IMG/VR virus record: IMGVR_UViG_3300017917_004266
Coordinates: 1 to 64,000 of that record
Length of the DNA: 64,000 bases
Strand: one strand, 5' to 3'
DNA from: a virus
The position numbers and the translations under genes are program-made. Numbering within the stretch: position 1 is the first letter of the stretch; every line of letters begins with the position of its first letter. Of this stretch, positions 1 through 64,000 are shown in pieces. Under the pieces are notes generated by a model that worked only from the letters and a program-made list of their open reading frames with translations, was not told where the DNA came from and did not search any database.

Positions 1-1059
1 GATTATGGTAATAATTGGATTCTTAAAAATACTCTAACTTCTTTTAGAAGAATTGCGATAAATAGTAATGGTAAATATCAAACCGCAATCATTGATGGTG
101 GACAAATCTACACTTCTAAAACAGATGAATTAATAGATGGAAATCTTTATGCAGATAACTTAGTTTATAATACTGGTATTCAAAATATTTCTGGAGCAAA
201 AACATTTCTTGATTCTGGAATATTCTCTCTTTCTGGAGCATCACCTTTATCTTTACCTACAAATCCACTTGCAATAGTTGGTAGTGGAAATACTTATATA
301 CAAGTAAATATTCAAAATAGAGCAACTGGTACAACTGCTACAGCAGATTTAGTTATTACAGCAAATAATGGGACAGATACTTCTAATTATATTAATCTTG
401 GAATTAATAATTCTGGTTATTCTGATCCAGCATTTAGTAATGGTAGTGGATTAGATGGGTATTTAATTGTTAATGGTGGAAGTTTGGATATTGCGACTAC
501 TCCTACTAACTCAGCAATAGAATTTCACGTAGGCGGAACAACCGCAGATAAATTAATAGCAAGAATAGATAATTCTGGAATAAATATAACAAGTGGCACA
601 TATAGAGTTAATAATACAGGAGTTCTTTTAAGTGGACAAAATAGTTTTTTAATTACTTTATATAATACTAGTGATACTCAAGCGTCTGGACATAATTATT
701 TTGGAAATATAGCGGCAGCATTCAGCCAAACAGCAGGTGGAGTTAATAGAAGATTTCCTATATTAGAATCTTGTATAGTAAAAAAAGCTACTTGGACTCA
801 ATTTAATCAAACAGTTGGAAATCCAAGCCAAAATTCTACAGGATATTTTATTAATACTACAACAAATATAACTGGAATAATAAGTACAACCATTAATACT
901 CAAAATACAAATACTCCAACGCATTATATAGTAGATTTTTCTCCACCGATAACTATATCAACTGGTGATTATATCGTTTGTTCTTTATTTGGTCCAGGTT
1001 ATGCTACTACGTACCCAGCTACAGTTAGAAATACTGTAAATTTATATTGCTATAATTAA
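1..1059 (+). CDS. Tail fibre / adhesin, C-terminal part (5' truncated by window edge)
   Basis: The frame is open from base 1 with no start codon, giving 352 codons before TAA, so the N-terminus lies upstream. The first half is beta-rich and Ser/Gly/Asn-rich, with a module NISGAKTF that recurs as ISGTKTF and ISGSKTF in the fibre at 8700-11387. The last ~130 residues are non-repetitive and could be the distal receptor-binding or capping domain (inference). It is followed directly by the lysis genes. Structural adhesin role is well supported by composition and shared modules; the receptor is unknown. Confidence 0.7.
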   Translation, partial: DYGNNWILKNTLTSFRRIAINSNGKYQTAIIDGGQIYTSKTDELIDGNLYADNLVYNTGIQNISGAKTFLDSGIFSLSGASPLSLPTNPLAIVGSGNTYIQVNIQNRATGTTATADLVITANNGTDTSNYINLGINNSGYSDPAFSNGSGLDGYLIVNGGSLDIATTPTNSAIEFHVGGTTADKLIARIDNSGINITSGTYRVNNTGVLLSGQNSFLITLYNTSDTQASGHNYFGNIAAAFSQTAGGVNRRFPILESCIVKKATWTQFNQTVGNPSQNSTGYFINTTTNITGIISTTINTQNTNTPTHYIVDFSPPITISTGDYIVCSLFGPGYATTYPATVRNTVNLYCYN

Positions 1060-1062
1060 TAT

Positions 1063-1091
1063 TAGATTTTAAATATTTTTTCTTTTATAAT
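1063..1091 (+). promoter_or_regulatory. Sigma70-like promoter ahead of the lysis cassette
   Basis: TAGATT at 1063-1068, a 17-nt spacer and a perfect TATAAT at 1086-1091. The -35 resembles the TAGACA/TAGACT hexamers before 7954 and 16129. It lies just upstream of a TAGTGTAATA box at 1093-1102. The region is very AT-rich, so chance matches are a caveat. Confidence 0.5.
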
Positions 1092-1092
1092 A

Positions 1093-1102
1093 TAGTGTAA
1101 TA
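1093..1102 (+). promoter_or_regulatory. TAGTGTAATA box, copy 1
   Basis: Exact TAGTGTAATA in the gap before the holin-like gene, 4 bases ahead of its ATG, with no Shine-Dalgarno between. One of ten copies of this box placed in front of + strand genes. Confidence 0.55.
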
Positions 1103-1106
1103 TAGT

Positions 1107-1391
1107 ATGAAAATTATGCTATCTAAAATATTTGGCCCTAATTGGAGATCTAGTTCATCTGGAATAACTACAGTAATAGCAGTTGCGACAGGTATAGCAA
1201 TTCATTCAGATCCATCTCTTGTAGCATTTCTTCCAGATGGTTTAGAAGTTTATATTTTAGGAATTTCAAAATTAATTGCAGTTGTAAGTGGAATTATTTT
1301 TGCACTAACAGTAAAAGATGCATCGGTTACTGGAGGATCAGTTCCTCAAACAACCGAAGCAAAAGACAGAACAAATGGAGAAAATATATGA
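1107..1391 (+). CDS. Holin-like membrane protein
   Basis: A 94-residue protein with two hydrophobic stretches, about residues 17-32 (GITTVIAVATGIAI) and 50-68 (ILGISKLIAVVSGIIFAL), and a polar C-tail. Size, topology and position at the head of a lysis cassette that includes a muramidase fit a class II-type holin, which would permeabilise the inner membrane. There is no Shine-Dalgarno; the ATG sits 4 nt after a TAGTGTAATA box. The stop overlaps the next ATG by 4 bases. It could instead be a small membrane protein of other function. Confidence 0.6.
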   Translation: MKIMLSKIFGPNWRSSSSGITTVIAVATGIAIHSDPSLVAFLPDGLEVYILGISKLIAVVSGIIFALTVKDASVTGGSVPQTTEAKDRTNGENI

Positions 1392-1837
1392 ATAAATTAC
1401 AATTAGCCGCAGTTGCTCTTTTGAGCGTATTTCTTGGTGCTTGTGCAACAACTCCAACTGGTCAAGTTGATCCAGCAACAAGCGTTTCAAATGCATTACC
1501 TTATGTTAAACCAGCAGTTGTATTAGCTTGTACAGTTGTTCTTGATCAGGCCCTTTCTCCAGCAGATCGCGTAGAAAAAGCGAAAATGATTAATCATGTT
1601 GCAGCAATTGTAGAAGGATTAACGGTTGGTAATGCTCCAACTCCAGATCAACTTCAAAAAGCATTAACTGATTATCTTCCAGAAGAAAAAACTCATTGGG
1701 TAAATTATGTTAGTGTTATCAAAGATATTTACGCTCAACAATTCGCTCGTATTGACGGAAATACCGCTCTTGCAATTAAGGTACTTAACGCTATTGCATC
1801 TGGATGTAAAGATGCTACAGCAAGTTACGTAGAGTAA
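1388..1837 (+). CDS. Lipoprotein in lysis cassette
   Basis: 149 residues. The N-terminus MNKLQLAAVALLSVFLGAC is a classic signal peptide with lipobox LGAC (Cys19), so it is expected to be lipidated and anchored in an envelope membrane. The mature part is mainly predicted helix with two further Cys (about 48 and 140). It starts in the stop of the holin-like gene and ends 2 bases before the next ORF, so the cassette is tightly coupled. The function is not recognised; an o-spanin-like or lysis-timing role is inferred from position only. Confidence 0.6.
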   Translation: MNKLQLAAVALLSVFLGACATTPTGQVDPATSVSNALPYVKPAVVLACTVVLDQALSPADRVEKAKMINHVAAIVEGLTVGNAPTPDQLQKALTDYLPEEKTHWVNYVSVIKDIYAQQFARIDGNTALAIKVLNAIASGCKDATASYVE

Positions 1838-1839
1838 TC

Positions 1840-2040
1840 ATGCCAACTGGAATACTCCAAGCTTTACTTTCAGCAGTATCTGGAATATTCGCAGCAATCA
1901 ATAACGTATTTGGCGCTAAGAATACAAAAGAAATGAAAGAGCGTCAAGAAGCTCAAAAAGAAGTAGAGTATCAAAGCGACATAGAAAAAGAAATCAAGGA
2001 GAAAGATCTTGAAAAGATTCGTAAACGTATTGGCTCTTAA
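1840..2040 (+). CDS. Small amphipathic/membrane protein, i-spanin-like
   Basis: 66 residues: residues 3-25 are hydrophobic to amphipathic (ILQALLSAVSGIFAAINNVF), followed by a highly charged helix rich in E/K that looks like a short coiled coil. A lipoprotein gene begins inside its 3' end in another frame (2009), an arrangement typical of i-spanin/o-spanin pairs. It is shorter than usual i-spanins, so the call is tentative; a pore-forming peptide is an alternative. Confidence 0.4.
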   Translation: MPTGILQALLSAVSGIFAAINNVFGAKNTKEMKERQEAQKEVEYQSDIEKEIKEKDLEKIRKRIGS

Positions 2041-2425
2041 TTTTTTTCTCGTTAGTTGCGCAACAATAACTCCAAATAAAATAGAAGATAGTACGGCTTC
2101 TTATGATGCATCTACTCCTTCTCAATATAATCAAGATAATGGCGGACTTATAGCTCTTCTTGATAATGGAGCAGTAATTACATCTCAAGCAAAAAACCGC
2201 TATAATAAATTAATTGAAATGTATAAAGTAAAATTTAAAAAAGAAAAAGCTATTGAACTTATCGAGAATGCTGGAATACAACCATATAAAGATCGCTATG
2301 GAAATAATCTTTTTTTAATTGATAATGAACATCTTGTTTATTTTGGAGTTTTAAATAGTTGGTTAAAAGAAAAAGTTTCTGCAGATAATATAATTGATAA
2401 AACAATAGATAAAATAAATAACTAA
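2009..2425 (+). CDS. Lipoprotein, o-spanin-like, TTG start
   Basis: 138 residues starting at TTG, preceded by AAGGAG at 1996-2001 with a 7-nt spacer, overlapping the upstream gene by 32 bases. The signal peptide MKRFVNVLALNFFLVSC ends in lipobox LVSC (Cys17). The mature domain is polar with a charged helical region, not Pro-rich as in Rz1. Overlap with a small membrane/coiled-coil gene suggests a two-component spanin, which would join inner and outer membranes in the last lysis step; this is inference from architecture. Confidence 0.5.
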   Translation: MKRFVNVLALNFFLVSCATITPNKIEDSTASYDASTPSQYNQDNGGLIALLDNGAVITSQAKNRYNKLIEMYKVKFKKEKAIELIENAGIQPYKDRYGNNLFLIDNEHLVYFGVLNSWLKEKVSADNIIDKTIDKINN

Positions 2426-2430
2426 ATAAA

Positions 2431-3192
2431 ATGGGAAGTTTAACTTTAAATAGAAAAAGAATATTTTCATTTCCAATAGGATCATCTTATGGTAGCGCTG
2501 TTTATTTGAAATTTTTAGATGCACCATCAAGAATTATTTCAGATGTTCTTGATCCAGAAATACTTGTAAATCAAAATTTAAGTGGAACATTAAATATTTA
2601 TGAGGGAGGAATAAATGGTCCATTAGTGACTATTCAGTATGATATTTTTGATTTTTATAATTCATCAGGAAGTACTGTAATTACTAATACATATTCTATA
2701 CCTCAAAATTCAATAATAGTTTTTTTAAATGACTCTGCATTTCCTGGTACAGTTTTATTAAAAAATGCAGCTGGACAATACGCTGGTTATTTTGAAAATT
2801 ATTATCAAGGTAAAACTTCTATTAATAAACAAAATTTAAGTACATTATATCCCAGCAATACATTTGCTGGAGGCACTAAATTTTATCCAAATAATAAATA
2901 CATATATAAATCTATAACTTCTAATACCTTAGCTAATGTATTTAATTTTAATGAATTAACTATATTTACAGATATATTAGAAATAATAAATGGAAATACT
3001 TCATATTCATTTTATGCAGGATACACAAATTGGTTAGCTAATGATTATACTACAAACGCAAATAATTTTGTGATTCCATACAATTCAATTATTTCATTTA
3101 ATACAAATACATATAAATCTTTATCTGTAAATGGTGGAGCAATTATACAAAAATATAATAGTGGAAAAATAAATTTAAATAAAAATGCTTAA
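2431..3192 (+). CDS. Beta-rich structural protein with two tandem halves
   Basis: 253 residues, Asn/Ser/Tyr-rich. The two halves look alike: IPQNSIIVF near residue 90 is echoed by IPYNSIISF near 210, each followed by a strand pattern and a KxxIN ending. This suggests a tandem duplication of a beta-sandwich-like domain. It resembles the phage's adhesins in composition but sits inside the lysis cassette and overlaps the muramidase start by 8 bases. No family recognised. Confidence 0.5.
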   Translation: MGSLTLNRKRIFSFPIGSSYGSAVYLKFLDAPSRIISDVLDPEILVNQNLSGTLNIYEGGINGPLVTIQYDIFDFYNSSGSTVITNTYSIPQNSIIVFLNDSAFPGTVLLKNAAGQYAGYFENYYQGKTSINKQNLSTLYPSNTFAGGTKFYPNNKYIYKSITSNTLANVFNFNELTIFTDILEIINGNTSYSFYAGYTNWLANDYTTNANNFVIPYNSIISFNTNTYKSLSVNGGAIIQKYNSGKINLNKNA

Positions 3193-3811
3193 TAATAAAT
3201 CACTTAATCTTATATTAGAATTTGAAGTTGGTGGAGGAGAAAATTATTATAATAAATTTTTAAAAAATCCAACTTGGCCAGGAGAGCAAAGTGGAGTTAC
3301 TATTGGTGTTGGTTATGATCTTGGATATGTTAATAAAACAGAATTTACAAATGACTGGAAAGAATTAAATCAAAAAGATTTTGATAGATTATATAAAGTA
3401 GTTGGAATAAAAGGAATCGCAGCAAAAGATCTTATTAGAGGATTAAAAGATATAACTATTCCTTGGGATCTTGCATTAAAAGTATTTAATAATAAAACAG
3501 TAACTAAATTTTATAATTTAACGCGCGAAACTTTTCCTAATTTTGATAATCTTCCAGAAGACGCAAAAGGCGGATTAGTTAGTCTTATCTTTAATAGAGG
3601 TAATAGTTTAGAAGGTGATCGCCGCCGTGAAATGAAATTAATACGAGATGGTATGAAATTAGTATCTATTTTTGATCAAAAAGCACTTACTTTTATAGCT
3701 AATCAAATAAGAAGTATGAAAAGAATATGGATTGGTGGAAGTATAGAAAAAGGTATGAGTAGGCGTAGAGATGCAGAAGCGAAATTAATTGAAGAATCAT
3801 TAAATGTGTAA
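3185..3811 (+). CDS. Endolysin, pesticin-type muramidase
   Basis: 208 residues. The motif pattern matches the pesticin/phage-lysozyme-like family: a Glu in EFEVGG (about residues 12-17, probable catalytic acid), SGVTIGVGYDLGY (36-48) with the family's Thr and Asp, LVSLIFNRG (about 133-141), and a C-terminal RRRDAEAKLIEE. It should hydrolyse the MurNAc-GlcNAc bond of peptidoglycan. There is no signal peptide, so it needs the holin for export. The gene overlaps its upstream neighbour by 8 bases. Confidence 0.85.
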   Translation: MLNNKSLNLILEFEVGGGENYYNKFLKNPTWPGEQSGVTIGVGYDLGYVNKTEFTNDWKELNQKDFDRLYKVVGIKGIAAKDLIRGLKDITIPWDLALKVFNNKTVTKFYNLTRETFPNFDNLPEDAKGGLVSLIFNRGNSLEGDRRREMKLIRDGMKLVSIFDQKALTFIANQIRSMKRIWIGGSIEKGMSRRRDAEAKLIEESLNV

Positions 3812-3813
3812 TA
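3804..3813 (+). promoter_or_regulatory. TAGTGTAATA-type box, copy 2
   Basis: ATGTGTAATA (8/10 match) overlapping the stop codon of the endolysin gene, 6 bases before the ATG of a 49-codon lipoprotein gene that lacks a Shine-Dalgarno. Confidence 0.4.
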
Positions 3814-3819
3814 ATTATT

Positions 3820-3969
3820 ATGAAAAAATTAATATTAATATTACCTTTATTTTTATTAATTAGTTGTTCTGAACAAAAATATGATAGTCGTGAATTTCCT
3901 ACAAAATATTCAGATTCGGCTACAATGGGTTCAGCTGATGATGTTACTAAAGAATTATACAAAAAATAA
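3820..3969 (+). CDS. Small lipoprotein (49 aa)
   Basis: The product begins MKKLILILPLFLLISC, a complete signal peptide with lipobox LISC (Cys16); the mature protein is a 34-residue polar tail ending in KELYKK. Size and position right after the endolysin fit an Rz1-like o-spanin or a superinfection-exclusion lipoprotein. It starts 6 nt after a TAGTGTAATA-type box with no Shine-Dalgarno. It is the third lipoprotein in 2.6 kb. Confidence 0.65.
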   Translation: MKKLILILPLFLLISCSEQKYDSREFPTKYSDSATMGSADDVTKELYKK

Positions 3970-3996
3970 TTAAAATTAATTAAAATTAATTGAATT

Positions 3997-4006
3997 ATGT
4001 GTAATA
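3997..4006 (+). promoter_or_regulatory. TAGTGTAATA-type box, copy 3
   Basis: ATGTGTAATA, 24 bases before the ATG at 4031. A separate TATTAT at 4018-4023 lies 7 bases before that ATG, the same spacing seen at other putatively leaderless starts in the window. Confidence 0.4.
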
Positions 4007-4030
4007 TTAAATAATAATATTATTTAATAT

Positions 4031-4615
4031 ATGACTTACGATCCAGAAAAATATGGCTTTGAATTAAATGCCAAAAGAAAAGGTCCTAAATCAGCAGCTC
4101 AAACTCCATCAAAATTATCAGAAAAACGTAAAGGTTCATCTAAAAATAAACCTGGAAGTGCAGGAAAAGATGGAGGAGCAATAGAATTTTCTAAAAAAGT
4201 TATAGAGGCCCTTAAAAATAAAGTTAAAGAACATAATTCAAAATATAGTAAAAAAGTAACACTAGGTCAATTAAAGAAAGTATATCGTCGTGGTGCTGGA
4301 GCATTTTCTTCTTCTCATCGTCCTGGTAAAACTCGTGGTCAATGGGCTATAGCCAGAGTAAATATGTTTCTTAGAATGATTGCAGGTAAACCAGTTAAAG
4401 ATGCTTATCGTAAAGCTGATAGTGATATTGCAAAAGCAAAAACAGAAATTATTATAGAAGCATCAATTGATCCTTCAGACGAAGATTTTAACCAAGCAGA
4501 TTTAGATATTGAAAAATATGATTTAAAAAATTTTGATTTTAGTTCATCAGAAGAACTATATCTCGATGATGAAGAAGATGGTGTAATATTTGGTTACGGA
4601 AGATTTGAAATATGA
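4031..4615 (+). CDS. Conserved head-region protein with GAFSxSHRPGxxRGQWA motif
   Basis: 194 residues: a basic Lys/Ser-rich N-terminus (1-50), a central domain with VYRRGAGAFSSSHRPGKTRG (about 86-105) followed by QWAIARVNMFLRM, and an acidic Asp/Glu-rich tail (150-194). I recall this central motif from conserved unknowns in other large tailed phages, but I assign no function. The gene overlaps the protease gene by 4 bases (ATGA), so a head-assembly role is inferred. No Shine-Dalgarno is visible. Confidence 0.55.
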   Translation: MTYDPEKYGFELNAKRKGPKSAAQTPSKLSEKRKGSSKNKPGSAGKDGGAIEFSKKVIEALKNKVKEHNSKYSKKVTLGQLKKVYRRGAGAFSSSHRPGKTRGQWAIARVNMFLRMIAGKPVKDAYRKADSDIAKAKTEIIIEASIDPSDEDFNQADLDIEKYDLKNFDFSSSEELYLDDEEDGVIFGYGRFEI

Positions 4616-6177
4616 AAAATAAACATAAATACTCAACAATATTTTCTAATTTAAAAATTAGACCAGTAGTTAGTGAAGAAAAAGATAAATATTTATCTGT
4701 TGCTTCTTTAAATAAATTAAAAAAATTTTTACCAGATATTAATACAGAAGATAATGTTGATTTATTACCAGTAGCTTTTGATGCTTGCGTTGTTAATCGT
4801 GTTAATAAAAATGGAGATGTAATTGATGGTGAAACAGCGGCTAGAGTAGCTAAATTATTTGTTAATAAACCTATCAATATTGAACATAATCGTAATAATG
4901 TTATAGGATGTATTGTTTCTTATAATTTTAGTGAATTCGGCACAAATGAAAGTCTTGCAGAAACAGATATTAAAAGTATGAAAAAACCATTTAATATTAC
5001 CCTTGGTGGTGTTATTTGGAAAGTAGTAAATCGCGATTTAGCAGAACAAATTGAAGAAAGTAATGATCCAACAAGTGAAAATTATATGGCAATATCTGCT
5101 TCTTGGGAACTTGGTTTTAATGAATATAATGTTATAGTATTAGATGAAAATGAAAAAAATATAGAAAATGGACAAATTATTAGTGATGCAAATGAAATTG
5201 AAAAATTAGAACCAAATCTTAGAGGATTTGGCGGTAGTGGTAAAATAGCTAATAATAAATATATTTATCGTCAAGTTTTAGGTAAAGTTGCTTCTTTAGG
5301 AGTAGGATTTACGTTAAATCCAGCTGCCGATGTAAAAGGCATAGCTACTCCTGATCAAGAACCAGCTAAAATTGAACTAAAAACAAATAAAAGTTCAGAA
5401 GAAGAACCTAAAATAGAGGAAGTAGAAGCTGGTATCACAGAACAAATATCAGAAAATAATATTTCCCAAGAAGATAATTTAAATGTAAAAAAAGAGAGGA
5501 TATATATGAAAATAACCAAAATTGAAGACATTACTGATAGTCTGCTAAAAGAAGCAACCGCTAGTTCGGTAGTTGATTTTATTGCAGAAGAAATTAAAAA
5601 AGTAAGCGATAAATTTGTAGCTGAAAAAGCAGAAAAAGAAACTGCTGTTAAAGCCGCTACAGAAAAAGCTGAAGCTGCTATAGCTGAACAAGAAACTCTT
5701 AAAAAACAATTAGCTGAAGTAAATGAAAAATTATCAGCTATTCAAGCCGAACAAGAAGCTAAAGCAAAAGAAGATACTTTCAATATGCGTATGGCTGCAC
5801 TCGATAGTGAATATGACCTTGAAGATGAAGATCGTAAAATTATTGCTAAACAATTAAAAGATCTTAGCGAGGAAGCCTTCGTAGAATATAAAAATTCCCT
5901 TGCTGTTCTTATGAAAGAGAAAAGCAAAGCCTTTAAAAAGGCTAAAGAGGAAAAGATGCAAAAAGAAGAAGCTGGAAAATCAGTTAAAGCTGAAGTTTTA
6001 GCTTCCGAAGCCGCTGCATCAGAAGAAAAAACAACTGATGAAGTTGTTAACCAAGCCGTTGACAACGGAACAAAGGCTTCTACAGAAATTCCAAATTCTG
6101 CCCCAGCTGCAGAGCCAACCGTACAAGAAAAGTACGCTAAAGCTTTCAGTTTAGAAGGATTTGAATTTACAAAATAA
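4612..6177 (+). CDS. Prohead protease with C-terminal scaffold domain
   Basis: 521 residues. The N-terminal ~250 residues look like a capsid maturation serine protease: a probable catalytic His in NKPINIEHNR (about 88-97) and a probable catalytic Ser in MAISASWELGF (about 161-171). After a charged linker, residues 299-521 are mostly helical, Lys/Glu/Ala-rich and coiled-coil-like, as expected of an internal scaffold. Protease-scaffold fusion just before the capsid genes is a known phage arrangement. An internal start at 5506 probably yields scaffold alone. Confidence 0.75.
   Translation: MKNKHKYSTIFSNLKIRPVVSEEKDKYLSVASLNKLKKFLPDINTEDNVDLLPVAFDACVVNRVNKNGDVIDGETAARVAKLFVNKPINIEHNRNNVIGCIVSYNFSEFGTNESLAETDIKSMKKPFNITLGGVIWKVVNRDLAEQIEESNDPTSENYMAISASWELGFNEYNVIVLDENEKNIENGQIISDANEIEKLEPNLRGFGGSGKIANNKYIYRQVLGKVASLGVGFTLNPAADVKGIATPDQEPAKIELKTNKSSEEEPKIEEVEAGITEQISENNISQEDNLNVKKERIYMKITKIEDITDSLLKEATASSVVDFIAEEIKKVSDKFVAEKAEKETAVKAATEKAEAAIAEQETLKKQLAEVNEKLSAIQAEQEAKAKEDTFNMRMAALDSEYDLEDEDRKIIAKQLKDLSEEAFVEYKNSLAVLMKEKSKAFKKAKEEKMQKEEAGKSVKAEVLASEAAASEEKTTDEVVNQAVDNGTKASTEIPNSAPAAEPTVQEKYAKAFSLEGFEFTK
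5506..6177 (+). CDS. Nested in-frame scaffold protein
   Basis: An in-frame ATG at 5506 (Met299 of the protease-scaffold ORF) is preceded by AGAGAGGA at 5493-5500 with 5 bases spacing, a much better Shine-Dalgarno than at the full-length start. The 223-residue product MKITKIEDIT... is a complete, highly charged helical/coiled-coil protein ending just before the decoration gene. The layout is that of lambda C/Nu3, where free scaffold is made in excess over the fusion. Codon use becomes more like the capsid genes toward its end, suggesting high expression. Confidence 0.65.
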   Translation: MKITKIEDITDSLLKEATASSVVDFIAEEIKKVSDKFVAEKAEKETAVKAATEKAEAAIAEQETLKKQLAEVNEKLSAIQAEQEAKAKEDTFNMRMAALDSEYDLEDEDRKIIAKQLKDLSEEAFVEYKNSLAVLMKEKSKAFKKAKEEKMQKEEAGKSVKAEVLASEAAASEEKTTDEVVNQAVDNGTKASTEIPNSAPAAEPTVQEKYAKAFSLEGFEFTK

Positions 6178-6192
6178 TTAAGGAGAAAATAT

Positions 6193-6738
6193 ATGGCACA
6201 CAATCTAAGACCATTACAACAATATAACGAGCATGATGTTATCAATTTCTTTGCTTATAGCGGAGATAGTACTCTTGTTCGTAAAGGCGCTGCGGTTAAA
6301 ATCCAAGGTGCTGGCTTCAAAGCCGATTCTACAAATCCAGTAGAAATGCTAGGTGCTCCAGGCGCCTCTTATACCAATACAGTATCACAACGTTATGGCA
6401 CAGTACCAAAAGTAGCTGCCGCCGTATCTGGAGATAAAGTACTTGGTCTAACTCTACTAGATATTCGTGAGACTGATGAAAATGGTGAAAAACTAATTTA
6501 CAATCCACGTAAAGCTGCTGAAATGAATGTCGTTATCAGCGGTCAAACCGTACCAGTTCTAACTCGTGGCGTAGTTCTTTATAGTGGACTAGCTGCTGGT
6601 TCAGCTGGAGACAACGTTTATCTACATGCTACCACAGCTGGTGATTTGTCAACAACAAACACTGGTGGTACAAAAGTAGGAAAACTTCTTGGTGATCGCG
6701 ACGCTAATGGCGTTGCTCTCCTCAAGATCGAACTATAA
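6193..6738 (+). CDS. Putative capsid decoration protein
   Basis: 181 residues, Gly/Ala/Val-rich, beta-rich, no signal peptide. It has a strong Shine-Dalgarno (AAGGAG at 6180-6185) and codon use like the neighbouring major capsid gene, both signs of high expression. The slot between scaffold and major capsid gene is where capsid cement/decoration proteins are commonly encoded; features such as KGAAVK and LTRGVVLYSG recall small beta-barrel head-decoration proteins. Assignment rests on position and composition. Confidence 0.6.
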   Translation: MAHNLRPLQQYNEHDVINFFAYSGDSTLVRKGAAVKIQGAGFKADSTNPVEMLGAPGASYTNTVSQRYGTVPKVAAAVSGDKVLGLTLLDIRETDENGEKLIYNPRKAAEMNVVISGQTVPVLTRGVVLYSGLAAGSAGDNVYLHATTAGDLSTTNTGGTKVGKLLGDRDANGVALLKIEL

Positions 6739-6761
6739 TTTCAGTAAAGGAGAAATTTAAC

Positions 6762-7844
6762 ATGAAATTAAAACTCAAAAATACACCAGAACAAGTTGAG
6801 CTAATCAAAGCTATGGGCAGCAGAGATGCTAACGTAGCTAGAGAAGCCACACAAGCATTTGCAGCATTTATCGGCCCAGTCGTTAGCAAAGTTCTAATGC
6901 AAGCTGGTACTGCTAGTGCAGTTTATAGTGATCTTCCTTATGATGAAGATGATAATCCTTCAATTCCTCTCGACCTATGGGTTGGTGAAGGTGAAGGCTA
7001 TACCACAGTATGGAGTCAAAACGTAGCAGGTGGTCTTCCAACTTCTAACGTTGAAGGCTTCTCTGAAATGAAAGTTGCAACCTATCGTTTAGATAGCGCA
7101 GTTTCTATGCTAAAAAGATATGTCCGTCGTGGCCGTCTTGATGTAGTTAGCAAAGCAGTAGAACGTATGACAAATGAAGTTCTTGTAAAACAAGAACGTA
7201 ACGCTTGGGCAGTCGTTCTAAAAGCTTTAGCTGAAGCTACAAGCAATGGCGCTGACCATATCGAAAGAATTACTGGTGGAGCATTAACTCTAGGTGGTTT
7301 GAATTCTTTAATTACTTTAGTAAAAAGAATCAATACATCTTATGCCGCTGGTACAACTGATAGTTCTTATGGTCTAACCGATCTATTCGTAAGTCCAGAG
7401 ATTAAAGGTGATATCCGTGCATTTGCTTACAATCAAGTAACAAATACAAGCACAGATCTTCCAGCTGGTGTTCGTGAAGAAATTTATCGCAACGCTGGCG
7501 CTCAAGAGATCTATGGTATCTCTATCCATGAACTAGTTGAACTAGGTGTTGGCAAAAAATACAATACTCTATTCAATAGTTTCTTTGGTGGTACAAATGG
7601 TGGTACACCAGACTTTGATGAAGGTACAAGTGGCGATGAAATCCTAGTTGGTTTAGATCTAACTAAAGATGCATTTGTCCGTCCAGTAGCTCGTAATAGT
7701 GAAACTGGTGGCACATTCACCGCTCTTCCAGATGATCAATTCGTAACTCGCCAAGATAAAGTTGGCTTTTACGGTTCTCTAGAAGAGGGTCGTGTATGTC
7801 TCGATGGTCGTGCAGTAGCAGGACTAATCGTAGCCGCTTCCTAA
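6762..7844 (+). CDS. Major capsid protein (HK97-fold inferred)
   Basis: 360 residues. It has the strong Shine-Dalgarno AAGGAG, the most optimised codon use in the window, and sits after protease, scaffold and decoration genes. A central helix (about 130-160, NEVLVKQERNAWAVVLKAL) followed by a strand/loop domain with LTDLFVSPEIKGDIR fits the spine-helix and P-domain of HK97-type capsids. It is followed by an intrinsic terminator, consistent with a highly transcribed unit. Confidence 0.85.
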   Translation: MKLKLKNTPEQVELIKAMGSRDANVAREATQAFAAFIGPVVSKVLMQAGTASAVYSDLPYDEDDNPSIPLDLWVGEGEGYTTVWSQNVAGGLPTSNVEGFSEMKVATYRLDSAVSMLKRYVRRGRLDVVSKAVERMTNEVLVKQERNAWAVVLKALAEATSNGADHIERITGGALTLGGLNSLITLVKRINTSYAAGTTDSSYGLTDLFVSPEIKGDIRAFAYNQVTNTSTDLPAGVREEIYRNAGAQEIYGISIHELVELGVGKKYNTLFNSFFGGTNGGTPDFDEGTSGDEILVGLDLTKDAFVRPVARNSETGGTFTALPDDQFVTRQDKVGFYGSLEEGRVCLDGRAVAGLIVAAS

Positions 7845-7867
7845 TATTTAAATATTAGAAAATTGAA

Positions 7868-7905
7868 AAGCCCAAGGGTTAATCCCCTTGGGTTTTTCTT
7901 TTTTT
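7868..7905 (+). terminator. Intrinsic terminator after major capsid gene
   Basis: Perfect 8-bp stem CCCAAGGG (7871-7878) / CCCTTGGG (7885-7892), a 6-nt loop, then a T-rich run. By far the most GC-rich hairpin among the intergenic gaps I read here. Confidence 0.9.
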
Positions 7906-7907
7906 AT

Positions 7908-7936
7908 TAGACATCTCATATTTAATAATATATAAT
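7908..7936 (+). promoter_or_regulatory. Sigma70-like promoter after the capsid terminator
   Basis: TAGACA at 7908-7913 (5/6 to TTGACA), 17-nt spacer, perfect TATAAT at 7931-7936. A strong Shine-Dalgarno (AAGGAG, 7942-7947) follows before the ATG at 7954. It would restart transcription past the terminator. Confidence 0.65.
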
Positions 7937-7953
7937 AATATAAGGAGAATATT

Positions 7954-8310
7954 ATGCCACGTAAATCAAATAAAGAAGCAAAAGGTAATAAATTAGATAA
8001 TTTAAGTCAAACTCATGGTAAAGTAGAAAATCCAGTTACATTAGAACAAGTATGGGGCGATGATGGATTGACAAAATATGGCACACTTGATACTGAAAAA
8101 TATCTTGAATATGTAAATAGTTTAAATAAAAGTGATTTGCAAAAACACGCTGTTAAAATTGGCCTTGTTCCAATTGATGATAGAACAAATTTAATTGCTA
8201 GATTAAAAAAAGAATTTATTAAACATACAGCTAAATATTCAACAAAAACTCTTGCTCCAAAAAAAGATATTTCTAAAAAAGCAAAAGATATTTTAGCAGA
8301 AGGTCGCTAA
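7954..8310 (+). CDS. Hypothetical protein with SAP-like helical segment
   Basis: 118 residues, basic. Residues 48-90 (YVNSLNKSDLQKHAVKIGL, then ...DRTNLIARLKKEFIKH) resemble a SAP/LEM-like two-helix nucleic-acid-binding fold, a pattern I recognise only loosely. It has its own promoter and good Shine-Dalgarno directly after the capsid gene, so a head-completion or DNA-associated virion role is possible. No firm family. Confidence 0.5.
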   Translation: MPRKSNKEAKGNKLDNLSQTHGKVENPVTLEQVWGDDGLTKYGTLDTEKYLEYVNSLNKSDLQKHAVKIGLVPIDDRTNLIARLKKEFIKHTAKYSTKTLAPKKDISKKAKDILAEGR

Positions 8311-8334
8311 TTTTATTTCGATAAAATAACTGTT

Positions 8335-8344
8335 CCGTGTAATA
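8335..8344 (+). promoter_or_regulatory. TAGTGTAATA-type box, copy 4
   Basis: CCGTGTAATA, conserved in the GTGTAATA core, 6 bases before the ATG at 8351; no Shine-Dalgarno. Confidence 0.4.
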
Positions 8345-8350
8345 TTTTAC

Positions 8351-8695
8351 ATGGCAACATCATATAATATAACTGGATATCAAGGCGATAATTTTCAATT
8401 AACATTAAATGTAAAAGATAGTAATGGCTCTCCAATTAATTTGAATGGCTATCAAGTTAGAGGTCAAGTTAGGGCTAGTTATGGATCTGATGAAATTTTA
8501 TTAGATTTAAATCCAACTATAGTTAGTAATACTTCTGGCACAATTGCAATAAATATTAATTCTTATATTTCAGAAGATATCCCAGTTTCAGAGCATGTTT
8601 ATGATATTGAAAGATATCCATCTGGAATAGAAACTGGAAATAGTATTAAATTGATGCGAGGAAAATTTGTAATTTTACCAGAAGTAACGAGATAA
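8351..8695 (+). CDS. Ig-like baseplate/adhesin protein
   Basis: 114 residues. The pattern GDNFQLTLNVKDSNGSPINL (14-33) then GYQVRGQVRAS resembles the N-terminal beta-sandwich common in BppU-type and phage fibre-associated proteins. It probably docks or joins the long fibre encoded 4 bases downstream. ATG follows a GTGTAATA box with no Shine-Dalgarno. Confidence 0.5.
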   Translation: MATSYNITGYQGDNFQLTLNVKDSNGSPINLNGYQVRGQVRASYGSDEILLDLNPTIVSNTSGTIAININSYISEDIPVSEHVYDIERYPSGIETGNSIKLMRGKFVILPEVTR

Positions 8696-8699
8696 ATTT

Positions 8700-11387
8700 A
8701 TGGCAGATTTTAATGTAGATGTTAATTTGCCTAGTACGATTAGCGTGGATGTAACATCACCAACTCAAGCTTTAGCTACTAATATTTCAATTCCTGGACC
8801 TCAAGGACCAAGAGGAGAAAAAGGTAATCCAACAAGCATTAATAATTTAATAGCAGAAAATATAATAATAACTGGCACAGATGGTAATATAATAACAACT
8901 AGTGGGGTTAATACAATTTTTATTTCTGGCAATAGTGGATATTTTCAGTCAGCAGTAAATACATTAACAACTAATTTAAATAGTACTGGTTCATCTTTAA
9001 ATAATTCAATAAATAATTTAAGTGGATTGTTTACTGTATATACTGGAAATTTAGATAATACTTATGCTACAGATGCTCAATTAAATTCAACTGGTTCAAA
9101 TTTAAATAATAAAATAACTTCATTGAGTGGAACATTAACCTCTACATATGCAACAATATCAAATCTAGCCGCGACAGGCTCCACTTTAACTTCTAATATA
9201 AATTCTCTTAACTCTGCTTTTACTGGATTTACTGGAAATCTTGATGCAACATATGCAACAGACACTCAACTTGCTAATACTGGTTCAATATTAAATACAA
9301 AAATAGATAATTTAAGTGGTTATGTAAATTCTCAAAATTTGTCAATTTCTAATAACTTAGTTTCTACTGGATCAACTCTTCAAAGTAATATAAATACAGT
9401 TTCATCTAATTTAATTCTTACAGGAAATTCTTTAAATTCAAATATATCTTCATTGAGTGGTACTTTGGTAAATAATTATTATCTTAAATCAAATCCTAGT
9501 GGTTTTATAACGGGAATTAATCTTTCTAATTATGTAACAAAAACAGATGGTCAATTTAACAATCGTCCAATAGTTAATGGTACTGGCATTTTGCTAAGTG
9601 GAGAAGCTTATTCTTTAAATAATCCATCTGGATTCATAACTGGAGTAGACCTTACATCTTATGTTACGATAAGTGAAACTGGTAATTTTTATTCAAATTC
9701 TAATCCAAGTGGATTTATTACATCTTCAAATGTAGCTTTAACTTATGCTACGATTAACAATCTTAGTTCTACTGGTAATACTTTACAAACTCAAATTAAT
9801 AATCTTGGAAATACATACGCAACAACAACAAATCTCATATCAACTGGATCAACTTTAAATAGTAGTATCAATTCTTTAAGTGGCGTATTAACATCTAACT
9901 ACGCAACTATTAATAACTTAACGAATACTGGTAGCACATTACAAAATAATATAAATTCACTTAGTGGCAGTTCAGTTTTACTTTATGGAGATCAAAGTAT
10001 TGGTGGAACGAAAACTTTTAGAGATAAAGTTTATATTAATAGTCTTTATGTTACTGGCACAGAAACAATTTTAAATACAACAAACAATAATATAGCAAGT
10101 CCATATTTACTTTTAAATCTAACTGGTGGATTAACTGACGGAGGAATTTTCTTTGTTACTGGAAGTGGATTAACTGGGATAAATGATACTGGAGTTATAT
10201 TTGGTTTTGATAATGTAACAAAAACTTGGCATTTTGGTCAAGGTACAAGATTAACAGACATTTCTACTCTTGATGAAGTAATGGGTTATCACGATCTTAC
10301 TGGTTATAGTGGTTATGCTAATAATATTTTTAGTACAATAACAAATTTAGCAAATACAGGATCTACATTACAAACTAATATAAATACAATTTCATCAAAT
10401 TTAATAAATACTGGAAGCGTATTAGATGGAAAAATAAGTTCACTTAGCGGTACTTTAACTTCTACATATGCCACAATAAATAATCTTGCTTCGACTGGAT
10501 TGACTTTACAAACAAATATAAATAACCTCAGTGGTTATATAAATTCTTCAAGTAGTAATATAGTATTTACTACTGGAAATCAAAATATATCTGGAACTAA
10601 AACTTTTATTAATAATCTAGAAATTCAAGGCACAGGAATCTTTAATGCAATAGACCTTAGCAATATTAGTGACTTTCAATTCTCAGGAACAAATATAAAT
10701 TTAATAGATAGTAATATTTATGTATCTGGTAATGGAACTATTTACATTTCTGGAAATCCTGTATTAACAGGAGTTAATTTATCTAATTACGCAACCATTA
10801 CTAATCTTGCTTCGACTGGAAGTACGTTAGAAGACAAGATAGGTTCGCTAAGTGGTGCGCTAACGAATAATTATGTCACAAAATCTAATGGACAATTTAA
10901 TAATCGTCCAACAGTAAATGGTACGGGAGTATTACTTAGTGGTGAAGCTGCTGGAGGTTCTGTAACTTTACCAAGCGGAATACTTTATACTTCTGGAACA
11001 CAAACTATTAGTGGATCTAAAACTTTTACAAGCACGGGCATATTTAATTCTGGAATTGATTTAAATAATTCTAATTTAATTAATGTTACTCCAGAAATAA
11101 TTAATGTTTCATCTAATTTTAATATTTCTGGAAATTATAGTAGTAGAATGATTATGGCGAATTCAGCAGCCGAAATTACAGGAACAATAGTTAGCGGAAA
11201 TCCTTTAGGGTTTAATACAACAATTATACAAATTGGTTCAGGGCAAATTTTAATTACTGGATTAGGAAATGGAATAATTATAAATGAATACGCAAGTCAA
11301 TATAGAACAGCAGGAAGATTTGCTGCAATATCTATTCTTCATACTGGAAACAATGGTTATATAATGTACGGAAATACAGGGCCATGA
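8700..11387 (+). CDS. Long tail fibre with collagen-like segment and trimeric repeats
   Basis: 895 residues. A short collagen-like stretch GPQGPRGEKG lies at about 33-42. From ~95 to ~830 there are many copies of a repeat approximating STGSTLQTNINNLSG separated by TYATINNLA, a heptad-like pattern typical of trimeric coiled coil alternating with beta segments. Modules ISGTKTF and ISGSKTF match the fibre at the window start, and NNRPxVNGTGxLLSGEA occurs twice. A trimeric receptor-recognition fibre is inferred. The stop overlaps the next ATG by 4 bases. Confidence 0.75.
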   Translation: MADFNVDVNLPSTISVDVTSPTQALATNISIPGPQGPRGEKGNPTSINNLIAENIIITGTDGNIITTSGVNTIFISGNSGYFQSAVNTLTTNLNSTGSSLNNSINNLSGLFTVYTGNLDNTYATDAQLNSTGSNLNNKITSLSGTLTSTYATISNLAATGSTLTSNINSLNSAFTGFTGNLDATYATDTQLANTGSILNTKIDNLSGYVNSQNLSISNNLVSTGSTLQSNINTVSSNLILTGNSLNSNISSLSGTLVNNYYLKSNPSGFITGINLSNYVTKTDGQFNNRPIVNGTGILLSGEAYSLNNPSGFITGVDLTSYVTISETGNFYSNSNPSGFITSSNVALTYATINNLSSTGNTLQTQINNLGNTYATTTNLISTGSTLNSSINSLSGVLTSNYATINNLTNTGSTLQNNINSLSGSSVLLYGDQSIGGTKTFRDKVYINSLYVTGTETILNTTNNNIASPYLLLNLTGGLTDGGIFFVTGSGLTGINDTGVIFGFDNVTKTWHFGQGTRLTDISTLDEVMGYHDLTGYSGYANNIFSTITNLANTGSTLQTNINTISSNLINTGSVLDGKISSLSGTLTSTYATINNLASTGLTLQTNINNLSGYINSSSSNIVFTTGNQNISGTKTFINNLEIQGTGIFNAIDLSNISDFQFSGTNINLIDSNIYVSGNGTIYISGNPVLTGVNLSNYATITNLASTGSTLEDKIGSLSGALTNNYVTKSNGQFNNRPTVNGTGVLLSGEAAGGSVTLPSGILYTSGTQTISGSKTFTSTGIFNSGIDLNNSNLINVTPEIINVSSNFNISGNYSSRMIMANSAAEITGTIVSGNPLGFNTTIIQIGSGQILITGLGNGIIINEYASQYRTAGRFAAISILHTGNNGYIMYGNTGP

Positions 11388-12337
11388 TAGCATCTCAAGC
11401 AGGTATTATTAGTTCTCGAAGAAAAAAAATAAATCCAACGGAATTTAATAATTTTAGATATACTAAAGTAGAATATAATAATCCAGTATATTTTACGCAA
11501 AGTCCACCTGGAGCCAAATATAATTTTACTGCAAGACATATTTATAATTATAATAAAAATACCAATTCTTTTACTTTTTTGGGAGTACAAAAAGCTCAAA
11601 GTTTAAAAAGAATCAAAAGTTATATATCTGAATTTAATTTTTACGGATCAACTCCTAGTAGTTTAGATGGAGTTTATACAAGAGATAATATAAATAGCGC
11701 ATATTTCTGGAAAGATGGAATTCCAAACTCAACACAATTTATTCAAAATAATGGAGGTACAGATTGGGATTTTATAGATAACAATAATATTTTTGCACAA
11801 TTTCATGCAGGTACAAACCAAGCTTTTGGTATAGATAATATCGCAGAAGGATATGAATTAAATTATCCTAATATAGGTTATGCTGAAGGTGTAGTATTAG
11901 ATAATTCAACTCTTAATAGCATTAATCAAAATAGATTATATAATAATACTAATCCAGATATTGACAGAGAACAATTTGTTCCAGATGTTAATTTTAATAT
12001 CAATACATGTAATATTTTTGATAAAAAAAATCTTGCTAATAATCAAAAAGTTTTTATTGATGTAAGATGGATAATGTTTGCAGATGGAAAAAGAGTAAAT
12101 GAAATTTATGAATATTATGATCCAGATGAAGAACAATGGATTAGAGTTATTTGGTGGTTAGATAGTACTGGAGGAGGTCTTATGATGAATGATAAAAAAG
12201 GTCATATTTACCGCGCAGGAGTTATTATAAAAGATAATATTATAGATAATATGATTTATTTTAATGATCTTGCTGCAAATAATAGCATAATTCGATCAAT
12301 GCAACAAAAACATAGTTTTGTTCAAGTTGGAATTTAA
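11384..12337 (+). CDS. Adhesin/fibre-associated protein, unrecognised
   Basis: 317 residues, Asn/Tyr/Ile-rich, beta-rich, one Cys, translationally coupled (ATGA) to the fibre upstream. It carries an acidic region near YEYYDPDEEQWIRVIWWLD (about 245-263). It may be the distal tip or a chaperone for the fibre; no family recognised. Its TAA is embedded in a strong Shine-Dalgarno (AAGGAGG) that has no start codon after it, because a group I intron follows. Confidence 0.5.
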   Translation: MIASQAGIISSRRKKINPTEFNNFRYTKVEYNNPVYFTQSPPGAKYNFTARHIYNYNKNTNSFTFLGVQKAQSLKRIKSYISEFNFYGSTPSSLDGVYTRDNINSAYFWKDGIPNSTQFIQNNGGTDWDFIDNNNIFAQFHAGTNQAFGIDNIAEGYELNYPNIGYAEGVVLDNSTLNSINQNRLYNNTNPDIDREQFVPDVNFNINTCNIFDKKNLANNQKVFIDVRWIMFADGKRVNEIYEYYDPDEEQWIRVIWWLDSTGGGLMMNDKKGHIYRAGVIIKDNIIDNMIYFNDLAANNSIIRSMQQKHSFVQVGI

Positions 12338-12343
12338 GGAGGT
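12336..12343 (+). promoter_or_regulatory. Orphan Shine-Dalgarno upstream of group I intron
   Basis: AAGGAGGT, a perfect Shine-Dalgarno, overlaps the stop codon of the preceding gene. No ATG, GTG or TTG follows at usable spacing; the next gene starts 309 bases later, beyond the intron. Splicing could bring it to a downstream start. Confidence 0.6.
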
Positions 12344-12365
12344 ATTTTATAAGTTAAAAATAAAA

Positions 12366-12600
12366 ATTTGCCTGTGTTTGGGTGAACTCGGTGAAGTCTT
12401 AACAGATAATGCTGATGATAATACCGAGCCAAGTTAAGGGCCATCCCTTAAAAGGTGTAGAGACTACTGGAGAGAAAATGGATTCTCTTAATAACCAGCA
12501 AGAGCGCCCAATAGCTAAATGCTAAAGATATAGTCCAACCCTTTAAGAAATTAATGGAAAAGTTGGCTGCCTGTGCGGCATCGGTAAAACAACTTAAATA
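12366..12600 (+). ncRNA. Group I intron / ribozyme without an ORF
   Basis: The core pairings can be drawn: P3 TTGGGT (12378-12383) with GCCCAA (12506-12511); P4 CTCGGT (12387-12392) with ACCGAG (12423-12428); P6a TTAAGGG (12434-12440) with CCCTTAA (12445-12451); P7 GACTA (12462-12466) with TAGTC (12531-12535); an extra CTGG...CCAG stem (12467-12498) as in IA introns; P8 TAGC/GCTA (12512-12524). A P9-like element AAGTTG/CAACTT (12560-12595) encloses GCTGC/GCGGC. GGTGTAGAGACTA and AAGATATAGTCC are diagnostic. It carries no endonuclease ORF and lies between genes. Exact splice sites are not resolved. Confidence 0.88.
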
Positions 12601-12651
12601 TTTATATTGATATAGTGTATAAACTATATTATATAGTGTAATAATTATTAT
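12601..12651 (+). promoter_or_regulatory. AT-rich leader with repeated TATAGTGTA box (copy 5)
   Basis: TAGTGTAT at 12613-12620 and exact TAGTGTAATA at 12634-12643 form a direct repeat; ATAGT/ACTAT could make a small hairpin. The second box is 8 bases ahead of the ATG at 12652, with no Shine-Dalgarno. TAATAA at 12639-12644 lies 7 bases before the ATG. Confidence 0.5.
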
Positions 12652-13293
12652 ATGACAATAAAAATAGTAGATATAGCAGATGAATTATATCGCGAATTAG
12701 GAGAACCAAGCGATATTAGTATACCTAGTATAGCTTTTTGGCTAAGAACTAATTTAGGTAAATTAAATATTCATCTTAATAAAAAATACTCTATAAATAC
12801 TCTAGATTTAGAAATAGATGCTATTAGTCCAGATTCATTTACCATAGCAGAAAAAACAATTTTTAAAAAACTTTATAACATACATTATTATGATAGACAA
12901 ATTATTAAATTAATAGGAAAATCTAATGCTTTAAATTTAATCAATCAAGATACTTCTACTAGTGGAGAAAATATTACAACTGGATCAGCTAATTCTGATA
13001 CTATTGAAATTTCAGAAAATGGATTTTCATATAGAAAAACAAATAGCGAAAGTACAAGTCAAATTTATAAAAGAGCAACAGATGCGATTAAAGCTAATAC
13101 TCAATTTGTAAGACAATTAGGTTTAAATTTTGTTGAATTAAAAAAAGCAGAGGTAGAAGAATTGAATCATTTAACTAATGATTACAACTTAAATGAAGTG
13201 CATCCAGTCCAAATTGTTGGAGATGATGTCTATGAAGAAGGAAATAGACCTTATAATTACAATTCTTATATTAGAAACTTAGAGAATTTATAA
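12652..13293 (+). CDS. Putative head-tail connector/adaptor protein
   Basis: 213 residues. The N-terminus is helical (DIADELYRELGEPSD, then IPSIAFWLRTNLGKLN), a pattern seen in phage adaptor proteins that sit below the portal, followed by a Ser/Thr-rich low-complexity stretch (~95-125) and further helix. It is first in a run of four compact genes leading to the tail tube, which supports a connector role. No Shine-Dalgarno; see the intron and box upstream. Confidence 0.45.
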   Translation: MTIKIVDIADELYRELGEPSDISIPSIAFWLRTNLGKLNIHLNKKYSINTLDLEIDAISPDSFTIAEKTIFKKLYNIHYYDRQIIKLIGKSNALNLINQDTSTSGENITTGSANSDTIEISENGFSYRKTNSESTSQIYKRATDAIKANTQFVRQLGLNFVELKKAEVEELNHLTNDYNLNEVHPVQIVGDDVYEEGNRPYNYNSYIRNLENL

Positions 13294-13294
13294 T

Positions 13295-13738
13295 ATGGCA
13301 TCGCTGATACTTAGTACAGAAAAAGCCGCATATCACCAAGCAATAAATGATCATTTTGATACATTTAAAAGACTAATTACTGTTCATAAGACTCCAGCAA
13401 AAAAAATAATTATTTCTACATCAAATCCACAAATGATAGGATATCAAAATGACTCTGTAGAAGGACAAATTGAATATACTCCAGAAAGTCAAAATTTTTA
13501 TGCTATTATAAAATATGAAAATAATAATACTCCAGATTTAGTAGAACAAATACAGATTAAAACAACAAATCCGATTGTATCAATTAAAGTAAAAAGTGAT
13601 GCAAGAAATTATATATTAAATGGTTCTATAGAAAAAATAACTTTCGATAATAAATCTTTTAATGTAATAACTGCAGATATTATTAAAAATTATCAAGGGC
13701 TTGAATATTATTATTTCTATTTAGAAGAAACAAAATAA
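13295..13738 (+). CDS. Putative head-tail stopper/neck protein
   Basis: 147 residues, beginning with a helix (STEKAAYHQAINDHFDTFKR) then beta-rich. Size, fold pattern and position between the connector and tail-completion genes suggest a head closure (stopper) protein. It starts one base after the preceding stop. Identification is by context. Confidence 0.45.
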   Translation: MASLILSTEKAAYHQAINDHFDTFKRLITVHKTPAKKIIISTSNPQMIGYQNDSVEGQIEYTPESQNFYAIIKYENNNTPDLVEQIQIKTTNPIVSIKVKSDARNYILNGSIEKITFDNKSFNVITADIIKNYQGLEYYYFYLEETK

Positions 13739-13739
13739 A

Positions 13740-14330
13740 ATGAGTAGAATAAATTATTCTGCTATTAGAAATAAAGTAAAAAATTCAACAAAATTTGAAT
13801 TAACAATAGATAAAAAAATAAAAAATAATTTTGAAGAAATAAAAAATGATTTTATTCAGGATTTTAATAATCATCCAGTAACAGAGGAAATAGAGCAAGG
13901 ACCAAATGCTTCTAATGATTCTGGAACATTAAATGGAGTAGGAAATCTCTTTAGTTATATTGGCTTTGAACAAGGATCAAATCCAATTCAAGTTGTCAAA
14001 AGTTTTATAGAAAATTCTTTTAAATTAAACAGATTAAAATCTAAAAGCACTGGTGATAAAATTAGGATTAATTATAAAATATCTTATCCTACAGATAAAG
14101 ATCTTGATGGAATTACAAGAATGCCTTGGGAAAAAGGTAATAGTTGGCTTATAGGTATTGAAAAAGGAATTTCTGGTTTTAGCAATTATATGTATAAAAG
14201 ATTTGATAAAGGACGATCTAAAATGGGTTTAGAAAGTGAAAATAAAGTTAGAGGTGGCACATTTAAACCTGTTAAATATATGTCGCAAATAGTAAGCGAT
14301 TTTTTAAAAAGTGTAAAGAATATTAAGTGA
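13740..14330 (+). CDS. Putative tail-completion / neck protein
   Basis: 196 residues. An N-terminal helix with an FIQDFNNHPVTEEI motif is followed by a Gly-rich loop and a C-terminal basic region ending in KYMSQIVSDFLKSVKNIK. Proteins of this shape (small, HPVTxE motif, mixed alpha/beta) are encoded before the tail tube in many long-tailed phages. The TGA overlaps the next GTG. Confidence 0.5.
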   Translation: MSRINYSAIRNKVKNSTKFELTIDKKIKNNFEEIKNDFIQDFNNHPVTEEIEQGPNASNDSGTLNGVGNLFSYIGFEQGSNPIQVVKSFIENSFKLNRLKSKSTGDKIRINYKISYPTDKDLDGITRMPWEKGNSWLIGIEKGISGFSNYMYKRFDKGRSKMGLESENKVRGGTFKPVKYMSQIVSDFLKSVKNIK

Positions 14331-15178
14331 AAAGCCAATTTGATAATTTAGTTACATCTAGCATGCTTTTATTTATTGATAATAAATTATGCTCAGTTGG
14401 TGAGGCTTATACAAATTATAGTGGATTATTATATCCAATTAATAATACATATTATTCATATGTAACATATGCTCTTCCATTTAGACAGATTATAGCTGAT
14501 AGTTCTATATCTGGAGCAAATATAATGTCAGGACTGTATATAAATGGATCATTTACTCCTATTAATAGTAGTAATTTAAAAGGAATTAATCATTATCGTG
14601 GACAAGCTTATTTTAATGGTAGTCCTGCTGGAACTGTTAGTGGTTATTATTCCGTTAAAGATTTTAATATATATTTAACAAATAAACCAGAAGAAGAAAT
14701 CTTATTTGAAACACAATATAAAGTAAGACCAAAAGTAGTTCAAAATTTAGATGGTTTAGCTGATAATACAGAAACAATACCTTCTATATTTATTAAATAT
14801 AATGGAGGAACAAATGAGCCTTTCGCTTTTGGTGGCGTAAAAGACTCTATCTTAAATATAAGGGCTATCGTAATAGCAGATAATCTATTTAATCTAGATG
14901 CCGTATGCTCAATATTAAGAGATACCAGCAATAATTTTATATATAATATTACTTCTAGTGAGCTTGGTATGGATAATTTAGGTAATTTTACAGCAGGTTA
15001 TTATAACTATAATAATATAGTAAATAATAAGCTAAATAGCACAGATAAGCTATATATTGATGAAGTTAGGGTAAGTAAAGTATCAAATTTAGGATTTAAT
15101 GGTACTAATTTTAAAAATGTATTATATCCAGCTTTCGTTGATTTTACTCTTAAAAAAGTTAGGAGTAATTTAAATTAA
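14327..15178 (+). CDS. Tail protein, unrecognised (GTG start)
   Basis: 283 residues. GTG is used as start within GTGA, overlapping the previous stop, indicating translational coupling. The protein is beta-rich and Tyr/Asn-rich, with an NxYFNGSPAGTVSGYYSV stretch near residue 100. It lies just before the tail tube gene; a tail terminator or tube-associated role is possible but unproven. Confidence 0.5.
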   Translation: MKSQFDNLVTSSMLLFIDNKLCSVGEAYTNYSGLLYPINNTYYSYVTYALPFRQIIADSSISGANIMSGLYINGSFTPINSSNLKGINHYRGQAYFNGSPAGTVSGYYSVKDFNIYLTNKPEEEILFETQYKVRPKVVQNLDGLADNTETIPSIFIKYNGGTNEPFAFGGVKDSILNIRAIVIADNLFNLDAVCSILRDTSNNFIYNITSSELGMDNLGNFTAGYYNYNNIVNNKLNSTDKLYIDEVRVSKVSNLGFNGTNFKNVLYPAFVDFTLKKVRSNLN

Positions 15179-15188
15179 TAAGTTCTCA

Positions 15189-15216
15189 AGGACTTTAATT
15201 TAATGTAATTTAATAT
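15189..15216 (+). promoter_or_regulatory. Possible promoter for the tail tube gene
   Basis: AGGACT (15189-15194), 16-nt spacer, TAATAT (15211-15216), followed by AGGAGA at 15225-15230 before the ATG at 15238. The GACT core matches the TAGACT-type -35 found before 16129. Weak by itself. Confidence 0.35.
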
Positions 15217-15237
15217 GAATTTATAGGAGAAAAATAT

Positions 15238-16053
15238 ATGGGAAATATAACATACTATCCAGCACAAAAATTAATGATAACAGGTGCAGAGATTAATTTA
15301 GTCCAAAGCGCCGATGTAGATTTTAGTATTAGCCGTCAAGATGTTTATGAATTTGGTAATTTATATGCAGTAGATAATATTCAAGTTGAACCACCTACTG
15401 CTACTTTAAATTTTTCTTATGCTCTAGCTACTGGTATTAATAATCATATTCTTCTTGGACTTAATGATTTAGATAGCGTATTAGGTGATTCAGCAGGTAA
15501 ACAATATACATTAACAGGCGCAGGCCTTCTAACTATTCCAAGTGGTGTTATTAGTTCATATGCTGTTGAAGGTTCTCTTGGTAATGTTCCAACAGTTACA
15601 GTAAGTGTACAAGCTCTTGACGCAACATATAGCGCTGGTAATCCAACTTATCCAGCTGGTTCACTTAATGAAGTTAATGTTATTCGTCCAGATCAAATTA
15701 CAGTTACCCTCGCTGGGACAAACTATGAATGTAGATCTTTCTCATATACACTAGATATTCCTCGTGAATATGTTAATAAACTAGGACAATTAACTCCTAT
15801 CGCTAATAGGCTTACTGGTCCTCCCAAGGTAACAGTAGAAGCCGAAATCATTTTAAGAGATAACGCAAATCCAAAATTCGCAAATGATTCTTCAAACAAT
15901 GTAAATATTGCTTGCGGTTCATTAAACTTTGCAGTTTCTGGAGCTAAGATATCTAACTTTACTTCTAATACGTCATTAGATGAGATTCAAATTGCATCTA
16001 TTACATTAGAAGCACCAGTTAAATCAGCTTCTCAAATTACAATCTCTGCTTAA
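15238..16053 (+). CDS. Major tail tube protein
   Basis: 271 residues, beta-rich, with codon use resembling the capsid gene and a strong Shine-Dalgarno, implying high expression. The pattern of a small N-terminal domain, TATLNFSYALATG, then VEGSLGNVPTVTVSVQALD and VTVEAEIIL fits tail-tube beta-barrels. Position before chaperones and tape measure supports this. No sheath gene precedes it, arguing for a non-contractile tail. Confidence 0.75.
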   Translation: MGNITYYPAQKLMITGAEINLVQSADVDFSISRQDVYEFGNLYAVDNIQVEPPTATLNFSYALATGINNHILLGLNDLDSVLGDSAGKQYTLTGAGLLTIPSGVISSYAVEGSLGNVPTVTVSVQALDATYSAGNPTYPAGSLNEVNVIRPDQITVTLAGTNYECRSFSYTLDIPREYVNKLGQLTPIANRLTGPPKVTVEAEIILRDNANPKFANDSSNNVNIACGSLNFAVSGAKISNFTSNTSLDEIQIASITLEAPVKSASQITISA

Positions 16054-16067
16054 GGTTTTAATATTAT

Positions 16068-16102
16068 TATAATAAACTAGACTTTCCGTTTAGTTTATTA
16101 TA
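16068..16102 (+). repeat. 12-bp perfect inverted repeat overlapping a promoter
   Basis: TATAATAAACTA (16068-16079) and TAGTTTATTATA (16091-16102) form a perfect 12-bp stem with an 11-nt loop after the tail tube gene. It overlaps the -35/-10 of the next promoter. It could act as a weak terminator or an operator. Confidence 0.7.
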
Positions 16103-16106
16103 TAAT
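16078..16106 (+). promoter_or_regulatory. Sigma70-like promoter before the tail chaperone genes
   Basis: TAGACT (16078-16083), 17-nt spacer, TATAAT (16101-16106). AAAGGTTAAAGG follows as ribosome-binding region before the ATG at 16129. It is embedded in an inverted repeat. Confidence 0.55.
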
Positions 16107-16128
16107 ATTTTATAAAGGTTAAAGGTGT

Positions 16129-16344
16129 ATGTCAAAGGAAAGAGATTATTTATCGTTTCAAATACGCAGAAAAATAACTAATTTATTTAAAAATTTTTTT
16201 ATTATTTTAGAAGATATATCTAAAGATAACCCATCTATTTCACAAGAGAAATATAATCAACTCAGAAAAAGGGTTTTAGATTATGGAAATGATACCATAA
16301 GAGAATTAGAAGAAGATTTAAAACAATTTAAAATTAATTTATGA
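16129..16344 (+). CDS. Small helical tail-assembly protein
   Basis: 71 residues, almost entirely predicted helix with alternating charge (KERDYLSFQIRRKITNLF ... RELEEDLKQF). The ATG of the next gene overlaps its stop by 4 bases. It sits in the slot between tube and tape measure occupied by tail assembly chaperones, so a chaperone or assembly role is inferred only. Confidence 0.5.
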   Translation: MSKERDYLSFQIRRKITNLFKNFFIILEDISKDNPSISQEKYNQLRKRVLDYGNDTIRELEEDLKQFKINL

Positions 16345-16604
16345 GAAAAAGAATTTTTAATTTTCCAGCTCAATCTATAATTGAGGCAAATTTGAATTTA
16401 CAAACAGTTCAAAGAAGTCTTTCTCAAGAATATAAAATATATACTCCAAAATTAGAAACTTTAACTAGTAATAAATTTATATCTATGTATAAAACTTGGG
16501 ATGAAAAAACAAAAGAAAATTTTGTTAAAACTATAGCTGGCAAACTTAATTTTAAAAAAGTTAAATATTTTTTTGATGAAAAAATAGGAGAAATAAATGA
16601 GTAA
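16341..16604 (+). CDS. Small tail-assembly protein
   Basis: 87 residues, basic, mostly helical, coupled at both ends (overlaps of 4 and 8 bases). It contains KFISMYKTWDEKTKENFVKT in the centre. No family recognised; part of the tube-to-tape-measure operon. Confidence 0.5.
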   Translation: MRKRIFNFPAQSIIEANLNLQTVQRSLSQEYKIYTPKLETLTSNKFISMYKTWDEKTKENFVKTIAGKLNFKKVKYFFDEKIGEINE

Positions 16605-17358
16605 ATATATATATAATTTTACAGAAAATCAAACTGTTGAAATTGAAAAAGTTGAAGAATCAACTAATGAAAATAATGAATTAGTTAAAACAATTAAAAA
16701 AATAAAAGAAGAAAAACCTTTAGAATTTGCAATTAAAAAACCAACAAGAGCTATGTTAGATGATGCTGAACTTTTTTATGGAGTTAAATTAGCAGAAGGA
16801 ATTAAAGCTGGAATGTTAACTAGAACTCTTATGGTAAAAAAATATGATAAAGACGGTGGAATATTTACAGAAGGAGAAGTAGAGAAGATCAAACTCCTTT
16901 TAGAAGAACTTGCTAATGTTCAATTAAAATATCAGCTTTATCTAGATAAAGAAGAAAAAAAAGAAGATTTAACAGAAGAAGAAAAGAAAGAAAAATTAAA
17001 TTTAGAAAATCAAGTAAATACTCTTAGATTAGAGTTAATTGAACTAGAGAATACTAAAAATAATATTTTCGAACAAACTGCGGAAAACAGAGCTAAAAAT
17101 AAAGTTATGATGTGGTGGGTTCTTTTTCTATCATATAAGAAAGATGGAGAAAATTTTATCCCATTATTTGGAGAAGGCACTTACGAGCAAAGACTTAAGA
17201 AGTATGACGAAATTGAAGAAAGCGATGATGAGTTTTTAAAGAAAGTATTAGTTAAATTTGCTTATTTTATCAGTTTCTGGTATTCTGGTAAAGCTGTAAA
17301 ATCTGAAGATTTTAAAGTTATTGAAGATTACTTAAAGGAACAAGGTAATCAAGATTGA
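16597..17358 (+). CDS. Tail assembly chaperone-like protein
   Basis: 253 residues. The segment FAIKKPTRAMLDDAELFYGV (about 44-63), followed by a helical, strongly charged region and a coiled coil (~110-150), resembles proteins I know from the corresponding position in other large phages. Tail chaperones bind the tape measure during tube polymerisation. Its stop overlaps the next TTG start. No programmed frameshift signal is apparent. Confidence 0.55.
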   Translation: MSKYIYNFTENQTVEIEKVEESTNENNELVKTIKKIKEEKPLEFAIKKPTRAMLDDAELFYGVKLAEGIKAGMLTRTLMVKKYDKDGGIFTEGEVEKIKLLLEELANVQLKYQLYLDKEEKKEDLTEEEKKEKLNLENQVNTLRLELIELENTKNNIFEQTAENRAKNKVMMWWVLFLSYKKDGENFIPLFGEGTYEQRLKKYDEIEESDDEFLKKVLVKFAYFISFWYSGKAVKSEDFKVIEDYLKEQGNQD

Positions 17359-18341
17359 TTAATATTGCAGATAGAAAATTAAAACTCATATTTTTTGAAA
17401 TTTGTAATCGTTATTCGAAAATATTAGATAAAGATGGCCCTATTTATGTAAAACATTATGGGGAATTTGACTCTGGTGAATTTGAAGAATATTTTTTCGA
17501 ATATTATGATAAAGCAAGAAAAAATGGTTTGCCAACATATGCTGAAAAAGAAAAATTATTAATATCAGAAAATTATTGGACAGAGGAGCAGGAAAAAGAA
17601 TTAAAATATAAAACAGAAAAACTAGAAAAATTAGAGAAAATTCATAGTGGTTTATTTTTAAAATCTCATATTGATAAATCAAAAAAAGAAATTAAAGACC
17701 TTAAAAAGGAAGTCTTAAATCTTTCTAATGATAAAAAAGAACTAATTGGAATATATGCCGAATCTTATGCACAAAATAAAGTTGATTTTATTTATATTTT
17801 AAATTCATTTTATAAAGATAAAAATCTTAAAGTTAAATTATTAGATATAGAAAATTATGATATTGATGAAAATATATATTATAAATATATATTATTACAT
17901 AACAAAGCTTTAGAAAAGTTTAATATAGATAATATTAAACATTTATCTTTATCTGAACCTTTTCAAAATATGATTAATGGATCTGATGCAAATTGCTATT
18001 ATTTATTTAATAAACCAATTTGTAATTTAAGTTATTATCAAATGAGTATATTTAGCTATGGTAAGTTTTTTCATACTGTTTTAGGATTACCAGAAGCTAA
18101 AAAATTAGATTCTGAAACAAAGAAGAATCCAGATAAATTAATAGAATGGTATAATGCTTTTATTAACTTTAAAAATAAAAATCCAAATTCTAGTGGAAAA
18201 GGTATGAATTTTGTTATGGGCGCAAATAAAGAAGATATGGAATATTTAAAACAAGAAACAAAAAGTGATGTTAATGAAATGGCTAAAGCAAAAGGAGGAG
18301 CTTTGGGTATAGCAGATTTAGCAAAATTATCAAAAATATAA
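17355..18341 (+). CDS. Tail assembly protein, TTG start
   Basis: 328 residues starting at TTG within TTGA, which overlaps the upstream stop. It has a charged helical N-terminal half with a coiled coil (about 75-135) and a C-terminal Gly/Lys-rich tail (GKGMNFVMGANKEDMEYL). It is directly upstream of the tape measure gene; a second chaperone component is the likely role. Confidence 0.5.
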   Translation: MINIADRKLKLIFFEICNRYSKILDKDGPIYVKHYGEFDSGEFEEYFFEYYDKARKNGLPTYAEKEKLLISENYWTEEQEKELKYKTEKLEKLEKIHSGLFLKSHIDKSKKEIKDLKKEVLNLSNDKKELIGIYAESYAQNKVDFIYILNSFYKDKNLKVKLLDIENYDIDENIYYKYILLHNKALEKFNIDNIKHLSLSEPFQNMINGSDANCYYLFNKPICNLSYYQMSIFSYGKFFHTVLGLPEAKKLDSETKKNPDKLIEWYNAFINFKNKNPNSSGKGMNFVMGANKEDMEYLKQETKSDVNEMAKAKGGALGIADLAKLSKI

Positions 18342-18349
18342 GTGTAATA
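18340..18349 (+). promoter_or_regulatory. TAGTGTAATA-type box, copy 6
   Basis: AAGTGTAATA overlapping the upstream stop codon; the tape measure ATG follows 24 bases later and has purine-rich ribosome-binding sequences (AGGAAAAGG, AAAGGA). Confidence 0.45.
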
Positions 18350-18373
18350 ATATCATAGGAAAAGGTTAAAGGA

Positions 18374-21300
18374 ATGAGTGATATTATTTTATCAGTAGAT
18401 GGAGATTTAAAACCATTAGAGTCTAAACTTAATAAAATTTCTTCTAGAAATATAAGTTTAAATCTAAAAGATAGTTTATCTCAACCATTAGGCAGAATTA
18501 CTGGTAAAGTATCTGAATTTGAAAAATCATTAGAAGCATCTAATGCGCGAGTTTTAGCATTCGGAGCATCAGCTGGAAGCGTATATGCAGTTCAAAGAGC
18601 TTTTTCTGAAATAGTAAAATCAACAATTGAAGTAGAAAAAAGTCTTACAGATATTAATGTAGTTTTAAATGCCTCGACAAAAGATCTTGGAAAATTCGGA
18701 AAAGAATTATTTAGCATTGCTAAAAATACAGGCCAAGGATTTGATGAAGTAGCTAAAGCAGCAACAGAATTTGCTCGTCAAGGTCTTGGTATTGAAGAAA
18801 CCTTAAAAAGAACAAATGACGCTTTAATATTAAGTCGTCTTTCTGGTTTAGATGCGGCAAGAAGTGTAGAAACATTAACTGCAGCAGTAAATTCATTTGC
18901 TAGAGCTGGATTAACTTCTAGCCAAATTATTAATAAATTAGCAAATGTTGATGCAGCTTTTGCAGTTAGTACTGGAGATCTTGCAGAAGCCATTAGTCGA
19001 GTTGGCAGTACAGCTCAAGATGTTGGAGTTGATTTTGATCAATTAATAGCAATCGTTACAGCAGCTCAACAAACTACAGCGAGAGGTGGTGCTGTAATTG
19101 GTAACTCATTTAAAACAATTTTTACACGTTTACAAAGAACAGATACTTTAGATGAATTAGAAGCTGTAGGAATTGCTGTTAGAGATTTACAAGGTAATAC
19201 TTTACCTGCAATACAAATTTTAAAAAATCTTTCAGATGTATTTTATCAATTAAATGATGCTCAAAGAGCTTCTGTAGCAGAAACAGTTGGTGGCGTATTT
19301 CAAATTAATATTTTAAGAGCAGCTCTATCTGATTTAACTAAACAATATAGTGTATATGATTCAGCTTTAAGTACGGCTAGAAGTTCTACAGATCAAGCAA
19401 TCCAAAGAAATCAAGCTCTAAATCAAACATTATCAGCTTTAACAAATAAAACTTTTGTAAATTTGAAAGAAGCCGCAGCAAAAATTGGAGAAATAACACT
19501 CGCTCCAACTATTAAAACTGGTTTAGGTGGAATAAATGCAATATTAGGAGAATTTAATAAACCAGAAGAAGCTCAGGGAATTGGAACTAAAATCGCTACT
19601 GGGCTTCTTAAAGGAATAGGAAGTTATATTAGTGGACCAGGTCTTGCTATTATTGGCGCAGCATTTATTAAAATTTTTGGTGGATTAACAAAATTTAGCG
19701 CAGAAGCTTTAAAGAGTTTAATTGGAATTGGAACTCAAGCTGATAAAATTGCAGCTGCACAAGAAAGAGTCAATGCAATTATTGCTCAAAATCCAGCACT
19801 TATACAAGCTGTAATTTCTAAAGAGACATCATTACTTCAAGTTGAAAATCAAATTTTAAAAATTATAGAACAACAAAATGCCGCAAGAGCAGTTGGAGCA
19901 ACTATATCTGCTAGAGTTGCGCCTTTAGCAGCTAATGTTCCAACACCAAAAATTAAAACAAAGTTTGGTGGTTACATACCAAATTTTGTATCTCCAACAA
20001 TGCAAGAAAAAATGGGAGCATATGCTGGTGGTTATACTCCTGGTTCAGTTAAAAAAATGGGAGATATGTATTATAATACAGCAGAAAGTATCGCACAATT
20101 TCCAGGAGCAGATGGTCCAGCTATTATGCCACCACAAAATAGTCTCGCTGGAGAAAACTATAGAAATGCATTTAAAAAACAAGTAGGTTTTGATCCATAT
20201 GCTTATCGCGGATATGTTCCTAATTTTGCAGATAAAGAAAGAAAAAAATATACAAAAATTGTTGATACAGGAAGACAAAATAAAGTTGGAATGATTTTTC
20301 CATATAAAACTAATAAAGCTGTAGACGCTTTTGGTTATGCTAAATATGGAGATTATAAAATTAAAATAGGATTTCCAATGTCTGGATATAATCCAGCAAA
20401 TATTAAAAAACCAGCAGACGTAGATTTGATAAAACAACTTGGAGATAAAATCGTAACATTTACAAATGATTTTGCTAAAAAATTATTTCAGGGCGGTGGA
20501 CAAATGCCACAAATTACAAATATTAGTCAATTATCGAATGCTGGATCATTTGGTAGTATTGCTGGGGCAATATTTGAATCTGCTGTAGGTCTTGCCACAA
20601 GTAACCTTAATGAAGGTAGAGATCAAAATGCTCCAATAGATTTTGCTGCACCAAATGATAAGTTAAGAGCATTATTTAATAATTTATCAGCTAGCGCATT
20701 TGAAGCAAAAGTAAATCCAAGACCAGATCAAAGAGATAGTGTAGCCCAAAAAATATTAAATTTAGGATATGTAGGAGGAAAAACAAAAGAAATCCTAGGA
20801 GAAAGTTATGCTAAAGATTTAAAAGATAGACAATTAAAAGAAAAAGAACTTGCTGCAAGAAAAGCTGCAGAACAAGGAATACAACTAGGAAGAGGACAAA
20901 AAATAAGTTCAGCAAAAAGAACTAAATCTTTTGGTTATATACCAAATTTTGCTGCATTACAAGACGCCATCATCCGCGAACAAGCTGCTGGAGTTAATCC
21001 TAATTTAATTCGAGTTGGAACAAGCTCTAGTTTAGTTTCAAGAGATAATCCATTTGGACTTGGAGTATATAATACAAAAGATGAACCAGGTGGATTACAG
21101 CAAGGAATAAATCGTTATAGTGGAGTAATACCAAATTTTGCTGGTGGAAATAAAATTACAGATGTAACATCTATGGTTGAGTCTGCAAAAAAAGCATCAG
21201 AAGCATTAAATAAAACAGCAAATTCTAGCAAAAATTTATCCGATAAAGTAAACGATAATCAAGGTAAACTTGTCGCACTTGGAGTTGGTTTATCTCTTTT

Positions 21301-23581
21301 GCAAGGCCAATTAAGTCAATTTGGTGATGCTAATAATAAATTTATTCAAGGTTTAAATCAAATGACTTCAGCGGCTGCAACGGTTTCAACAGCATTTGGA
21401 ACTTTCGGTGGTGGAAAAAAAGGATTAGCAGCGGCTGGAGGTATGTTAGCAATACAAGGAGTAGCTGGATTGTCTGGAAATGCAGATAAAACATTTAATA
21501 CTCAAATGCAAAATTTAAGTAAAGCTATGGAAACTTCAAAAGAAAGTTCTTCAAAACTTGAAGCAGTAATCAGCGGATTAACTCCAACTTTAAATGATTA
21601 TGCAAATGAATTAGAAAAAACAGATCCAGATCCAGAAGCAATTGCTAAATTTAAAAAATCTATTTTAACAGGAATATCTGATTTAGCACCAGAATTACAA
21701 GATCAAATTAGAGAAAAATTAGGATCTGCGAAAGATATTATGGGTACTTTATCTACAGAACAACGCAAAGGAGCATTAACTCAATCACAAATTGGATTAC
21801 AACAATTAGTGGGATCAGAACAAGGACAAGCTAGAGCAAATATGGGTATAAAAGGTCAATTTGGTAAAATATTAGCTGGAACAGGAATACCAGGATTAGC
21901 TAACTTTGGTCAAGGATTAATGAATAAAGAAATGAAACCAACATTTCAAAATAAAGAATCTATTTCAGCGGCCGCAGGAGCTGCTCTTTTACCAGTATCT
22001 CAAAGTTCTGAAGATTTACTTAAAGTTGCAGATGCGCTTGCAGCAAATTCAACGTCTGCGGAAGGTACATTTCAAGCATTAGAAGAATTATACAAAGCAT
22101 CAGGACAAAGCACAGAAGGTTTACTCGCATTGAAGGCTGAATTATCTAAAAATCCAGAAGCTACTAAAAAAGTTATTGAAGAAATGAAAAAGTTGACTCA
22201 AACCCAACTTCAAAATGCTGCCGCAGCTGGTAAAGCCGCTGTACCTGTAGCCCCAGGATATAGAGGCGCTGGAAAATTATATGGACCAGGAATGGTAGCA
22301 GAACAATACCAAGCACAGCCAATTGATGATTTAAATTCAACTCTAAGTAGACTTGCGATGATTAGTGGAAAAGGTCCAGCCGCAGATATGTTAAGAAATA
22401 AAATTGGTGGAAGAGCAGCTATACAACAAGCAGAAGCTGGTATGCCAGTTAGCGAACAATATAAAGAAATGGGAGCAAAATTCTATGCTGGAAGAATAAA
22501 AGAACAAGAAGCAAGATTAGCAGAACTTCAAGGTATGACAGGAGATGTTGAAGGACAGAAAAAAACGCAAGCAATTATAGATAAAACAAATTATGATAAA
22601 ATGGGCACACAAGTAATTAGTGAAAATATTGCTGAAGCTGGAAAAGATAAACCTCAAAGAGAAAAAATGGGAGAGAATGTTCCAGAATTAACTGCAGAAC
22701 AGAAAAAAACTCAAGAAGCAGCTGCTGCATCGGCAGAGGCTGCTAAAAATTTAGAAAATGCTTCAGCTATACAAAATACAAACTTATCTGTTCCAAATAT
22801 ACCACCTCAAACACCAGAATTAGATATGTTTAATACAGCACTTACTGCCGCAGGAGGATTAGCTGGTCCATTTTTAGGAACTCTTGGTGGAAATTTATTT
22901 GGAAAAGGAACATCTGCAGTTGGAAGAGGCGCTGGAACAGCAATTAATACAGTCGCTAGAGCAACTCCATTAATTGGGGGAGCATTAACAACATCATTGG
23001 GTTCAATGGGAGTTGCTGGATTAGCTGGCTCAACTGCACTTGCCGCAGGAGTAGGTTATGGAACTTATAAAGGCAGTGAAAAGCTTGGAGAATATTTTGA
23101 TCCTGGAGCAGAAAAACGTACTTCTATGCTAGAATCAATTCCTGGAGCTAAAAAAGGTCTTAGTTGGTGGTCTCAAAATGCACCCGAATTTTTAGGCGGA
23201 GGTGGAGCTAGTGCTCTTACTGAAGAAGAACAAAAAGCGCAAGATGAAGCTCTTAATAAACTAAAAAACAAAAAATTAACACAACAACAAGTTCAAAATG
23301 CTCCAAAAGTAGAAGCGCCAGCTGGACAAATTGAAGAAGCATCAAAAACAGCTGAAACAAAAAAACAAGAACAACCATCGCAAGTAAATAATAATATTTC
23401 TGTTGCTCCAAGTATTAATATAGCTCAACAAGCAGCTACAGATAAAGCAGAATTACAAAAGATGATTGAAGCAGAAGTAAAGAAATTTGGCGAAGCAATA
23501 GTTAAGATTGCAGAGAATAAGGCGAAAGCAAGGGAAAAGGGCGTTGTTAATCCACCTCAAAACTTGAATATAACAGCGTAA
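18374..23581 (+). CDS. Tape measure protein
   Basis: 1735 residues, the longest ORF here. Residues ~45-250 match the conserved core of TP901/PhageMin-type tape measures (AFGASAGSVYAVQRAF; RVGSTAQDVGVDFDQL; GGAVIGNSFKTIFTRLQR). The rest is Ala/Lys/Gln-rich helix with hydrophobic stretches around 415-440, 1020-1040 and 1490-1560. Four GYIPNFA-type motifs occur at about 533, 613, 854 and 917. It should set tail length and may take part in DNA passage across the envelope. Confidence 0.9.
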   Translation: MSDIILSVDGDLKPLESKLNKISSRNISLNLKDSLSQPLGRITGKVSEFEKSLEASNARVLAFGASAGSVYAVQRAFSEIVKSTIEVEKSLTDINVVLNASTKDLGKFGKELFSIAKNTGQGFDEVAKAATEFARQGLGIEETLKRTNDALILSRLSGLDAARSVETLTAAVNSFARAGLTSSQIINKLANVDAAFAVSTGDLAEAISRVGSTAQDVGVDFDQLIAIVTAAQQTTARGGAVIGNSFKTIFTRLQRTDTLDELEAVGIAVRDLQGNTLPAIQILKNLSDVFYQLNDAQRASVAETVGGVFQINILRAALSDLTKQYSVYDSALSTARSSTDQAIQRNQALNQTLSALTNKTFVNLKEAAAKIGEITLAPTIKTGLGGINAILGEFNKPEEAQGIGTKIATGLLKGIGSYISGPGLAIIGAAFIKIFGGLTKFSAEALKSLIGIGTQADKIAAAQERVNAIIAQNPALIQAVISKETSLLQVENQILKIIEQQNAARAVGATISARVAPLAANVPTPKIKTKFGGYIPNFVSPTMQEKMGAYAGGYTPGSVKKMGDMYYNTAESIAQFPGADGPAIMPPQNSLAGENYRNAFKKQVGFDPYAYRGYVPNFADKERKKYTKIVDTGRQNKVGMIFPYKTNKAVDAFGYAKYGDYKIKIGFPMSGYNPANIKKPADVDLIKQLGDKIVTFTNDFAKKLFQGGGQMPQITNISQLSNAGSFGSIAGAIFESAVGLATSNLNEGRDQNAPIDFAAPNDKLRALFNNLSASAFEAKVNPRPDQRDSVAQKILNLGYVGGKTKEILGESYAKDLKDRQLKEKELAARKAAEQGIQLGRGQKISSAKRTKSFGYIPNFAALQDAIIREQAAGVNPNLIRVGTSSSLVSRDNPFGLGVYNTKDEPGGLQQGINRYSGVIPNFAGGNKITDVTSMVESAKKASEALNKTANSSKNLSDKVNDNQGKLVALGVGLSLLQGQLSQFGDANNKFIQGLNQMTSAAATVSTAFGTFGGGKKGLAAAGGMLAIQGVAGLSGNADKTFNTQMQNLSKAMETSKESSSKLEAVISGLTPTLNDYANELEKTDPDPEAIAKFKKSILTGISDLAPELQDQIREKLGSAKDIMGTLSTEQRKGALTQSQIGLQQLVGSEQGQARANMGIKGQFGKILAGTGIPGLANFGQGLMNKEMKPTFQNKESISAAAGAALLPVSQSSEDLLKVADALAANSTSAEGTFQALEELYKASGQSTEGLLALKAELSKNPEATKKVIEEMKKLTQTQLQNAAAAGKAAVPVAPGYRGAGKLYGPGMVAEQYQAQPIDDLNSTLSRLAMISGKGPAADMLRNKIGGRAAIQQAEAGMPVSEQYKEMGAKFYAGRIKEQEARLAELQGMTGDVEGQKKTQAIIDKTNYDKMGTQVISENIAEAGKDKPQREKMGENVPELTAEQKKTQEAAAASAEAAKNLENASAIQNTNLSVPNIPPQTPELDMFNTALTAAGGLAGPFLGTLGGNLFGKGTSAVGRGAGTAINTVARATPLIGGALTTSLGSMGVAGLAGSTALAAGVGYGTYKGSEKLGEYFDPGAEKRTSMLESIPGAKKGLSWWSQNAPEFLGGGGASALTEEEQKAQDEALNKLKNKKLTQQQVQNAPKVEAPAGQIEEASKTAETKKQEQPSQVNNNISVAPSINIAQQAATDKAELQKMIEAEVKKFGEAIVKIAENKAKAREKGVVNPPQNLNITA

Positions 23582-23587
23582 TAAAAT

Positions 23588-25267
23588 ATGGCAAATCCAA
23601 CATTTAACATATCTTTAAATTATCCAGAAGTTACTAGCGCCACAAAAAGAATAGAAAAAAGTCAATCTAATATTCTTTTAAAAATAGTTCAAGAAATAAC
23701 TGTAAAAGGAAAACTATTAGAATTAAACAACCAAAGTGGATATTCCCAAATTTGGGCACAAATTGACGCTATACAAGATAATAAAGAAGCAAAAAATTGT
23801 ACTCTTAATTTTGCTGGATTAATATCTTATTCTGGAGCAAAGATAACAGATATTAGTTTTGAAAATAGTGGAAATCAAGATGTTCAAACTAAAGATTTCT
23901 CAATTAGCTTTGAAATATATGAAGCAGTAAGTTCTTCATTATTAACTTCATATGGAGTTAGTTTATCAGATTTAAAAGATATTTCTGATATTAAAATATC
24001 TCAAGTTAAAGAAGAAAATTTAGAAGGAAAAACTTTAACGACTTCTATTGGTATAACTTTTGGAGAAAATGCTAATACTTACAATTTAGTTCGCGCGCAA
24101 TCAATTGCAAAAGTTATATTAAGTTCTACAAATCTTTTATCAGTAACAGCTTCAAGGACTACAGTTTCTAACGTATATGATGAAGCTAGTGGAACATATA
24201 ATTTTATTGAAATAAAAAATGAATTTAGAGGATCAAGCGCTGGATTTTCAGTTTTAAGATCAAATAATTATAATATACAAAATAATGGTTCGATAGTTGT
24301 TTCTGAAAATGGACAAATAAAAATCAATAAAAATAATGATTTTTCAATTACAGAATTATATAATAAAGCAATATCTGAAGCTGGAGGAGCTAAAATTAGA
24401 TGTCAGCAATTTATTGGAACATATTACACATTAAGTTATGGATCTTTACCAGCAGGATATAAAAATTCTTTTGAAGAATCATCAAAGCAAATTACAGTTG
24501 ATGAAGCTTCTGGAACAGCGCAATACAATGTTTCTATAACTAATGAACCAGAATATTTAGGGAATGTAAGAGTAGAGATAATAGATACAATTGAAGACTT
24601 AAAAAAAGAATCTTCAAAAAGAAAAATTATTAGAGGAACAATAACTGGCATAAAACTTCCACCAGATAAGGATATTAATCCTAGTATAAATAAAAAACTA
24701 GCAGCAGCAAAAAGTTATTTTGATAGCAATTATAAAGAATTATTTGCTCAAGCTAAAAACTTTGCTGTAATGTCTCCTAAGATAGGAAATTATAAAACAT
24801 ATATAACTAATGGAGATATAACTTATAATATAAGTGAAGGTAGTATAAATTTTAGTATAACATATGAAGATCGCCCAGAATATAACGTAAGTGATTCTAG
24901 TATAATTTTAGGTAAAGCGCAATTAACAAATCAATCTCCAGTTCATTTAGCCAATCAATTTATAGTTATAGGTGGAATTTCAAAAGGAGAAGAACTCATT
25001 CAATCAAGCACTCAATCTAGACCTGTTGAAATGGACTTAAGGGTAGAAGCTTTATTTAAAAGATCTTCAGATATAAAATCATATATTAATTCATTTAATA
25101 CTTTAATAAAAAATAACTATAGTGATGGAATAATAAAATCTATAAGTATATCAGCAAATTTAATTGCACGAACTTTTCAGGGTAGTGCTTCATGGTTAAA
25201 TTTTGGAGGTTATAGAGATAGATTTGATACTAGTTTAAGTGTAACGCCAAAATCAATAAGTTTATGA
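23588..25267 (+). CDS. Distal tail/baseplate protein (paralogue A)
   Basis: 559 residues, beta-rich. The N-terminal region carries ATKRIEKSQSNILLKI and CTLNFAGLISYSGAKI; the next gene has the matching ATKRIEPIFDG motif near its start and similar overall layout, so the two look like diverged paralogues. Position right after the tape measure is where distal tail and baseplate proteins lie. The ORF ends in the ATGA that starts the next gene. Confidence 0.55.
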   Translation: MANPTFNISLNYPEVTSATKRIEKSQSNILLKIVQEITVKGKLLELNNQSGYSQIWAQIDAIQDNKEAKNCTLNFAGLISYSGAKITDISFENSGNQDVQTKDFSISFEIYEAVSSSLLTSYGVSLSDLKDISDIKISQVKEENLEGKTLTTSIGITFGENANTYNLVRAQSIAKVILSSTNLLSVTASRTTVSNVYDEASGTYNFIEIKNEFRGSSAGFSVLRSNNYNIQNNGSIVVSENGQIKINKNNDFSITELYNKAISEAGGAKIRCQQFIGTYYTLSYGSLPAGYKNSFEESSKQITVDEASGTAQYNVSITNEPEYLGNVRVEIIDTIEDLKKESSKRKIIRGTITGIKLPPDKDINPSINKKLAAAKSYFDSNYKELFAQAKNFAVMSPKIGNYKTYITNGDITYNISEGSINFSITYEDRPEYNVSDSSIILGKAQLTNQSPVHLANQFIVIGGISKGEELIQSSTQSRPVEMDLRVEALFKRSSDIKSYINSFNTLIKNNYSDGIIKSISISANLIARTFQGSASWLNFGGYRDRFDTSLSVTPKSISL

Positions 25268-26811
25268 GTAATATATCCTTACCTTATTCCGCTTTAAGTC
25301 CATCACTATTAGAGGGATCATCTTTAAATAATAAAAAAATTACAGCTTTTGCTACAAAAAGAATAGAACCTATTTTTGATGGAGTAAAACATTATGCAAA
25401 TAAAGTTATATTTTCAATAGAAGGAGAATATTTACCACAGGGTATAGGAGGATCTATACCAGATAAATTATCCCCAATTGACATTAAAACATTTTTAGAT
25501 AGTTTTACAAGTTTAACAAATACAAATTGTACATTAACAAATATTAATTTACAAGAATCAAATTGGGTTGGACATGTACCATATACAGTTGATTGCGAAT
25601 GTTATGCTTTTGTAGATGATAATTTAAATAAAACAATTAGCGCTAAAAATGAAATAAATGTAAATGAAAATATTGATGGGACAATATCAATTGGTAGAAA
25701 TATAAATGTTAGTGCGGTATCTGTAAATAATTCTGATGCAGTTCAAAGTGCGAAAATATTTGCTCAATTATTAAGTGGCCAAACAACTAATTGGCAATTA
25801 AATTTTTCTTCAAGTAATAAATCTCAAACTTTTTCAAATATAATATTAAATAACTCTTCAGAAACTGCTGATATTTTTAATGGAACATATTCTATACAAC
25901 AAAATTTTACAGCTAATCTATTAACTAAAGATTTATCAAAAAAAGGTATAATAAAAAATTCAGCAGAAATTCAATCTGGTATAGATGGGATTGCTACAAT
26001 AAATATAAAATCTACTGTAATAGGTGGAATAAATACTACAGAAAATGATTTAAAAAATATTGGGAAAACAAATACTAACTTTTCTGTTCCAAGTAATTTT
26101 TCAGTATTGTCTAATACGAGTAGTTATGATGATATCAATAAAACCTTGGAAATAAATACAACTTATTCCAACGATAAAACAATTACATCTAATGGTAATA
26201 AAGTATCGAATAGTTTAAGTTTAAATTATGATTTTTTAAATCAAAATTTTACTGCAAATTTTAATTCTGAAGTAAAACCAGCAGTTATAGTCAAAAATGC
26301 ACCAAATGTAAAAGGTGATCTTTCTAAAAATATATCTTCTATTCTTAAAAGTTATGATCCAACTATTAGTTCTTTTATATTAGAATCATCTTCAGAGGGG
26401 ACAGGAATTGTAACTCAATTAGCAAATTATACAGAATCTTATATATCATCTCCAAGCATAATTGGTGGACAAAATGGTATAGAATTCTATGATATTTCAT
26501 TAAATGTTGATTATCAACCAGGATATCCACAAAATACATTTGCTCCAATATTAAGTGGAAGAGGTAAATATTACCTAGAGAATTTAGATCTTGTAAATAA
26601 TGGAACTTTGAATATTTCAGTAAATGGAAAATACAATTTTAATCCACCACAAAAAGCATTTTTTGAAAATATGATTGGAAGTGGTAATTTAGTAAATTTA
26701 GGAAAAACTTTAATATTAAAAGATGAGTTAGGTATTGATAAGAATGGCCGTTCATTTACATATACTCAAGAAAAAGTAGGAAATGATTTAGCATTTGGTA
26801 ATTTAACATGA
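25264..26811 (+). CDS. Distal tail/baseplate protein (paralogue B)
   Basis: 515 residues, beta-rich, Asn/Ser-rich. ATKRIEPIFDGVKHYANKVI (about 30-49) parallels the start of the upstream protein, suggesting duplication. Coupled by ATGA at both ends. Inferred to form a ring at the tail end; no firm family. Confidence 0.5.
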   Translation: MSNISLPYSALSPSLLEGSSLNNKKITAFATKRIEPIFDGVKHYANKVIFSIEGEYLPQGIGGSIPDKLSPIDIKTFLDSFTSLTNTNCTLTNINLQESNWVGHVPYTVDCECYAFVDDNLNKTISAKNEINVNENIDGTISIGRNINVSAVSVNNSDAVQSAKIFAQLLSGQTTNWQLNFSSSNKSQTFSNIILNNSSETADIFNGTYSIQQNFTANLLTKDLSKKGIIKNSAEIQSGIDGIATINIKSTVIGGINTTENDLKNIGKTNTNFSVPSNFSVLSNTSSYDDINKTLEINTTYSNDKTITSNGNKVSNSLSLNYDFLNQNFTANFNSEVKPAVIVKNAPNVKGDLSKNISSILKSYDPTISSFILESSSEGTGIVTQLANYTESYISSPSIIGGQNGIEFYDISLNVDYQPGYPQNTFAPILSGRGKYYLENLDLVNNGTLNISVNGKYNFNPPQKAFFENMIGSGNLVNLGKTLILKDELGIDKNGRSFTYTQEKVGNDLAFGNLT

Positions 26812-29800
26812 AGAACGATACAAAATATTTTTTAAATGAATTAAGTGTAAGAACTGGAAATTATATTCTACATTATTTCTTTGATCCACTTAATTTTAGT
26901 GGTAATAATTATATTTATAATAATAGTCCATATGTAAATTATACTGGATTTTATAGTGGGCAAAATTTAATAAATAATTTAAATTCTAAAACTGGTTATC
27001 TTTATTTTAGTGGAAATAGTAGAATAGATATATCTTTAAAAGATTTTAATACAGAACAATTTACTTTTATTTATTCTTATGAAAAAACTAATAATAGTCC
27101 TTGCGTTTTATTTTCTAATTTAAATACTGGTTCTAATGGCAAATACTATGGTTTTAATGTTTGCGTAAGTAATTATAATAATATTTTAATAGAATATTAT
27201 GATCCTAACAATGAATTAAAGTATTTAACTACAAATTATAATTTAGATACTAAAGGAATATTTTCTATTAGAGGATATGCAAATAATATATTTATTAGTT
27301 ATTACAATGCAGCATATGATGATTTTTATACAGAAACATTCCAAATTGATAATAATTCAATACCAAATGTAACTGGATCTATAGTTTTGGGTAGTGGTAA
27401 ATTTTCTAATTTTCCAAACTATAGTGGATATTTAAAAGACTTTATATTAATAGATCAAAATATAACAGATTTCCAATTAAATAATGTTATTAATCAGTTT
27501 GTTTATAATTTAGATCATTATTATACATTTTCTTTTGCTAATCAAGCTTATGAATATACAAATTATCCAGATAATATAACTCATATTTTTAATAGTTATT
27601 CTGGTATAACAGGATGTTTCAGTAACCAATTCTTAGATCAAACTGGAGTTATTTCTGGAAGCATAACTGGAAGTAATTATAGTTTAGATCTTACTGGAAA
27701 TAGTGGAGTTTCTACTCAATTAGATACTTCTAAATTTTTATCATTAAAAAATAAAATTAAAAAAACACAAATATTTCACGTTGGTCAAATTTTTTCTAAA
27801 ACATCAATAGTTTTATTAAATGATGGTACAATAACTGGTTGGGGATATAATAATTTTGGTCAATTATATGGAGCTCAGTCTTATGTTGGAGATTGGACAG
27901 GTTCACCAGTTGGACAATTAACTGACATTGAAGATATTGCATGTAAAAATTATAGTTGTTTAGCTTTAAAAAATGATGGAACTGTTACTGGTTGGGGTTT
28001 GAATTATCAGGGTGCAATTTATGGAACAACCGAATATAATTATCCATTTTCTGATATTTTTACTGGAAATTATAATGATACTCCACTTGGTCAATTAACA
28101 GATATTAATCAAATTGATTTAGGTTTATATTTTTCTGTTTTTCTTAAAAATGATGGAACAATTATTAGTTGGGGAGATAATACTTATGGACAAGTAGCAG
28201 GAATTAATGATAGATTTTTAGGGTATCCTCTTAAAATAAATATAACTGGCATATATCAAGATTATATATATTTATCTGGTTTAACTTTAGACTATACAGG
28301 ACAATTTAATTCGAAACCTGCTTATAAATATATCAATGATTTTGAAAATTTTGGTCTTTCCCTTTATAACAATACAACTGGCTGGATATTAGACTATAGT
28401 GGTTTATCTGATATTATTAATCTAACTGGAAATACATATGCACCACCAATAATTGATAATTTAAATATTCCATATCAAATAGTCGTTGAGAATAGTATAG
28501 ATACAGGAATTAATGTTTTATATACTTATAATTCTACTTCTGGATATATTAATAATACAAATAATTGGAGAATATTTAGAAGTGGAACTAATTGGATTGC
28601 TTATTCTGGAATTACTGGATATCAAAATACTGGAGGAAACGCTTCGGTATTACCATTAACTAATTGGTCTGGTGTTGAAGAAAATGAATTTTATGGCGAT
28701 ATTACAATAAAACCTAAATATGTTCAATTAGATTATGTATATAATAGTGATCTTAATAATAAATATACTGGTATTTTTGAAGAAACTATAGTCGCGCAAT
28801 TAACGGGAATCAAAAAAATATCAGTAGGAAATACTCATGTTTATGCACTAAAAAATGACGGAACTATTACTGGTTGGGGAAATAATCAATTTTATCAAAT
28901 TGATCCTTATAATATATCTACAATATGGAGCGGAAATTGGAATAATAATAAATTAAATTTACTAACTGGAGTATCTGATATAGAAGCTGGTTTGACTGCT
29001 GGACTAGTATTATTTAATGATAGTACAATAAGTGGTTGGGGAAATACTGGAGCTTATTCAAATAGTGGAAATTATTTAACTGGAGTAAAACAAATAGGAG
29101 CAGGTGGAAACTTTTTAAATGCTTTATTGCAAAATGAAGTATTAACAGGCTGGGGGATAACTACAGGATTTTATCCAAAAATTGCTAGTGGAGTCAAGCA
29201 ATATAATAGTTCTCAATTTGGAACATATTATGAATATATAACTGGTCAAGAAATCAAAAATCTAGTCTCTGGTAACGCGCATTTTATATACAACATAGAA
29301 GTAGAAAGACCAACTATAATAACAGAAATAACTACTGTTATCGTAAGCCAAATCTCTGGCTTTGAGAATCAAGTGCTATTTTCTGGAGTAACTGGATATA
29401 ATACTGGATGGTATAAAAATATTCCTCAATTTTGCGGGACAGGATTTCCAATGCATCTTGTATCTGGAATTATAGGAGTTATAACTGGAAATGTATTAAC
29501 TGGAATAGATATAACTACTTCATCATCTAGTTCTCAAAAAATAGTTTTAAATAATGAAACTTATCAAACTGGATTTTCTTCTGGAATTTATGATGCATCA
29601 AAGACTGGAAATTATATTTATGAATTTTCTTATATAAACAACGGATCTCAAGTTAATCTTTTTGATATCATTTATCTTGATTCTGGATTTTATAGTTCTC
29701 AATCAAAAAATATTTTTAATCGAGCCAATGGATATATTGCAAATAAAACTACCAATTTAAATTATACAAAAAATTATACTTTGCAAAAAAATCTAGATTA

Positions 29801-30488
29801 TTTGAATTCTTTAGGAGTTGATTTGCTTTTACTTAATCAATTAATAGATAATAATGATATTTTAGAAATATATTTATTTAAAATTAATAGTGGTTTAGAT
29901 ATTAATTTAAATAATTCATTATTATTAAGTAAAGCTTCTAAAAATTTTAGATTTGCAAATACTGGAGCAAATTACTCTGTAAATCTTAATGGCATTGCAC
30001 AAATTAGTGGTTTAGATTATTTACTTACTGGTACATTAGGGTCGCCAATAGCTTTATATGATATTTTTGATAATGTAGAAGGAGATTTCATAAAAACTGG
30101 CGAAGCAATATTCACTTATACTGGTGAAACAGGAAGAAGTTTAAATAATAAAGATTTCTTATATTTGAATGGCCAAAAACTAATAAGTGGTTATCATTAT
30201 AACTTTAATTCATCGAATATTAACTATAATACTGGAAATATACCTGTCACAGGTATAATTCATGCTTTCAATGTATTAATAGAGTATGATAGATATACAG
30301 GTTCAATGTATACTTTTGATTTACCTAGATTTAGTAAAAATAGTGAATTAATATGGCTTAATGGAGTTAAATTAAAATCTGATAGTTATTATGAAGTATC
30401 TGAAAATGATCAATTTTATAATCCAACTTTCTATGACAAAACAGATGTAATTATATATAATAATACGGATAATTATTTCAATGAGTAA
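26808..30488 (+). CDS. LamG-like plus RCC1 beta-propeller adhesin
   Basis: 1226 residues. Residues ~1-235 look like a LamG/concanavalin-type jelly roll (YFSGNSRIDISL ... FTFIYSYE). RCC1-type blade motifs follow: LLNDGTITGWGYNNFGQL (336-353), ALKNDGTVTGWG (386-397), FLKNDGTIISWGDNTYGQ (445-462), then a ~185-residue insertion, then ALKNDGTITGWG (680-691), LFNDSTISGWG (735-745) and a worn blade near 780. The C-terminal ~400 residues are beta-rich. Probably a tail-tip or side-fibre adhesin binding protein or glycan. ATGA-coupled to the upstream gene. Confidence 0.75.
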   Translation: MKNDTKYFLNELSVRTGNYILHYFFDPLNFSGNNYIYNNSPYVNYTGFYSGQNLINNLNSKTGYLYFSGNSRIDISLKDFNTEQFTFIYSYEKTNNSPCVLFSNLNTGSNGKYYGFNVCVSNYNNILIEYYDPNNELKYLTTNYNLDTKGIFSIRGYANNIFISYYNAAYDDFYTETFQIDNNSIPNVTGSIVLGSGKFSNFPNYSGYLKDFILIDQNITDFQLNNVINQFVYNLDHYYTFSFANQAYEYTNYPDNITHIFNSYSGITGCFSNQFLDQTGVISGSITGSNYSLDLTGNSGVSTQLDTSKFLSLKNKIKKTQIFHVGQIFSKTSIVLLNDGTITGWGYNNFGQLYGAQSYVGDWTGSPVGQLTDIEDIACKNYSCLALKNDGTVTGWGLNYQGAIYGTTEYNYPFSDIFTGNYNDTPLGQLTDINQIDLGLYFSVFLKNDGTIISWGDNTYGQVAGINDRFLGYPLKINITGIYQDYIYLSGLTLDYTGQFNSKPAYKYINDFENFGLSLYNNTTGWILDYSGLSDIINLTGNTYAPPIIDNLNIPYQIVVENSIDTGINVLYTYNSTSGYINNTNNWRIFRSGTNWIAYSGITGYQNTGGNASVLPLTNWSGVEENEFYGDITIKPKYVQLDYVYNSDLNNKYTGIFEETIVAQLTGIKKISVGNTHVYALKNDGTITGWGNNQFYQIDPYNISTIWSGNWNNNKLNLLTGVSDIEAGLTAGLVLFNDSTISGWGNTGAYSNSGNYLTGVKQIGAGGNFLNALLQNEVLTGWGITTGFYPKIASGVKQYNSSQFGTYYEYITGQEIKNLVSGNAHFIYNIEVERPTIITEITTVIVSQISGFENQVLFSGVTGYNTGWYKNIPQFCGTGFPMHLVSGIIGVITGNVLTGIDITTSSSSSQKIVLNNETYQTGFSSGIYDASKTGNYIYEFSYINNGSQVNLFDIIYLDSGFYSSQSKNIFNRANGYIANKTTNLNYTKNYTLQKNLDYLNSLGVDLLLLNQLIDNNDILEIYLFKINSGLDINLNNSLLLSKASKNFRFANTGANYSVNLNGIAQISGLDYLLTGTLGSPIALYDIFDNVEGDFIKTGEAIFTYTGETGRSLNNKDFLYLNGQKLISGYHYNFNSSNINYNTGNIPVTGIIHAFNVLIEYDRYTGSMYTFDLPRFSKNSELIWLNGVKLKSDSYYEVSENDQFYNPTFYDKTDVIIYNNTDNYFNE

Positions 30489-33400
30489 AATTAAAGTAGA
30501 AGCTATAACATTAAACGGCTCTAATGAATATATGGGAGGAAAAATTTATTATTGTAATTTTTCTCCTAATTTTAGTGAAAAACCAACGGAATTACAAATT
30601 AATGTAATTAATGAAAATGGTAATTATCAAACTCCTACGATAAATTATAATTCTCCAGTTAAGGTTAAAATAGGTTCACTTGATCTTGGAGATATGTATC
30701 CTTATAAATATAAAAATAGATATTCTTCTCAAGGAAATATATTAGAAATATCATTAATTGATCCAAGTTTTGTGCTAGATAAAATTTTTATTGGGCTAAA
30801 TGGAAAACATGGATGGATAAATAAATTTGCTAAAAGTATGCAAGATATGTCTAAAAAAACATTTAGTGAATATTTAGATTCTATCAATTCTTCTTCTTCT
30901 TCTTCTTCGGCTTCTTCATCTTCAAACGATAAAGGGTCAGATGTATTTGAAAAATTAACAGATAATTTTTGGCTTATAGGTAGACAATTTCATCCATGTG
31001 ATGAAAACAAAGACAATATTATAGATTTTGATGAAGCTTTTAATGTAGACCCATGTGATCCATGCCCATCTTGTCCAGAGGATAAATATGAAAATCGTTG
31101 TCAAGAACTTGCTTATACTACAATATTTGAAATTGGATATTCATTTAAAGATCTTGCTTCTGCATTTCAAGCTTTTAAGCCAAGGCAAGGCAGTACAGAA
31201 ATAAATATAGAAATACCAGCTGGAATATCTGGAAATAAAGATAAATATGAAAAATTTTATAGAGATTTTTTTGGACCTTTAAGAGAAGTTTTAACATCTT
31301 GGGCTAATGAATTTGGATTAAATTGGTTTTATGATATAAAAAATAAAACAGTTAGATTTATTGATATTTCAACAAAAGAGATTCAAGTTCCAGTTAATAC
31401 TATTCTAAGTTACTATAAAAATGATAAATTAATTTCTTATGAACACGAAGTCTCTTCAGAAAAAACTGTTCAAAGAGGAGCAATTTCTTGGTATGAAAGA
31501 GGTGGTGAAAGAAAAAGTTTTGATTGTTCAAAAGCCACTACTACAATTCTTTCAGCTTTATATGGAGCAGATTATTTAGGAAATAGAGGAAGAACTCTTT
31601 TAAATGGTAAAGAAGTAAATTCAAATTGTGACGTTGTTGGGTCTATTTTAAGAGGTTATAATCCATTACTTAGAGATTTATTTTGGCTTAGAACGATGTA
31701 TGGTATGAGATCATCAAAAGATATGATTCAATATATTTCAGATTTTAGTGTTACAGCAAACTCTAGTTCAAGTTCTTCTAGTGGTGATGAAGAAGAATAT
31801 GTTCTTGCAAATAATAAAGTAATACCTGAATATGGTGATATGCAAATATTAGCAGTTATAGATTGTAACTTATCAAAATCAGAAAAAGAAAAAACAATAT
31901 TTCAAAAGATAGCAAATCTTAATTATTCAGATCTTATTCTTCAAATGAATGAATTAGATGCAATTAAATTAGTAAATAATAGTGGATTTTTTGTTGTAGC
32001 ATATATTGATGAAATTGCTCTTGAAAAAAGATATGAAATGGAAGACGAGCTTTTTGACTTTTTAGGAAAATTTTATGCTAGAGAAAATTTATTCAGATTA
32101 TGTGGTTTAACTGGTAATGAAGAGTTTGTTAAAAATAATACAAATATAGAATCTGCAGATGGAAGTGCTCAAATTTATTCCAAAAGAGATGGAATAGGAA
32201 GTCATCCATTAAGTAAGTATAAATTTTATAAAAGTGGATATCTTGGTTGTATAGTAAATGATGGAAATGTTTCAAAGATTAATCCTGCAACACCAGGTAA
32301 AAAACTTCCATCAAGTACTCAAGGATTTGGATTAACATTAAGTAGAATAAATAATCAAGATGTTGTTAGCTCGTCAGATACTCCTCAAGATTATGTAAAT
32401 GCTGCGGGTGGTGCGGGATCATTATTTTCTAATAAAAAATCAAATGAAACTATACCAAGATTTGAACAAACAGCCATCATTTTAGATCGTGAACCAAAAT
32501 GGGTACCAGAACCACAAACTTTTCAAGAAAACTTTAATCAAAAAATCTCTGATAAATATGGAGAATTAGAATGGAAATTATTTGGATCAAATGGCATTCC
32601 TCCAAATTCAACTTGGATGACATCTGCTTATGGTGGTAATACTGGATTTATTAAAGATGGAACTGCTGGAAAAATTAAAGTATTTATTGTACAAACTGGA
32701 GGTTTCAAAGTAACACCTAGTTCGCCACAACAATTTGAATCAACTGTAGAACATCCAACAGATAAAACTGCAAACCAAACAAAGAAAATGCTAAGAAGAG
32801 TTGGCGGTAAATATTCTTCAGAAACAGCCATAGGTTTATTAAATAATAAATGTCATAAAATTACAATAGAAGATGGAAAAGAACTGCCAATAATATATAC
32901 TCCGCCACATACACTTGTGCCAAAAGCAACAAAAAATTTAATAGAAAAAGATGTACTAAAACAAACTGAAAGTAGAGGTGATAAAGCTACTTCATGTGAT
33001 ACTGCACTAAAATCAGAAAAATTCAGAGTCCCAGCTTATAGGGTTTATGTATCTCAATCATTTAATCAAAGTGTTACATTACCCAAAATTCAAACTGGCG
33101 TTTATACAGATATGTCTTGCGCGCAAGGCGTAAGAAGTCTAGATGTAGTTTATACAAAATTTACAAATGATGATTTTAAATCATTTACTGGTTCTAATGG
33201 ATATGGTTGTATACCAAATATGAAATATCTTAATGATTTACATGTTGCTTATACAGGAAATGTATTTTCTAATATTGATCCAGATGATAGTCTAAGTTTA
33301 GAAATTAAAGGATTACCTAGAATATCAGATTATCAAAGTGAAATTTTAAATGGACTTGAAAATATAAGTATTCAAATTACTGACCAAGGTGTTAATACAA

Positions 33401-33498
33401 ATTTACAGTATGGAACTAAATTAGTAAAAGGAATTTCTCCTGATTTATTAAAATTTCAAAACTCTAGAAGATTTGACAGACAAGCTAAAGGCGTATAA
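30481..33498 (+). CDS. Tail hub/baseplate protein with EF-hand loop and poly-Ser linker
   Basis: 1005 residues. The N-terminal ~110 residues are beta-rich. A Ser-rich linker (137-148, mostly TCT/TCA codons) is followed by a canonical EF-hand calcium loop DENKDNIIDFDE (174-185) and a Cys cluster CDPCPSC (192-198). Residues ~205-420 (FEIGYSFKDLASAFQAF; FGPLREVLTSWANEFGLNWF) resemble hub proteins of the gp27/gpD type. A second Ser run lies near 425-435. It likely forms the central hub at the tail end. It overlaps the upstream gene by 8 bases. Confidence 0.6.
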   Translation: MSKIKVEAITLNGSNEYMGGKIYYCNFSPNFSEKPTELQINVINENGNYQTPTINYNSPVKVKIGSLDLGDMYPYKYKNRYSSQGNILEISLIDPSFVLDKIFIGLNGKHGWINKFAKSMQDMSKKTFSEYLDSINSSSSSSSASSSSNDKGSDVFEKLTDNFWLIGRQFHPCDENKDNIIDFDEAFNVDPCDPCPSCPEDKYENRCQELAYTTIFEIGYSFKDLASAFQAFKPRQGSTEINIEIPAGISGNKDKYEKFYRDFFGPLREVLTSWANEFGLNWFYDIKNKTVRFIDISTKEIQVPVNTILSYYKNDKLISYEHEVSSEKTVQRGAISWYERGGERKSFDCSKATTTILSALYGADYLGNRGRTLLNGKEVNSNCDVVGSILRGYNPLLRDLFWLRTMYGMRSSKDMIQYISDFSVTANSSSSSSSGDEEEYVLANNKVIPEYGDMQILAVIDCNLSKSEKEKTIFQKIANLNYSDLILQMNELDAIKLVNNSGFFVVAYIDEIALEKRYEMEDELFDFLGKFYARENLFRLCGLTGNEEFVKNNTNIESADGSAQIYSKRDGIGSHPLSKYKFYKSGYLGCIVNDGNVSKINPATPGKKLPSSTQGFGLTLSRINNQDVVSSSDTPQDYVNAAGGAGSLFSNKKSNETIPRFEQTAIILDREPKWVPEPQTFQENFNQKISDKYGELEWKLFGSNGIPPNSTWMTSAYGGNTGFIKDGTAGKIKVFIVQTGGFKVTPSSPQQFESTVEHPTDKTANQTKKMLRRVGGKYSSETAIGLLNNKCHKITIEDGKELPIIYTPPHTLVPKATKNLIEKDVLKQTESRGDKATSCDTALKSEKFRVPAYRVYVSQSFNQSVTLPKIQTGVYTDMSCAQGVRSLDVVYTKFTNDDFKSFTGSNGYGCIPNMKYLNDLHVAYTGNVFSNIDPDDSLSLEIKGLPRISDYQSEILNGLENISIQITDQGVNTNLQYGTKLVKGISPDLLKFQNSRRFDRQAKGV

Positions 33499-33500
33499 AA

Positions 33501-35597
33501 ATGATAACAAATAATTTTTTATATAGAAATTTTCTAAATCAAACTGGAGATTTTAATACTAGTTGGTTAATTTCTATTGATAATACAACTGGATCTGGAA
33601 AATTTGGTATAAGTGGAACAGGAAATATTTATGGTTATACAATTAAAAGCGGAGAAATATATGATCCATATAATAATTTACTAGGGTCATATACATCAAA
33701 TAAATCTTTTTCATTAAAAAATGATATAATAAATTCTAAAGATACATTATACTATAATAATAACCCAAAATATTTTTTTAAAACTGGAAATTTTTTTAAT
33801 GGACATAATTATAATTACTTCTTCGTTGATCCTACTGGATTAAATTTAGATTTTGATTTTATTATCAAAGGGGAAGCCACAACCTTACAAATATCTGGAT
33901 TAAATATAAGATCTAAAAATGATAATACAAATGAAATAATAAATTATGTAACTGGAAGAATTGTCAATAATAAACCAGAATTAAATGTTAAAATTTTTGA
34001 TGGATTTATAAGTAGTAATCCACAGTTTACATTATCTGGATTACCATTATCATTTTATGATACTGGATATTTTTATATAATAACAGATTCTGGAACAACA
34101 CAATTTAATAATAGAAATTTTACATTACCAATTACATTTAATACAAATTATGGACAAATATCTTTTGATTTTAATCTTATAAATCAATATATACCATTGC
34201 AATTTTCTAGCCTTATAGTAACTCCAAGCGGGAGTGTAAATATTTTTGACAATCAAGTTTTAGCATTCAGTGTCCAATATGGAACTAATAGTGGTTCATA
34301 TTTAGATATAGAATTAAATTATATAAGTGGTTCTACTGGATTTTTTAGTGGAAATATACCTTCCACAGGATATGTTACAGATACAATTTCTGGTATTATA
34401 ACTGGCTCTGGCTATCTAGAAAAAATATTAAATGCTCAAGTTCTTTTAACTGGATATAGCCCTTACAAAGAAATTAATGACTCTGGTTATGTTACTGGTT
34501 TAAAAATAAATAAATTTATATATGCTACTGGAGATGTAAATTTAAATTATTCTATTTCTGGTACTGGCTTAGGAACTGGATACGTTTATTTAACAATACC
34601 ATCTAGCGGAGAAATAACTGTAACAGTTTCTGGCGCGGTTCCATATATCGGTGGAGGACCTTTATTTTATAAAACTGGTGGATTTATTTCAACTGGATCT
34701 AGTGTTGATATAAATAATAATCCTATAGAAATTACTGGATTTTCTAGTAATGTAACTAATTTTGTTACAGCTTTTTATACTGGAATAATAACTGGAGTAT
34801 ATTTAACAACTGGTCAATATTCAAATAAACTATTTACTGGTCTTCATACTGGATCATTAGCTGGAAAAGAAGTTATTGGTAAACCATATTATCAATTAGC
34901 TACTGGATTTGGAACAGGAATAAGTAAAACTGGAATTGTAGATGCAGATTTTTTTAGATTTTTTGAAGGAGGAAATTACTTCTTTACAAAAAATATAACT
35001 GGTATATCTGGTTTTTTTGCACTTAGTGATTCAAATAGAGTTATAACTGGTTTATCTGGAATATTAACTTGTAAACAAAGTTTAGAAAATTTTAATTATT
35101 CTGGAGTATCAAAAATTACTGGAATAAATAATTTTAATATATATATTGATGAGTGTGATGAAGAAACTATAATGTTTTATTTCTTAGCTACTGGCCGCGC
35201 TTCAGAAGGATTTAAATTATATACTTCTTTAGATAATAAAATTATAGAAGAAAAAAATATTCCTAAATTTATTATAGTCGCAACTACTGGAAATGAAACA
35301 GAATTAGCATATCTAGAGAATTTACAAAATTTAACTGGAAATTCTTATGGTACTGGAATAAGAACTAGGATATCTCATTTAGGAAATACTATAAGTGGTA
35401 GTGGATATTTTAGTGGATTATTTTCGGAAGGTGCTTGCGAAAATAATGGAATATGGGAACATAATTTTGTAAATTATACAATTACTACAGGAAATTTTTA
35501 TACAAATAATTATATTAATAAATTTTCAAGTAAGATATTATCTTCAGAAGAAAATATAATTGAAGATTTTAATTATATTAAATTTAATATATTATGA
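33501..35597 (+). CDS. Thr-Gly/Ser-Gly-rich beta-structured adhesin
   Basis: 698 residues with a striking density of TG and SG dipeptides at loose 8-12 residue spacing (SGTGLGTGYVYLTIP; TGLHTGSLAGKEV). The pattern suggests many short beta-strands with Gly turns, such as a beta-solenoid or stacked beta-sandwiches. No enzyme motif seen. Located among baseplate and adhesin genes; a structural/receptor-binding role is inferred. Confidence 0.55.
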   Translation: MITNNFLYRNFLNQTGDFNTSWLISIDNTTGSGKFGISGTGNIYGYTIKSGEIYDPYNNLLGSYTSNKSFSLKNDIINSKDTLYYNNNPKYFFKTGNFFNGHNYNYFFVDPTGLNLDFDFIIKGEATTLQISGLNIRSKNDNTNEIINYVTGRIVNNKPELNVKIFDGFISSNPQFTLSGLPLSFYDTGYFYIITDSGTTQFNNRNFTLPITFNTNYGQISFDFNLINQYIPLQFSSLIVTPSGSVNIFDNQVLAFSVQYGTNSGSYLDIELNYISGSTGFFSGNIPSTGYVTDTISGIITGSGYLEKILNAQVLLTGYSPYKEINDSGYVTGLKINKFIYATGDVNLNYSISGTGLGTGYVYLTIPSSGEITVTVSGAVPYIGGGPLFYKTGGFISTGSSVDINNNPIEITGFSSNVTNFVTAFYTGIITGVYLTTGQYSNKLFTGLHTGSLAGKEVIGKPYYQLATGFGTGISKTGIVDADFFRFFEGGNYFFTKNITGISGFFALSDSNRVITGLSGILTCKQSLENFNYSGVSKITGINNFNIYIDECDEETIMFYFLATGRASEGFKLYTSLDNKIIEEKNIPKFIIVATTGNETELAYLENLQNLTGNSYGTGIRTRISHLGNTISGSGYFSGLFSEGACENNGIWEHNFVNYTITTGNFYTNNYINKFSSKILSSEENIIEDFNYIKFNIL

Positions 35598-35602
35598 TTA
35601 GG

Positions 35603-35612
35603 TAGTGTAAAA
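35603..35612 (+). promoter_or_regulatory. TAGTGTAATA-type box, copy 7
   Basis: TAGTGTAAAA in the gap before 35633, followed by two AAGGAAAA-type ribosome-binding sequences before the ATG 20 bases on. Confidence 0.5.
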
Positions 35613-35632
35613 TATATAAAGGAAAAAGGAAA

Positions 35633-38392
35633 ATGGAATTACCAATATATTTTAATCAAAGGTTTTCTAGGGGCGCAGGGACAAGTGAACAATTTGGTTA
35701 TAGCACATCAATAAATGATGCTGGAAATATTATATCAGTTGGAACATATGGAGGTTCTGGAGTTTACGTATATAAAAGTGGACAAAATGGATCTTGGTAT
35801 TTAGTAGATAAACTTACTGGTCAAAAAAGTTCAGATTTAGAAATAGGAAAATTTGGATATGATTTAAAATTAAATGGTTTAGGAAATATTCTTGCTGTTA
35901 GTGCTCCTTTTCGTGATGGTGAAGATTTTTCACCTTATAATGGTAGAGTATTTATTTATACTGGTATAAATAATAGTTGGATTTTAAATGATCAATTAAA
36001 TGGTATTCCTGGATTTGCTCAATATTTTGGTCACAGTTTAGATGTAAATTATTTAGGAGATACAATTGCAGTTAGTTCGCGCGGACAAGGAGTATCTGGA
36101 CAAGTATATATTTATACAAATTATGAAGATAATTGGCAATTAAGTCGTATTTTAACTGGTAAAAGTAATTCATTTAGTTATCCAAATAGCGTATCTTTAA
36201 ATAAGTCTGGAAATTTAATTGCTTTTGGTTCAGCATACGAAAATCAAAATTCTGGAAAAGTTTATATATTAGATTGGAAAATACCATATCAAATTAATTT
36301 AAATAATTTTGAATTAACTGATAATTCAGAAGATATAAATGGAATATATACATATCAAAGTATTGTGCCCTTTTCATATGCGGCTACATCTGGATATAAA
36401 CATAATTCTTTGGATAGTTGGATTTATTTTTCTCCAACTAATAATAGATGGGAATTAGAAGCTAATGATTCTCCTGAATTTTATAATGATAGTTCAGATA
36501 TAAATATTTTACCTTTTACTGGATGGAAAATTGGACTTGCACAAGGGGCACCAGATGAATTAACTACTGGAATTATAAATTATATACCAAAACAAATTAC
36601 TGGAGGTAATACTGCAAGATTATTTGGTATAAACTTAGATCTCAATAATGATGGAGATAAAATCTTAATTGGATCTTGGTATTCTGATCTAGGTTCTGGA
36701 GCAGCATATTTATTTACAGGAAATAATTCAAATTGGATACTTTCTAAAAAATTTACAGGAGATAATAATGATAATAATTTATATTCAGATCAAAGATTTG
36801 GATATAAAGTAGATTTGAATGGAGATGGAAATATAGCTTTAATTAGCGAAAGTAAAGATTTTAATGGAAATGGTCCTTCTGCTGGAGCAGTATATGTTTT
36901 TAGTAATAATGGTACTTGGGGACTTAATAAAAAAATAACTGGAGATTATGATATTGATTTTGGTGATAATTTTGGTTTTAGTTTTGCATTAAATGATTCT
37001 GGAAATATTGCAATTATAGGATCAATTGGTGATGGAAATAATTATAAAGGTGCAGCATATTTATATTCAAATGCAAATATTCAATATTCTAATTTTGCTG
37101 GCGAAACAGAAGTAATTTATAATGCAACACCAATAGAATTAAAATGCGATATAATAACAGGAAATTTTTCAATAAATCTAGATGGTCAAGATAATTTTAC
37201 TCCACTTTATAATACAAAACATAAATTTATTATTTATAAAAGTGGTATCAATTATACGACTGGATATTTACCTATATATGAGAGTGAATATTCAAATTAC
37301 AATAATCAAAATATAATTAAATATTCGGGAAGCTTTGACAAAGGTAATTATCAAATTAAAATAAAAAGCATTTATAATGATACAAATATTTCATTTCCTA
37401 ATTTATGTAATAATGGTATACAGGTTGCAAATATTATAGATGTAAGTTATAGTAATAAATCTGGATTAGCTTTATTTAAAAATTGTTCTTCTACTTTATA
37501 TAAAGATTTCTTAAACAATAATTCTAATTTAAATGAAGTTGCGAACATATATATAACTGACCGTTTAGATATAACTGGTTTTGATTTTATTAATGATTAT
37601 AAAACTTATGTTGATTATATAAAAACTTTGGAACCCGTAGAAAAAGAAAAAGAGGGTATTTCATTAAATAGTGGAATTGATCATGCGGTATCTAGGCTTA
37701 ATTGGAAAAATAAAATAAAAATAATAAATATAGTAACAAATAATATTCCATACATTGAATCTGATGCAGATGATTGCGAAGTAGCATTGAATAATGATTA
37801 TTTCACAAACCCAATAGAAATAAAATATTCTGATCTTTTAAATAAAATGATAAGTTATTCAAATACTCAAAATATTTCATTTAATTTTATATATTTAGAT
37901 AAAGAATTAAATCTTAATTTAGATAAGAAAAATTGTTTATATGATGAAAAAGATATAAAAATTTTATATGAAAAAGCTGCTCAATTAGGAAAAGGTTCAT
38001 TTGGAAATAATAATTTATCTCAAGTTATAAATTCACAATTAAATTTATCAAATAATTTAAAAAGAATGAGATTTTGCGAAAGTTCATCTAGTTCTAGTTC
38101 TAGTGCCATAGATCAAATATTTTTAGAATATACATATGGAATAAATTCTCCGCAAGTTATGCCATTAAATGCTTATGGAGGTAAATATACTGGTTTAAAA
38201 AACGATATAATAATAAGTGGGGCAACTGCTCCTATTTTAGTAGATATAGTATATAGAAAAATTTCTGGTGAGAATATTGGTATATATGATGGAGTTTATA
38301 CAAATTTAACTGGTAATTGGCAGATAGAGTATTTTGTTTCTGATGCAGATCAAAAATTTGCTACAAAAGATAGAAAGGTTTATATTATATAA
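35633..38392 (+). CDS. FG-GAP beta-propeller adhesin with VWA-like domain
   Basis: 919 residues. Seven FG-GAP-type blades can be counted (QFGYSTSINDAGNIISVG at 20-37; KFGYDLKLNGLGNILAVS at 73-90; further blades near 131, 183, 329, 388 and 446), as in integrin alpha-subunit propellers. A ~110-residue module (about 216-325) is inserted between blades 4 and 5. Residues ~600-800 have a Rossmann-like pattern (IIDVSYSNKSG; KIKIINIVTNN; FNFIYLD) suggesting a von Willebrand A-type fold. A poly-Ser linker (817-824) precedes the C-terminal domain. Likely a surface-binding tail protein. Confidence 0.7.
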   Translation: MELPIYFNQRFSRGAGTSEQFGYSTSINDAGNIISVGTYGGSGVYVYKSGQNGSWYLVDKLTGQKSSDLEIGKFGYDLKLNGLGNILAVSAPFRDGEDFSPYNGRVFIYTGINNSWILNDQLNGIPGFAQYFGHSLDVNYLGDTIAVSSRGQGVSGQVYIYTNYEDNWQLSRILTGKSNSFSYPNSVSLNKSGNLIAFGSAYENQNSGKVYILDWKIPYQINLNNFELTDNSEDINGIYTYQSIVPFSYAATSGYKHNSLDSWIYFSPTNNRWELEANDSPEFYNDSSDINILPFTGWKIGLAQGAPDELTTGIINYIPKQITGGNTARLFGINLDLNNDGDKILIGSWYSDLGSGAAYLFTGNNSNWILSKKFTGDNNDNNLYSDQRFGYKVDLNGDGNIALISESKDFNGNGPSAGAVYVFSNNGTWGLNKKITGDYDIDFGDNFGFSFALNDSGNIAIIGSIGDGNNYKGAAYLYSNANIQYSNFAGETEVIYNATPIELKCDIITGNFSINLDGQDNFTPLYNTKHKFIIYKSGINYTTGYLPIYESEYSNYNNQNIIKYSGSFDKGNYQIKIKSIYNDTNISFPNLCNNGIQVANIIDVSYSNKSGLALFKNCSSTLYKDFLNNNSNLNEVANIYITDRLDITGFDFINDYKTYVDYIKTLEPVEKEKEGISLNSGIDHAVSRLNWKNKIKIINIVTNNIPYIESDADDCEVALNNDYFTNPIEIKYSDLLNKMISYSNTQNISFNFIYLDKELNLNLDKKNCLYDEKDIKILYEKAAQLGKGSFGNNNLSQVINSQLNLSNNLKRMRFCESSSSSSSSAIDQIFLEYTYGINSPQVMPLNAYGGKYTGLKNDIIISGATAPILVDIVYRKISGENIGIYDGVYTNLTGNWQIEYFVSDADQKFATKDRKVYII

Positions 38393-38394
38393 TT

Positions 38395-39903
38395 ATGAAA
38401 ATAAATACAATTCCATTTCCACGAGAAGAGATGTTCGGCGGTAATAATTTCGGTCAAGGAATTGCTATCAACAGTGGAGATTTGTGTTTAGTTGGAGCTC
38501 CTGGATATTATGATGGTGGTGGAGTTTTTATTTATCGTAAATACGATTCAGAATGGGGATGGAATAAAATTCAAGATATATATTCTGATAACCCAAATTA
38601 TGGTGATTTTTTTGGATATTCTGTTTCTATAAATGATAAAGGAGATGTCATAGCAATTGGTGCCCCAAATGCATCTTTAGGAGATGGCGAAGTTCATATC
38701 TATACTGGAAATAAATCTAAATGGAATAATGTTTGTAAAATAAGCGGTAATCTTTCTGGCAATGAGCATTTTGGTTTTGATTTAAAATTAAATTTAAGTG
38801 GAAATAGATTAATAGTTGGTACAATATCATCATCAAATACTGGCAAAGCTTATTTATATTCTGGTAGCGGAAATAATTGGAATTTAATAACTGGTTTTTA
38901 CGAAGTAGATGGTTATAATAATTCTGCAACCGCATATGGCAATAAAGTCTCAATTAGTAATAATGCAGTTGTTATTGGTTCAAAACTTAACTCTAATAAA
39001 GGCGCTGTATTTATTTATACAGGAAATAATAATATTTGGAAAAAACATCAAATAATTTCTGGTTTAAATTCTGATTCTTTTTTTGGTGATAATTTATATA
39101 TTAATAATACTGGAAGTTGTATATTAATTAGTGCTCCAAATGATATATCTAATTCTGGCGTAGTATATTTGTATGAAAAAATAGGAAATTATTGGCAGAA
39201 TACATATTCTATAACAGGCGAATGGAAAGATACTGGTGAATTACCTCATCTTGGCCGATCTTTATATATAAATGAAAGCGGTAATTTTATATTTACTTCC
39301 GATGATACAAATTATGGTACAATTTATAATTATAAAAAAGACACAAATTGGTATAAAAATTTAGTTATTAAAAATCAAAAAACATTTAATGGAGATAAAT
39401 TTGGGGGAAATTTTACTGTTACTAAAGATTCTAGCAAACTTTTGATAGGTGTTCCTAATTTTATATATACTCAAGGTCAAGCTTATATATATTCCGAGCC
39501 TTGGAGCAATTTTAAAGAATATTATGGAGTAAATCAAATTGAAACAGAATCTAATTGTATTTGTAATCAATTATTAAATTGTGGCAATTGTTGTGGTGTT
39601 ACTCCTTCATTTACTATAAATACAGGATATTTTAATAATTTAAATCAATTTGCAATAAATATAAATATTTTAATAAAAAATAATAATTGTAATTCAATTC
39701 TAGACACATATAATTTATATTCTAATGGTAATAAAATATATACAGATATATATCAAACTGGACCTTTTCAACAATATAATAAAATATTAGATTTAAAAAA
39801 TATTAGTTTTCTCAACAATAATTTAATAAATTTAGAATTAAAAGTTTATAATTTAGGTAATATTTATCTATACGAAACTGGTATTAATATTAACAATTAT
39901 TAA
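38395..39903 (+). CDS. FG-GAP seven-bladed propeller adhesin
   Basis: 502 residues. Seven consecutive blades are readable (NFGQGIAINSGDLCLVGAP; FFGYSVSINDKGDVIAIGAP; HFGFDLKLNLSGNRLIVG; and so on to KFGGNFTVTKDSSKLLIGVP), filling residues ~15-375. A Cys-rich hinge (CICNQLLNCGNCCG, about 384-397) leads to a C-terminal beta domain. It is paralogous to the propeller of the preceding gene, which ends 2 bases upstream, indicating tandem duplication. Confidence 0.72.
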   Translation: MKINTIPFPREEMFGGNNFGQGIAINSGDLCLVGAPGYYDGGGVFIYRKYDSEWGWNKIQDIYSDNPNYGDFFGYSVSINDKGDVIAIGAPNASLGDGEVHIYTGNKSKWNNVCKISGNLSGNEHFGFDLKLNLSGNRLIVGTISSSNTGKAYLYSGSGNNWNLITGFYEVDGYNNSATAYGNKVSISNNAVVIGSKLNSNKGAVFIYTGNNNIWKKHQIISGLNSDSFFGDNLYINNTGSCILISAPNDISNSGVVYLYEKIGNYWQNTYSITGEWKDTGELPHLGRSLYINESGNFIFTSDDTNYGTIYNYKKDTNWYKNLVIKNQKTFNGDKFGGNFTVTKDSSKLLIGVPNFIYTQGQAYIYSEPWSNFKEYYGVNQIETESNCICNQLLNCGNCCGVTPSFTINTGYFNNLNQFAININILIKNNNCNSILDTYNLYSNGNKIYTDIYQTGPFQQYNKILDLKNISFLNNNLINLELKVYNLGNIYLYETGININNY

Positions 39904-39907
39904 TAAT

Positions 39908-39936
39908 TTAGACTTTTTTCATATATATGATATAAT
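39908..39936 (+). promoter_or_regulatory. Possible sigma70-like promoter for a leaderless gene
   Basis: TTAGAC at 39908-39913 (17-nt spacer) or TAGACT at 39909-39914 (16-nt spacer) before a perfect TATAAT at 39931-39936. The ATG at 39944 is 7 bases after the -10, so the transcript should begin at or next to the ATG. Confidence 0.5.
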
Positions 39937-39943
39937 TTAATAT

Positions 39944-40378
39944 ATGGAAAATAATACAATCTTTCATCAATATTTTACACAAGTAGTATTTTGGCTTATA
40001 ACAAATGATATAATATTTACAAAAGCTTTCAAAGAGTTCGCTCCACAAGTAGCAGACAAAATAGAAACTTTTTCTAAAAACCCAAATTGTTCTTGTCGTG
40101 GAGCAATAGGAGATTATATTAATTCAAGTGAAAGTAATTATAGCAATACAAAAAGATTTGTATTAGATTTTCTTCAAAAAAATCCTCAAGTTAAAATAGA
40201 TTTAGAAAAAATAGAAAAAGATAATAAAACTGTTGATGCAAGAGGCCAAGTTTTTAGAATAGCTAAAAATGACAAAGCATTTCAAGATTTTTATAGATAT
40301 ATGATTGAAAATAGATTTCAATATCGCCATTTTTCTATTGTACCAGATGGCGAAAGTTGGGTTATATTTTTCCTTTAA
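39944..40378 (+). CDS. Hypothetical protein, probably leaderless
   Basis: 144 residues, mixed alpha/beta, not Asn/Gly-rich like its adhesin neighbours. It contains NPNCSCRGAIGDYINSS (about 46-62) with two Cys and a basic middle. No family recognised. No Shine-Dalgarno; the ATG is 7 bases after TATAAT. It may be a non-structural insertion in the tail operon, or a chaperone for the neighbouring adhesins. Confidence 0.55.
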   Translation: MENNTIFHQYFTQVVFWLITNDIIFTKAFKEFAPQVADKIETFSKNPNCSCRGAIGDYINSSESNYSNTKRFVLDFLQKNPQVKIDLEKIEKDNKTVDARGQVFRIAKNDKAFQDFYRYMIENRFQYRHFSIVPDGESWVIFFL

Positions 40379-40392
40379 AACTAATATTAATT

Positions 40393-40402
40393 TAGTGTAA
40401 AT
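40393..40402 (+). promoter_or_regulatory. TAGTGTAATA-type box, copy 8
   Basis: TAGTGTAAAT, 45 bases before the ATG at 40448, with a hairpin and a purine-rich ribosome-binding run in between. Confidence 0.5.
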
Positions 40403-40406
40403 TATA

Positions 40407-40427
40407 CTGGAATTTATATAATTCCAG
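40407..40427 (+). repeat. 5' UTR hairpin
   Basis: CTGGAATT (40407-40414) / AATTCCAG (40420-40427): perfect 8-bp stem with a 5-nt loop between the box at 40393 and the Shine-Dalgarno (AAGGAAAAAGG). There is no T-tract, so it is more likely an mRNA-stabilising leader hairpin than a terminator. Confidence 0.6.
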
Positions 40428-40447
40428 AAAAAGGAAAAAGGTGAATT

Positions 40448-41659
40448 ATGTCTACAGGTTATTTTGAGTTTAATGAAACTTATTGTCATGATTTACCAAC
40501 CTTAATTACTGGAATAACATATCAAATACCAACTGGTAAAGATGACAAAATCCTGATTGATATTAATAGTATTATTAGTGGATTTTATCGTAAGCTAGAT
40601 AGTACAAGAAATCCAAATATAATAAATATTTCAAATTTACCTAATAATACTTATTATAATGCTCAAACAAAATATTTCCAAGGATATTTACAAGATGATG
40701 GAGTTTATAGCTTGCATGTACATTTACTTGAATCTGGCGTTCTTTGCGATAAAGTAATCAAATTAAATTGTTATAATCCTAATAAAAAATACATATATAA
40801 AGTAAACTATCCTAGCAATATAGGATTTATTAAATATAACCCTTTAGAAAGACTTGGAATAATTAATTTTCATGACTCAGATGCTAGAAAATATTTTTCT
40901 AAAACAAAAATATCTAATGTGGAAATTCAAGATAAAATAAGTGATTTTATTGGAGGACTAAAGAGTTTAAATATTTGGGATAAACTTGAAAATATTTGGA
41001 TATTTAGATCAGAATATAATCTTGCTAGTGGAGCCAGTGGTTTTATTGATTTAAAAAATCCTAATTTTAGTGGATATATTTCTTCACCAACTTATCAAGT
41101 AAATCATACATCAAGTGGTTATAAATTTGTTAATAATAATTCAAAATTTAATCTTTCTAGTAATATTAAATTTACTGGAGCAAATATAAGTATGTTTAGC
41201 GTTCTTGAAAGCAATAAAACTGCCGTACCTCATTTACCATATAGTACTTTATTAGCCCCAGAAAGTTATCAACAGAGTGGATTTAGATTTGGAATATTTA
41301 ATACTTTAAATTATAGGAAATGGTTTACTTTATGGAATAGTGAGAGCATTCCGTCTAATGGTTTTGAAGTTAAAACAAATGCAGCAGGTCAAAGTTCAGA
41401 ATATTCTTTCTTATCTGCTGGTATACAGAATAGCGGTACAGGATTTATACAAATTAATAGTGAATCACCAGATACATCAGCTAAATCATACAAAGAATAT
41501 GGCTATGGAATTAATACATTTCCATATGTCGCTGGTGGTACAAATGTAATACCAAATCGTATAGTATTTTTTGCTATTTCAAAACAAAATATCCTTAATA
41601 ATCATTCTGGATTGATGAATTTAGTAAAAAACACAATTTGTGCTGATCTTAATTTATAG
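40448..41659 (+). CDS. Tail structural/adhesin protein
   Basis: 403 residues. The N-terminal ~110 residues are beta-rich (ITYQIPTGKDDKILIDINS). The C-terminal half (about 170-400) has a LamG-like or capsid-associated lectin pattern (ENIWIFRSEYNLASGASGFIDLKNP; RKWFTLWNSES), with strands typical of carbohydrate-binding jelly rolls. Strong Shine-Dalgarno. Its stop TAG is part of the next TAGTGTAATT box. Confidence 0.5.
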   Translation: MSTGYFEFNETYCHDLPTLITGITYQIPTGKDDKILIDINSIISGFYRKLDSTRNPNIINISNLPNNTYYNAQTKYFQGYLQDDGVYSLHVHLLESGVLCDKVIKLNCYNPNKKYIYKVNYPSNIGFIKYNPLERLGIINFHDSDARKYFSKTKISNVEIQDKISDFIGGLKSLNIWDKLENIWIFRSEYNLASGASGFIDLKNPNFSGYISSPTYQVNHTSSGYKFVNNNSKFNLSSNIKFTGANISMFSVLESNKTAVPHLPYSTLLAPESYQQSGFRFGIFNTLNYRKWFTLWNSESIPSNGFEVKTNAAGQSSEYSFLSAGIQNSGTGFIQINSESPDTSAKSYKEYGYGINTFPYVAGGTNVIPNRIVFFAISKQNILNNHSGLMNLVKNTICADLNL

Positions 41660-41666
41660 TGTAATT
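41657..41666 (+). promoter_or_regulatory. TAGTGTAATA-type box, copy 9
   Basis: TAGTGTAATT overlapping the upstream TAG stop, 20 bases before the ATG at 41687, which has AGGAATAAGGAAAA as ribosome-binding region. Confidence 0.5.
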
Positions 41667-41686
41667 TATCAATAGGAATAAGGAAA

Positions 41687-43063
41687 ATGGCAGATAAAAG
41701 TTATAATGTAAGTGTTGGGTATAAAAATATATCTAATATATATAATGATCTTGGATCTAGTTTGACTGGATTAAAAACAGTTAATGGAAATTCTACATTT
41801 TATTTATTTAAATCATCACCAATTAATAAAATTGGTTATGTATTTGATCCAAATCAATTTCCAGCTTTTAGTTATGAATCAATAACCATATTTTATCAAG
41901 GTACAACTGGAGGAAATTCTAGTGGAATTATGATGGATAATAATACATGGATAAAAGATGATTTCTCAACAAATGTAGATAATTATCCAATACCAGAAAA
42001 TTCTCTTATATATCCTCAAATAGGTAATCCATCTACAATTAAAGTTGGAGATGGAGTAATAATAAAAGATCATCATTGTTACTATTTAAATGAAATAGAA
42101 GCATCTGGTCTTTATTTTGAAAAAGGAAAAACATATCAATTTGTTCAAACAGGAATTTCAAACAGCGGCAATCCATTAAATATCTATGTTGATGAATATG
42201 GTAACAAAAAATTAGAAAAATATGTATCAATTAGTGGTACAGCTGGAGTTGACAGATACGTTACTGTTTCTATACCAAAATCTTATAAAGAAACAAATAC
42301 TCTTTATTATGGAAATGAAAGTGGAGATTTTTTTGGCGCGCCAATTAAATTAATATCAACAGATTATTATTTAAAACATAATATAAAACTTTTATGTTTT
42401 GGAGCAGTACATGATGGCGTTAAATATTATCTCCCAGATAGTATCTTAGATCAGAAATTTTTATTTACACAATCTTCATTAAATTATACATTATTAAAAT
42501 CAGGAATTTATCCTATAGTTTCTAATCATGAAAATAATCAATATTCTACTTCTACATTATATAGAAGAAAAGACACGCTAGATATAAACTTAGTTAAGTC
42601 TACGGGATATAACGGTACTATAATGGATAGAGACTTTGTTATAAATTATTTTGGCAATAAATTAAAATATACAAGAAATCCAATTGAAGCTTATGATTGG
42701 CCAGATCTTGGATGGTTATATTTTTTATTGGAGTATTTTACATTTGGTTGTTCTGGTCAATTAGATGCTTTTGAAATTGATCCAAAAAAATACTATCAAT
42801 ATGGATATCAACTTTCTGGATGTGAACAATGTATTGAAAAAATTGTTTTAACTACTGGAGAGGGTAATATTTATAGCGGTAAAATAGATATTTATTATAA
42901 TCCATTAAAATTAATTAATAATAGTTTTAGTAATCAATTTTTAAATGTAACAAGCGGTGATATAAGAACAGAAGATTTTATCTCCTTTGATAATGTTCCA
43001 AATGTAAAATATACAAAAACTTTTTATCAAGATACTACTTATAGCATTCCAAGGAAAATATAA
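41687..43063 (+). CDS. Tail structural/adhesin protein
   Basis: 458 residues, beta-rich. NYPIPENSLIYPQIGNP (about 104-120) echoes the IPxNSIIxF motif of the 2431-3192 protein. Tyr/Asn-rich, two Cys in SGCEQCIEKI (about 380-389). No family recognised; placed in the adhesin block, 3 bases before the RCC1-propeller gene. Confidence 0.5.
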   Translation: MADKSYNVSVGYKNISNIYNDLGSSLTGLKTVNGNSTFYLFKSSPINKIGYVFDPNQFPAFSYESITIFYQGTTGGNSSGIMMDNNTWIKDDFSTNVDNYPIPENSLIYPQIGNPSTIKVGDGVIIKDHHCYYLNEIEASGLYFEKGKTYQFVQTGISNSGNPLNIYVDEYGNKKLEKYVSISGTAGVDRYVTVSIPKSYKETNTLYYGNESGDFFGAPIKLISTDYYLKHNIKLLCFGAVHDGVKYYLPDSILDQKFLFTQSSLNYTLLKSGIYPIVSNHENNQYSTSTLYRRKDTLDINLVKSTGYNGTIMDRDFVINYFGNKLKYTRNPIEAYDWPDLGWLYFLLEYFTFGCSGQLDAFEIDPKKYYQYGYQLSGCEQCIEKIVLTTGEGNIYSGKIDIYYNPLKLINNSFSNQFLNVTSGDIRTEDFISFDNVPNVKYTKTFYQDTTYSIPRKI

Positions 43064-43066
43064 TTT

Positions 43067-46000
43067 ATGTCTTCTTCTTTTATTAATTTGAAAGTAACTG
43101 GATGGGGATGGGAAGGATACAATATAGCAACAGGAGGGAATTTATTAACTGGAGTAATTGATATTAGCGCAGGTTATTACCATAATTTAGCTATTTTAAG
43201 TGGTGGAATAGTAACTGGTTGGGGACAAAGTCAAGGAGGAGAACTTGACTGTGTAGGTTTAACTGGAGTTAGTGGAATTAGCGCTGGTCTAGGATATAGT
43301 TTAATACTTTTTAATAATAAAACAATAACTGGATGTGGTAGAAATTCTTATGGAATAGCCACTGGAGGATCTGAATTAACTGGAGTTAAAAAAGTAATTG
43401 CAGGAAAATATAATAGTTTAGCACTTTTAGAAAATGGAATAGCAACAGGATGGGGATCTTTAACATGGGGAATTACAACTGGAGGAAATGACTTAACTGG
43501 AATTAAAGATTTATACTTAAGCAAACCAGCGCCAAATACTGGACAACATTGGGTTATAGCATTATTAAATGATAATACAATAACTGGTTGGGGATTCAAT
43601 GATGGCCATCAAAATATATATGGTGGAAATAACCTAACAGGAATAACTAACATAGCAATAGGATATGCTCATACAATTGCTCTTTTAGAAAATGGTACAA
43701 TAACTGGTTGGGGATATGATTCTGGTGGAGGAGAGTCTATTGGCAATAGATCTAATATTAAGCAAATAGAAGCTGGATATCAAAGTAATTTAGCTCTTTT
43801 AAATGATGGAACAGTTACTGGATGGGGAAATTCTGGATCAAATTATATAGATTGGAATGTAACTTCAGAATTAATTAATGTTCAAAAAATTAGTTATGGT
43901 TACATACATGGTTTAGCATTATTACCACTATCTTCATCTTCATCTTCATCTTCATCTTCATCTTCATTTAATTTAAATAATATTTTTGAATCTAATACTG
44001 GATTATTTTTATTTGATAATATTCAAATCCAAAATAAAAAGATAAGACCATCTTTTGATACTGGAGTTTATAATTATAAAACTGGACAAATTAATATAAA
44101 TAAATATATACAAAAATATATTAATCTTCCAGTATCTGGACTAAATTATAATAAACTTGCTGGATATAGGGTTTTAAATGATATATCTTTTATACCATTA
44201 AAAAATTATGTTGGTCATATTTATACTGGTTTATATTCTGGAAAAGAACCAGCAGAATATGAGACTGGTTTATATGGAATTCCAAAAGTAACAACAAATA
44301 TAATATATGACAAAATAAATAGAATTGATTACCAAGCGTCAAAATATAAATATAATGTAAATGATAAATATAATCAACAGTTTTTACCAAAAACAGGCGA
44401 ACCACATATTTTACTATTAGACTTAAATCTTTATGGATTTGAAGAAGATAAAATAGAAGATTGTGATATTGAAATGAACGCCGTAATTTTAAAAACAGGT
44501 TTCTTCAAAGATATACCTAAAAATCCTAGTATTTTAAACTTAAATATTATAGATAATATAAAACCAGTAGGTATTGTAGATCATATATATCAATATATGG
44601 CTCAAAAAAGAGTATTACAAAATTTTGAAACAAATAATTTTATTAATTACGATAGTTCTTATTATAGTAATCAATCTTTAGAATTAAACAATGAATATAA
44701 ATATATAAAGAATGAAATTACAATAAACCCACCAATACTTTCTACTCAAAAAAATATTGGATTACCATGTTTATTTCAATATAAACCCATAAATAATAAT
44801 ATAAAATATAATATTGGAAAATATAAATTTTTAGTTTATGATAAATCAAATAATTATCTACAAAGTGGCAATTATATAACTGGAACACAAACTGGATTTC
44901 TATACTTTTTAAGTCCAGGAACTTATATTACAATTATTTCTGGTAATGAAAGTGATTTTGTTTATTCAAATAATTCTCTAAATGAAAAGAATGAAAATAT
45001 TAATTTACTTTCCATGGATGTAAATTTTGTAACTGGAGAAAAATTAAAAGAAATCTATATTGAAAATCAAGATAAAATTTGGGCAAGTTACTTTCTTGGG
45101 TCAACAGAACTTATATCTGGTTCTGGATTTAATAGTTTAAATAGCGATTCTCCTGTAGCTTTTGCAATTGATTTTGAAAGAAATTTAAGCGGACAAGTAA
45201 ATAGTCCATTTTTATTCTATAGAGAAATAACTGGTAATTATACAAATCTTTGCGCACCAAAAATTATCGTAATAACACCAAAAGCTCAAGCTTGTACTAC
45301 TGCATTTTGTACAATTTGCCAAGATGCTGCTCAAAAATATAAAAAAGGAGAAACTTATATTGATGTTCCAAAAAAATATTTACCTTTAACTATTTATGGT
45401 CAATATTTAAATTTTTATGAATCTCTAAGTGATTCTATCTATAGAGTTGCAATAGATGAAAATTTAACAAATTTATGTTGTTATTGTAAAGAAGTTGGAT
45501 GTAGAGATTTATCTACTAAAATTAATATAAATTTAAATCTTCCTAAAGATGCAGTAAGTGGTGACGCAATATATTCTGGAGTATTTTTCTTAGATGATTC
45601 AAATCCATTGACTGTCCAAACAAAATATAATTACTATTATTATTCTGGACAAATTGCATTTAATAGTTTTTATGAAGGAGATAAAATAATATTTAAACAA
45701 TATCCTTTTGATTTTGATAGGGTATATAATACGTTATACGGAGAAAGACCTTATATTCCAGAATATAAAACAGAATTCATATATTCTAATACAAGTGTAG
45801 GAAATAATTATTTTAGTGGTAAAACAGATTTAATTAATAAAATAAATCTAAAATTCGCATCATCAGGTTTATATTCTTGGAAACCATTAAAATATAATAA
45901 AACTCCACAATTTGAATATGGACCATTATTAACTGGAATAGACGCTGGAATTGATATAAGTGGAAATGATATTATTAATATAATTTCATTAAGAAGTGGT

Positions 46001-46561
46001 AAATTTGGGAGTCATGATATAAAATTAGATTTACAACCAAGATTACAAATTTATAATTATCTTGTACCTAAAATAATAACATTACAAGTTTCTGACGATA
46101 ATATAAATTGGACAGGAATAGTAACATCTCAAAATAGACAACCAGTTAATACATATCTTAAAAATCCAAATGCTATAGTTGGAGATATTTTATATGATCA
46201 AATAGAAAATACAAAATATACCGTCACAAAGAACATACCAATTTCATCTGAAATAGAAAATAAACAAGAAGAAGAAAAAGAAGAATCTTTAGAAGATTTA
46301 TTAAATAGATTAAAAAGTGGAAATTTACAAATGTCTGGTCAAATTATTTGTTTGAAAGATCCAAATGGAAGTGGACAGGTTTGTGGAACTGGTTTTATTG
46401 ATTATCAATTACTTAATTTTTCTTGTAGACTTAGTGGTAGCGGAGAACAACCAGAAGAAACTGGCAAACCAAAACTTGAAACAGAGAAAAAAGAATTGGG
46501 ATCATCATTAACAGAAGATATAGATAGATTTAGAATAGGATTTTATGATTATTTATCATAA
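43067..46561 (+). CDS. Seven-bladed RCC1 propeller adhesin with poly-Ser linker
   Basis: 1164 residues. Seven RCC1 blades occupy residues ~1-285, marked by WG or CG motifs at about 13, 52, 90, 128, 175, 215 and 253 (e.g. LLNDNTITGWGF, LLENGTITGWGY). A 12-residue Ser linker (289-300), encoded by a (TCTTCA)6 tandem repeat, separates it from ~860 residues of beta-rich adhesin with a Cys cluster CTTAFCTICQ (about 744-753). The last ~110 residues are acidic/Lys-rich. Likely a receptor-binding tail protein with the propeller displayed at the N-terminus. Confidence 0.72.
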   Translation: MSSSFINLKVTGWGWEGYNIATGGNLLTGVIDISAGYYHNLAILSGGIVTGWGQSQGGELDCVGLTGVSGISAGLGYSLILFNNKTITGCGRNSYGIATGGSELTGVKKVIAGKYNSLALLENGIATGWGSLTWGITTGGNDLTGIKDLYLSKPAPNTGQHWVIALLNDNTITGWGFNDGHQNIYGGNNLTGITNIAIGYAHTIALLENGTITGWGYDSGGGESIGNRSNIKQIEAGYQSNLALLNDGTVTGWGNSGSNYIDWNVTSELINVQKISYGYIHGLALLPLSSSSSSSSSSSSFNLNNIFESNTGLFLFDNIQIQNKKIRPSFDTGVYNYKTGQININKYIQKYINLPVSGLNYNKLAGYRVLNDISFIPLKNYVGHIYTGLYSGKEPAEYETGLYGIPKVTTNIIYDKINRIDYQASKYKYNVNDKYNQQFLPKTGEPHILLLDLNLYGFEEDKIEDCDIEMNAVILKTGFFKDIPKNPSILNLNIIDNIKPVGIVDHIYQYMAQKRVLQNFETNNFINYDSSYYSNQSLELNNEYKYIKNEITINPPILSTQKNIGLPCLFQYKPINNNIKYNIGKYKFLVYDKSNNYLQSGNYITGTQTGFLYFLSPGTYITIISGNESDFVYSNNSLNEKNENINLLSMDVNFVTGEKLKEIYIENQDKIWASYFLGSTELISGSGFNSLNSDSPVAFAIDFERNLSGQVNSPFLFYREITGNYTNLCAPKIIVITPKAQACTTAFCTICQDAAQKYKKGETYIDVPKKYLPLTIYGQYLNFYESLSDSIYRVAIDENLTNLCCYCKEVGCRDLSTKININLNLPKDAVSGDAIYSGVFFLDDSNPLTVQTKYNYYYYSGQIAFNSFYEGDKIIFKQYPFDFDRVYNTLYGERPYIPEYKTEFIYSNTSVGNNYFSGKTDLINKINLKFASSGLYSWKPLKYNKTPQFEYGPLLTGIDAGIDISGNDIINIISLRSGKFGSHDIKLDLQPRLQIYNYLVPKIITLQVSDDNINWTGIVTSQNRQPVNTYLKNPNAIVGDILYDQIENTKYTVTKNIPISSEIENKQEEEKEESLEDLLNRLKSGNLQMSGQIICLKDPNGSGQVCGTGFIDYQLLNFSCRLSGSGEQPEETGKPKLETEKKELGSSLTEDIDRFRIGFYDYLS
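43931..43966 (+). repeat. (TCTTCA)6 microsatellite encoding Ser linker
   Basis: Six perfect copies of a hexamer inside the 43067-46561 gene, each encoding Ser-Ser. Unit changes would keep the frame and alter linker length. Confidence 0.85.
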
Positions 46562-46593
46562 TATAAAATATTTAAATTCTATATATAAATATA

Positions 46594-46599
46594 TATAAT
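46594..46599 (+). promoter_or_regulatory. Possible -10 element before 46607
   Basis: TATAAT 7 bases before the ATG, with the spacer ATATAAT identical to that before the leaderless - strand gene at 53408. TTTAAA at 46571-46576 is a poor -35. Surrounding sequence is nearly all A/T, so the call is weak. Confidence 0.3.
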
Positions 46600-46606
46600 A
46601 TATAAT

Positions 46607-48139
46607 ATGAGTGCAATAGTAGATGATATTTTATTTGTAAAAAATGACTCATTTGCTTCATATGTCAATCATTATCTTGAATATCAAGTAAAAAGTTTTG
46701 GTGATTTTATAGATTCAAATGCTTATTTAAGTCATCCTACACTTGGATTTACAAAAGATAATCGTATCACAGGATATATACCTCAAACTGGGTGGCATCC
46801 ACAATATATATATTTTTATGATCGTGAAAGTAGAGCATCTGCAGCTAATATAATTATATACATATATCCTTCTCCAAGAGAAATAAAATGCGAAGATTAT
46901 TTTTTATCTAGCATACCATTAATATCTAATTGTGGAATAAATTCTCATTCAATTTCAGTTTTAATAGATAGTTTAACTTGTTATAAATGTGTATCAAATG
47001 ATACAACAGATCAAACTTGTGAAATAAATGGTTATTTTAGTTTTCCTCCAGATTGTCCACCAAATTCGTTTTTATCTACGGTATATATAGGGGTTGGTAA
47101 ACCATGTTATGAGTGTACTATTGGTTCTTCCTCGTCATCAGCATCATCATCGTCTTCATCTCCAGGTGTACCACCAGGAGGTGGTCCAGGAGCTGGCGCA
47201 GGTGGAGGACCAGGCCAAGATGATCCTGGATGGCCACCAGGAAGACCTCCAAGTAGTTCTTCATCTTCTTCGTCTTCATCTTCTTCCTCATCTTCTAGTA
47301 GTTCTTCTTCCTCGTCGTCATCTTCTTCGAGTAGTTATTCTTCTTCGTCATCTTCTTGTATTGATTGTAGTAGTAGTAGTTCTTCTAGTAGCAGTGGACC
47401 TAGATATGGTGGTGGACCTGGTGGACCTAGTGGACCTGGTAAAAAAGGACCAGGATATGGTCCTAGACCTAGACCAAAGAAACCATGTGAATGTCCAGCT
47501 GGATACCAACAATCTCCTTGCCCAAATGATACTTGTGAAGATAGTGTATTTAATACAGGTAGTATAGTAGACTGTGAATCTGGAAGTATTAGATGTGTAG
47601 TTTGTCGTCCAACTACTACACGCGCAGCAAGATGTGCAGCTTGTGATACTAGTGATCCACCTCGCTTTAATGCTTGTAAAAAACAAGAAGATCTACCAGG
47701 TTGTTCTTGGGGAAATTATTGTGAAGGAAGTTGGGCTGGCTGTACTGTATATCATGGTGGAGATCCAATTGAACCTCCATGTAAACGCTGGGTAGAAGAT
47801 CCTTCTAAATGTCCAAAAGAATGTCCTCCTGCTCCAGAAGGGCCTTTACCACAATGTACAAAATGGGTATGTGAAAGTTATACATGTGAATGTACTCGTT
47901 ATGAAGGAGATAGCGCTTCAAATGTTGGAAAAAGAGTTGTAATGCGACCAGTACCTCCAGAAGAGTGTTCTTCTTCATCTTCTAGTGCGCCAAGTGCTGT
48001 AGTTAATCTATCTTTATTAAATAAATTATTAGATATTCAATTAGATGATAAAAATAATCAAAATTATTTAGATTTAAATAATTTAACTGATGAAAAGATT
48101 CAAGAAGTAATTAATGAAATTAAAAATATTAATCAATAA
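46607..48139 (+). CDS. Poly-Ser / Gly-Pro / Cys-rich tail protein
   Basis: About 510 residues: a globular N-terminal domain (1-170), Ser run (174-185), Gly/Pro-rich stretch (187-215), a long Ser tract (216-251, interrupted by one Tyr), another Ser run, GPGKKGPGYGPRPRPKK, then a Cys-rich region (294-430, over 20 Cys, many as CxxC) and a helical tail. The Cys spacing suggests disulfide-linked or metal-binding small modules. Its Gly-Pro and Ser tracts are unlike its neighbours. The stop overlaps the ATG of a glycosyltransferase-like gene by one base. Confidence 0.65.
   Translation: MSAIVDDILFVKNDSFASYVNHYLEYQVKSFGDFIDSNAYLSHPTLGFTKDNRITGYIPQTGWHPQYIYFYDRESRASAANIIIYIYPSPREIKCEDYFLSSIPLISNCGINSHSISVLIDSLTCYKCVSNDTTDQTCEINGYFSFPPDCPPNSFLSTVYIGVGKPCYECTIGSSSSSASSSSSSPGVPPGGGPGAGAGGGPGQDDPGWPPGRPPSSSSSSSSSSSSSSSSSSSSSSSSSSSSYSSSSSSCIDCSSSSSSSSSGPRYGGGPGGPSGPGKKGPGYGPRPRPKKPCECPAGYQQSPCPNDTCEDSVFNTGSIVDCESGSIRCVVCRPTTTRAARCAACDTSDPPRFNACKKQEDLPGCSWGNYCEGSWAGCTVYHGGDPIEPPCKRWVEDPSKCPKECPPAPEGPLPQCTKWVCESYTCECTRYEGDSASNVGKRVVMRPVPPEECSSSSSSAPSAVVNLSLLNKLLDIQLDDKNNQNYLDLNNLTDEKIQEVINEIKNINQ
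47254..47398 (+). repeat. Low-complexity poly-Ser coding tract
   Basis: More than 40 near-continuous Ser codons using TCT, TCA, TCC, TCG, AGT and AGC. The codon mixture indicates selection for serine itself, not just recent triplet slippage. Confidence 0.85.
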
Positions 48140-48969
48140 TGGAATATTCTCATACTTTTTTACCAATATCAAATAATCAAAAATATTTAATACCTCAAGT
48201 TTTATCTTTTCTTTGTTTAAAAAAACAAAAATTAAAAATTAATCTCTATTCTACAAATGAACATATAAATATATGTAAAAAAATAGGATTAAATTATGAT
48301 AATTTTTATGAAATAAAAAATAATGAATTTTATGATTATTATTGGAGTTATTCTAAAATGGAAGTTTTAAAAAATAAAAAGAATCAAATAATTATAGATC
48401 TTGATACATTTCTGTTAAAAGATATATCTAAAAATACTGATCACGCAGATTTAATTTTTCAAGACATAGAAATACTAAATGATTGTCCTTGGTATTTAGA
48501 TCTAATTAATATTTTTAAAGAAAGTGTCCCATCTAAAGTTATACCTGAGTGGGATTTTTTAATAAAAAAATTTTATTCAAAAAATAAATTAAAAATTAAT
48601 TTAGGAGATGAATGCGCTTATAATTGCGCGATCTTAAGTTTTAAAAATCCAATTATAGGAGAAGATTACGCAAATAAATCTATATTAATATATCATTTTT
48701 TAAGAAAAAAATATGATATAGAATATTTAAAAAATATAAAATCTTTCCATTGTTTACCTATAATTCCAGAACAATTATTTCTTAAATTTTATGCAGAGTA
48801 TCATAATCTAAATTGTATTAATACTATTAATAATATAAAAACCAAAAATAATTTCTATTGTCATCTTGGCGTATATAAAAATGATAAAAATACTAAAGAT
48901 ATAATATTAAAAAATATCAAAAATATAGATGAAAATATATATGAAAATTTAATTAAATATATAGTGTAA
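48139..48969 (+). CDS. Putative GT-A glycosyltransferase
   Basis: 276 residues. The pattern IIIDLDTFLLKD (about 89-100) supplies a DxD-like motif after a Rossmann-type N-terminus (QVLSFLCLKKQKLKINLYSTN), followed by ECAYNCAILSFKNP (about 159-172) like the acceptor-side loop of GT-A enzymes, and HCLPIIPEQ further on. It would transfer a sugar from a nucleotide-sugar donor, metal-dependently. It is the only enzyme-like gene in the adhesin block and is one-base overlapped with the poly-Ser protein, suggesting it modifies virion proteins (inference). Confidence 0.5.
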   Translation: MEYSHTFLPISNNQKYLIPQVLSFLCLKKQKLKINLYSTNEHINICKKIGLNYDNFYEIKNNEFYDYYWSYSKMEVLKNKKNQIIIDLDTFLLKDISKNTDHADLIFQDIEILNDCPWYLDLINIFKESVPSKVIPEWDFLIKKFYSKNKLKINLGDECAYNCAILSFKNPIIGEDYANKSILIYHFLRKKYDIEYLKNIKSFHCLPIIPEQLFLKFYAEYHNLNCINTINNIKTKNNFYCHLGVYKNDKNTKDIILKNIKNIDENIYENLIKYIV

Positions 48970-48971
48970 TA
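48962..48971 (+). promoter_or_regulatory. TAGTGTAATA box, copy 10
   Basis: Exact TAGTGTAATA overlapping the upstream TAA stop, followed by AAAGGTATAAGG as ribosome-binding region; the ATG at 48993 is 21 bases on. Confidence 0.55.
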
Positions 48972-48992
48972 CTATTAAAGGTATAAGGCAAA

Positions 48993-50660
48993 ATGGCTAA
49001 ATATGCAAGAATATTCATGACTGGATTTAGAAGTGCTCCTGTTGATCCAGAAGTATTAAAAACTTTAGCTAATAGAAATATTTCTTATAAATCTTTTCCA
49101 TTGAATAAAATAAAAATTCGTAATATTAGTTTATTTTCTAAATATGATATTAATTTAAATGATCAGAATATAATTCTATCTGGTATAGGTTCAATATATG
49201 ATTCTACATATTCTGGAGATTTATATGCAAAAATAACTGGTATCGGAGAATTTGTAGACACAGTAACAACAAATATTTCTGGACTTGGAATAGCCGAAGG
49301 TTATCATACAGGAATATTTAGCGGAGATCAAACTTTTTATGATAGAAAAAATAGACAAGTTTATCCAGTTAATGAAAATATAAACATTGAATCATCTCCT
49401 AATGTAAAGTATATCATTTCTGGATCTGGTTTAATTACTGGAAATAATTTAAATCCTGCTGATTTTACGTTAGTAGATTATACTGGATTTATAAATTCTC
49501 CAATTATTTACAGATCTAAAACTTATACTGGAGTATATAGTGGAACAGTTACATTAAGAGATAATTTTTATGATCCATCAACATTTGTTGTTTCATTTTT
49601 TAAAAATTATGATTATTTATTTACAGGAAGTAGTGGATGGTTTACATATTTTAATACAGTAAATAATACATCTACATCTATTAATGAACAGCCAGGAATA
49701 TATGTATTAAATAAAATTATGAATAATGGAACTGGTTTTACAATTTCAACTCAAAAAATTATTGCTAGTGGAAATATACCTAATGTTAAGCTTGGAAGAA
49801 AAAATTTAACTGGGTATGGAATACTAACTGGAAAATTAACTGGAAAAGTGCTAGAAATAGATAGCGGAGTATATGTATTTAATCAAATCATAACTGGTAA
49901 TGTTTTATCTGCAAAACAAGGAATAGCCACAGGATTTATTAATTCATTTAATTATTTAAATTTTAATAGTCCAGAAGAGTTTGATTTTATAAATATAAAT
50001 GATCCAAATAAAGACATAATAACTAGATTTACTTATGCAACTGGATCTTTATTTAATCCTCCATTATATTTTGATTCATTGAATACTTTAAATAATATTA
50101 TCAATTCTGGTACTGGATCATATGGAATAACATCTGAGATATTAGGAGGAAAATTAAAAATAACCTCATCTACTTCTGGACAAAGTGGCAATTCAATATC
50201 AGTTACATCATTTGGAAGTGCAACTGCTCCATATTTTGATGTTCCTAACTTTTTACAAAGTGGAGTTACTTATTATGAACCATTAACTCCAACTGGTATA
50301 TTTAGCGGTAATGTATATTCTATAGTATTTGCAACGGGTCTTTTCACAACTGGATATTCTGATTTTGTTACTGGAAACTTAACTGGAATTTTAGGTTTGA
50401 AAAGATTTGAGGACGTATGGAATCTTTATGTATCAGATAATAATATATCTTATCTTTTTGTAAATACATTTACTGGTTTTACTTCTTCTACTGGAGTTAA
50501 ATATACAACTAATTTTATTGATGATCCTACTATCAATTTATATAATATTAAAGTTCAATATATAAATCCAAATGATGCTTTATTTGATGATTCTGCAGAA
50601 TTAAAAATAAAATTAAATAATAGTGGATCTGTTAACATAATATTAACTGGAGCACAATAA
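48993..50660 (+). CDS. TG/SG-rich structural adhesin
   Basis: 555 residues, beta-rich, with TG/SG dipeptides at short intervals (GISGLGIAEGYHTGIFSGD; GTGSYGITSEILGG). Similar in texture to 33501-35597. A strong ribosome-binding region. The stop overlaps the next ATG by one base. Structural role inferred; no family. Confidence 0.5.
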   Translation: MAKYARIFMTGFRSAPVDPEVLKTLANRNISYKSFPLNKIKIRNISLFSKYDINLNDQNIILSGIGSIYDSTYSGDLYAKITGIGEFVDTVTTNISGLGIAEGYHTGIFSGDQTFYDRKNRQVYPVNENINIESSPNVKYIISGSGLITGNNLNPADFTLVDYTGFINSPIIYRSKTYTGVYSGTVTLRDNFYDPSTFVVSFFKNYDYLFTGSSGWFTYFNTVNNTSTSINEQPGIYVLNKIMNNGTGFTISTQKIIASGNIPNVKLGRKNLTGYGILTGKLTGKVLEIDSGVYVFNQIITGNVLSAKQGIATGFINSFNYLNFNSPEEFDFININDPNKDIITRFTYATGSLFNPPLYFDSLNTLNNIINSGTGSYGITSEILGGKLKITSSTSGQSGNSISVTSFGSATAPYFDVPNFLQSGVTYYEPLTPTGIFSGNVYSIVFATGLFTTGYSDFVTGNLTGILGLKRFEDVWNLYVSDNNISYLFVNTFTGFTSSTGVKYTTNFIDDPTINLYNIKVQYINPNDALFDDSAELKIKLNNSGSVNIILTGAQ

Positions 50661-51319
50661 TGCAAGTATTTAAAGGTATAACTACTCGTCAAGCTAATAA
50701 CTATATTCCATTTGAAGTAACAACTATTAGGGAAAATGATAAAACTTATGCTATAGTTGAACCAAAATCTGTTATATATAGATCTTTTAATTTAAAAGAT
50801 ATGATGATCTGGAGTGGTTTTTTAGATAATAATACTAGATCTTTGATACAAAGTACAGAAGGAAATATAAATGGACATACAATAAATAATTTAGGAGTAA
50901 AATTAGAATTACAAGCATCTAAAAATAATCATATTATTTATTTAAGAGTTGGTGTTGGTCCAAATTTATATGCAACTGGAGCAGAAATTTTAGTTTCTGA
51001 TATAAGTAATCCTTGGAGTGGTTATCCAGAACCATTTGAATATGTTCCAGGTTTAGAATTTGATGGACAGGGTAATTTAAAAGGAAGTGTAGTTTATAGA
51101 AGACAAACTGCAGCAATTTTTCCAATTGCTTATTTAACTCAAGATACTAGTCAGAATGGCAAAGCTATTTTAGTTGGAAAAGATCAAAATTATAAATTAA
51201 TTCAAGTTATAGATTATAATATAATGATGACTACATTTAATTATGATGGTAATCCTGTATCTTATGGGATTCCTTTTATGAACCCATTTTTCTATTATAG
51301 TAGTAGTTCAACTAGTTAA
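50660..51319 (+). CDS. Tail protein with C-terminal Ser run
   Basis: 219 residues, beta-rich, ending in YYSSSSTS. It contains KLELQASKNNHIIYLRVGVG (about 77-96) and a predicted jelly-roll-like pattern. One-base overlap with the upstream gene; three bases before the next. Unrecognised family. Confidence 0.5.
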   Translation: MQVFKGITTRQANNYIPFEVTTIRENDKTYAIVEPKSVIYRSFNLKDMMIWSGFLDNNTRSLIQSTEGNINGHTINNLGVKLELQASKNNHIIYLRVGVGPNLYATGAEILVSDISNPWSGYPEPFEYVPGLEFDGQGNLKGSVVYRRQTAAIFPIAYLTQDTSQNGKAILVGKDQNYKLIQVIDYNIMMTTFNYDGNPVSYGIPFMNPFFYYSSSSTS

Positions 51320-51322
51320 AAT

Positions 51323-52639
51323 ATGAGCAATTTAGTTTCAGCAAATTGGAATTTAACTTATGGAATGGATAATCCAAAGAATGTTTTAAATAAAACAAGT
51401 CATTTTGGAGTAATGCCAATAAATCAACATTATTTATTTTTTAAAAATGGCGCGACTTCTGTAATGCAAAATGATACAAATATTTCTCCAGAATTAAAAC
51501 AGGCTTTAGAAAGAGAAAATATAGCAAGAGCTAAAAGATATTATGGAAATGGGACAGAAAGACCAGCAGGGTTTACAGAGCAAGCTATGGCTGATTTATA
51601 TTATAATAGTTATGGTTTAAATTTTAGAGTTGGAAGTCAAGGAATGCCAATTGATCCATTAACGGTATCTTTACTTACTGGAGGTCAAACAAGTTTACTT
51701 GGTCTTCTTGCCTCTCAAACTATAGCTGCCCAATTGCAGATTGCAGCTATAGAATTATTTTATTCTTCAACAATATTTCAAATGCCAAAAATTGGATATA
51801 CAGATTATTATACCTATAAAAGTAGCGCAAATCAAAAAAATGTAATTTTATCTTCTATAGTGAATAGAAAATATCCAAATTTTAATAAAAATATAAATAA
51901 ATTAGAAAAAGATCAATTAGTTAATCTTTCAAGTCAAGAAGGCTTTAAAAAAATAACTGGAGGATCTAGTTATGATACAATTTTAAGTAAATATCAATTT
52001 AACGGAGGTTGTGGATTTCTAACAAGTATATTTAGAGATATAAACAGTACAAATTTACAAAAATTTATAGAAAATATAAAAAGTAATTCAGAAATAAAAT
52101 ATAGTCAATTAAATAAATTAAAAAGTAAATTTCAAGGAAATTCTATAGCGTTATCACAAGCCACAGAAAATTCAATTTTAAATGAGATGAAAGGAAAAAT
52201 AAATGGAATGAGAAATATTTCTATATATATAGATTTTTCTGATTATACAACTGTTAAAATTAGTTCTAGTGCAAAAAGTTATGCTAATTCTCAAAAAGAA
52301 AAATCAATTTTTGGCCCATATATTTGCAGATCAAAAAAAGCTTTTTTATATTATCCAAAAATAATTATAATTCATCCAAAATATAGTACTTTAGCTCGTT
52401 ATTCAAATAATATTGAATGGAGTGGAGGAATTAATATATTTGGAAGTTATCCAACAATTTATCCAACAGGTTCTTTAAGTGATCTTGGATCATTTGAATT
52501 ATTAGCTAGAATAGCCTCGTTTGGAATACCACCAACAATAGATGGAGTATGTACTTATATTACAAAAGATGAAGCTTTTAGTTTAGGGGCCGCATATTCA
52601 GAAAATATACAAAGTTATAATTCTAAACCTATTTGCTAA
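51323..52639 (+). CDS. Last gene of the structural operon, unrecognised
   Basis: 438 residues. The N-terminal half contains a hydrophobic helical stretch LLTGGQTSLLGLLASQTIAA (about 112-131) that could be membrane-active or buried; the rest is Lys/Ser/Asn-rich mixed alpha/beta. The 3' end overlaps the convergent gene at 52629 by 11 bases, so the two operons meet without a spacer. Could be a tail-tip or ejected protein; not assignable. Confidence 0.5.
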   Translation: MSNLVSANWNLTYGMDNPKNVLNKTSHFGVMPINQHYLFFKNGATSVMQNDTNISPELKQALERENIARAKRYYGNGTERPAGFTEQAMADLYYNSYGLNFRVGSQGMPIDPLTVSLLTGGQTSLLGLLASQTIAAQLQIAAIELFYSSTIFQMPKIGYTDYYTYKSSANQKNVILSSIVNRKYPNFNKNINKLEKDQLVNLSSQEGFKKITGGSSYDTILSKYQFNGGCGFLTSIFRDINSTNLQKFIENIKSNSEIKYSQLNKLKSKFQGNSIALSQATENSILNEMKGKINGMRNISIYIDFSDYTTVKISSSAKSYANSQKEKSIFGPYICRSKKAFLYYPKIIIIHPKYSTLARYSNNIEWSGGINIFGSYPTIYPTGSLSDLGSFELLARIASFGIPPTIDGVCTYITKDEAFSLGAAYSENIQSYNSKPIC

Positions 52640-53408
52640 TCTTTTTTAGCCTATCAATAAGTTCAAAAATCTTTGCTTTAGGTATGTCATTAATATGATT
52701 TAAATTTTCTGCATTATCAAATTTTTCTTTTATTAATTTATTTTTTAGAATATCAAAAGATATATTTTTGTCCTTCATAACCTTTTCTAAAAGAATGTGT
52801 GGAGATGTTGGATTATCTTGATTTTGAATACCTTCATCTAAAAGCTTCGCATCTCCTAATTCTTCTTGAGATACAATATTAATTTTTAAAAAATTACGAA
52901 CACATCTTACAAATGCTCTATTTTCAGCAATCGCAGCTAAAAAAAATCTAGCAAAAGATTTTGTATTATTAATTGTTGCGTCTGCAAGAGCTTCAAATTC
53001 AACTACTCTACCATTTGTCTCATAATTAGGAATCCATTTAATTTTACATGATGTAGCAAAATAGTTTTCAGAGGCAGCAACTACTTTATATTCAACGCTA
53101 GTATAGCCACGAATCTGTGCAAGCTCTTTAATACCACCAAGTAAAATTAATAAATCTTTATCTTCAAGTTTTGATACGTCTGTTTCTTGGGTTTTTTGTC
53201 TATTTGGAACAAGATATTCTGTTTTTACCATCTTGCGCCAATTAATTGTTCCATCGTCATTGAATATATATTTAACACCTTCATCTTCAATTAAGCCATA
53301 TTTATTTCTAGTTGAAACTTTTGGAGGTTTATTAAAAGGCTCAACTTCTAATACTTCTTCAAGAAATTTAATATTTGGTTGAATAACTGTAGATTCTGTA
53401 TTTTCCAT
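52629..53408 (-). CDS. Putative recombination/ssDNA-annealing protein
   Basis: 259 residues. The segment VEFEALADATINNTKSFAR followed by AAIAENRAFVRCVRNFL and IVSQEELG (about 136-182) recalls the conserved ADA...AENRA..R.(V/L)R pattern of Rad52-like/phage annealing proteins, which pair complementary ssDNA during recombination and replication. The C-terminus is helical. It has its own TTGACT-17-TATACT promoter with the -10 only 7 bases from the ATG. Alternative: another ssDNA-binding recombination mediator. Confidence 0.5.
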   Translation of the reverse strand: MENTESTVIQPNIKFLEEVLEVEPFNKPPKVSTRNKYGLIEDEGVKYIFNDDGTINWRKMVKTEYLVPNRQKTQETDVSKLEDKDLLILLGGIKELAQIRGYTSVEYKVVAASENYFATSCKIKWIPNYETNGRVVEFEALADATINNTKSFARFFLAAIAENRAFVRCVRNFLKINIVSQEELGDAKLLDEGIQNQDNPTSPHILLEKVMKDKNISFDILKNKLIKEKFDNAENLNHINDIPKAKIFELIDRLKKISK

Positions 53409-53415
53409 ATTATAT

Positions 53416-53444
53416 AGTATAATATACTTTATTTATTAAGTCAA
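53416..53444 (-). promoter_or_regulatory. Sigma70 promoter, leaderless start for 53408 gene
   Basis: On the - strand TTGACT (53444-53439), exactly 17-nt spacer, TATACT (53421-53416), then 7 bases to the ATG. Transcription should initiate at the A of the ATG. The -35 lies in the last codons of the upstream gene. Confidence 0.7.
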
Positions 53445-54614
53445 GTCTATACTAAAAATATAAAACTTTTCTGGATTTTCATTAATAATATTTATATTAT
53501 ATAATTCTTGTATATTTTCATTAATAGAATTTATTGGTTTATTATCAAAAAAAGCCTTTTCGCTTAAATAAACGCTTCCATTACTTAAAATATAGTTATT
53601 TGATTTATAAAATAATTTATTAACATTTTTATTTATTAAATCCTCTATTTTTTTATGTTTTAAGCTAATATTTGATATTATTCCATAATCCATAAAATCA
53701 ATTTTATATTTATTTAAATTTTCTTTAGGTAAGTATGAGTACATTTGATATTTTATATTTTCATTTTTTAATTGTTTAATAAAATCTAAAATTGAATTAT
53801 CTTCAATAAAAACATTTATCCCTATAATATGAGGTTTATGTTCTCTTAATATATTAATATCAATAGCCTGATTGGTAGCAATAATACAAGGCATAATTTT
53901 TAATTGATTTCTTAGATTATTTTCATTGAATAATAAGTCCATTCTATATATACAATGATTAATTCTCTGGCTTCTTTGAACTACATGATTTGGAACAATA
54001 TGAAATAATTTATTATTAAATAACTTTCCAAGATATATAGTATTAATAAGATTTATATTATTTTTTATATTTAAAAGTTTTAAAATACTTTGTGATATTT
54101 TTTCTGGTTTTATACTATTAATACTTTTTGGATCTTCTTGGGCAGAATAACTTGGTTTAGTGTCTCGTTCTGGTTCAAGCAAAATCATATCTTTCTCTTC
54201 TGTCCAATATGGTTTAACATTTTCTATATTATTATTACTATATAATGCTACTATTTTTTTATTAAATCCAGATGCTATATGTGCGCCAAAACTATCTGCG
54301 CCAACATGCAAAATAGAATTTTTAATAATATAAGCAGCTTGACGAATATTAGTTTGCCCAACTAAATTATAAGTATTTTCTAAAATTTTTTCTTTTTCTC
54401 CACCAATTTGAACTATTTGAATATCATTTTCTTTTAAATGTGGTAAAATTAGATTGATAACTTCTTGCCAATAATCATAATCTTTAGCTGGATATTTACT
54501 GAATGGTTGAAAAGATATATATCTTTCAAAAGGTAATGGAAAGAACGATTCTAAAATAAATGGTTTATTTATTTTAAGACCGCAGGAAGTTGCGTATGAT
54601 TCTACTAGGTGCAT
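53436..54614 (-). CDS. GT9-type (heptosyltransferase-like) C-terminal half plus extra domain
   Basis: 392 residues. Residues ~60-145 (IQIVQIGGEKEKIL; LVGQTNIRQAAYIIKNS; HVGADSFGAHIASGFNKKIVALY) form the nucleotide-sugar-binding half of GT9 enzymes, with the usual Asp/His signature (GADSFGAHIA). The start, MHLVESYATSCGL, reads like the middle of an intact GT9, whose N-terminal half is at the end of the 55252-57168 product. After ~190, a further ~200-residue domain of unknown function follows. Probably works with that half as one transferase. Confidence 0.65.
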   Translation of the reverse strand: MHLVESYATSCGLKINKPFILESFFPLPFERYISFQPFSKYPAKDYDYWQEVINLILPHLKENDIQIVQIGGEKEKILENTYNLVGQTNIRQAAYIIKNSILHVGADSFGAHIASGFNKKIVALYSNNNIENVKPYWTEEKDMILLEPERDTKPSYSAQEDPKSINSIKPEKISQSILKLLNIKNNINLINTIYLGKLFNNKLFHIVPNHVVQRSQRINHCIYRMDLLFNENNLRNQLKIMPCIIATNQAIDINILREHKPHIIGINVFIEDNSILDFIKQLKNENIKYQMYSYLPKENLNKYKIDFMDYGIISNISLKHKKIEDLINKNVNKLFYKSNNYILSNGSVYLSEKAFFDNKPINSINENIQELYNINIINENPEKFYIFSIDLT

Positions 54615-54617
54615 ATA

Positions 54618-55259
54618 TTAATGAAAATTTTCTCCATATTTAGGTAAAAATGCATGTTTTATTTCTATATTTGGTTCTACTATTATTCTATGTCCAAATG
54701 CACGAACTTTCTCAAAAAAAGCTACATGATCCAATCTTTTATCATTAATATCATATTTTATTTTTTTATATAAATGAGCTGGAATAATAAAACAAGTTCC
54801 TACTGAATTAACTTCTGTTCTAATATCTCCATTAGATTTATTATATGGTGGTTTAAAATCAAATTTTATTCCTTGAGAATCAATAAAACCATCAATATCA
54901 TAGAATCTTTTCCAAGGCCACCAATCATTATTTTCTATATAAACATATGGCGCAACTACTTCTGTAGTAGAAATTGATAATAATTTTTCTATAATATCAA
55001 AAGGATATTCTACTATATCTACATCCATCCAAAAAACATGAGTATATTCATCCGTTAAATTATCTTCTATAATTTTATTTCTTAATTTTACTAATTTTGC
55101 ATATCTGTGTTCATTGCCTTCAATATATCCATCATATATAGCTCTCTTTTTATTTTTAAATGTTAAGTTATTAAATATATTATCTGCATTTTGTTTCCAA
55201 AAAAACCAAGCTCCTTTTGGAGATATTAATTGTGGTATAAGAACTTTAGCTTCATTCAT
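54618..55259 (-). CDS. GT-A glycosyltransferase, Anp1/GT62-like
   Basis: 213 residues. EHRYAKLVKLRNKIIEDNL (about 50-68) then HVFWMDVDIVEYPFDIIEKL (about 74-93) gives a DxD motif in the arrangement RN...WxDxDI..P, followed by VVAPYVYIEN and HAFFEKVRAFGH-like acceptor segments. Metal-dependent sugar transfer is the expected activity. The gene lies between the two halves of a GT9 enzyme; it overlaps the upstream gene by 8 bases. Confidence 0.65.
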   Translation of the reverse strand: MNEAKVLIPQLISPKGAWFFWKQNADNIFNNLTFKNKKRAIYDGYIEGNEHRYAKLVKLRNKIIEDNLTDEYTHVFWMDVDIVEYPFDIIEKLLSISTTEVVAPYVYIENNDWWPWKRFYDIDGFIDSQGIKFDFKPPYNKSNGDIRTEVNSVGTCFIIPAHLYKKIKYDINDKRLDHVAFFEKVRAFGHRIIVEPNIEIKHAFLPKYGENFH

Positions 55260-57168
55260 CTTTTAAATCAAAAGCTATTTTATCTTTACCATTATGTTGA
55301 TAATTAAATAGTCTCTGAGTTCCTATGTGTGGAAGAAAAGCTATTTCAAAATAACCATTGTGACTTCCTGCCCCTTCTAACCATAAAAGTTGGTCCATCT
55401 GCGGTACATATTGTATTACTTTATCTACATATGGATTTCCATCTAATATAGAAAAGTATTGAGGATTCGTTGCAACAAAAAGTTTTTTATTTGGATATTG
55501 TTTTTTAATTGATGAAAATAAACTCGTAGACATATATATGTCACCTATAGACTCTGGCATTACATATAAAATTCTATCCTTTGGATCGCCTTGCCCTATC
55601 ACTTCTTCAAATGTAACTTGTTTATTTTTTTGATTTTCTTGTGCAGCAATTTGTCTGAAATATTTTTCAATATCTTGACGTTTAATACCCTTTGAAATTT
55701 CATTCATCCAATATTTGTGTCCATCATCATTATCATCTACATGATGCATTTTTAATAAATTATGATACATATAAGTTAACCATTCGGAATCATCTTTTAT
55801 TTCTGGTATTTTATGGAATGGATCTCTATCTTCTTCTTTTGTAGAAAAATCATAAGATGTGAATGGTGCAGAATCAATAAATTCTTCTATATATTTACCT
55901 ATAACTTCTACAGAAAAATTATTTATTGTCCATTCTCTGGCTATTTTACCAATCTCTTTTCTTTTTTGAGGAGACATATTATAAATTTTATTTAATTGTT
56001 TTGCTATTGAATTTGGTTTTGTAGAAGCTTTAATAAATTCTGTTCCATGCTCTCTATACTCTGACCATTCTAATGGAAACGAACCAGAGCCTTCTTCACA
56101 CATTTCTTCTCCACAACTATAATTTGTTACTAAAGTAATTAGTTCAGTAAGTTTAGCTTCTTGGATTGGTATTTCTTGTCCACCGCTTGTAAAAGGATGA
56201 CAATAAACATCCATTAAATTATAAACTTCATTTAGTTGTTCTTCTGTTACTCCTAATGAAACATTAGTTGTTATTTGTGATTTTTGTGTGTTACAAAATT
56301 TGCAGTCTACATCTTGACCATGGAATGGTTTAATTTCATAATTACCACAATTTTTACATATATATGTAGTTAAAATTTCTTTAAAATCAATATTATATTC
56401 TTTTGCTAAACGATGAATATTCCATCCTTCTGACCAGTGCGTATGAAGTAAAAGATATGTATTTTTAATTTGAGGATTACTTCTTTTCCATAAAGCATAT
56501 CCTTCTAAAAGATTAGGTACACTTTTTCTTAATTGATTTCTAAACACAAATCCAATTATAAAAGCATCAAGAGGTATATTATATTTCTTTCTAAGATTTT
56601 GTCTTTGTTCATTTTCTAATCTATAAAAACTTTTAGTTTCTATTGGTCCATGCACTGTTTTTACGTGATTATGTCCAATATCATTCAAAGCCTTTGTCGC
56701 GAAATTACTCCATATCCAATAATTTTTAATCTTAGAAGCTTTTTCAACTGCAGTTGGAAGGATTGGCAAAGAGTCTAATGTTGTCCAAAGAACCGAAGTT
56801 ATTTTATTGAACCATTTTTTATCAATAGCAAAATCTATCCCCCAAATATCTTGTACTGCAATATAGACATCTGGTTTTTCTTCTTGTATTATTTTATCCA
56901 AATAGTGTGCTCCATAACTGGCTAGTCTAGCGACATTTGGATCTTTATTTAATTCTTGAAATTCTTGTTGATTATTTGGTAATGATCCTACACTTTTCCA
57001 TGGTGTACGTTCAAATTCTGGATGAGCATATGTTAATCCACAAGAATAATGAGTTATATCATATTTGCCAGTTTTATATAAATAGCTTAATAAGGCTTTT
57101 GCTGCCCTACCAAACCCAGTTTTAGCTAAACTAAAGTCAGATTGATATACTAACTTCTTTCTTCTCAT
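55252..57168 (-). CDS. GT4 glycosyltransferase with zinc ribbon, DUF4214-like segment and GT9 N-half
   Basis: 638 residues. Residues ~1-430 are a GT-B/GT4 enzyme (TGFGRAAKALLSYLYKTGKY at the N-terminus; GFVFRNQLRKSVPNLLEGY; EIPIQEAKLTE E-x4-E-like donor site near 332). A CxxC...CxxC zinc ribbon (Cys271, 274, 289, 292) is inserted in the C-terminal domain. Residues ~462-511 resemble DUF4214 (LTYMYHNLLK; KYWMNEISKGIKRQDI). Residues ~531-625 are the N-terminal Rossmann half of a GT9 transferase (YVMPESIGDIYMSTSLFSSI). The start is 5 bases after the preceding stop. Confidence 0.7.
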   Translation of the reverse strand: MRRKKLVYQSDFSLAKTGFGRAAKALLSYLYKTGKYDITHYSCGLTYAHPEFERTPWKSVGSLPNNQQEFQELNKDPNVARLASYGAHYLDKIIQEEKPDVYIAVQDIWGIDFAIDKKWFNKITSVLWTTLDSLPILPTAVEKASKIKNYWIWSNFATKALNDIGHNHVKTVHGPIETKSFYRLENEQRQNLRKKYNIPLDAFIIGFVFRNQLRKSVPNLLEGYALWKRSNPQIKNTYLLLHTHWSEGWNIHRLAKEYNIDFKEILTTYICKNCGNYEIKPFHGQDVDCKFCNTQKSQITTNVSLGVTEEQLNEVYNLMDVYCHPFTSGGQEIPIQEAKLTELITLVTNYSCGEEMCEEGSGSFPLEWSEYREHGTEFIKASTKPNSIAKQLNKIYNMSPQKRKEIGKIAREWTINNFSVEVIGKYIEEFIDSAPFTSYDFSTKEEDRDPFHKIPEIKDDSEWLTYMYHNLLKMHHVDDNDDGHKYWMNEISKGIKRQDIEKYFRQIAAQENQKNKQVTFEEVIGQGDPKDRILYVMPESIGDIYMSTSLFSSIKKQYPNKKLFVATNPQYFSILDGNPYVDKVIQYVPQMDQLLWLEGAGSHNGYFEIAFLPHIGTQRLFNYQHNGKDKIAFDLKDE

Positions 57169-57172
57169 TAAG

Positions 57173-57718
57173 CTACCAAAGTTCGCTATCTTCTTGATTT
57201 TCTGATGCTACTTTTTCTACATTTTCCTTTTTAGCATTTTTTAGTTTCTTAATCATTTCTACCCTAAGTGAATCAAATACTGAGTCTAGAGCATAAGATA
57301 AAAATTGTTTTAAAAGCCTAGCTTCATTAAAATAAAATCCAATTACATAAGATTGTTTATTTTCACTATTTTGTTTGTCTGTTTTAGATACCATATATGA
57401 AAAACCAACATGTTTTTCGTCTTTAATATATGGGCTGAATTTAATTTGTGTAGTCTGCTTTTCTGAAGTATGGTATGCAGAGAATTCTGTTCCTCTTTCA
57501 ATAGCGTCCAAAATGCCAGCGGCTTCTGTTAACGAAAATTTAATTTTTACGCTTTTTGCTGGATTATTTTGATTTTCTGCAAAAGAGCCTATCCTTTTTA
57601 CATCATTCCATGATGCCTGTTTAATTAGTGAACTCCAAATAGAAGAGTCTTTTTCATTTACGCTAAAGCTACAAGCTGTACCTGTATTTTTACTGTTTGG
57701 TTTATAAAATGATATCAT
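57173..57718 (-). CDS. Putative ssDNA-binding protein (Whirly/PC4-like)
   Basis: 181 residues. The central strands and helix (KIKFSLTEAAGILDAIERG; TQIKFSPYIKDEKHVGFSYMV; GFYFNEARLLKQFLSYAL) follow the Whirly/PC4-like pattern, and the protein ends in an acidic tail with a terminal aromatic, ENQEDSELW, like the regulatory tails of phage SSBs. It heads an operon with a consensus promoter and leaderless start, next to the polymerase gene. SSB function is inferred; no other SSB candidate is in the window. Confidence 0.5.
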   Translation of the reverse strand: MISFYKPNSKNTGTACSFSVNEKDSSIWSSLIKQASWNDVKRIGSFAENQNNPAKSVKIKFSLTEAAGILDAIERGTEFSAYHTSEKQTTQIKFSPYIKDEKHVGFSYMVSKTDKQNSENKQSYVIGFYFNEARLLKQFLSYALDSVFDSLRVEMIKKLKNAKKENVEKVASENQEDSELW

Positions 57719-57724
57719 ATTAAG

Positions 57725-57753
57725 ATAATATCTTATGTTTATTTAAATGTCAA
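57725..57753 (-). promoter_or_regulatory. Sigma70 promoter, leaderless start for 57718 gene
   Basis: On the - strand TTGACA (57753-57748), 17-nt spacer, TATTAT (57730-57725), then 6 bases to the ATG. The -35 is overlapped by the stop codon of the polymerase gene. Confidence 0.75.
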
Positions 57754-60314
57754 GTTTTTATATTTTTGACTTCACTTAATTTCATATAAATATCATGATC
57801 TTGTATTGCTGCTATATCTGCAAATACACAATCATCTCTTTTTATAGCTTTAAATATAACAATATTTCCTTCTTCAAAGTTTTTATTTTTATTTAATATT
57901 TTATTATTATCAATTTTATCATTAAACATTAATACTGTTAATGTTCCAGTTTCATCTGATACTTTTAATCTTACATATTTTGTTTTCTTTTCATTTTTAG
58001 CTGTTCCAGAATATGCTTCATCTACTTGGGCTACAAAAGAAATTTTTGTATTAATAGGAATATCATTAATATCGTTAATTGATATTAAATTATCTTTTTT
58101 ATCTATAAATATATCTTTTAAAGTCTTTTCGTATGTATAGCCTAGAAGTTTCTTTTCGTAATACCAATTAGCAAAACTTTCACTTTTGCTATTTTGGTTA
58201 TATATTTTTAAATAAGGTTCATATTTCGTTTTGATTGTTTCTAATCTAGAATCTTTAATAATAATTTTATTCTTTTCATCTGTAAATTTATTAAGATGCT
58301 TAATGATTCTAATTAAATCTTCATCAAATTTTGAAGCGAAAGAAATAACGTACTTCTTTTCTTTTGTGGTTAAAATATTCCATAATTGAGCTTCTAGAAC
58401 TATTTTGCTTCTACTTTGTTTAAAGCCACTTAAAGCCCCAGCTTGTATAAGCGAGCATAAAATGCCAATATTAAGATCTGCTTCTTCTGCGGCTTGAAAT
58501 ATTTCAAATTTATTAGAATATTTATTTCTAAAACTATTTAATTTTTCAATTGATTTATCACTAATTCCTTTTACAGAAAGTAATCCAAATCTAATATTAT
58601 CTTCTTCAATAGAAAAATCCATTTCAGATTTAATTATATGAGGTTTTAATAATTGAATATTAAAATATGCCATTTCTTTTTGAATTTTAGAAATTTCACC
58701 AATTGGATCTGGTTCGTGTCGAGTCATTTTTAATAATGATAAAAAGAATTGTTTTGGATGATTAAATTTAAGATAAATTGTACATGCTGCCAATGCAGCA
58801 TAAGCTAGAGAATGAGATTTATTAAATGAATAATTTGCTGAATCTTCTAAAATTTTCCATAAAATTTCTCCAACTTCTTTTGGTAATTTATTTTGTTTAC
58901 ATTTATTTTCAATTTTCTTTTTCCAATCTTTAATTTCATCTACTTTCTTTTTACCAACAATTCTTCTTAAAATTTCTGCTTCATCTAATGTAAAACCAAT
59001 TTTATGCGCCATTCTCATTAATTGTTCTTGATAAAGAGCTACTCCACCAGTTTGTTTTAAAATATCATCAAAAAATGGATGTATGCCTTCATATTCTTGA
59101 AAATTTGTATATTTAGCGTATTTATCAACAAATTGTAAAGCCCCAGGTCTAGCTAAAGCTAATACTCCACTAAGTTCTTCTAGATTTTTTGGTTTTACTT
59201 TTTGACAAACTTTAAAATTTGTATCTGCTTCAATTTGAAAAAGTCCATGCGGAGACTTTAAATCTTGTAGATTCCTATATATAGACTCATGATTTAAATC
59301 AATATCTGTAATTTTAATTCCAATATTTTTACAAACATCATCTACTACAGATACGCTTCTTAATCCAAGAATATCTAATTTAATATTAAATAAAGAAACC
59401 CAACTCATATCAAAACTTGAAACGGCTTCTTTATCACTAGATAATTCTGTTGGGCATGCTTCATTAAGATTATCATGAGATAAAAGAACTCCAGATGGAT
59501 GTACTCCTTTATTTTTAATTAAATTTCTTAATTTTAAGGCTATTTGATATATTTCTTTATTTTCTTCACACCATTCTTTAAATTTACTTACTTCTTCATA
59601 TGCAGTAGAAATATCTTTTACTTGACCAAAAATTTTAGGAATTAAAGATGATATTTCTGTCATTTCTTGATCTGTTTTTTCTCCAATTATCTTTCCACAT
59701 TCTTTAATAAGAAGTTTACCACTAAGAGTATTAAGAGTTAATATTTTACTAGTCTTACCTAAAAATTTATTTTCTAAATAATTTAATACTTTACCACGAT
59801 TATAATAACAAATATCAAGATCAACGTCGCACATTAAACTGCCATCTAAATATGTTATTCCATCAACAACTTGCTTTTTAGCTCGAATCTTGGATATAAA
59901 TCTTTCAAAATAAAGATCATATTTAACAGGATCTATTCTTGTTACTCCAATAAGATATAATATTAGTGAACCTGCGGCAGAACCTCTTCCTAAACCTACT
60001 GGAATATTATTTTCATTACAATAATTGATAACATCCCAAACTAATAAAATATAATCAATAAATCCCAATTCTTTTAAAGTTTCAAGTTCATATTTAGCTC
60101 TTTCAATATATTTTTTATATTCAGTAGAATCTTTATTAATATTTAAATCTTTAAAACCTTTTAATGCTAAAGCTCTTAAAAAATCATAATTTAGTGAGTC
60201 TTCGCTAATTCCTACTTGATGTTTGTACTTATTATCTATTTTAAATTCTGGTAATCTAACGCCATGAAGTGGTAAATCTAAATTTTTAAATTGTAATTCA
60301 AAGTCTTTAATCAT
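57750..60314 (-). CDS. DNA polymerase III alpha subunit, PHP-less
   Basis: 854 residues, family C polymerase. The N-terminal palm/thumb contains VGLGRGSAAGSL (106-117) and CDVDLDI (162-168), whose Asp163 and Asp165 are the catalytic metal ligands. Further family motifs are HPSGVLLSH, HGLFQIEAD, LARPGALQFV, GVALYQEQLMRMA and NKSHSLAYA. A C-terminal OB fold (about 730-840) follows. It lacks the ~270-residue N-terminal PHP domain of bacterial DnaE; that domain is encoded separately at 61639-62388. A 3'-5' exonuclease gene lies in the same operon, so proofreading is supplied in trans. Confidence 0.92.
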   Translation of the reverse strand: MIKDFELQFKNLDLPLHGVRLPEFKIDNKYKHQVGISEDSLNYDFLRALALKGFKDLNINKDSTEYKKYIERAKYELETLKELGFIDYILLVWDVINYCNENNIPVGLGRGSAAGSLILYLIGVTRIDPVKYDLYFERFISKIRAKKQVVDGITYLDGSLMCDVDLDICYYNRGKVLNYLENKFLGKTSKILTLNTLSGKLLIKECGKIIGEKTDQEMTEISSLIPKIFGQVKDISTAYEEVSKFKEWCEENKEIYQIALKLRNLIKNKGVHPSGVLLSHDNLNEACPTELSSDKEAVSSFDMSWVSLFNIKLDILGLRSVSVVDDVCKNIGIKITDIDLNHESIYRNLQDLKSPHGLFQIEADTNFKVCQKVKPKNLEELSGVLALARPGALQFVDKYAKYTNFQEYEGIHPFFDDILKQTGGVALYQEQLMRMAHKIGFTLDEAEILRRIVGKKKVDEIKDWKKKIENKCKQNKLPKEVGEILWKILEDSANYSFNKSHSLAYAALAACTIYLKFNHPKQFFLSLLKMTRHEPDPIGEISKIQKEMAYFNIQLLKPHIIKSEMDFSIEEDNIRFGLLSVKGISDKSIEKLNSFRNKYSNKFEIFQAAEEADLNIGILCSLIQAGALSGFKQSRSKIVLEAQLWNILTTKEKKYVISFASKFDEDLIRIIKHLNKFTDEKNKIIIKDSRLETIKTKYEPYLKIYNQNSKSESFANWYYEKKLLGYTYEKTLKDIFIDKKDNLISINDINDIPINTKISFVAQVDEAYSGTAKNEKKTKYVRLKVSDETGTLTVLMFNDKIDNNKILNKNKNFEEGNIVIFKAIKRDDCVFADIAAIQDHDIYMKLSEVKNIKT

Positions 60315-60522
60315 TTCCTAATTCCTCATCCAATTTATCTATTTTTTCACTAAATTGATTTAATCCACTAATTAATATTTTCATAGAATTTTTATCTTTT
60401 AAAGAATAAAATACATCTGCTTTACCTGTTTTTTTACCTTTTTGAACAGTTATTAAAAGATATTCAATATTTGAATCATCTAATTTTTGTAACATATCAT
60501 ATATATCATCTAAAGATGCCAT
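60307..60522 (-). CDS. Small acidic replication-operon protein
   Basis: 71 residues; beta-strand YLLITVQKGKK flanked by helices, with an acidic C-terminus (IDKLDEELGND). Shine-Dalgarno GGAGAT precedes the ATG. It overlaps the polymerase start by 8 bases, suggesting stoichiometric coupling to the polymerase or exonuclease. No family recognised. Confidence 0.55.
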   Translation of the reverse strand: MASLDDIYDMLQKLDDSNIEYLLITVQKGKKTGKADVFYSLKDKNSMKILISGLNQFSEKIDKLDEELGND

Positions 60523-60523
60523 A

Positions 60524-61162
60524 TTAAATCTCCACTTGCCATTTTAATTTATTCCATACTTTTAAATTTAAGTCAAGATCATTAATAGCATCATGCAATT
60601 TATCATAATCATGTTCAATACCATTTTCCTTGCCAAGGAAACTTAATGAACTTTTAACATCTTTTCTTTTAGTATGATATATTTTATATTGATATTCTAA
60701 TAAATTTTCAGTTGTTTTATATGGTGTTCCATATTTAATTCCTCTAGCTATACAATTTGTATCAATAATCTTATTTAAAATATGATCCCAATGGCAGCCC
60801 ATGTGTTCGTATAATTCTTTAATTAAATATATATCAAAACCTAATATATTATGACCAATAATATAATCGGCATGATCTAACCAATCTTTTATCGTTGGAA
60901 ATGCATCTTTTATTTTAAGTCCTTCTTTTTCTACTTTTTTATGATCGTATCTAGTAATTCTTGCTGCGTCTTGGCTTATTTTTAAATCTGTATCCCAATG
61001 TATATAATAGTTTTTACTGTCAACTTTAAAATCCCCTTTAGCTTTTATCATTCCTATTTGCCAAGGAAGATTATGGCAAAAATTTAAACATAAATTAAAT
61101 GTCTCCATATCTATAAAGATATAGGTTTTATTCTTGTTGTATCTTAAAAGATGTTCGTCCAT
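60524..61162 (-). CDS. DEDDh 3'-5' exonuclease (DnaQ-like)
   Basis: 212 residues. All catalytic positions are present: Asp18 and Glu20 in IFIDMET, Asp110 in IIGHNILGFDIY, and His190/Asp195 in LHDAIND. It should remove misincorporated 3' nucleotides, two metals at the active site. Encoded one base downstream of its neighbour and in the same operon as the PHP and polymerase genes, so it is the probable proofreading subunit. Confidence 0.88.
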   Translation of the reverse strand: MDEHLLRYNKNKTYIFIDMETFNLCLNFCHNLPWQIGMIKAKGDFKVDSKNYYIHWDTDLKISQDAARITRYDHKKVEKEGLKIKDAFPTIKDWLDHADYIIGHNILGFDIYLIKELYEHMGCHWDHILNKIIDTNCIARGIKYGTPYKTTENLLEYQYKIYHTKRKDVKSSLSFLGKENGIEHDYDKLHDAINDLDLNLKVWNKLKWQVEI

Positions 61163-61163
61163 A

Positions 61164-61637
61164 TTAATCTAAAAATGGGTCTTTAATTGGTTTTATAAAA
61201 TTATTTAATCCTCTTATTTTATAATGCCAATTTAAATATTCTACTGGAGATAAATGATACCATCCACTAGGATTCGTAAGATTATACATTGAAAATTCAG
61301 AAAGATCTTGAAGAAATGCAACAATATGTGCTTCGACTTGTAATCTGTTAGCTACTTTCCTGATTCTTCTTGCTTGAGTATCTCTAATTTCAAACCTATG
61401 AATAATTGCATCAAAATAAGATGTTGGTGGCCTATACTGTCTATCAATCCTTGTTAATTCTAATACGGCAACAGGATCTTCTTCTCCATTTTTGTATCCC
61501 CATTCAATTTGATCAATATCTGATGCGTACAATTTAGGTTGATCATAAATCCATTTTTTATAATCTCTTAGTCTATCTTCTCGATCTGTTCTTTGAATAG
61601 CTTTTGTACCATTTATTGTTAATTTTTTAATAAGCAT
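61164..61637 (-). CDS. Possible degenerate PD-(D/E)XK nuclease-like protein
   Basis: 157 residues. SDIDQIEWGYKNGEEDPVAV followed by LELTRID (about 39-65) aligns by eye with the D-x-D...(E)-x-K core of small phage PD-(D/E)XK nucleases, but the Lys position reads ELT, so activity may be lost or shifted. A helical basic middle (QARRIRKVANRLQV) could bind DNA. It has the clearest Shine-Dalgarno of the operon (AGGAGG). It lies between the PHP and exonuclease genes. Confidence 0.4.
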   Translation of the reverse strand: MLIKKLTINGTKAIQRTDREDRLRDYKKWIYDQPKLYASDIDQIEWGYKNGEEDPVAVLELTRIDRQYRPPTSYFDAIIHRFEIRDTQARRIRKVANRLQVEAHIVAFLQDLSEFSMYNLTNPSGWYHLSPVEYLNWHYKIRGLNNFIKPIKDPFLD

Positions 61638-61638
61638 A

Positions 61639-62388
61639 TCATCCTCCTAGTGCTTCAAAACAAAATTGATTGCTCGTCATATGATTTAATTCTGGTTTAT
61701 TTAATGTTGTTCTATTATTTATGCATCTGAATGTCAAATAAGATTTAAAATCTTTTTTTGATTTATAATAAATACTTTTTGTATTAATTATTTTTAAATT
61801 ATTCGCTTCAGTATAATTTTTTATTTTATTTTTAATTATAAAGTCAAATGGTAAATGATTATGTTCTATGAACATTATTGGTTTTGTAAAATCAAAATTA
61901 GGTACACATATAAAATTTTTTAAAGTATTATTGAATATAAAAGAATCATAAAATGGAATAGCTAGAATTAGATCTTCTTCAGACCATAAACTATTAAGAT
62001 TTTTATAATCTATTCTTGGTTCGTAATAAAATCCCTTTTTTGCTGCTAATGAAAATATATTTATAAGTTTTTTATAACCATTATTTGTTTTAAAAAATAT
62101 AATAATTTTTGATGTTTTTATTCTGGATTCTTCAGTTTTATCTTCAATATTATCATTAATTGATAATCTTAATCCGTATCGTAAATTTATATTATGATTT
62201 TTACAATTTGTATATGCCTGTAAAAATGACGACATATTATCTTCTACTAAATACAGATTTTTAATATTATTTTTAATTGCAATATCAATAATTGAATCTG
62301 GATCATCTTCTTTGACTTCTTCATCTTCTAAAGTCAAAATTGATCTACCTATGCTAAAATGAGATTTAAATAAAGGTATAGTTTCCAT
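61639..62388 (-). CDS. Stand-alone PHP domain of DNA polymerase III alpha
   Basis: 249 residues colinear with the N-terminal PHP domain of DnaE: PLFKSHFSIGRSILTL (5-20), IDIAIKNNIKNLYLVEDNM (34-52), the YGLRL segment (about 71-75), then FKTNNGYKKLINIFSLA and LAIPFYDSF. The metal-binding signature is degraded: one His (10) remains of the HxH pair and EDNM replaces the usual D-(H)-G-N, so phosphoesterase activity is unlikely and a structural role in the split polymerase is inferred. First gene of its operon, 10 bases after a consensus -10. Confidence 0.72.
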   Translation of the reverse strand: METIPLFKSHFSIGRSILTLEDEEVKEDDPDSIIDIAIKNNIKNLYLVEDNMSSFLQAYTNCKNHNINLRYGLRLSINDNIEDKTEESRIKTSKIIIFFKTNNGYKKLINIFSLAAKKGFYYEPRIDYKNLNSLWSEEDLILAIPFYDSFIFNNTLKNFICVPNFDFTKPIMFIEHNHLPFDFIIKNKIKNYTEANNLKIINTKSIYYKSKKDFKSYLTFRCINNRTTLNKPELNHMTSNQFCFEALGG

Positions 62389-62398
62389 TTATAAATAA

Positions 62399-62427
62399 AT
62401 ATTAGTATAAATATATAAGTATGTCAA
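62399..62427 (-). promoter_or_regulatory. Sigma70 promoter of the polymerase operon
   Basis: On the - strand a perfect TTGACA (62427-62422), 17-nt spacer, TAATAT (62404-62399); the ATG is 10 bases after the -10, leaving a leader of about 3 nt. No Shine-Dalgarno. The -35 overlaps the upstream stop codon. Confidence 0.78.
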
Positions 62428-63377
62428 CCTAGAAAATCATCTGTAGAATCATTCTTTTTTAAAGTATTAAATTTTGGGCATCCATCATAATTTCTTTTTT
62501 CAATTTTAAATCCTTTAATATCTTTAAATTTACCATCTAAACTCGTTTCTATAATTTCATTTTTTTCATTTAATTTTACATAATATTCATATGCATCTCT
62601 ATATGGACACCTCCAATTTCCTATTCCACACATCCATTTATTTTTATCATTATCTATTGCAAAATTAGATTTTGCTGAATTTTGATCAAATTTATTAATA
62701 TAGTCATTAATATGTTCAAGATAATATTCAAATCCTTTAATTTGTTCATCTGTAAATTCAAGTTCTTGTATTGGTTGTTTTGGAAATCTTAAAAATAAAA
62801 ATCTTACAATAGGTTTAAGCTTAGGCCATAATTTTTTACTTGCAAGACTATACATCATGGCTTGAATATTAGCTTCTAAATCATCTCCTCTAAATTTAGC
62901 TTTGGAGCTTTTGTAGTCAATTATAACCATTTTATTTTTTGATTTAATAGGCTTATCAATAAAACCCTTAATATGATATTTAGGCTCGTCATTCTTAATC
63001 TCAAAAGCATATTCTGGAGATATGATTTTGCCATCTTTTTCTCCAAAAAAATCATGTTTTAATCCAACCATTATCATTTGGTCTAAAATTTCAAAATTTG
63101 ATTCATCTAAACCAACCCTTACTTTTAATTTTTTAACTAATCTTGTAATAGCTTTACTTCCTTTTATTGAATTTTTTTTAATAATTTTATTATAATGAGA
63201 TTTATGTTTTGAATTCAAAAGAAGTTCAAAAATAGTATGACAAATTGTGCCTCTTAATGCTCCATCGTTTTGCGTTTGAGGCACTTTTGTATGGTAATTA
63301 TTCCAATAAACCCATGAACAAGTTTCAAGAGTTTTAATTCTAGATGCAGATAATATTTTTAAAGATTTTTTTTCCAT
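62424..63377 (-). CDS. Cas4/RecB-like PD-(D/E)XK nuclease with Fe-S cysteines
   Basis: 317 residues. Motifs in order: RGTICHTIFE with His47, KGFIDKP with Asp141, VIIDYKSS with Asp154 and Lys156, and QAMMYSLA with Gln172, the RecB-family nuclease core. Cys20, Cys250, Cys257 and Cys300 have the one-plus-three spacing of the 4Fe-4S cluster in Cas4/AddB-type nucleases. A 5'-3' or end-processing exonuclease for phage DNA recombination is expected. The start overlaps the primase gene by 19 bases. Confidence 0.82.
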   Translation of the reverse strand: MEKKSLKILSASRIKTLETCSWVYWNNYHTKVPQTQNDGALRGTICHTIFELLLNSKHKSHYNKIIKKNSIKGSKAITRLVKKLKVRVGLDESNFEILDQMIMVGLKHDFFGEKDGKIISPEYAFEIKNDEPKYHIKGFIDKPIKSKNKMVIIDYKSSKAKFRGDDLEANIQAMMYSLASKKLWPKLKPIVRFLFLRFPKQPIQELEFTDEQIKGFEYYLEHINDYINKFDQNSAKSNFAIDNDKNKWMCGIGNWRCPYRDAYEYYVKLNEKNEIIETSLDGKFKDIKGFKIEKRNYDGCPKFNTLKKNDSTDDFLG

Positions 63378-64000
63378 TGTAAAATTTCTTCTGAATTCAT
63401 TTCTCCAAAATCTTTTTTGCTTGGCAAACTAATACAAAGTTGTTTTGGATCAAAATATCTTAATAGTTTATTATAAGCTTTTTTTGCTGCATTATTTCCT
63501 GCATTATTATTATTTTCATCGTTATTAAATGATATATGAATTTTATTTGGATCTATTTTTAATAAAATATTTAATATTGATATACTAATTTCTAATCCAA
63601 AAGTAACTATTGTATTTTTTATTCCATTTTGATATAAAGATAAACAATCTCCTATACTTTCAATTAAAAGAATTTCTTTGCTTTTTTTAATATCTTCAAT
63701 ATTTAAAAATGTTGGATAACACCAAGAATTCTTATCCCCAAGATGCTTCCATTTAATTTTACTTTTATTGGTGATATCTCTTCCAGAAAAACCAACTATT
63801 TCATTTCTGCTATCAAATATTGGGAAAACATATCTTTCTTTCATCTTACCAGCAGAAGCTATTCCGCCTTGAAATAGTTCGATTGTTTCCTTCTGCACTC
63901 CTCTATTTATCCAATAATCATGTGTTTTAGATAATTTAAGCAAAAGATCTTTATCAAAAATTTTTTTATTTTCTATTTTTGGTTTTTCTACTTTTGGTGT
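63359..64000 (-). CDS. DnaG-type primase, C-terminal part (truncated by window edge)
   Basis: The frame stays open to base 64000 (214 codons); a TTG at 63943 is inside the gene, not its start. YVFPIFDSRNEIVGFSGRDI matches the DnaG catalytic core. The Toprim part is EILLIESIGDCLSLYQNG (Glu, then Asp) and ISFNNDENNNNAGNNAAK, where NNDEN stands in place of the usual DGD. It would synthesise RNA primers for the polymerase encoded downstream. A CHC2 zinc finger would be expected beyond the window. Confidence 0.8.
   Translation of the reverse strand, partial: TPKVEKPKIENKKIFDKDLLLKLSKTHDYWINRGVQKETIELFQGGIASAGKMKERYVFPIFDSRNEIVGFSGRDITNKSKIKWKHLGDKNSWCYPTFLNIEDIKKSKEILLIESIGDCLSLYQNGIKNTIVTFGLEISISILNILLKIDPNKIHISFNNDENNNNAGNNAAKKAYNKLLRYFDPKQLCISLPSKKDFGEMNSEEILQWKKNL

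Follow-up and report, generated by a model that had tools for sequence, protein, structure and literature searches.

An uncultured phage carries a group IA intron without an ORF in the gap separating two of its late genes, and at this intergenic site it is most likely a mobile passenger (probability roughly 0.7). The window analysed here is a stretch of 64,000 nucleotides, positions 1 to 64,000 of the IMG/VR virus record IMGVR_UViG_3300017917_004266, which has 92,989 bases and 27.6% G+C, with a siphovirus-like tape measure gene at window position 18374. On this reading, a probably active intron moved recently into the gap; it would be transcribed together with the tail genes upstream and excise itself from read-through transcripts. 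The insertion would be near neutral, since the downstream gene at 12652 appears to rely for its expression on a late promoter of its own and a leader lacking a Shine-Dalgarno (SD) sequence, both lying past the intron core. The features concerned are the following.

11384..12337, plus strand: upstream gene, 317 aa, with its TAA stop at 12335-12337
12336..12343, plus strand: AAGGAGGT, an orphan SD-like sequence overlapping the TAA of the upstream gene
12344..12638, plus strand: likely extent of the intron, with the 3' end after G12638 or, alternatively, G12609, as judged from predicted pairings
12370..12373, plus strand: proposed internal guide sequence GCCU, from the local fold
About 12378-12557, plus strand: group IA core P3-P9 with P7.1 and P7.2, from RF00028, helix search and identity with a second phage, L006
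12378-12382/12507-12511, plus strand: P3, by string search
12387-12392/12423-12428, plus strand: P4, by string search
12434-12440/12445-12451, plus strand: P6a, by string search
12462-12466/12531-12535, plus strand: P7, by string search
12467-12470/12495-12498, plus strand: P7.1, by string search
12471-12476/12483-12488, plus strand: P7.2, by string search
12512-12515/12521-12524, plus strand: P8, by string search
12540-12546/12551-12557, plus strand: P9, by string search
12560..12595, plus strand: P9.1 extension AAGUUG/CAACUU (strands 12560-12565/12590-12595), by string search
12631..12651, plus strand: conserved SD-less leader of the 12652 gene, beginning TATATAGTGTAATA, shared with intronless relatives
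12636-12643, plus strand: promoter-like GTGTAATA, enriched before ORFs
12652..13293, plus strand: downstream late gene, 213 aa

The presence of a group I intron is confirmed. The covariance-model search suggested by the original prediction, run as an Rfam cmscan of 12000-13000, returned a single match, RF00028 Intron_gpI, at 12310-12557 (+) with 64.6 bits (gathering threshold 50) and E 6.8e-16, spanning the full model (1-253). The match was recovered again in a search of the whole record and was missed by a fast-filter scan of the whole window. The claim that a group I core with pairable P3, P4, P6a, P7 and P8 lies between genes was thereby borne out, with all five helices placed by string search, the element intergenic and no ORF of at least 50 aa, hence no homing endonuclease ORF, inside it. 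Both the conserved core P3-P8 and the guanosine site in P7 are present, as in other members of group I, and the presence of P7.1 and P7.2 assigns the intron to subgroup IA. The fold z-score of the element is -2.28, and the outer P9.1 helix is maintained in L006 with a G-C to G-U change. Inspected by eye, the changes at the P9.1 tip seemed compensatory, but the window and L006 sequences fold differently and covariation is not claimed. The ORF-less intron is probably self-splicing.

L006 (IMGVR 3300014050_000006) was the only other phage found with the same intron, and there it occupies the same site, flanked by homologues of the upstream and downstream genes of the window. Across the core (12359-12555) the two introns are identical at 195 of 197 positions (99.0%) and across the tail (12556-12629) at 83%, compared with 73.8% DNA identity in the upstream gene, 66.9% in the downstream gene and 70-73% in the next two genes. 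These identities are most simply explained by a recent transfer of the intron; the alternative is very strong constraint on each base, loops included. The distribution of the intron does not track the phages, since the downstream protein of the window is 81-82% identical to those of intronless phages and 54% identical to that of L006. Among 16 contigs holding the 12652 gene together with its leader, the window and L006 were the only carriers. An exact 25-base stretch of the intron gave no match in the genome contigs searched, and unrelated phages in INPHARED matched the intron core only. The upstream gene has its sole scan-detected relative in L006 (55% aa identity).

The proposed splice sites are less clear than the core. 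AGGT, the last four bases of AAGGAGGT, is the possible 5' exon side of P1, and the original proposal that it pairs with GCCT held in part: P1 between AGGU (12340-12343) and GCCU (12370-12373) was found in the local minimum-energy fold of the window, but this pairing is absent in L006. In that phage the GCCU guide faces AGAU, not AGGU, and in the best local fold AGG pairs with CCU while the G meant to face the splice-site U is bulged. Given the guide GCCU, the 5' splice site would fall after U12343 in AGGU, and it is a candidate position in view of the AGAU and the bulged guide G of L006. For the 3' end, two candidates fit on reading the sequence: G12638 would allow P9.0 (AC/GU) and a 3-bp P10 (AAU/AUU), and G12609 would allow P9.0 (AA/UU) and would leave the promoter block outside the intron. 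Both the two fitting 3' ends and the P1, which measures only 4 bp, is missing in L006 and is equalled in quality in 20% of shuffles, count against the passenger reading.

The weak P1, non-canonical in L006, could also be expected of a decayed, splicing-incompetent intron retained as a structured RNA that, for instance, stabilises the 3' end of the upstream message or serves as a processing site; in both phages the element immediately follows the stop codon of the upstream gene, which suits this explanation as well. Nevertheless, the Rfam model is covered in full and the catalytic core has remained nearly unchanged although the genes of the two phages are 67-74% identical, which makes decay unlikely.

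The conserved leader of the downstream gene favours the passenger reading. As originally predicted, the 12652 gene has an ATG and no SD. The same leader, TATATAGTGTAATA...TATATG or close to it, with its promoter-like motif, lies directly before the 12652 homologue, likewise without an SD, in at least 14 intronless relatives, comprising L002-L005, whose downstream proteins show the 81-82% identity given above, and L144, L146, L288, L289, L291, L295, L296, L298, L300 and L301. In nearly all of them the bases preceding the ATG are TATATAGTGTAATATCTATTATATG or very close to it, whatever gene stands upstream (L005 has the variant ATTAAAGTGTAATATC), and the window and L006 also retain the conserved leader block. 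Since the leader is conserved without an SD in these relatives, the 12652 gene can do without one supplied by splicing. Nor is such a start exceptional in this phage: an SD of at least 5 nt precedes just 10 of the 79 ORFs of at least 80 aa in the record, so that the SD-less start at 12652 is ordinary here, and many ORFs begin directly after AT-rich leaders. Among 10 copies of GTGTAATA in the record, seven precede a same-strand ATG by no more than 45 nt (p 1e-10), for example before the genes at 1107, 8351 and 48993. We infer from this placement that GTGTAATA may be a late promoter, and because it marks other phage gene starts, the 12652 gene probably has a late promoter of its own beyond the intron core.

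Several further observations concern gene starts in the window. A GTGTAA(T/A) motif at 1095, 3806, 3999, 8337, 12636, 18342, 35605, 41659 and 48964 stands 4-35 nt before the ATGs of several genes and is likely a phage late promoter common to the relatives. Around the 3' end of the intron, ATATAGTGTA occurs twice, 22 nt apart (12610-12641), possibly as a duplicated promoter motif. On the minus strand, early/middle genes at 52629-63943 follow TTGAC...TATAAT-like sequences so closely that hardly any leader is left, as seen before 53408 and 57718, a hint that their mRNAs are nearly leaderless.

The original prediction held that splicing could join the orphan SD to the next start codon and switch on the 12652 gene. 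In its fuller form, splicing would join AAGGAGGU to the 12652 leader and raise its translation late in infection. The orphan sequence itself is genuine: a perfect AAGGAGGT lies at 12336-12343, and the only other copy in the 93-kb record, at 82611, is an ordinary SD with its ATG 10 nt away. In L006, too, an SD-like AAAGGAG stands immediately before the intron, which could hint at an SD function, although with n=2 sequences only. In addition, the c-di-GMP-controlled group I intron of C. difficile, which brings a ribosome binding site beside a start codon, provides a precedent (PMC3984707). Set against these points are the predicted junctions, which would give a GGAGG-to-ATG distance of 14 nt (G12638) or 43 nt (G12609) instead of the anticipated 5-12 nt, the AGGU missing from L006 and with it a canonical P1, the SD-less leader shared by at least 14 intronless relatives, and the scarcity of SDs among the ORFs of this genome. 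A splicing-assembled SD at 12652 is thus improbable, and the proposed switch was not upheld.

A comparable layout, in which an SD adjoins the 5' splice site and an ATG lies close to the 3' end, occurs in L032, a T4-like contig that carries a group I intron at 6340-6640 (minus) before a gene resembling T4-like cyanophage structural genes. Its SD CAGAGAGGAGGGU ends at a P1 of 5-6 bp with GCCCU; the SD (AGAGGAGGG) thus lies at the 5' splice site and the ATG stands a few bases from the likely 3' splice site. If spliced after AAUAG, the predicted product would read AGGAGG-GUGGUGA-AUG with a 7-nt spacing, and by sequence L032 is a better candidate for a split SD and start than the window. Among the 119 stretches listed by a pattern scan for SD, guide and core, only L032 passed the core check. 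More broadly, ORF-less introns of uncultured phages might settle in the ribosome-binding leaders of late genes because the guide resembles an anti-Shine-Dalgarno, and splicing might in some of them assemble an SD and a start; we regard this generalization as a long shot. Such coupling of structural-gene translation to splicing would be clearest in L032 and possibly operates here.

It is very improbable that the element is the remnant of an IStron (a group I intron joined to an IS element) with a GG-ending target like GGAGG: group B IStrons do insert after GG-ending sites and the Turicibacter IA2 intron lies at GGAGG (PMC4227781), but the window element has no transposase ORF (with no ORF of at least 50 aa, IS605/IS607 ORFs are absent), its 3' end is GTG or TTG rather than TCAG or the CGG of group B despite the preceding GGAGG, and most of the related phage introns found here do not follow GG. 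Because IStrons and the Turicibacter intron use such sites, a GGAGG beside a group I intron need not signal translation control.

For a mobile passenger, the route of movement could be recombination, homing driven in trans by an endonuclease, or reverse splicing into an SD-like GGAGG that matches the guide sequence. A search of the record for GIY-YIG or HNH gave no match, a further point against the passenger reading.

Regarding the flanking genes, the description of the 12652 gene as a connector found no support. PHROG and Pfam searches and a comparison with PDB sequences gave no match for its protein, and a low-confidence structure model (mean pLDDT 63.5) had no PDB match with E <0.7. Neither this protein nor the 360-aa gene at 6762 had relatives among INPHARED phage records. 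Between the conserved 8351 gene and the 12652 gene (8696-12337), gene content varies among the relatives; the stretch is probably a variable, adsorption-related cassette terminating at the conserved promoter block.

Related introns, diverged from that of the window, lie elsewhere in late-gene gaps. L109 and L151 have ORF-less group I introns before the homologue of window gene 7954-8310, where the window itself is intronless, and L149, L155 and L156 have them in late-gene leaders, several with a GTGTAA-like motif close upstream. The 3' end of the record (92849-92989, outside the window, the end of L131) falls inside a second, diverged intron related to those of L089/L156; since the contig terminates within another group I intron, at least two are present in the phage. 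A related core also occurs near the end of a gene in the cultured Flavobacterium phage immuto. An intron inside coding sequence is one possible reading of L154, where exon 1 could supply a start codon, but an ATG farther downstream suits the homologues as well. In the crAss-like phage cr6_1 (L009, 1415-3115), a RAGATH-9, a RAGATH-7-assoc and a group I intron occur within 1.7 kb.

This uncultured phage lineage thus holds ORF-less introns in several late-gene gaps or leaders, in contrast to the preference of phage group I introns for essential coding genes (PMC4227781), and a literature search of incomplete coverage returned no account of intergenic introns across late leaders within a single phage lineage. 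Together with the near-identity of one intron between two phages that have otherwise diverged, this distribution speaks for a safe-site way of life and provides a natural setting in which to ask whether introns can assume control of translation.

Among known systems, group B IStrons and the Turicibacter IA2 intron (PMC4227781) share with the window intron the insertion immediately after GGAGG and differ in their IS component and 3' end. The C. difficile c-di-GMP riboswitch-ribozyme likewise places a group I intron close to an SD within an untranslated region; here, as the original prediction had noted, there is no obvious aptamer (cmscan of 12000-13000 to E 1 gave RF00028 only), the SD would end up 14 or 43 nt from the ATG, and the downstream leader is conserved without an SD. 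ORF-less phage introns can be mobilised by free-standing endonucleases in collaborative homing (PMC3984707), and the window intron resembles them in having no internal ORF and in being near-identical in two distant phages, but its insertion site is not conserved coding sequence and no GIY-YIG/HNH gene was found in the record. Compared with the td-like phage group IA introns (RF00028), the window intron is intergenic and ORF-less, with a short P1 and no obvious P2, but the two share P3-P9, P7.1/P7.2, a possible U-G P1 with GCCU and a place in the phage late region.
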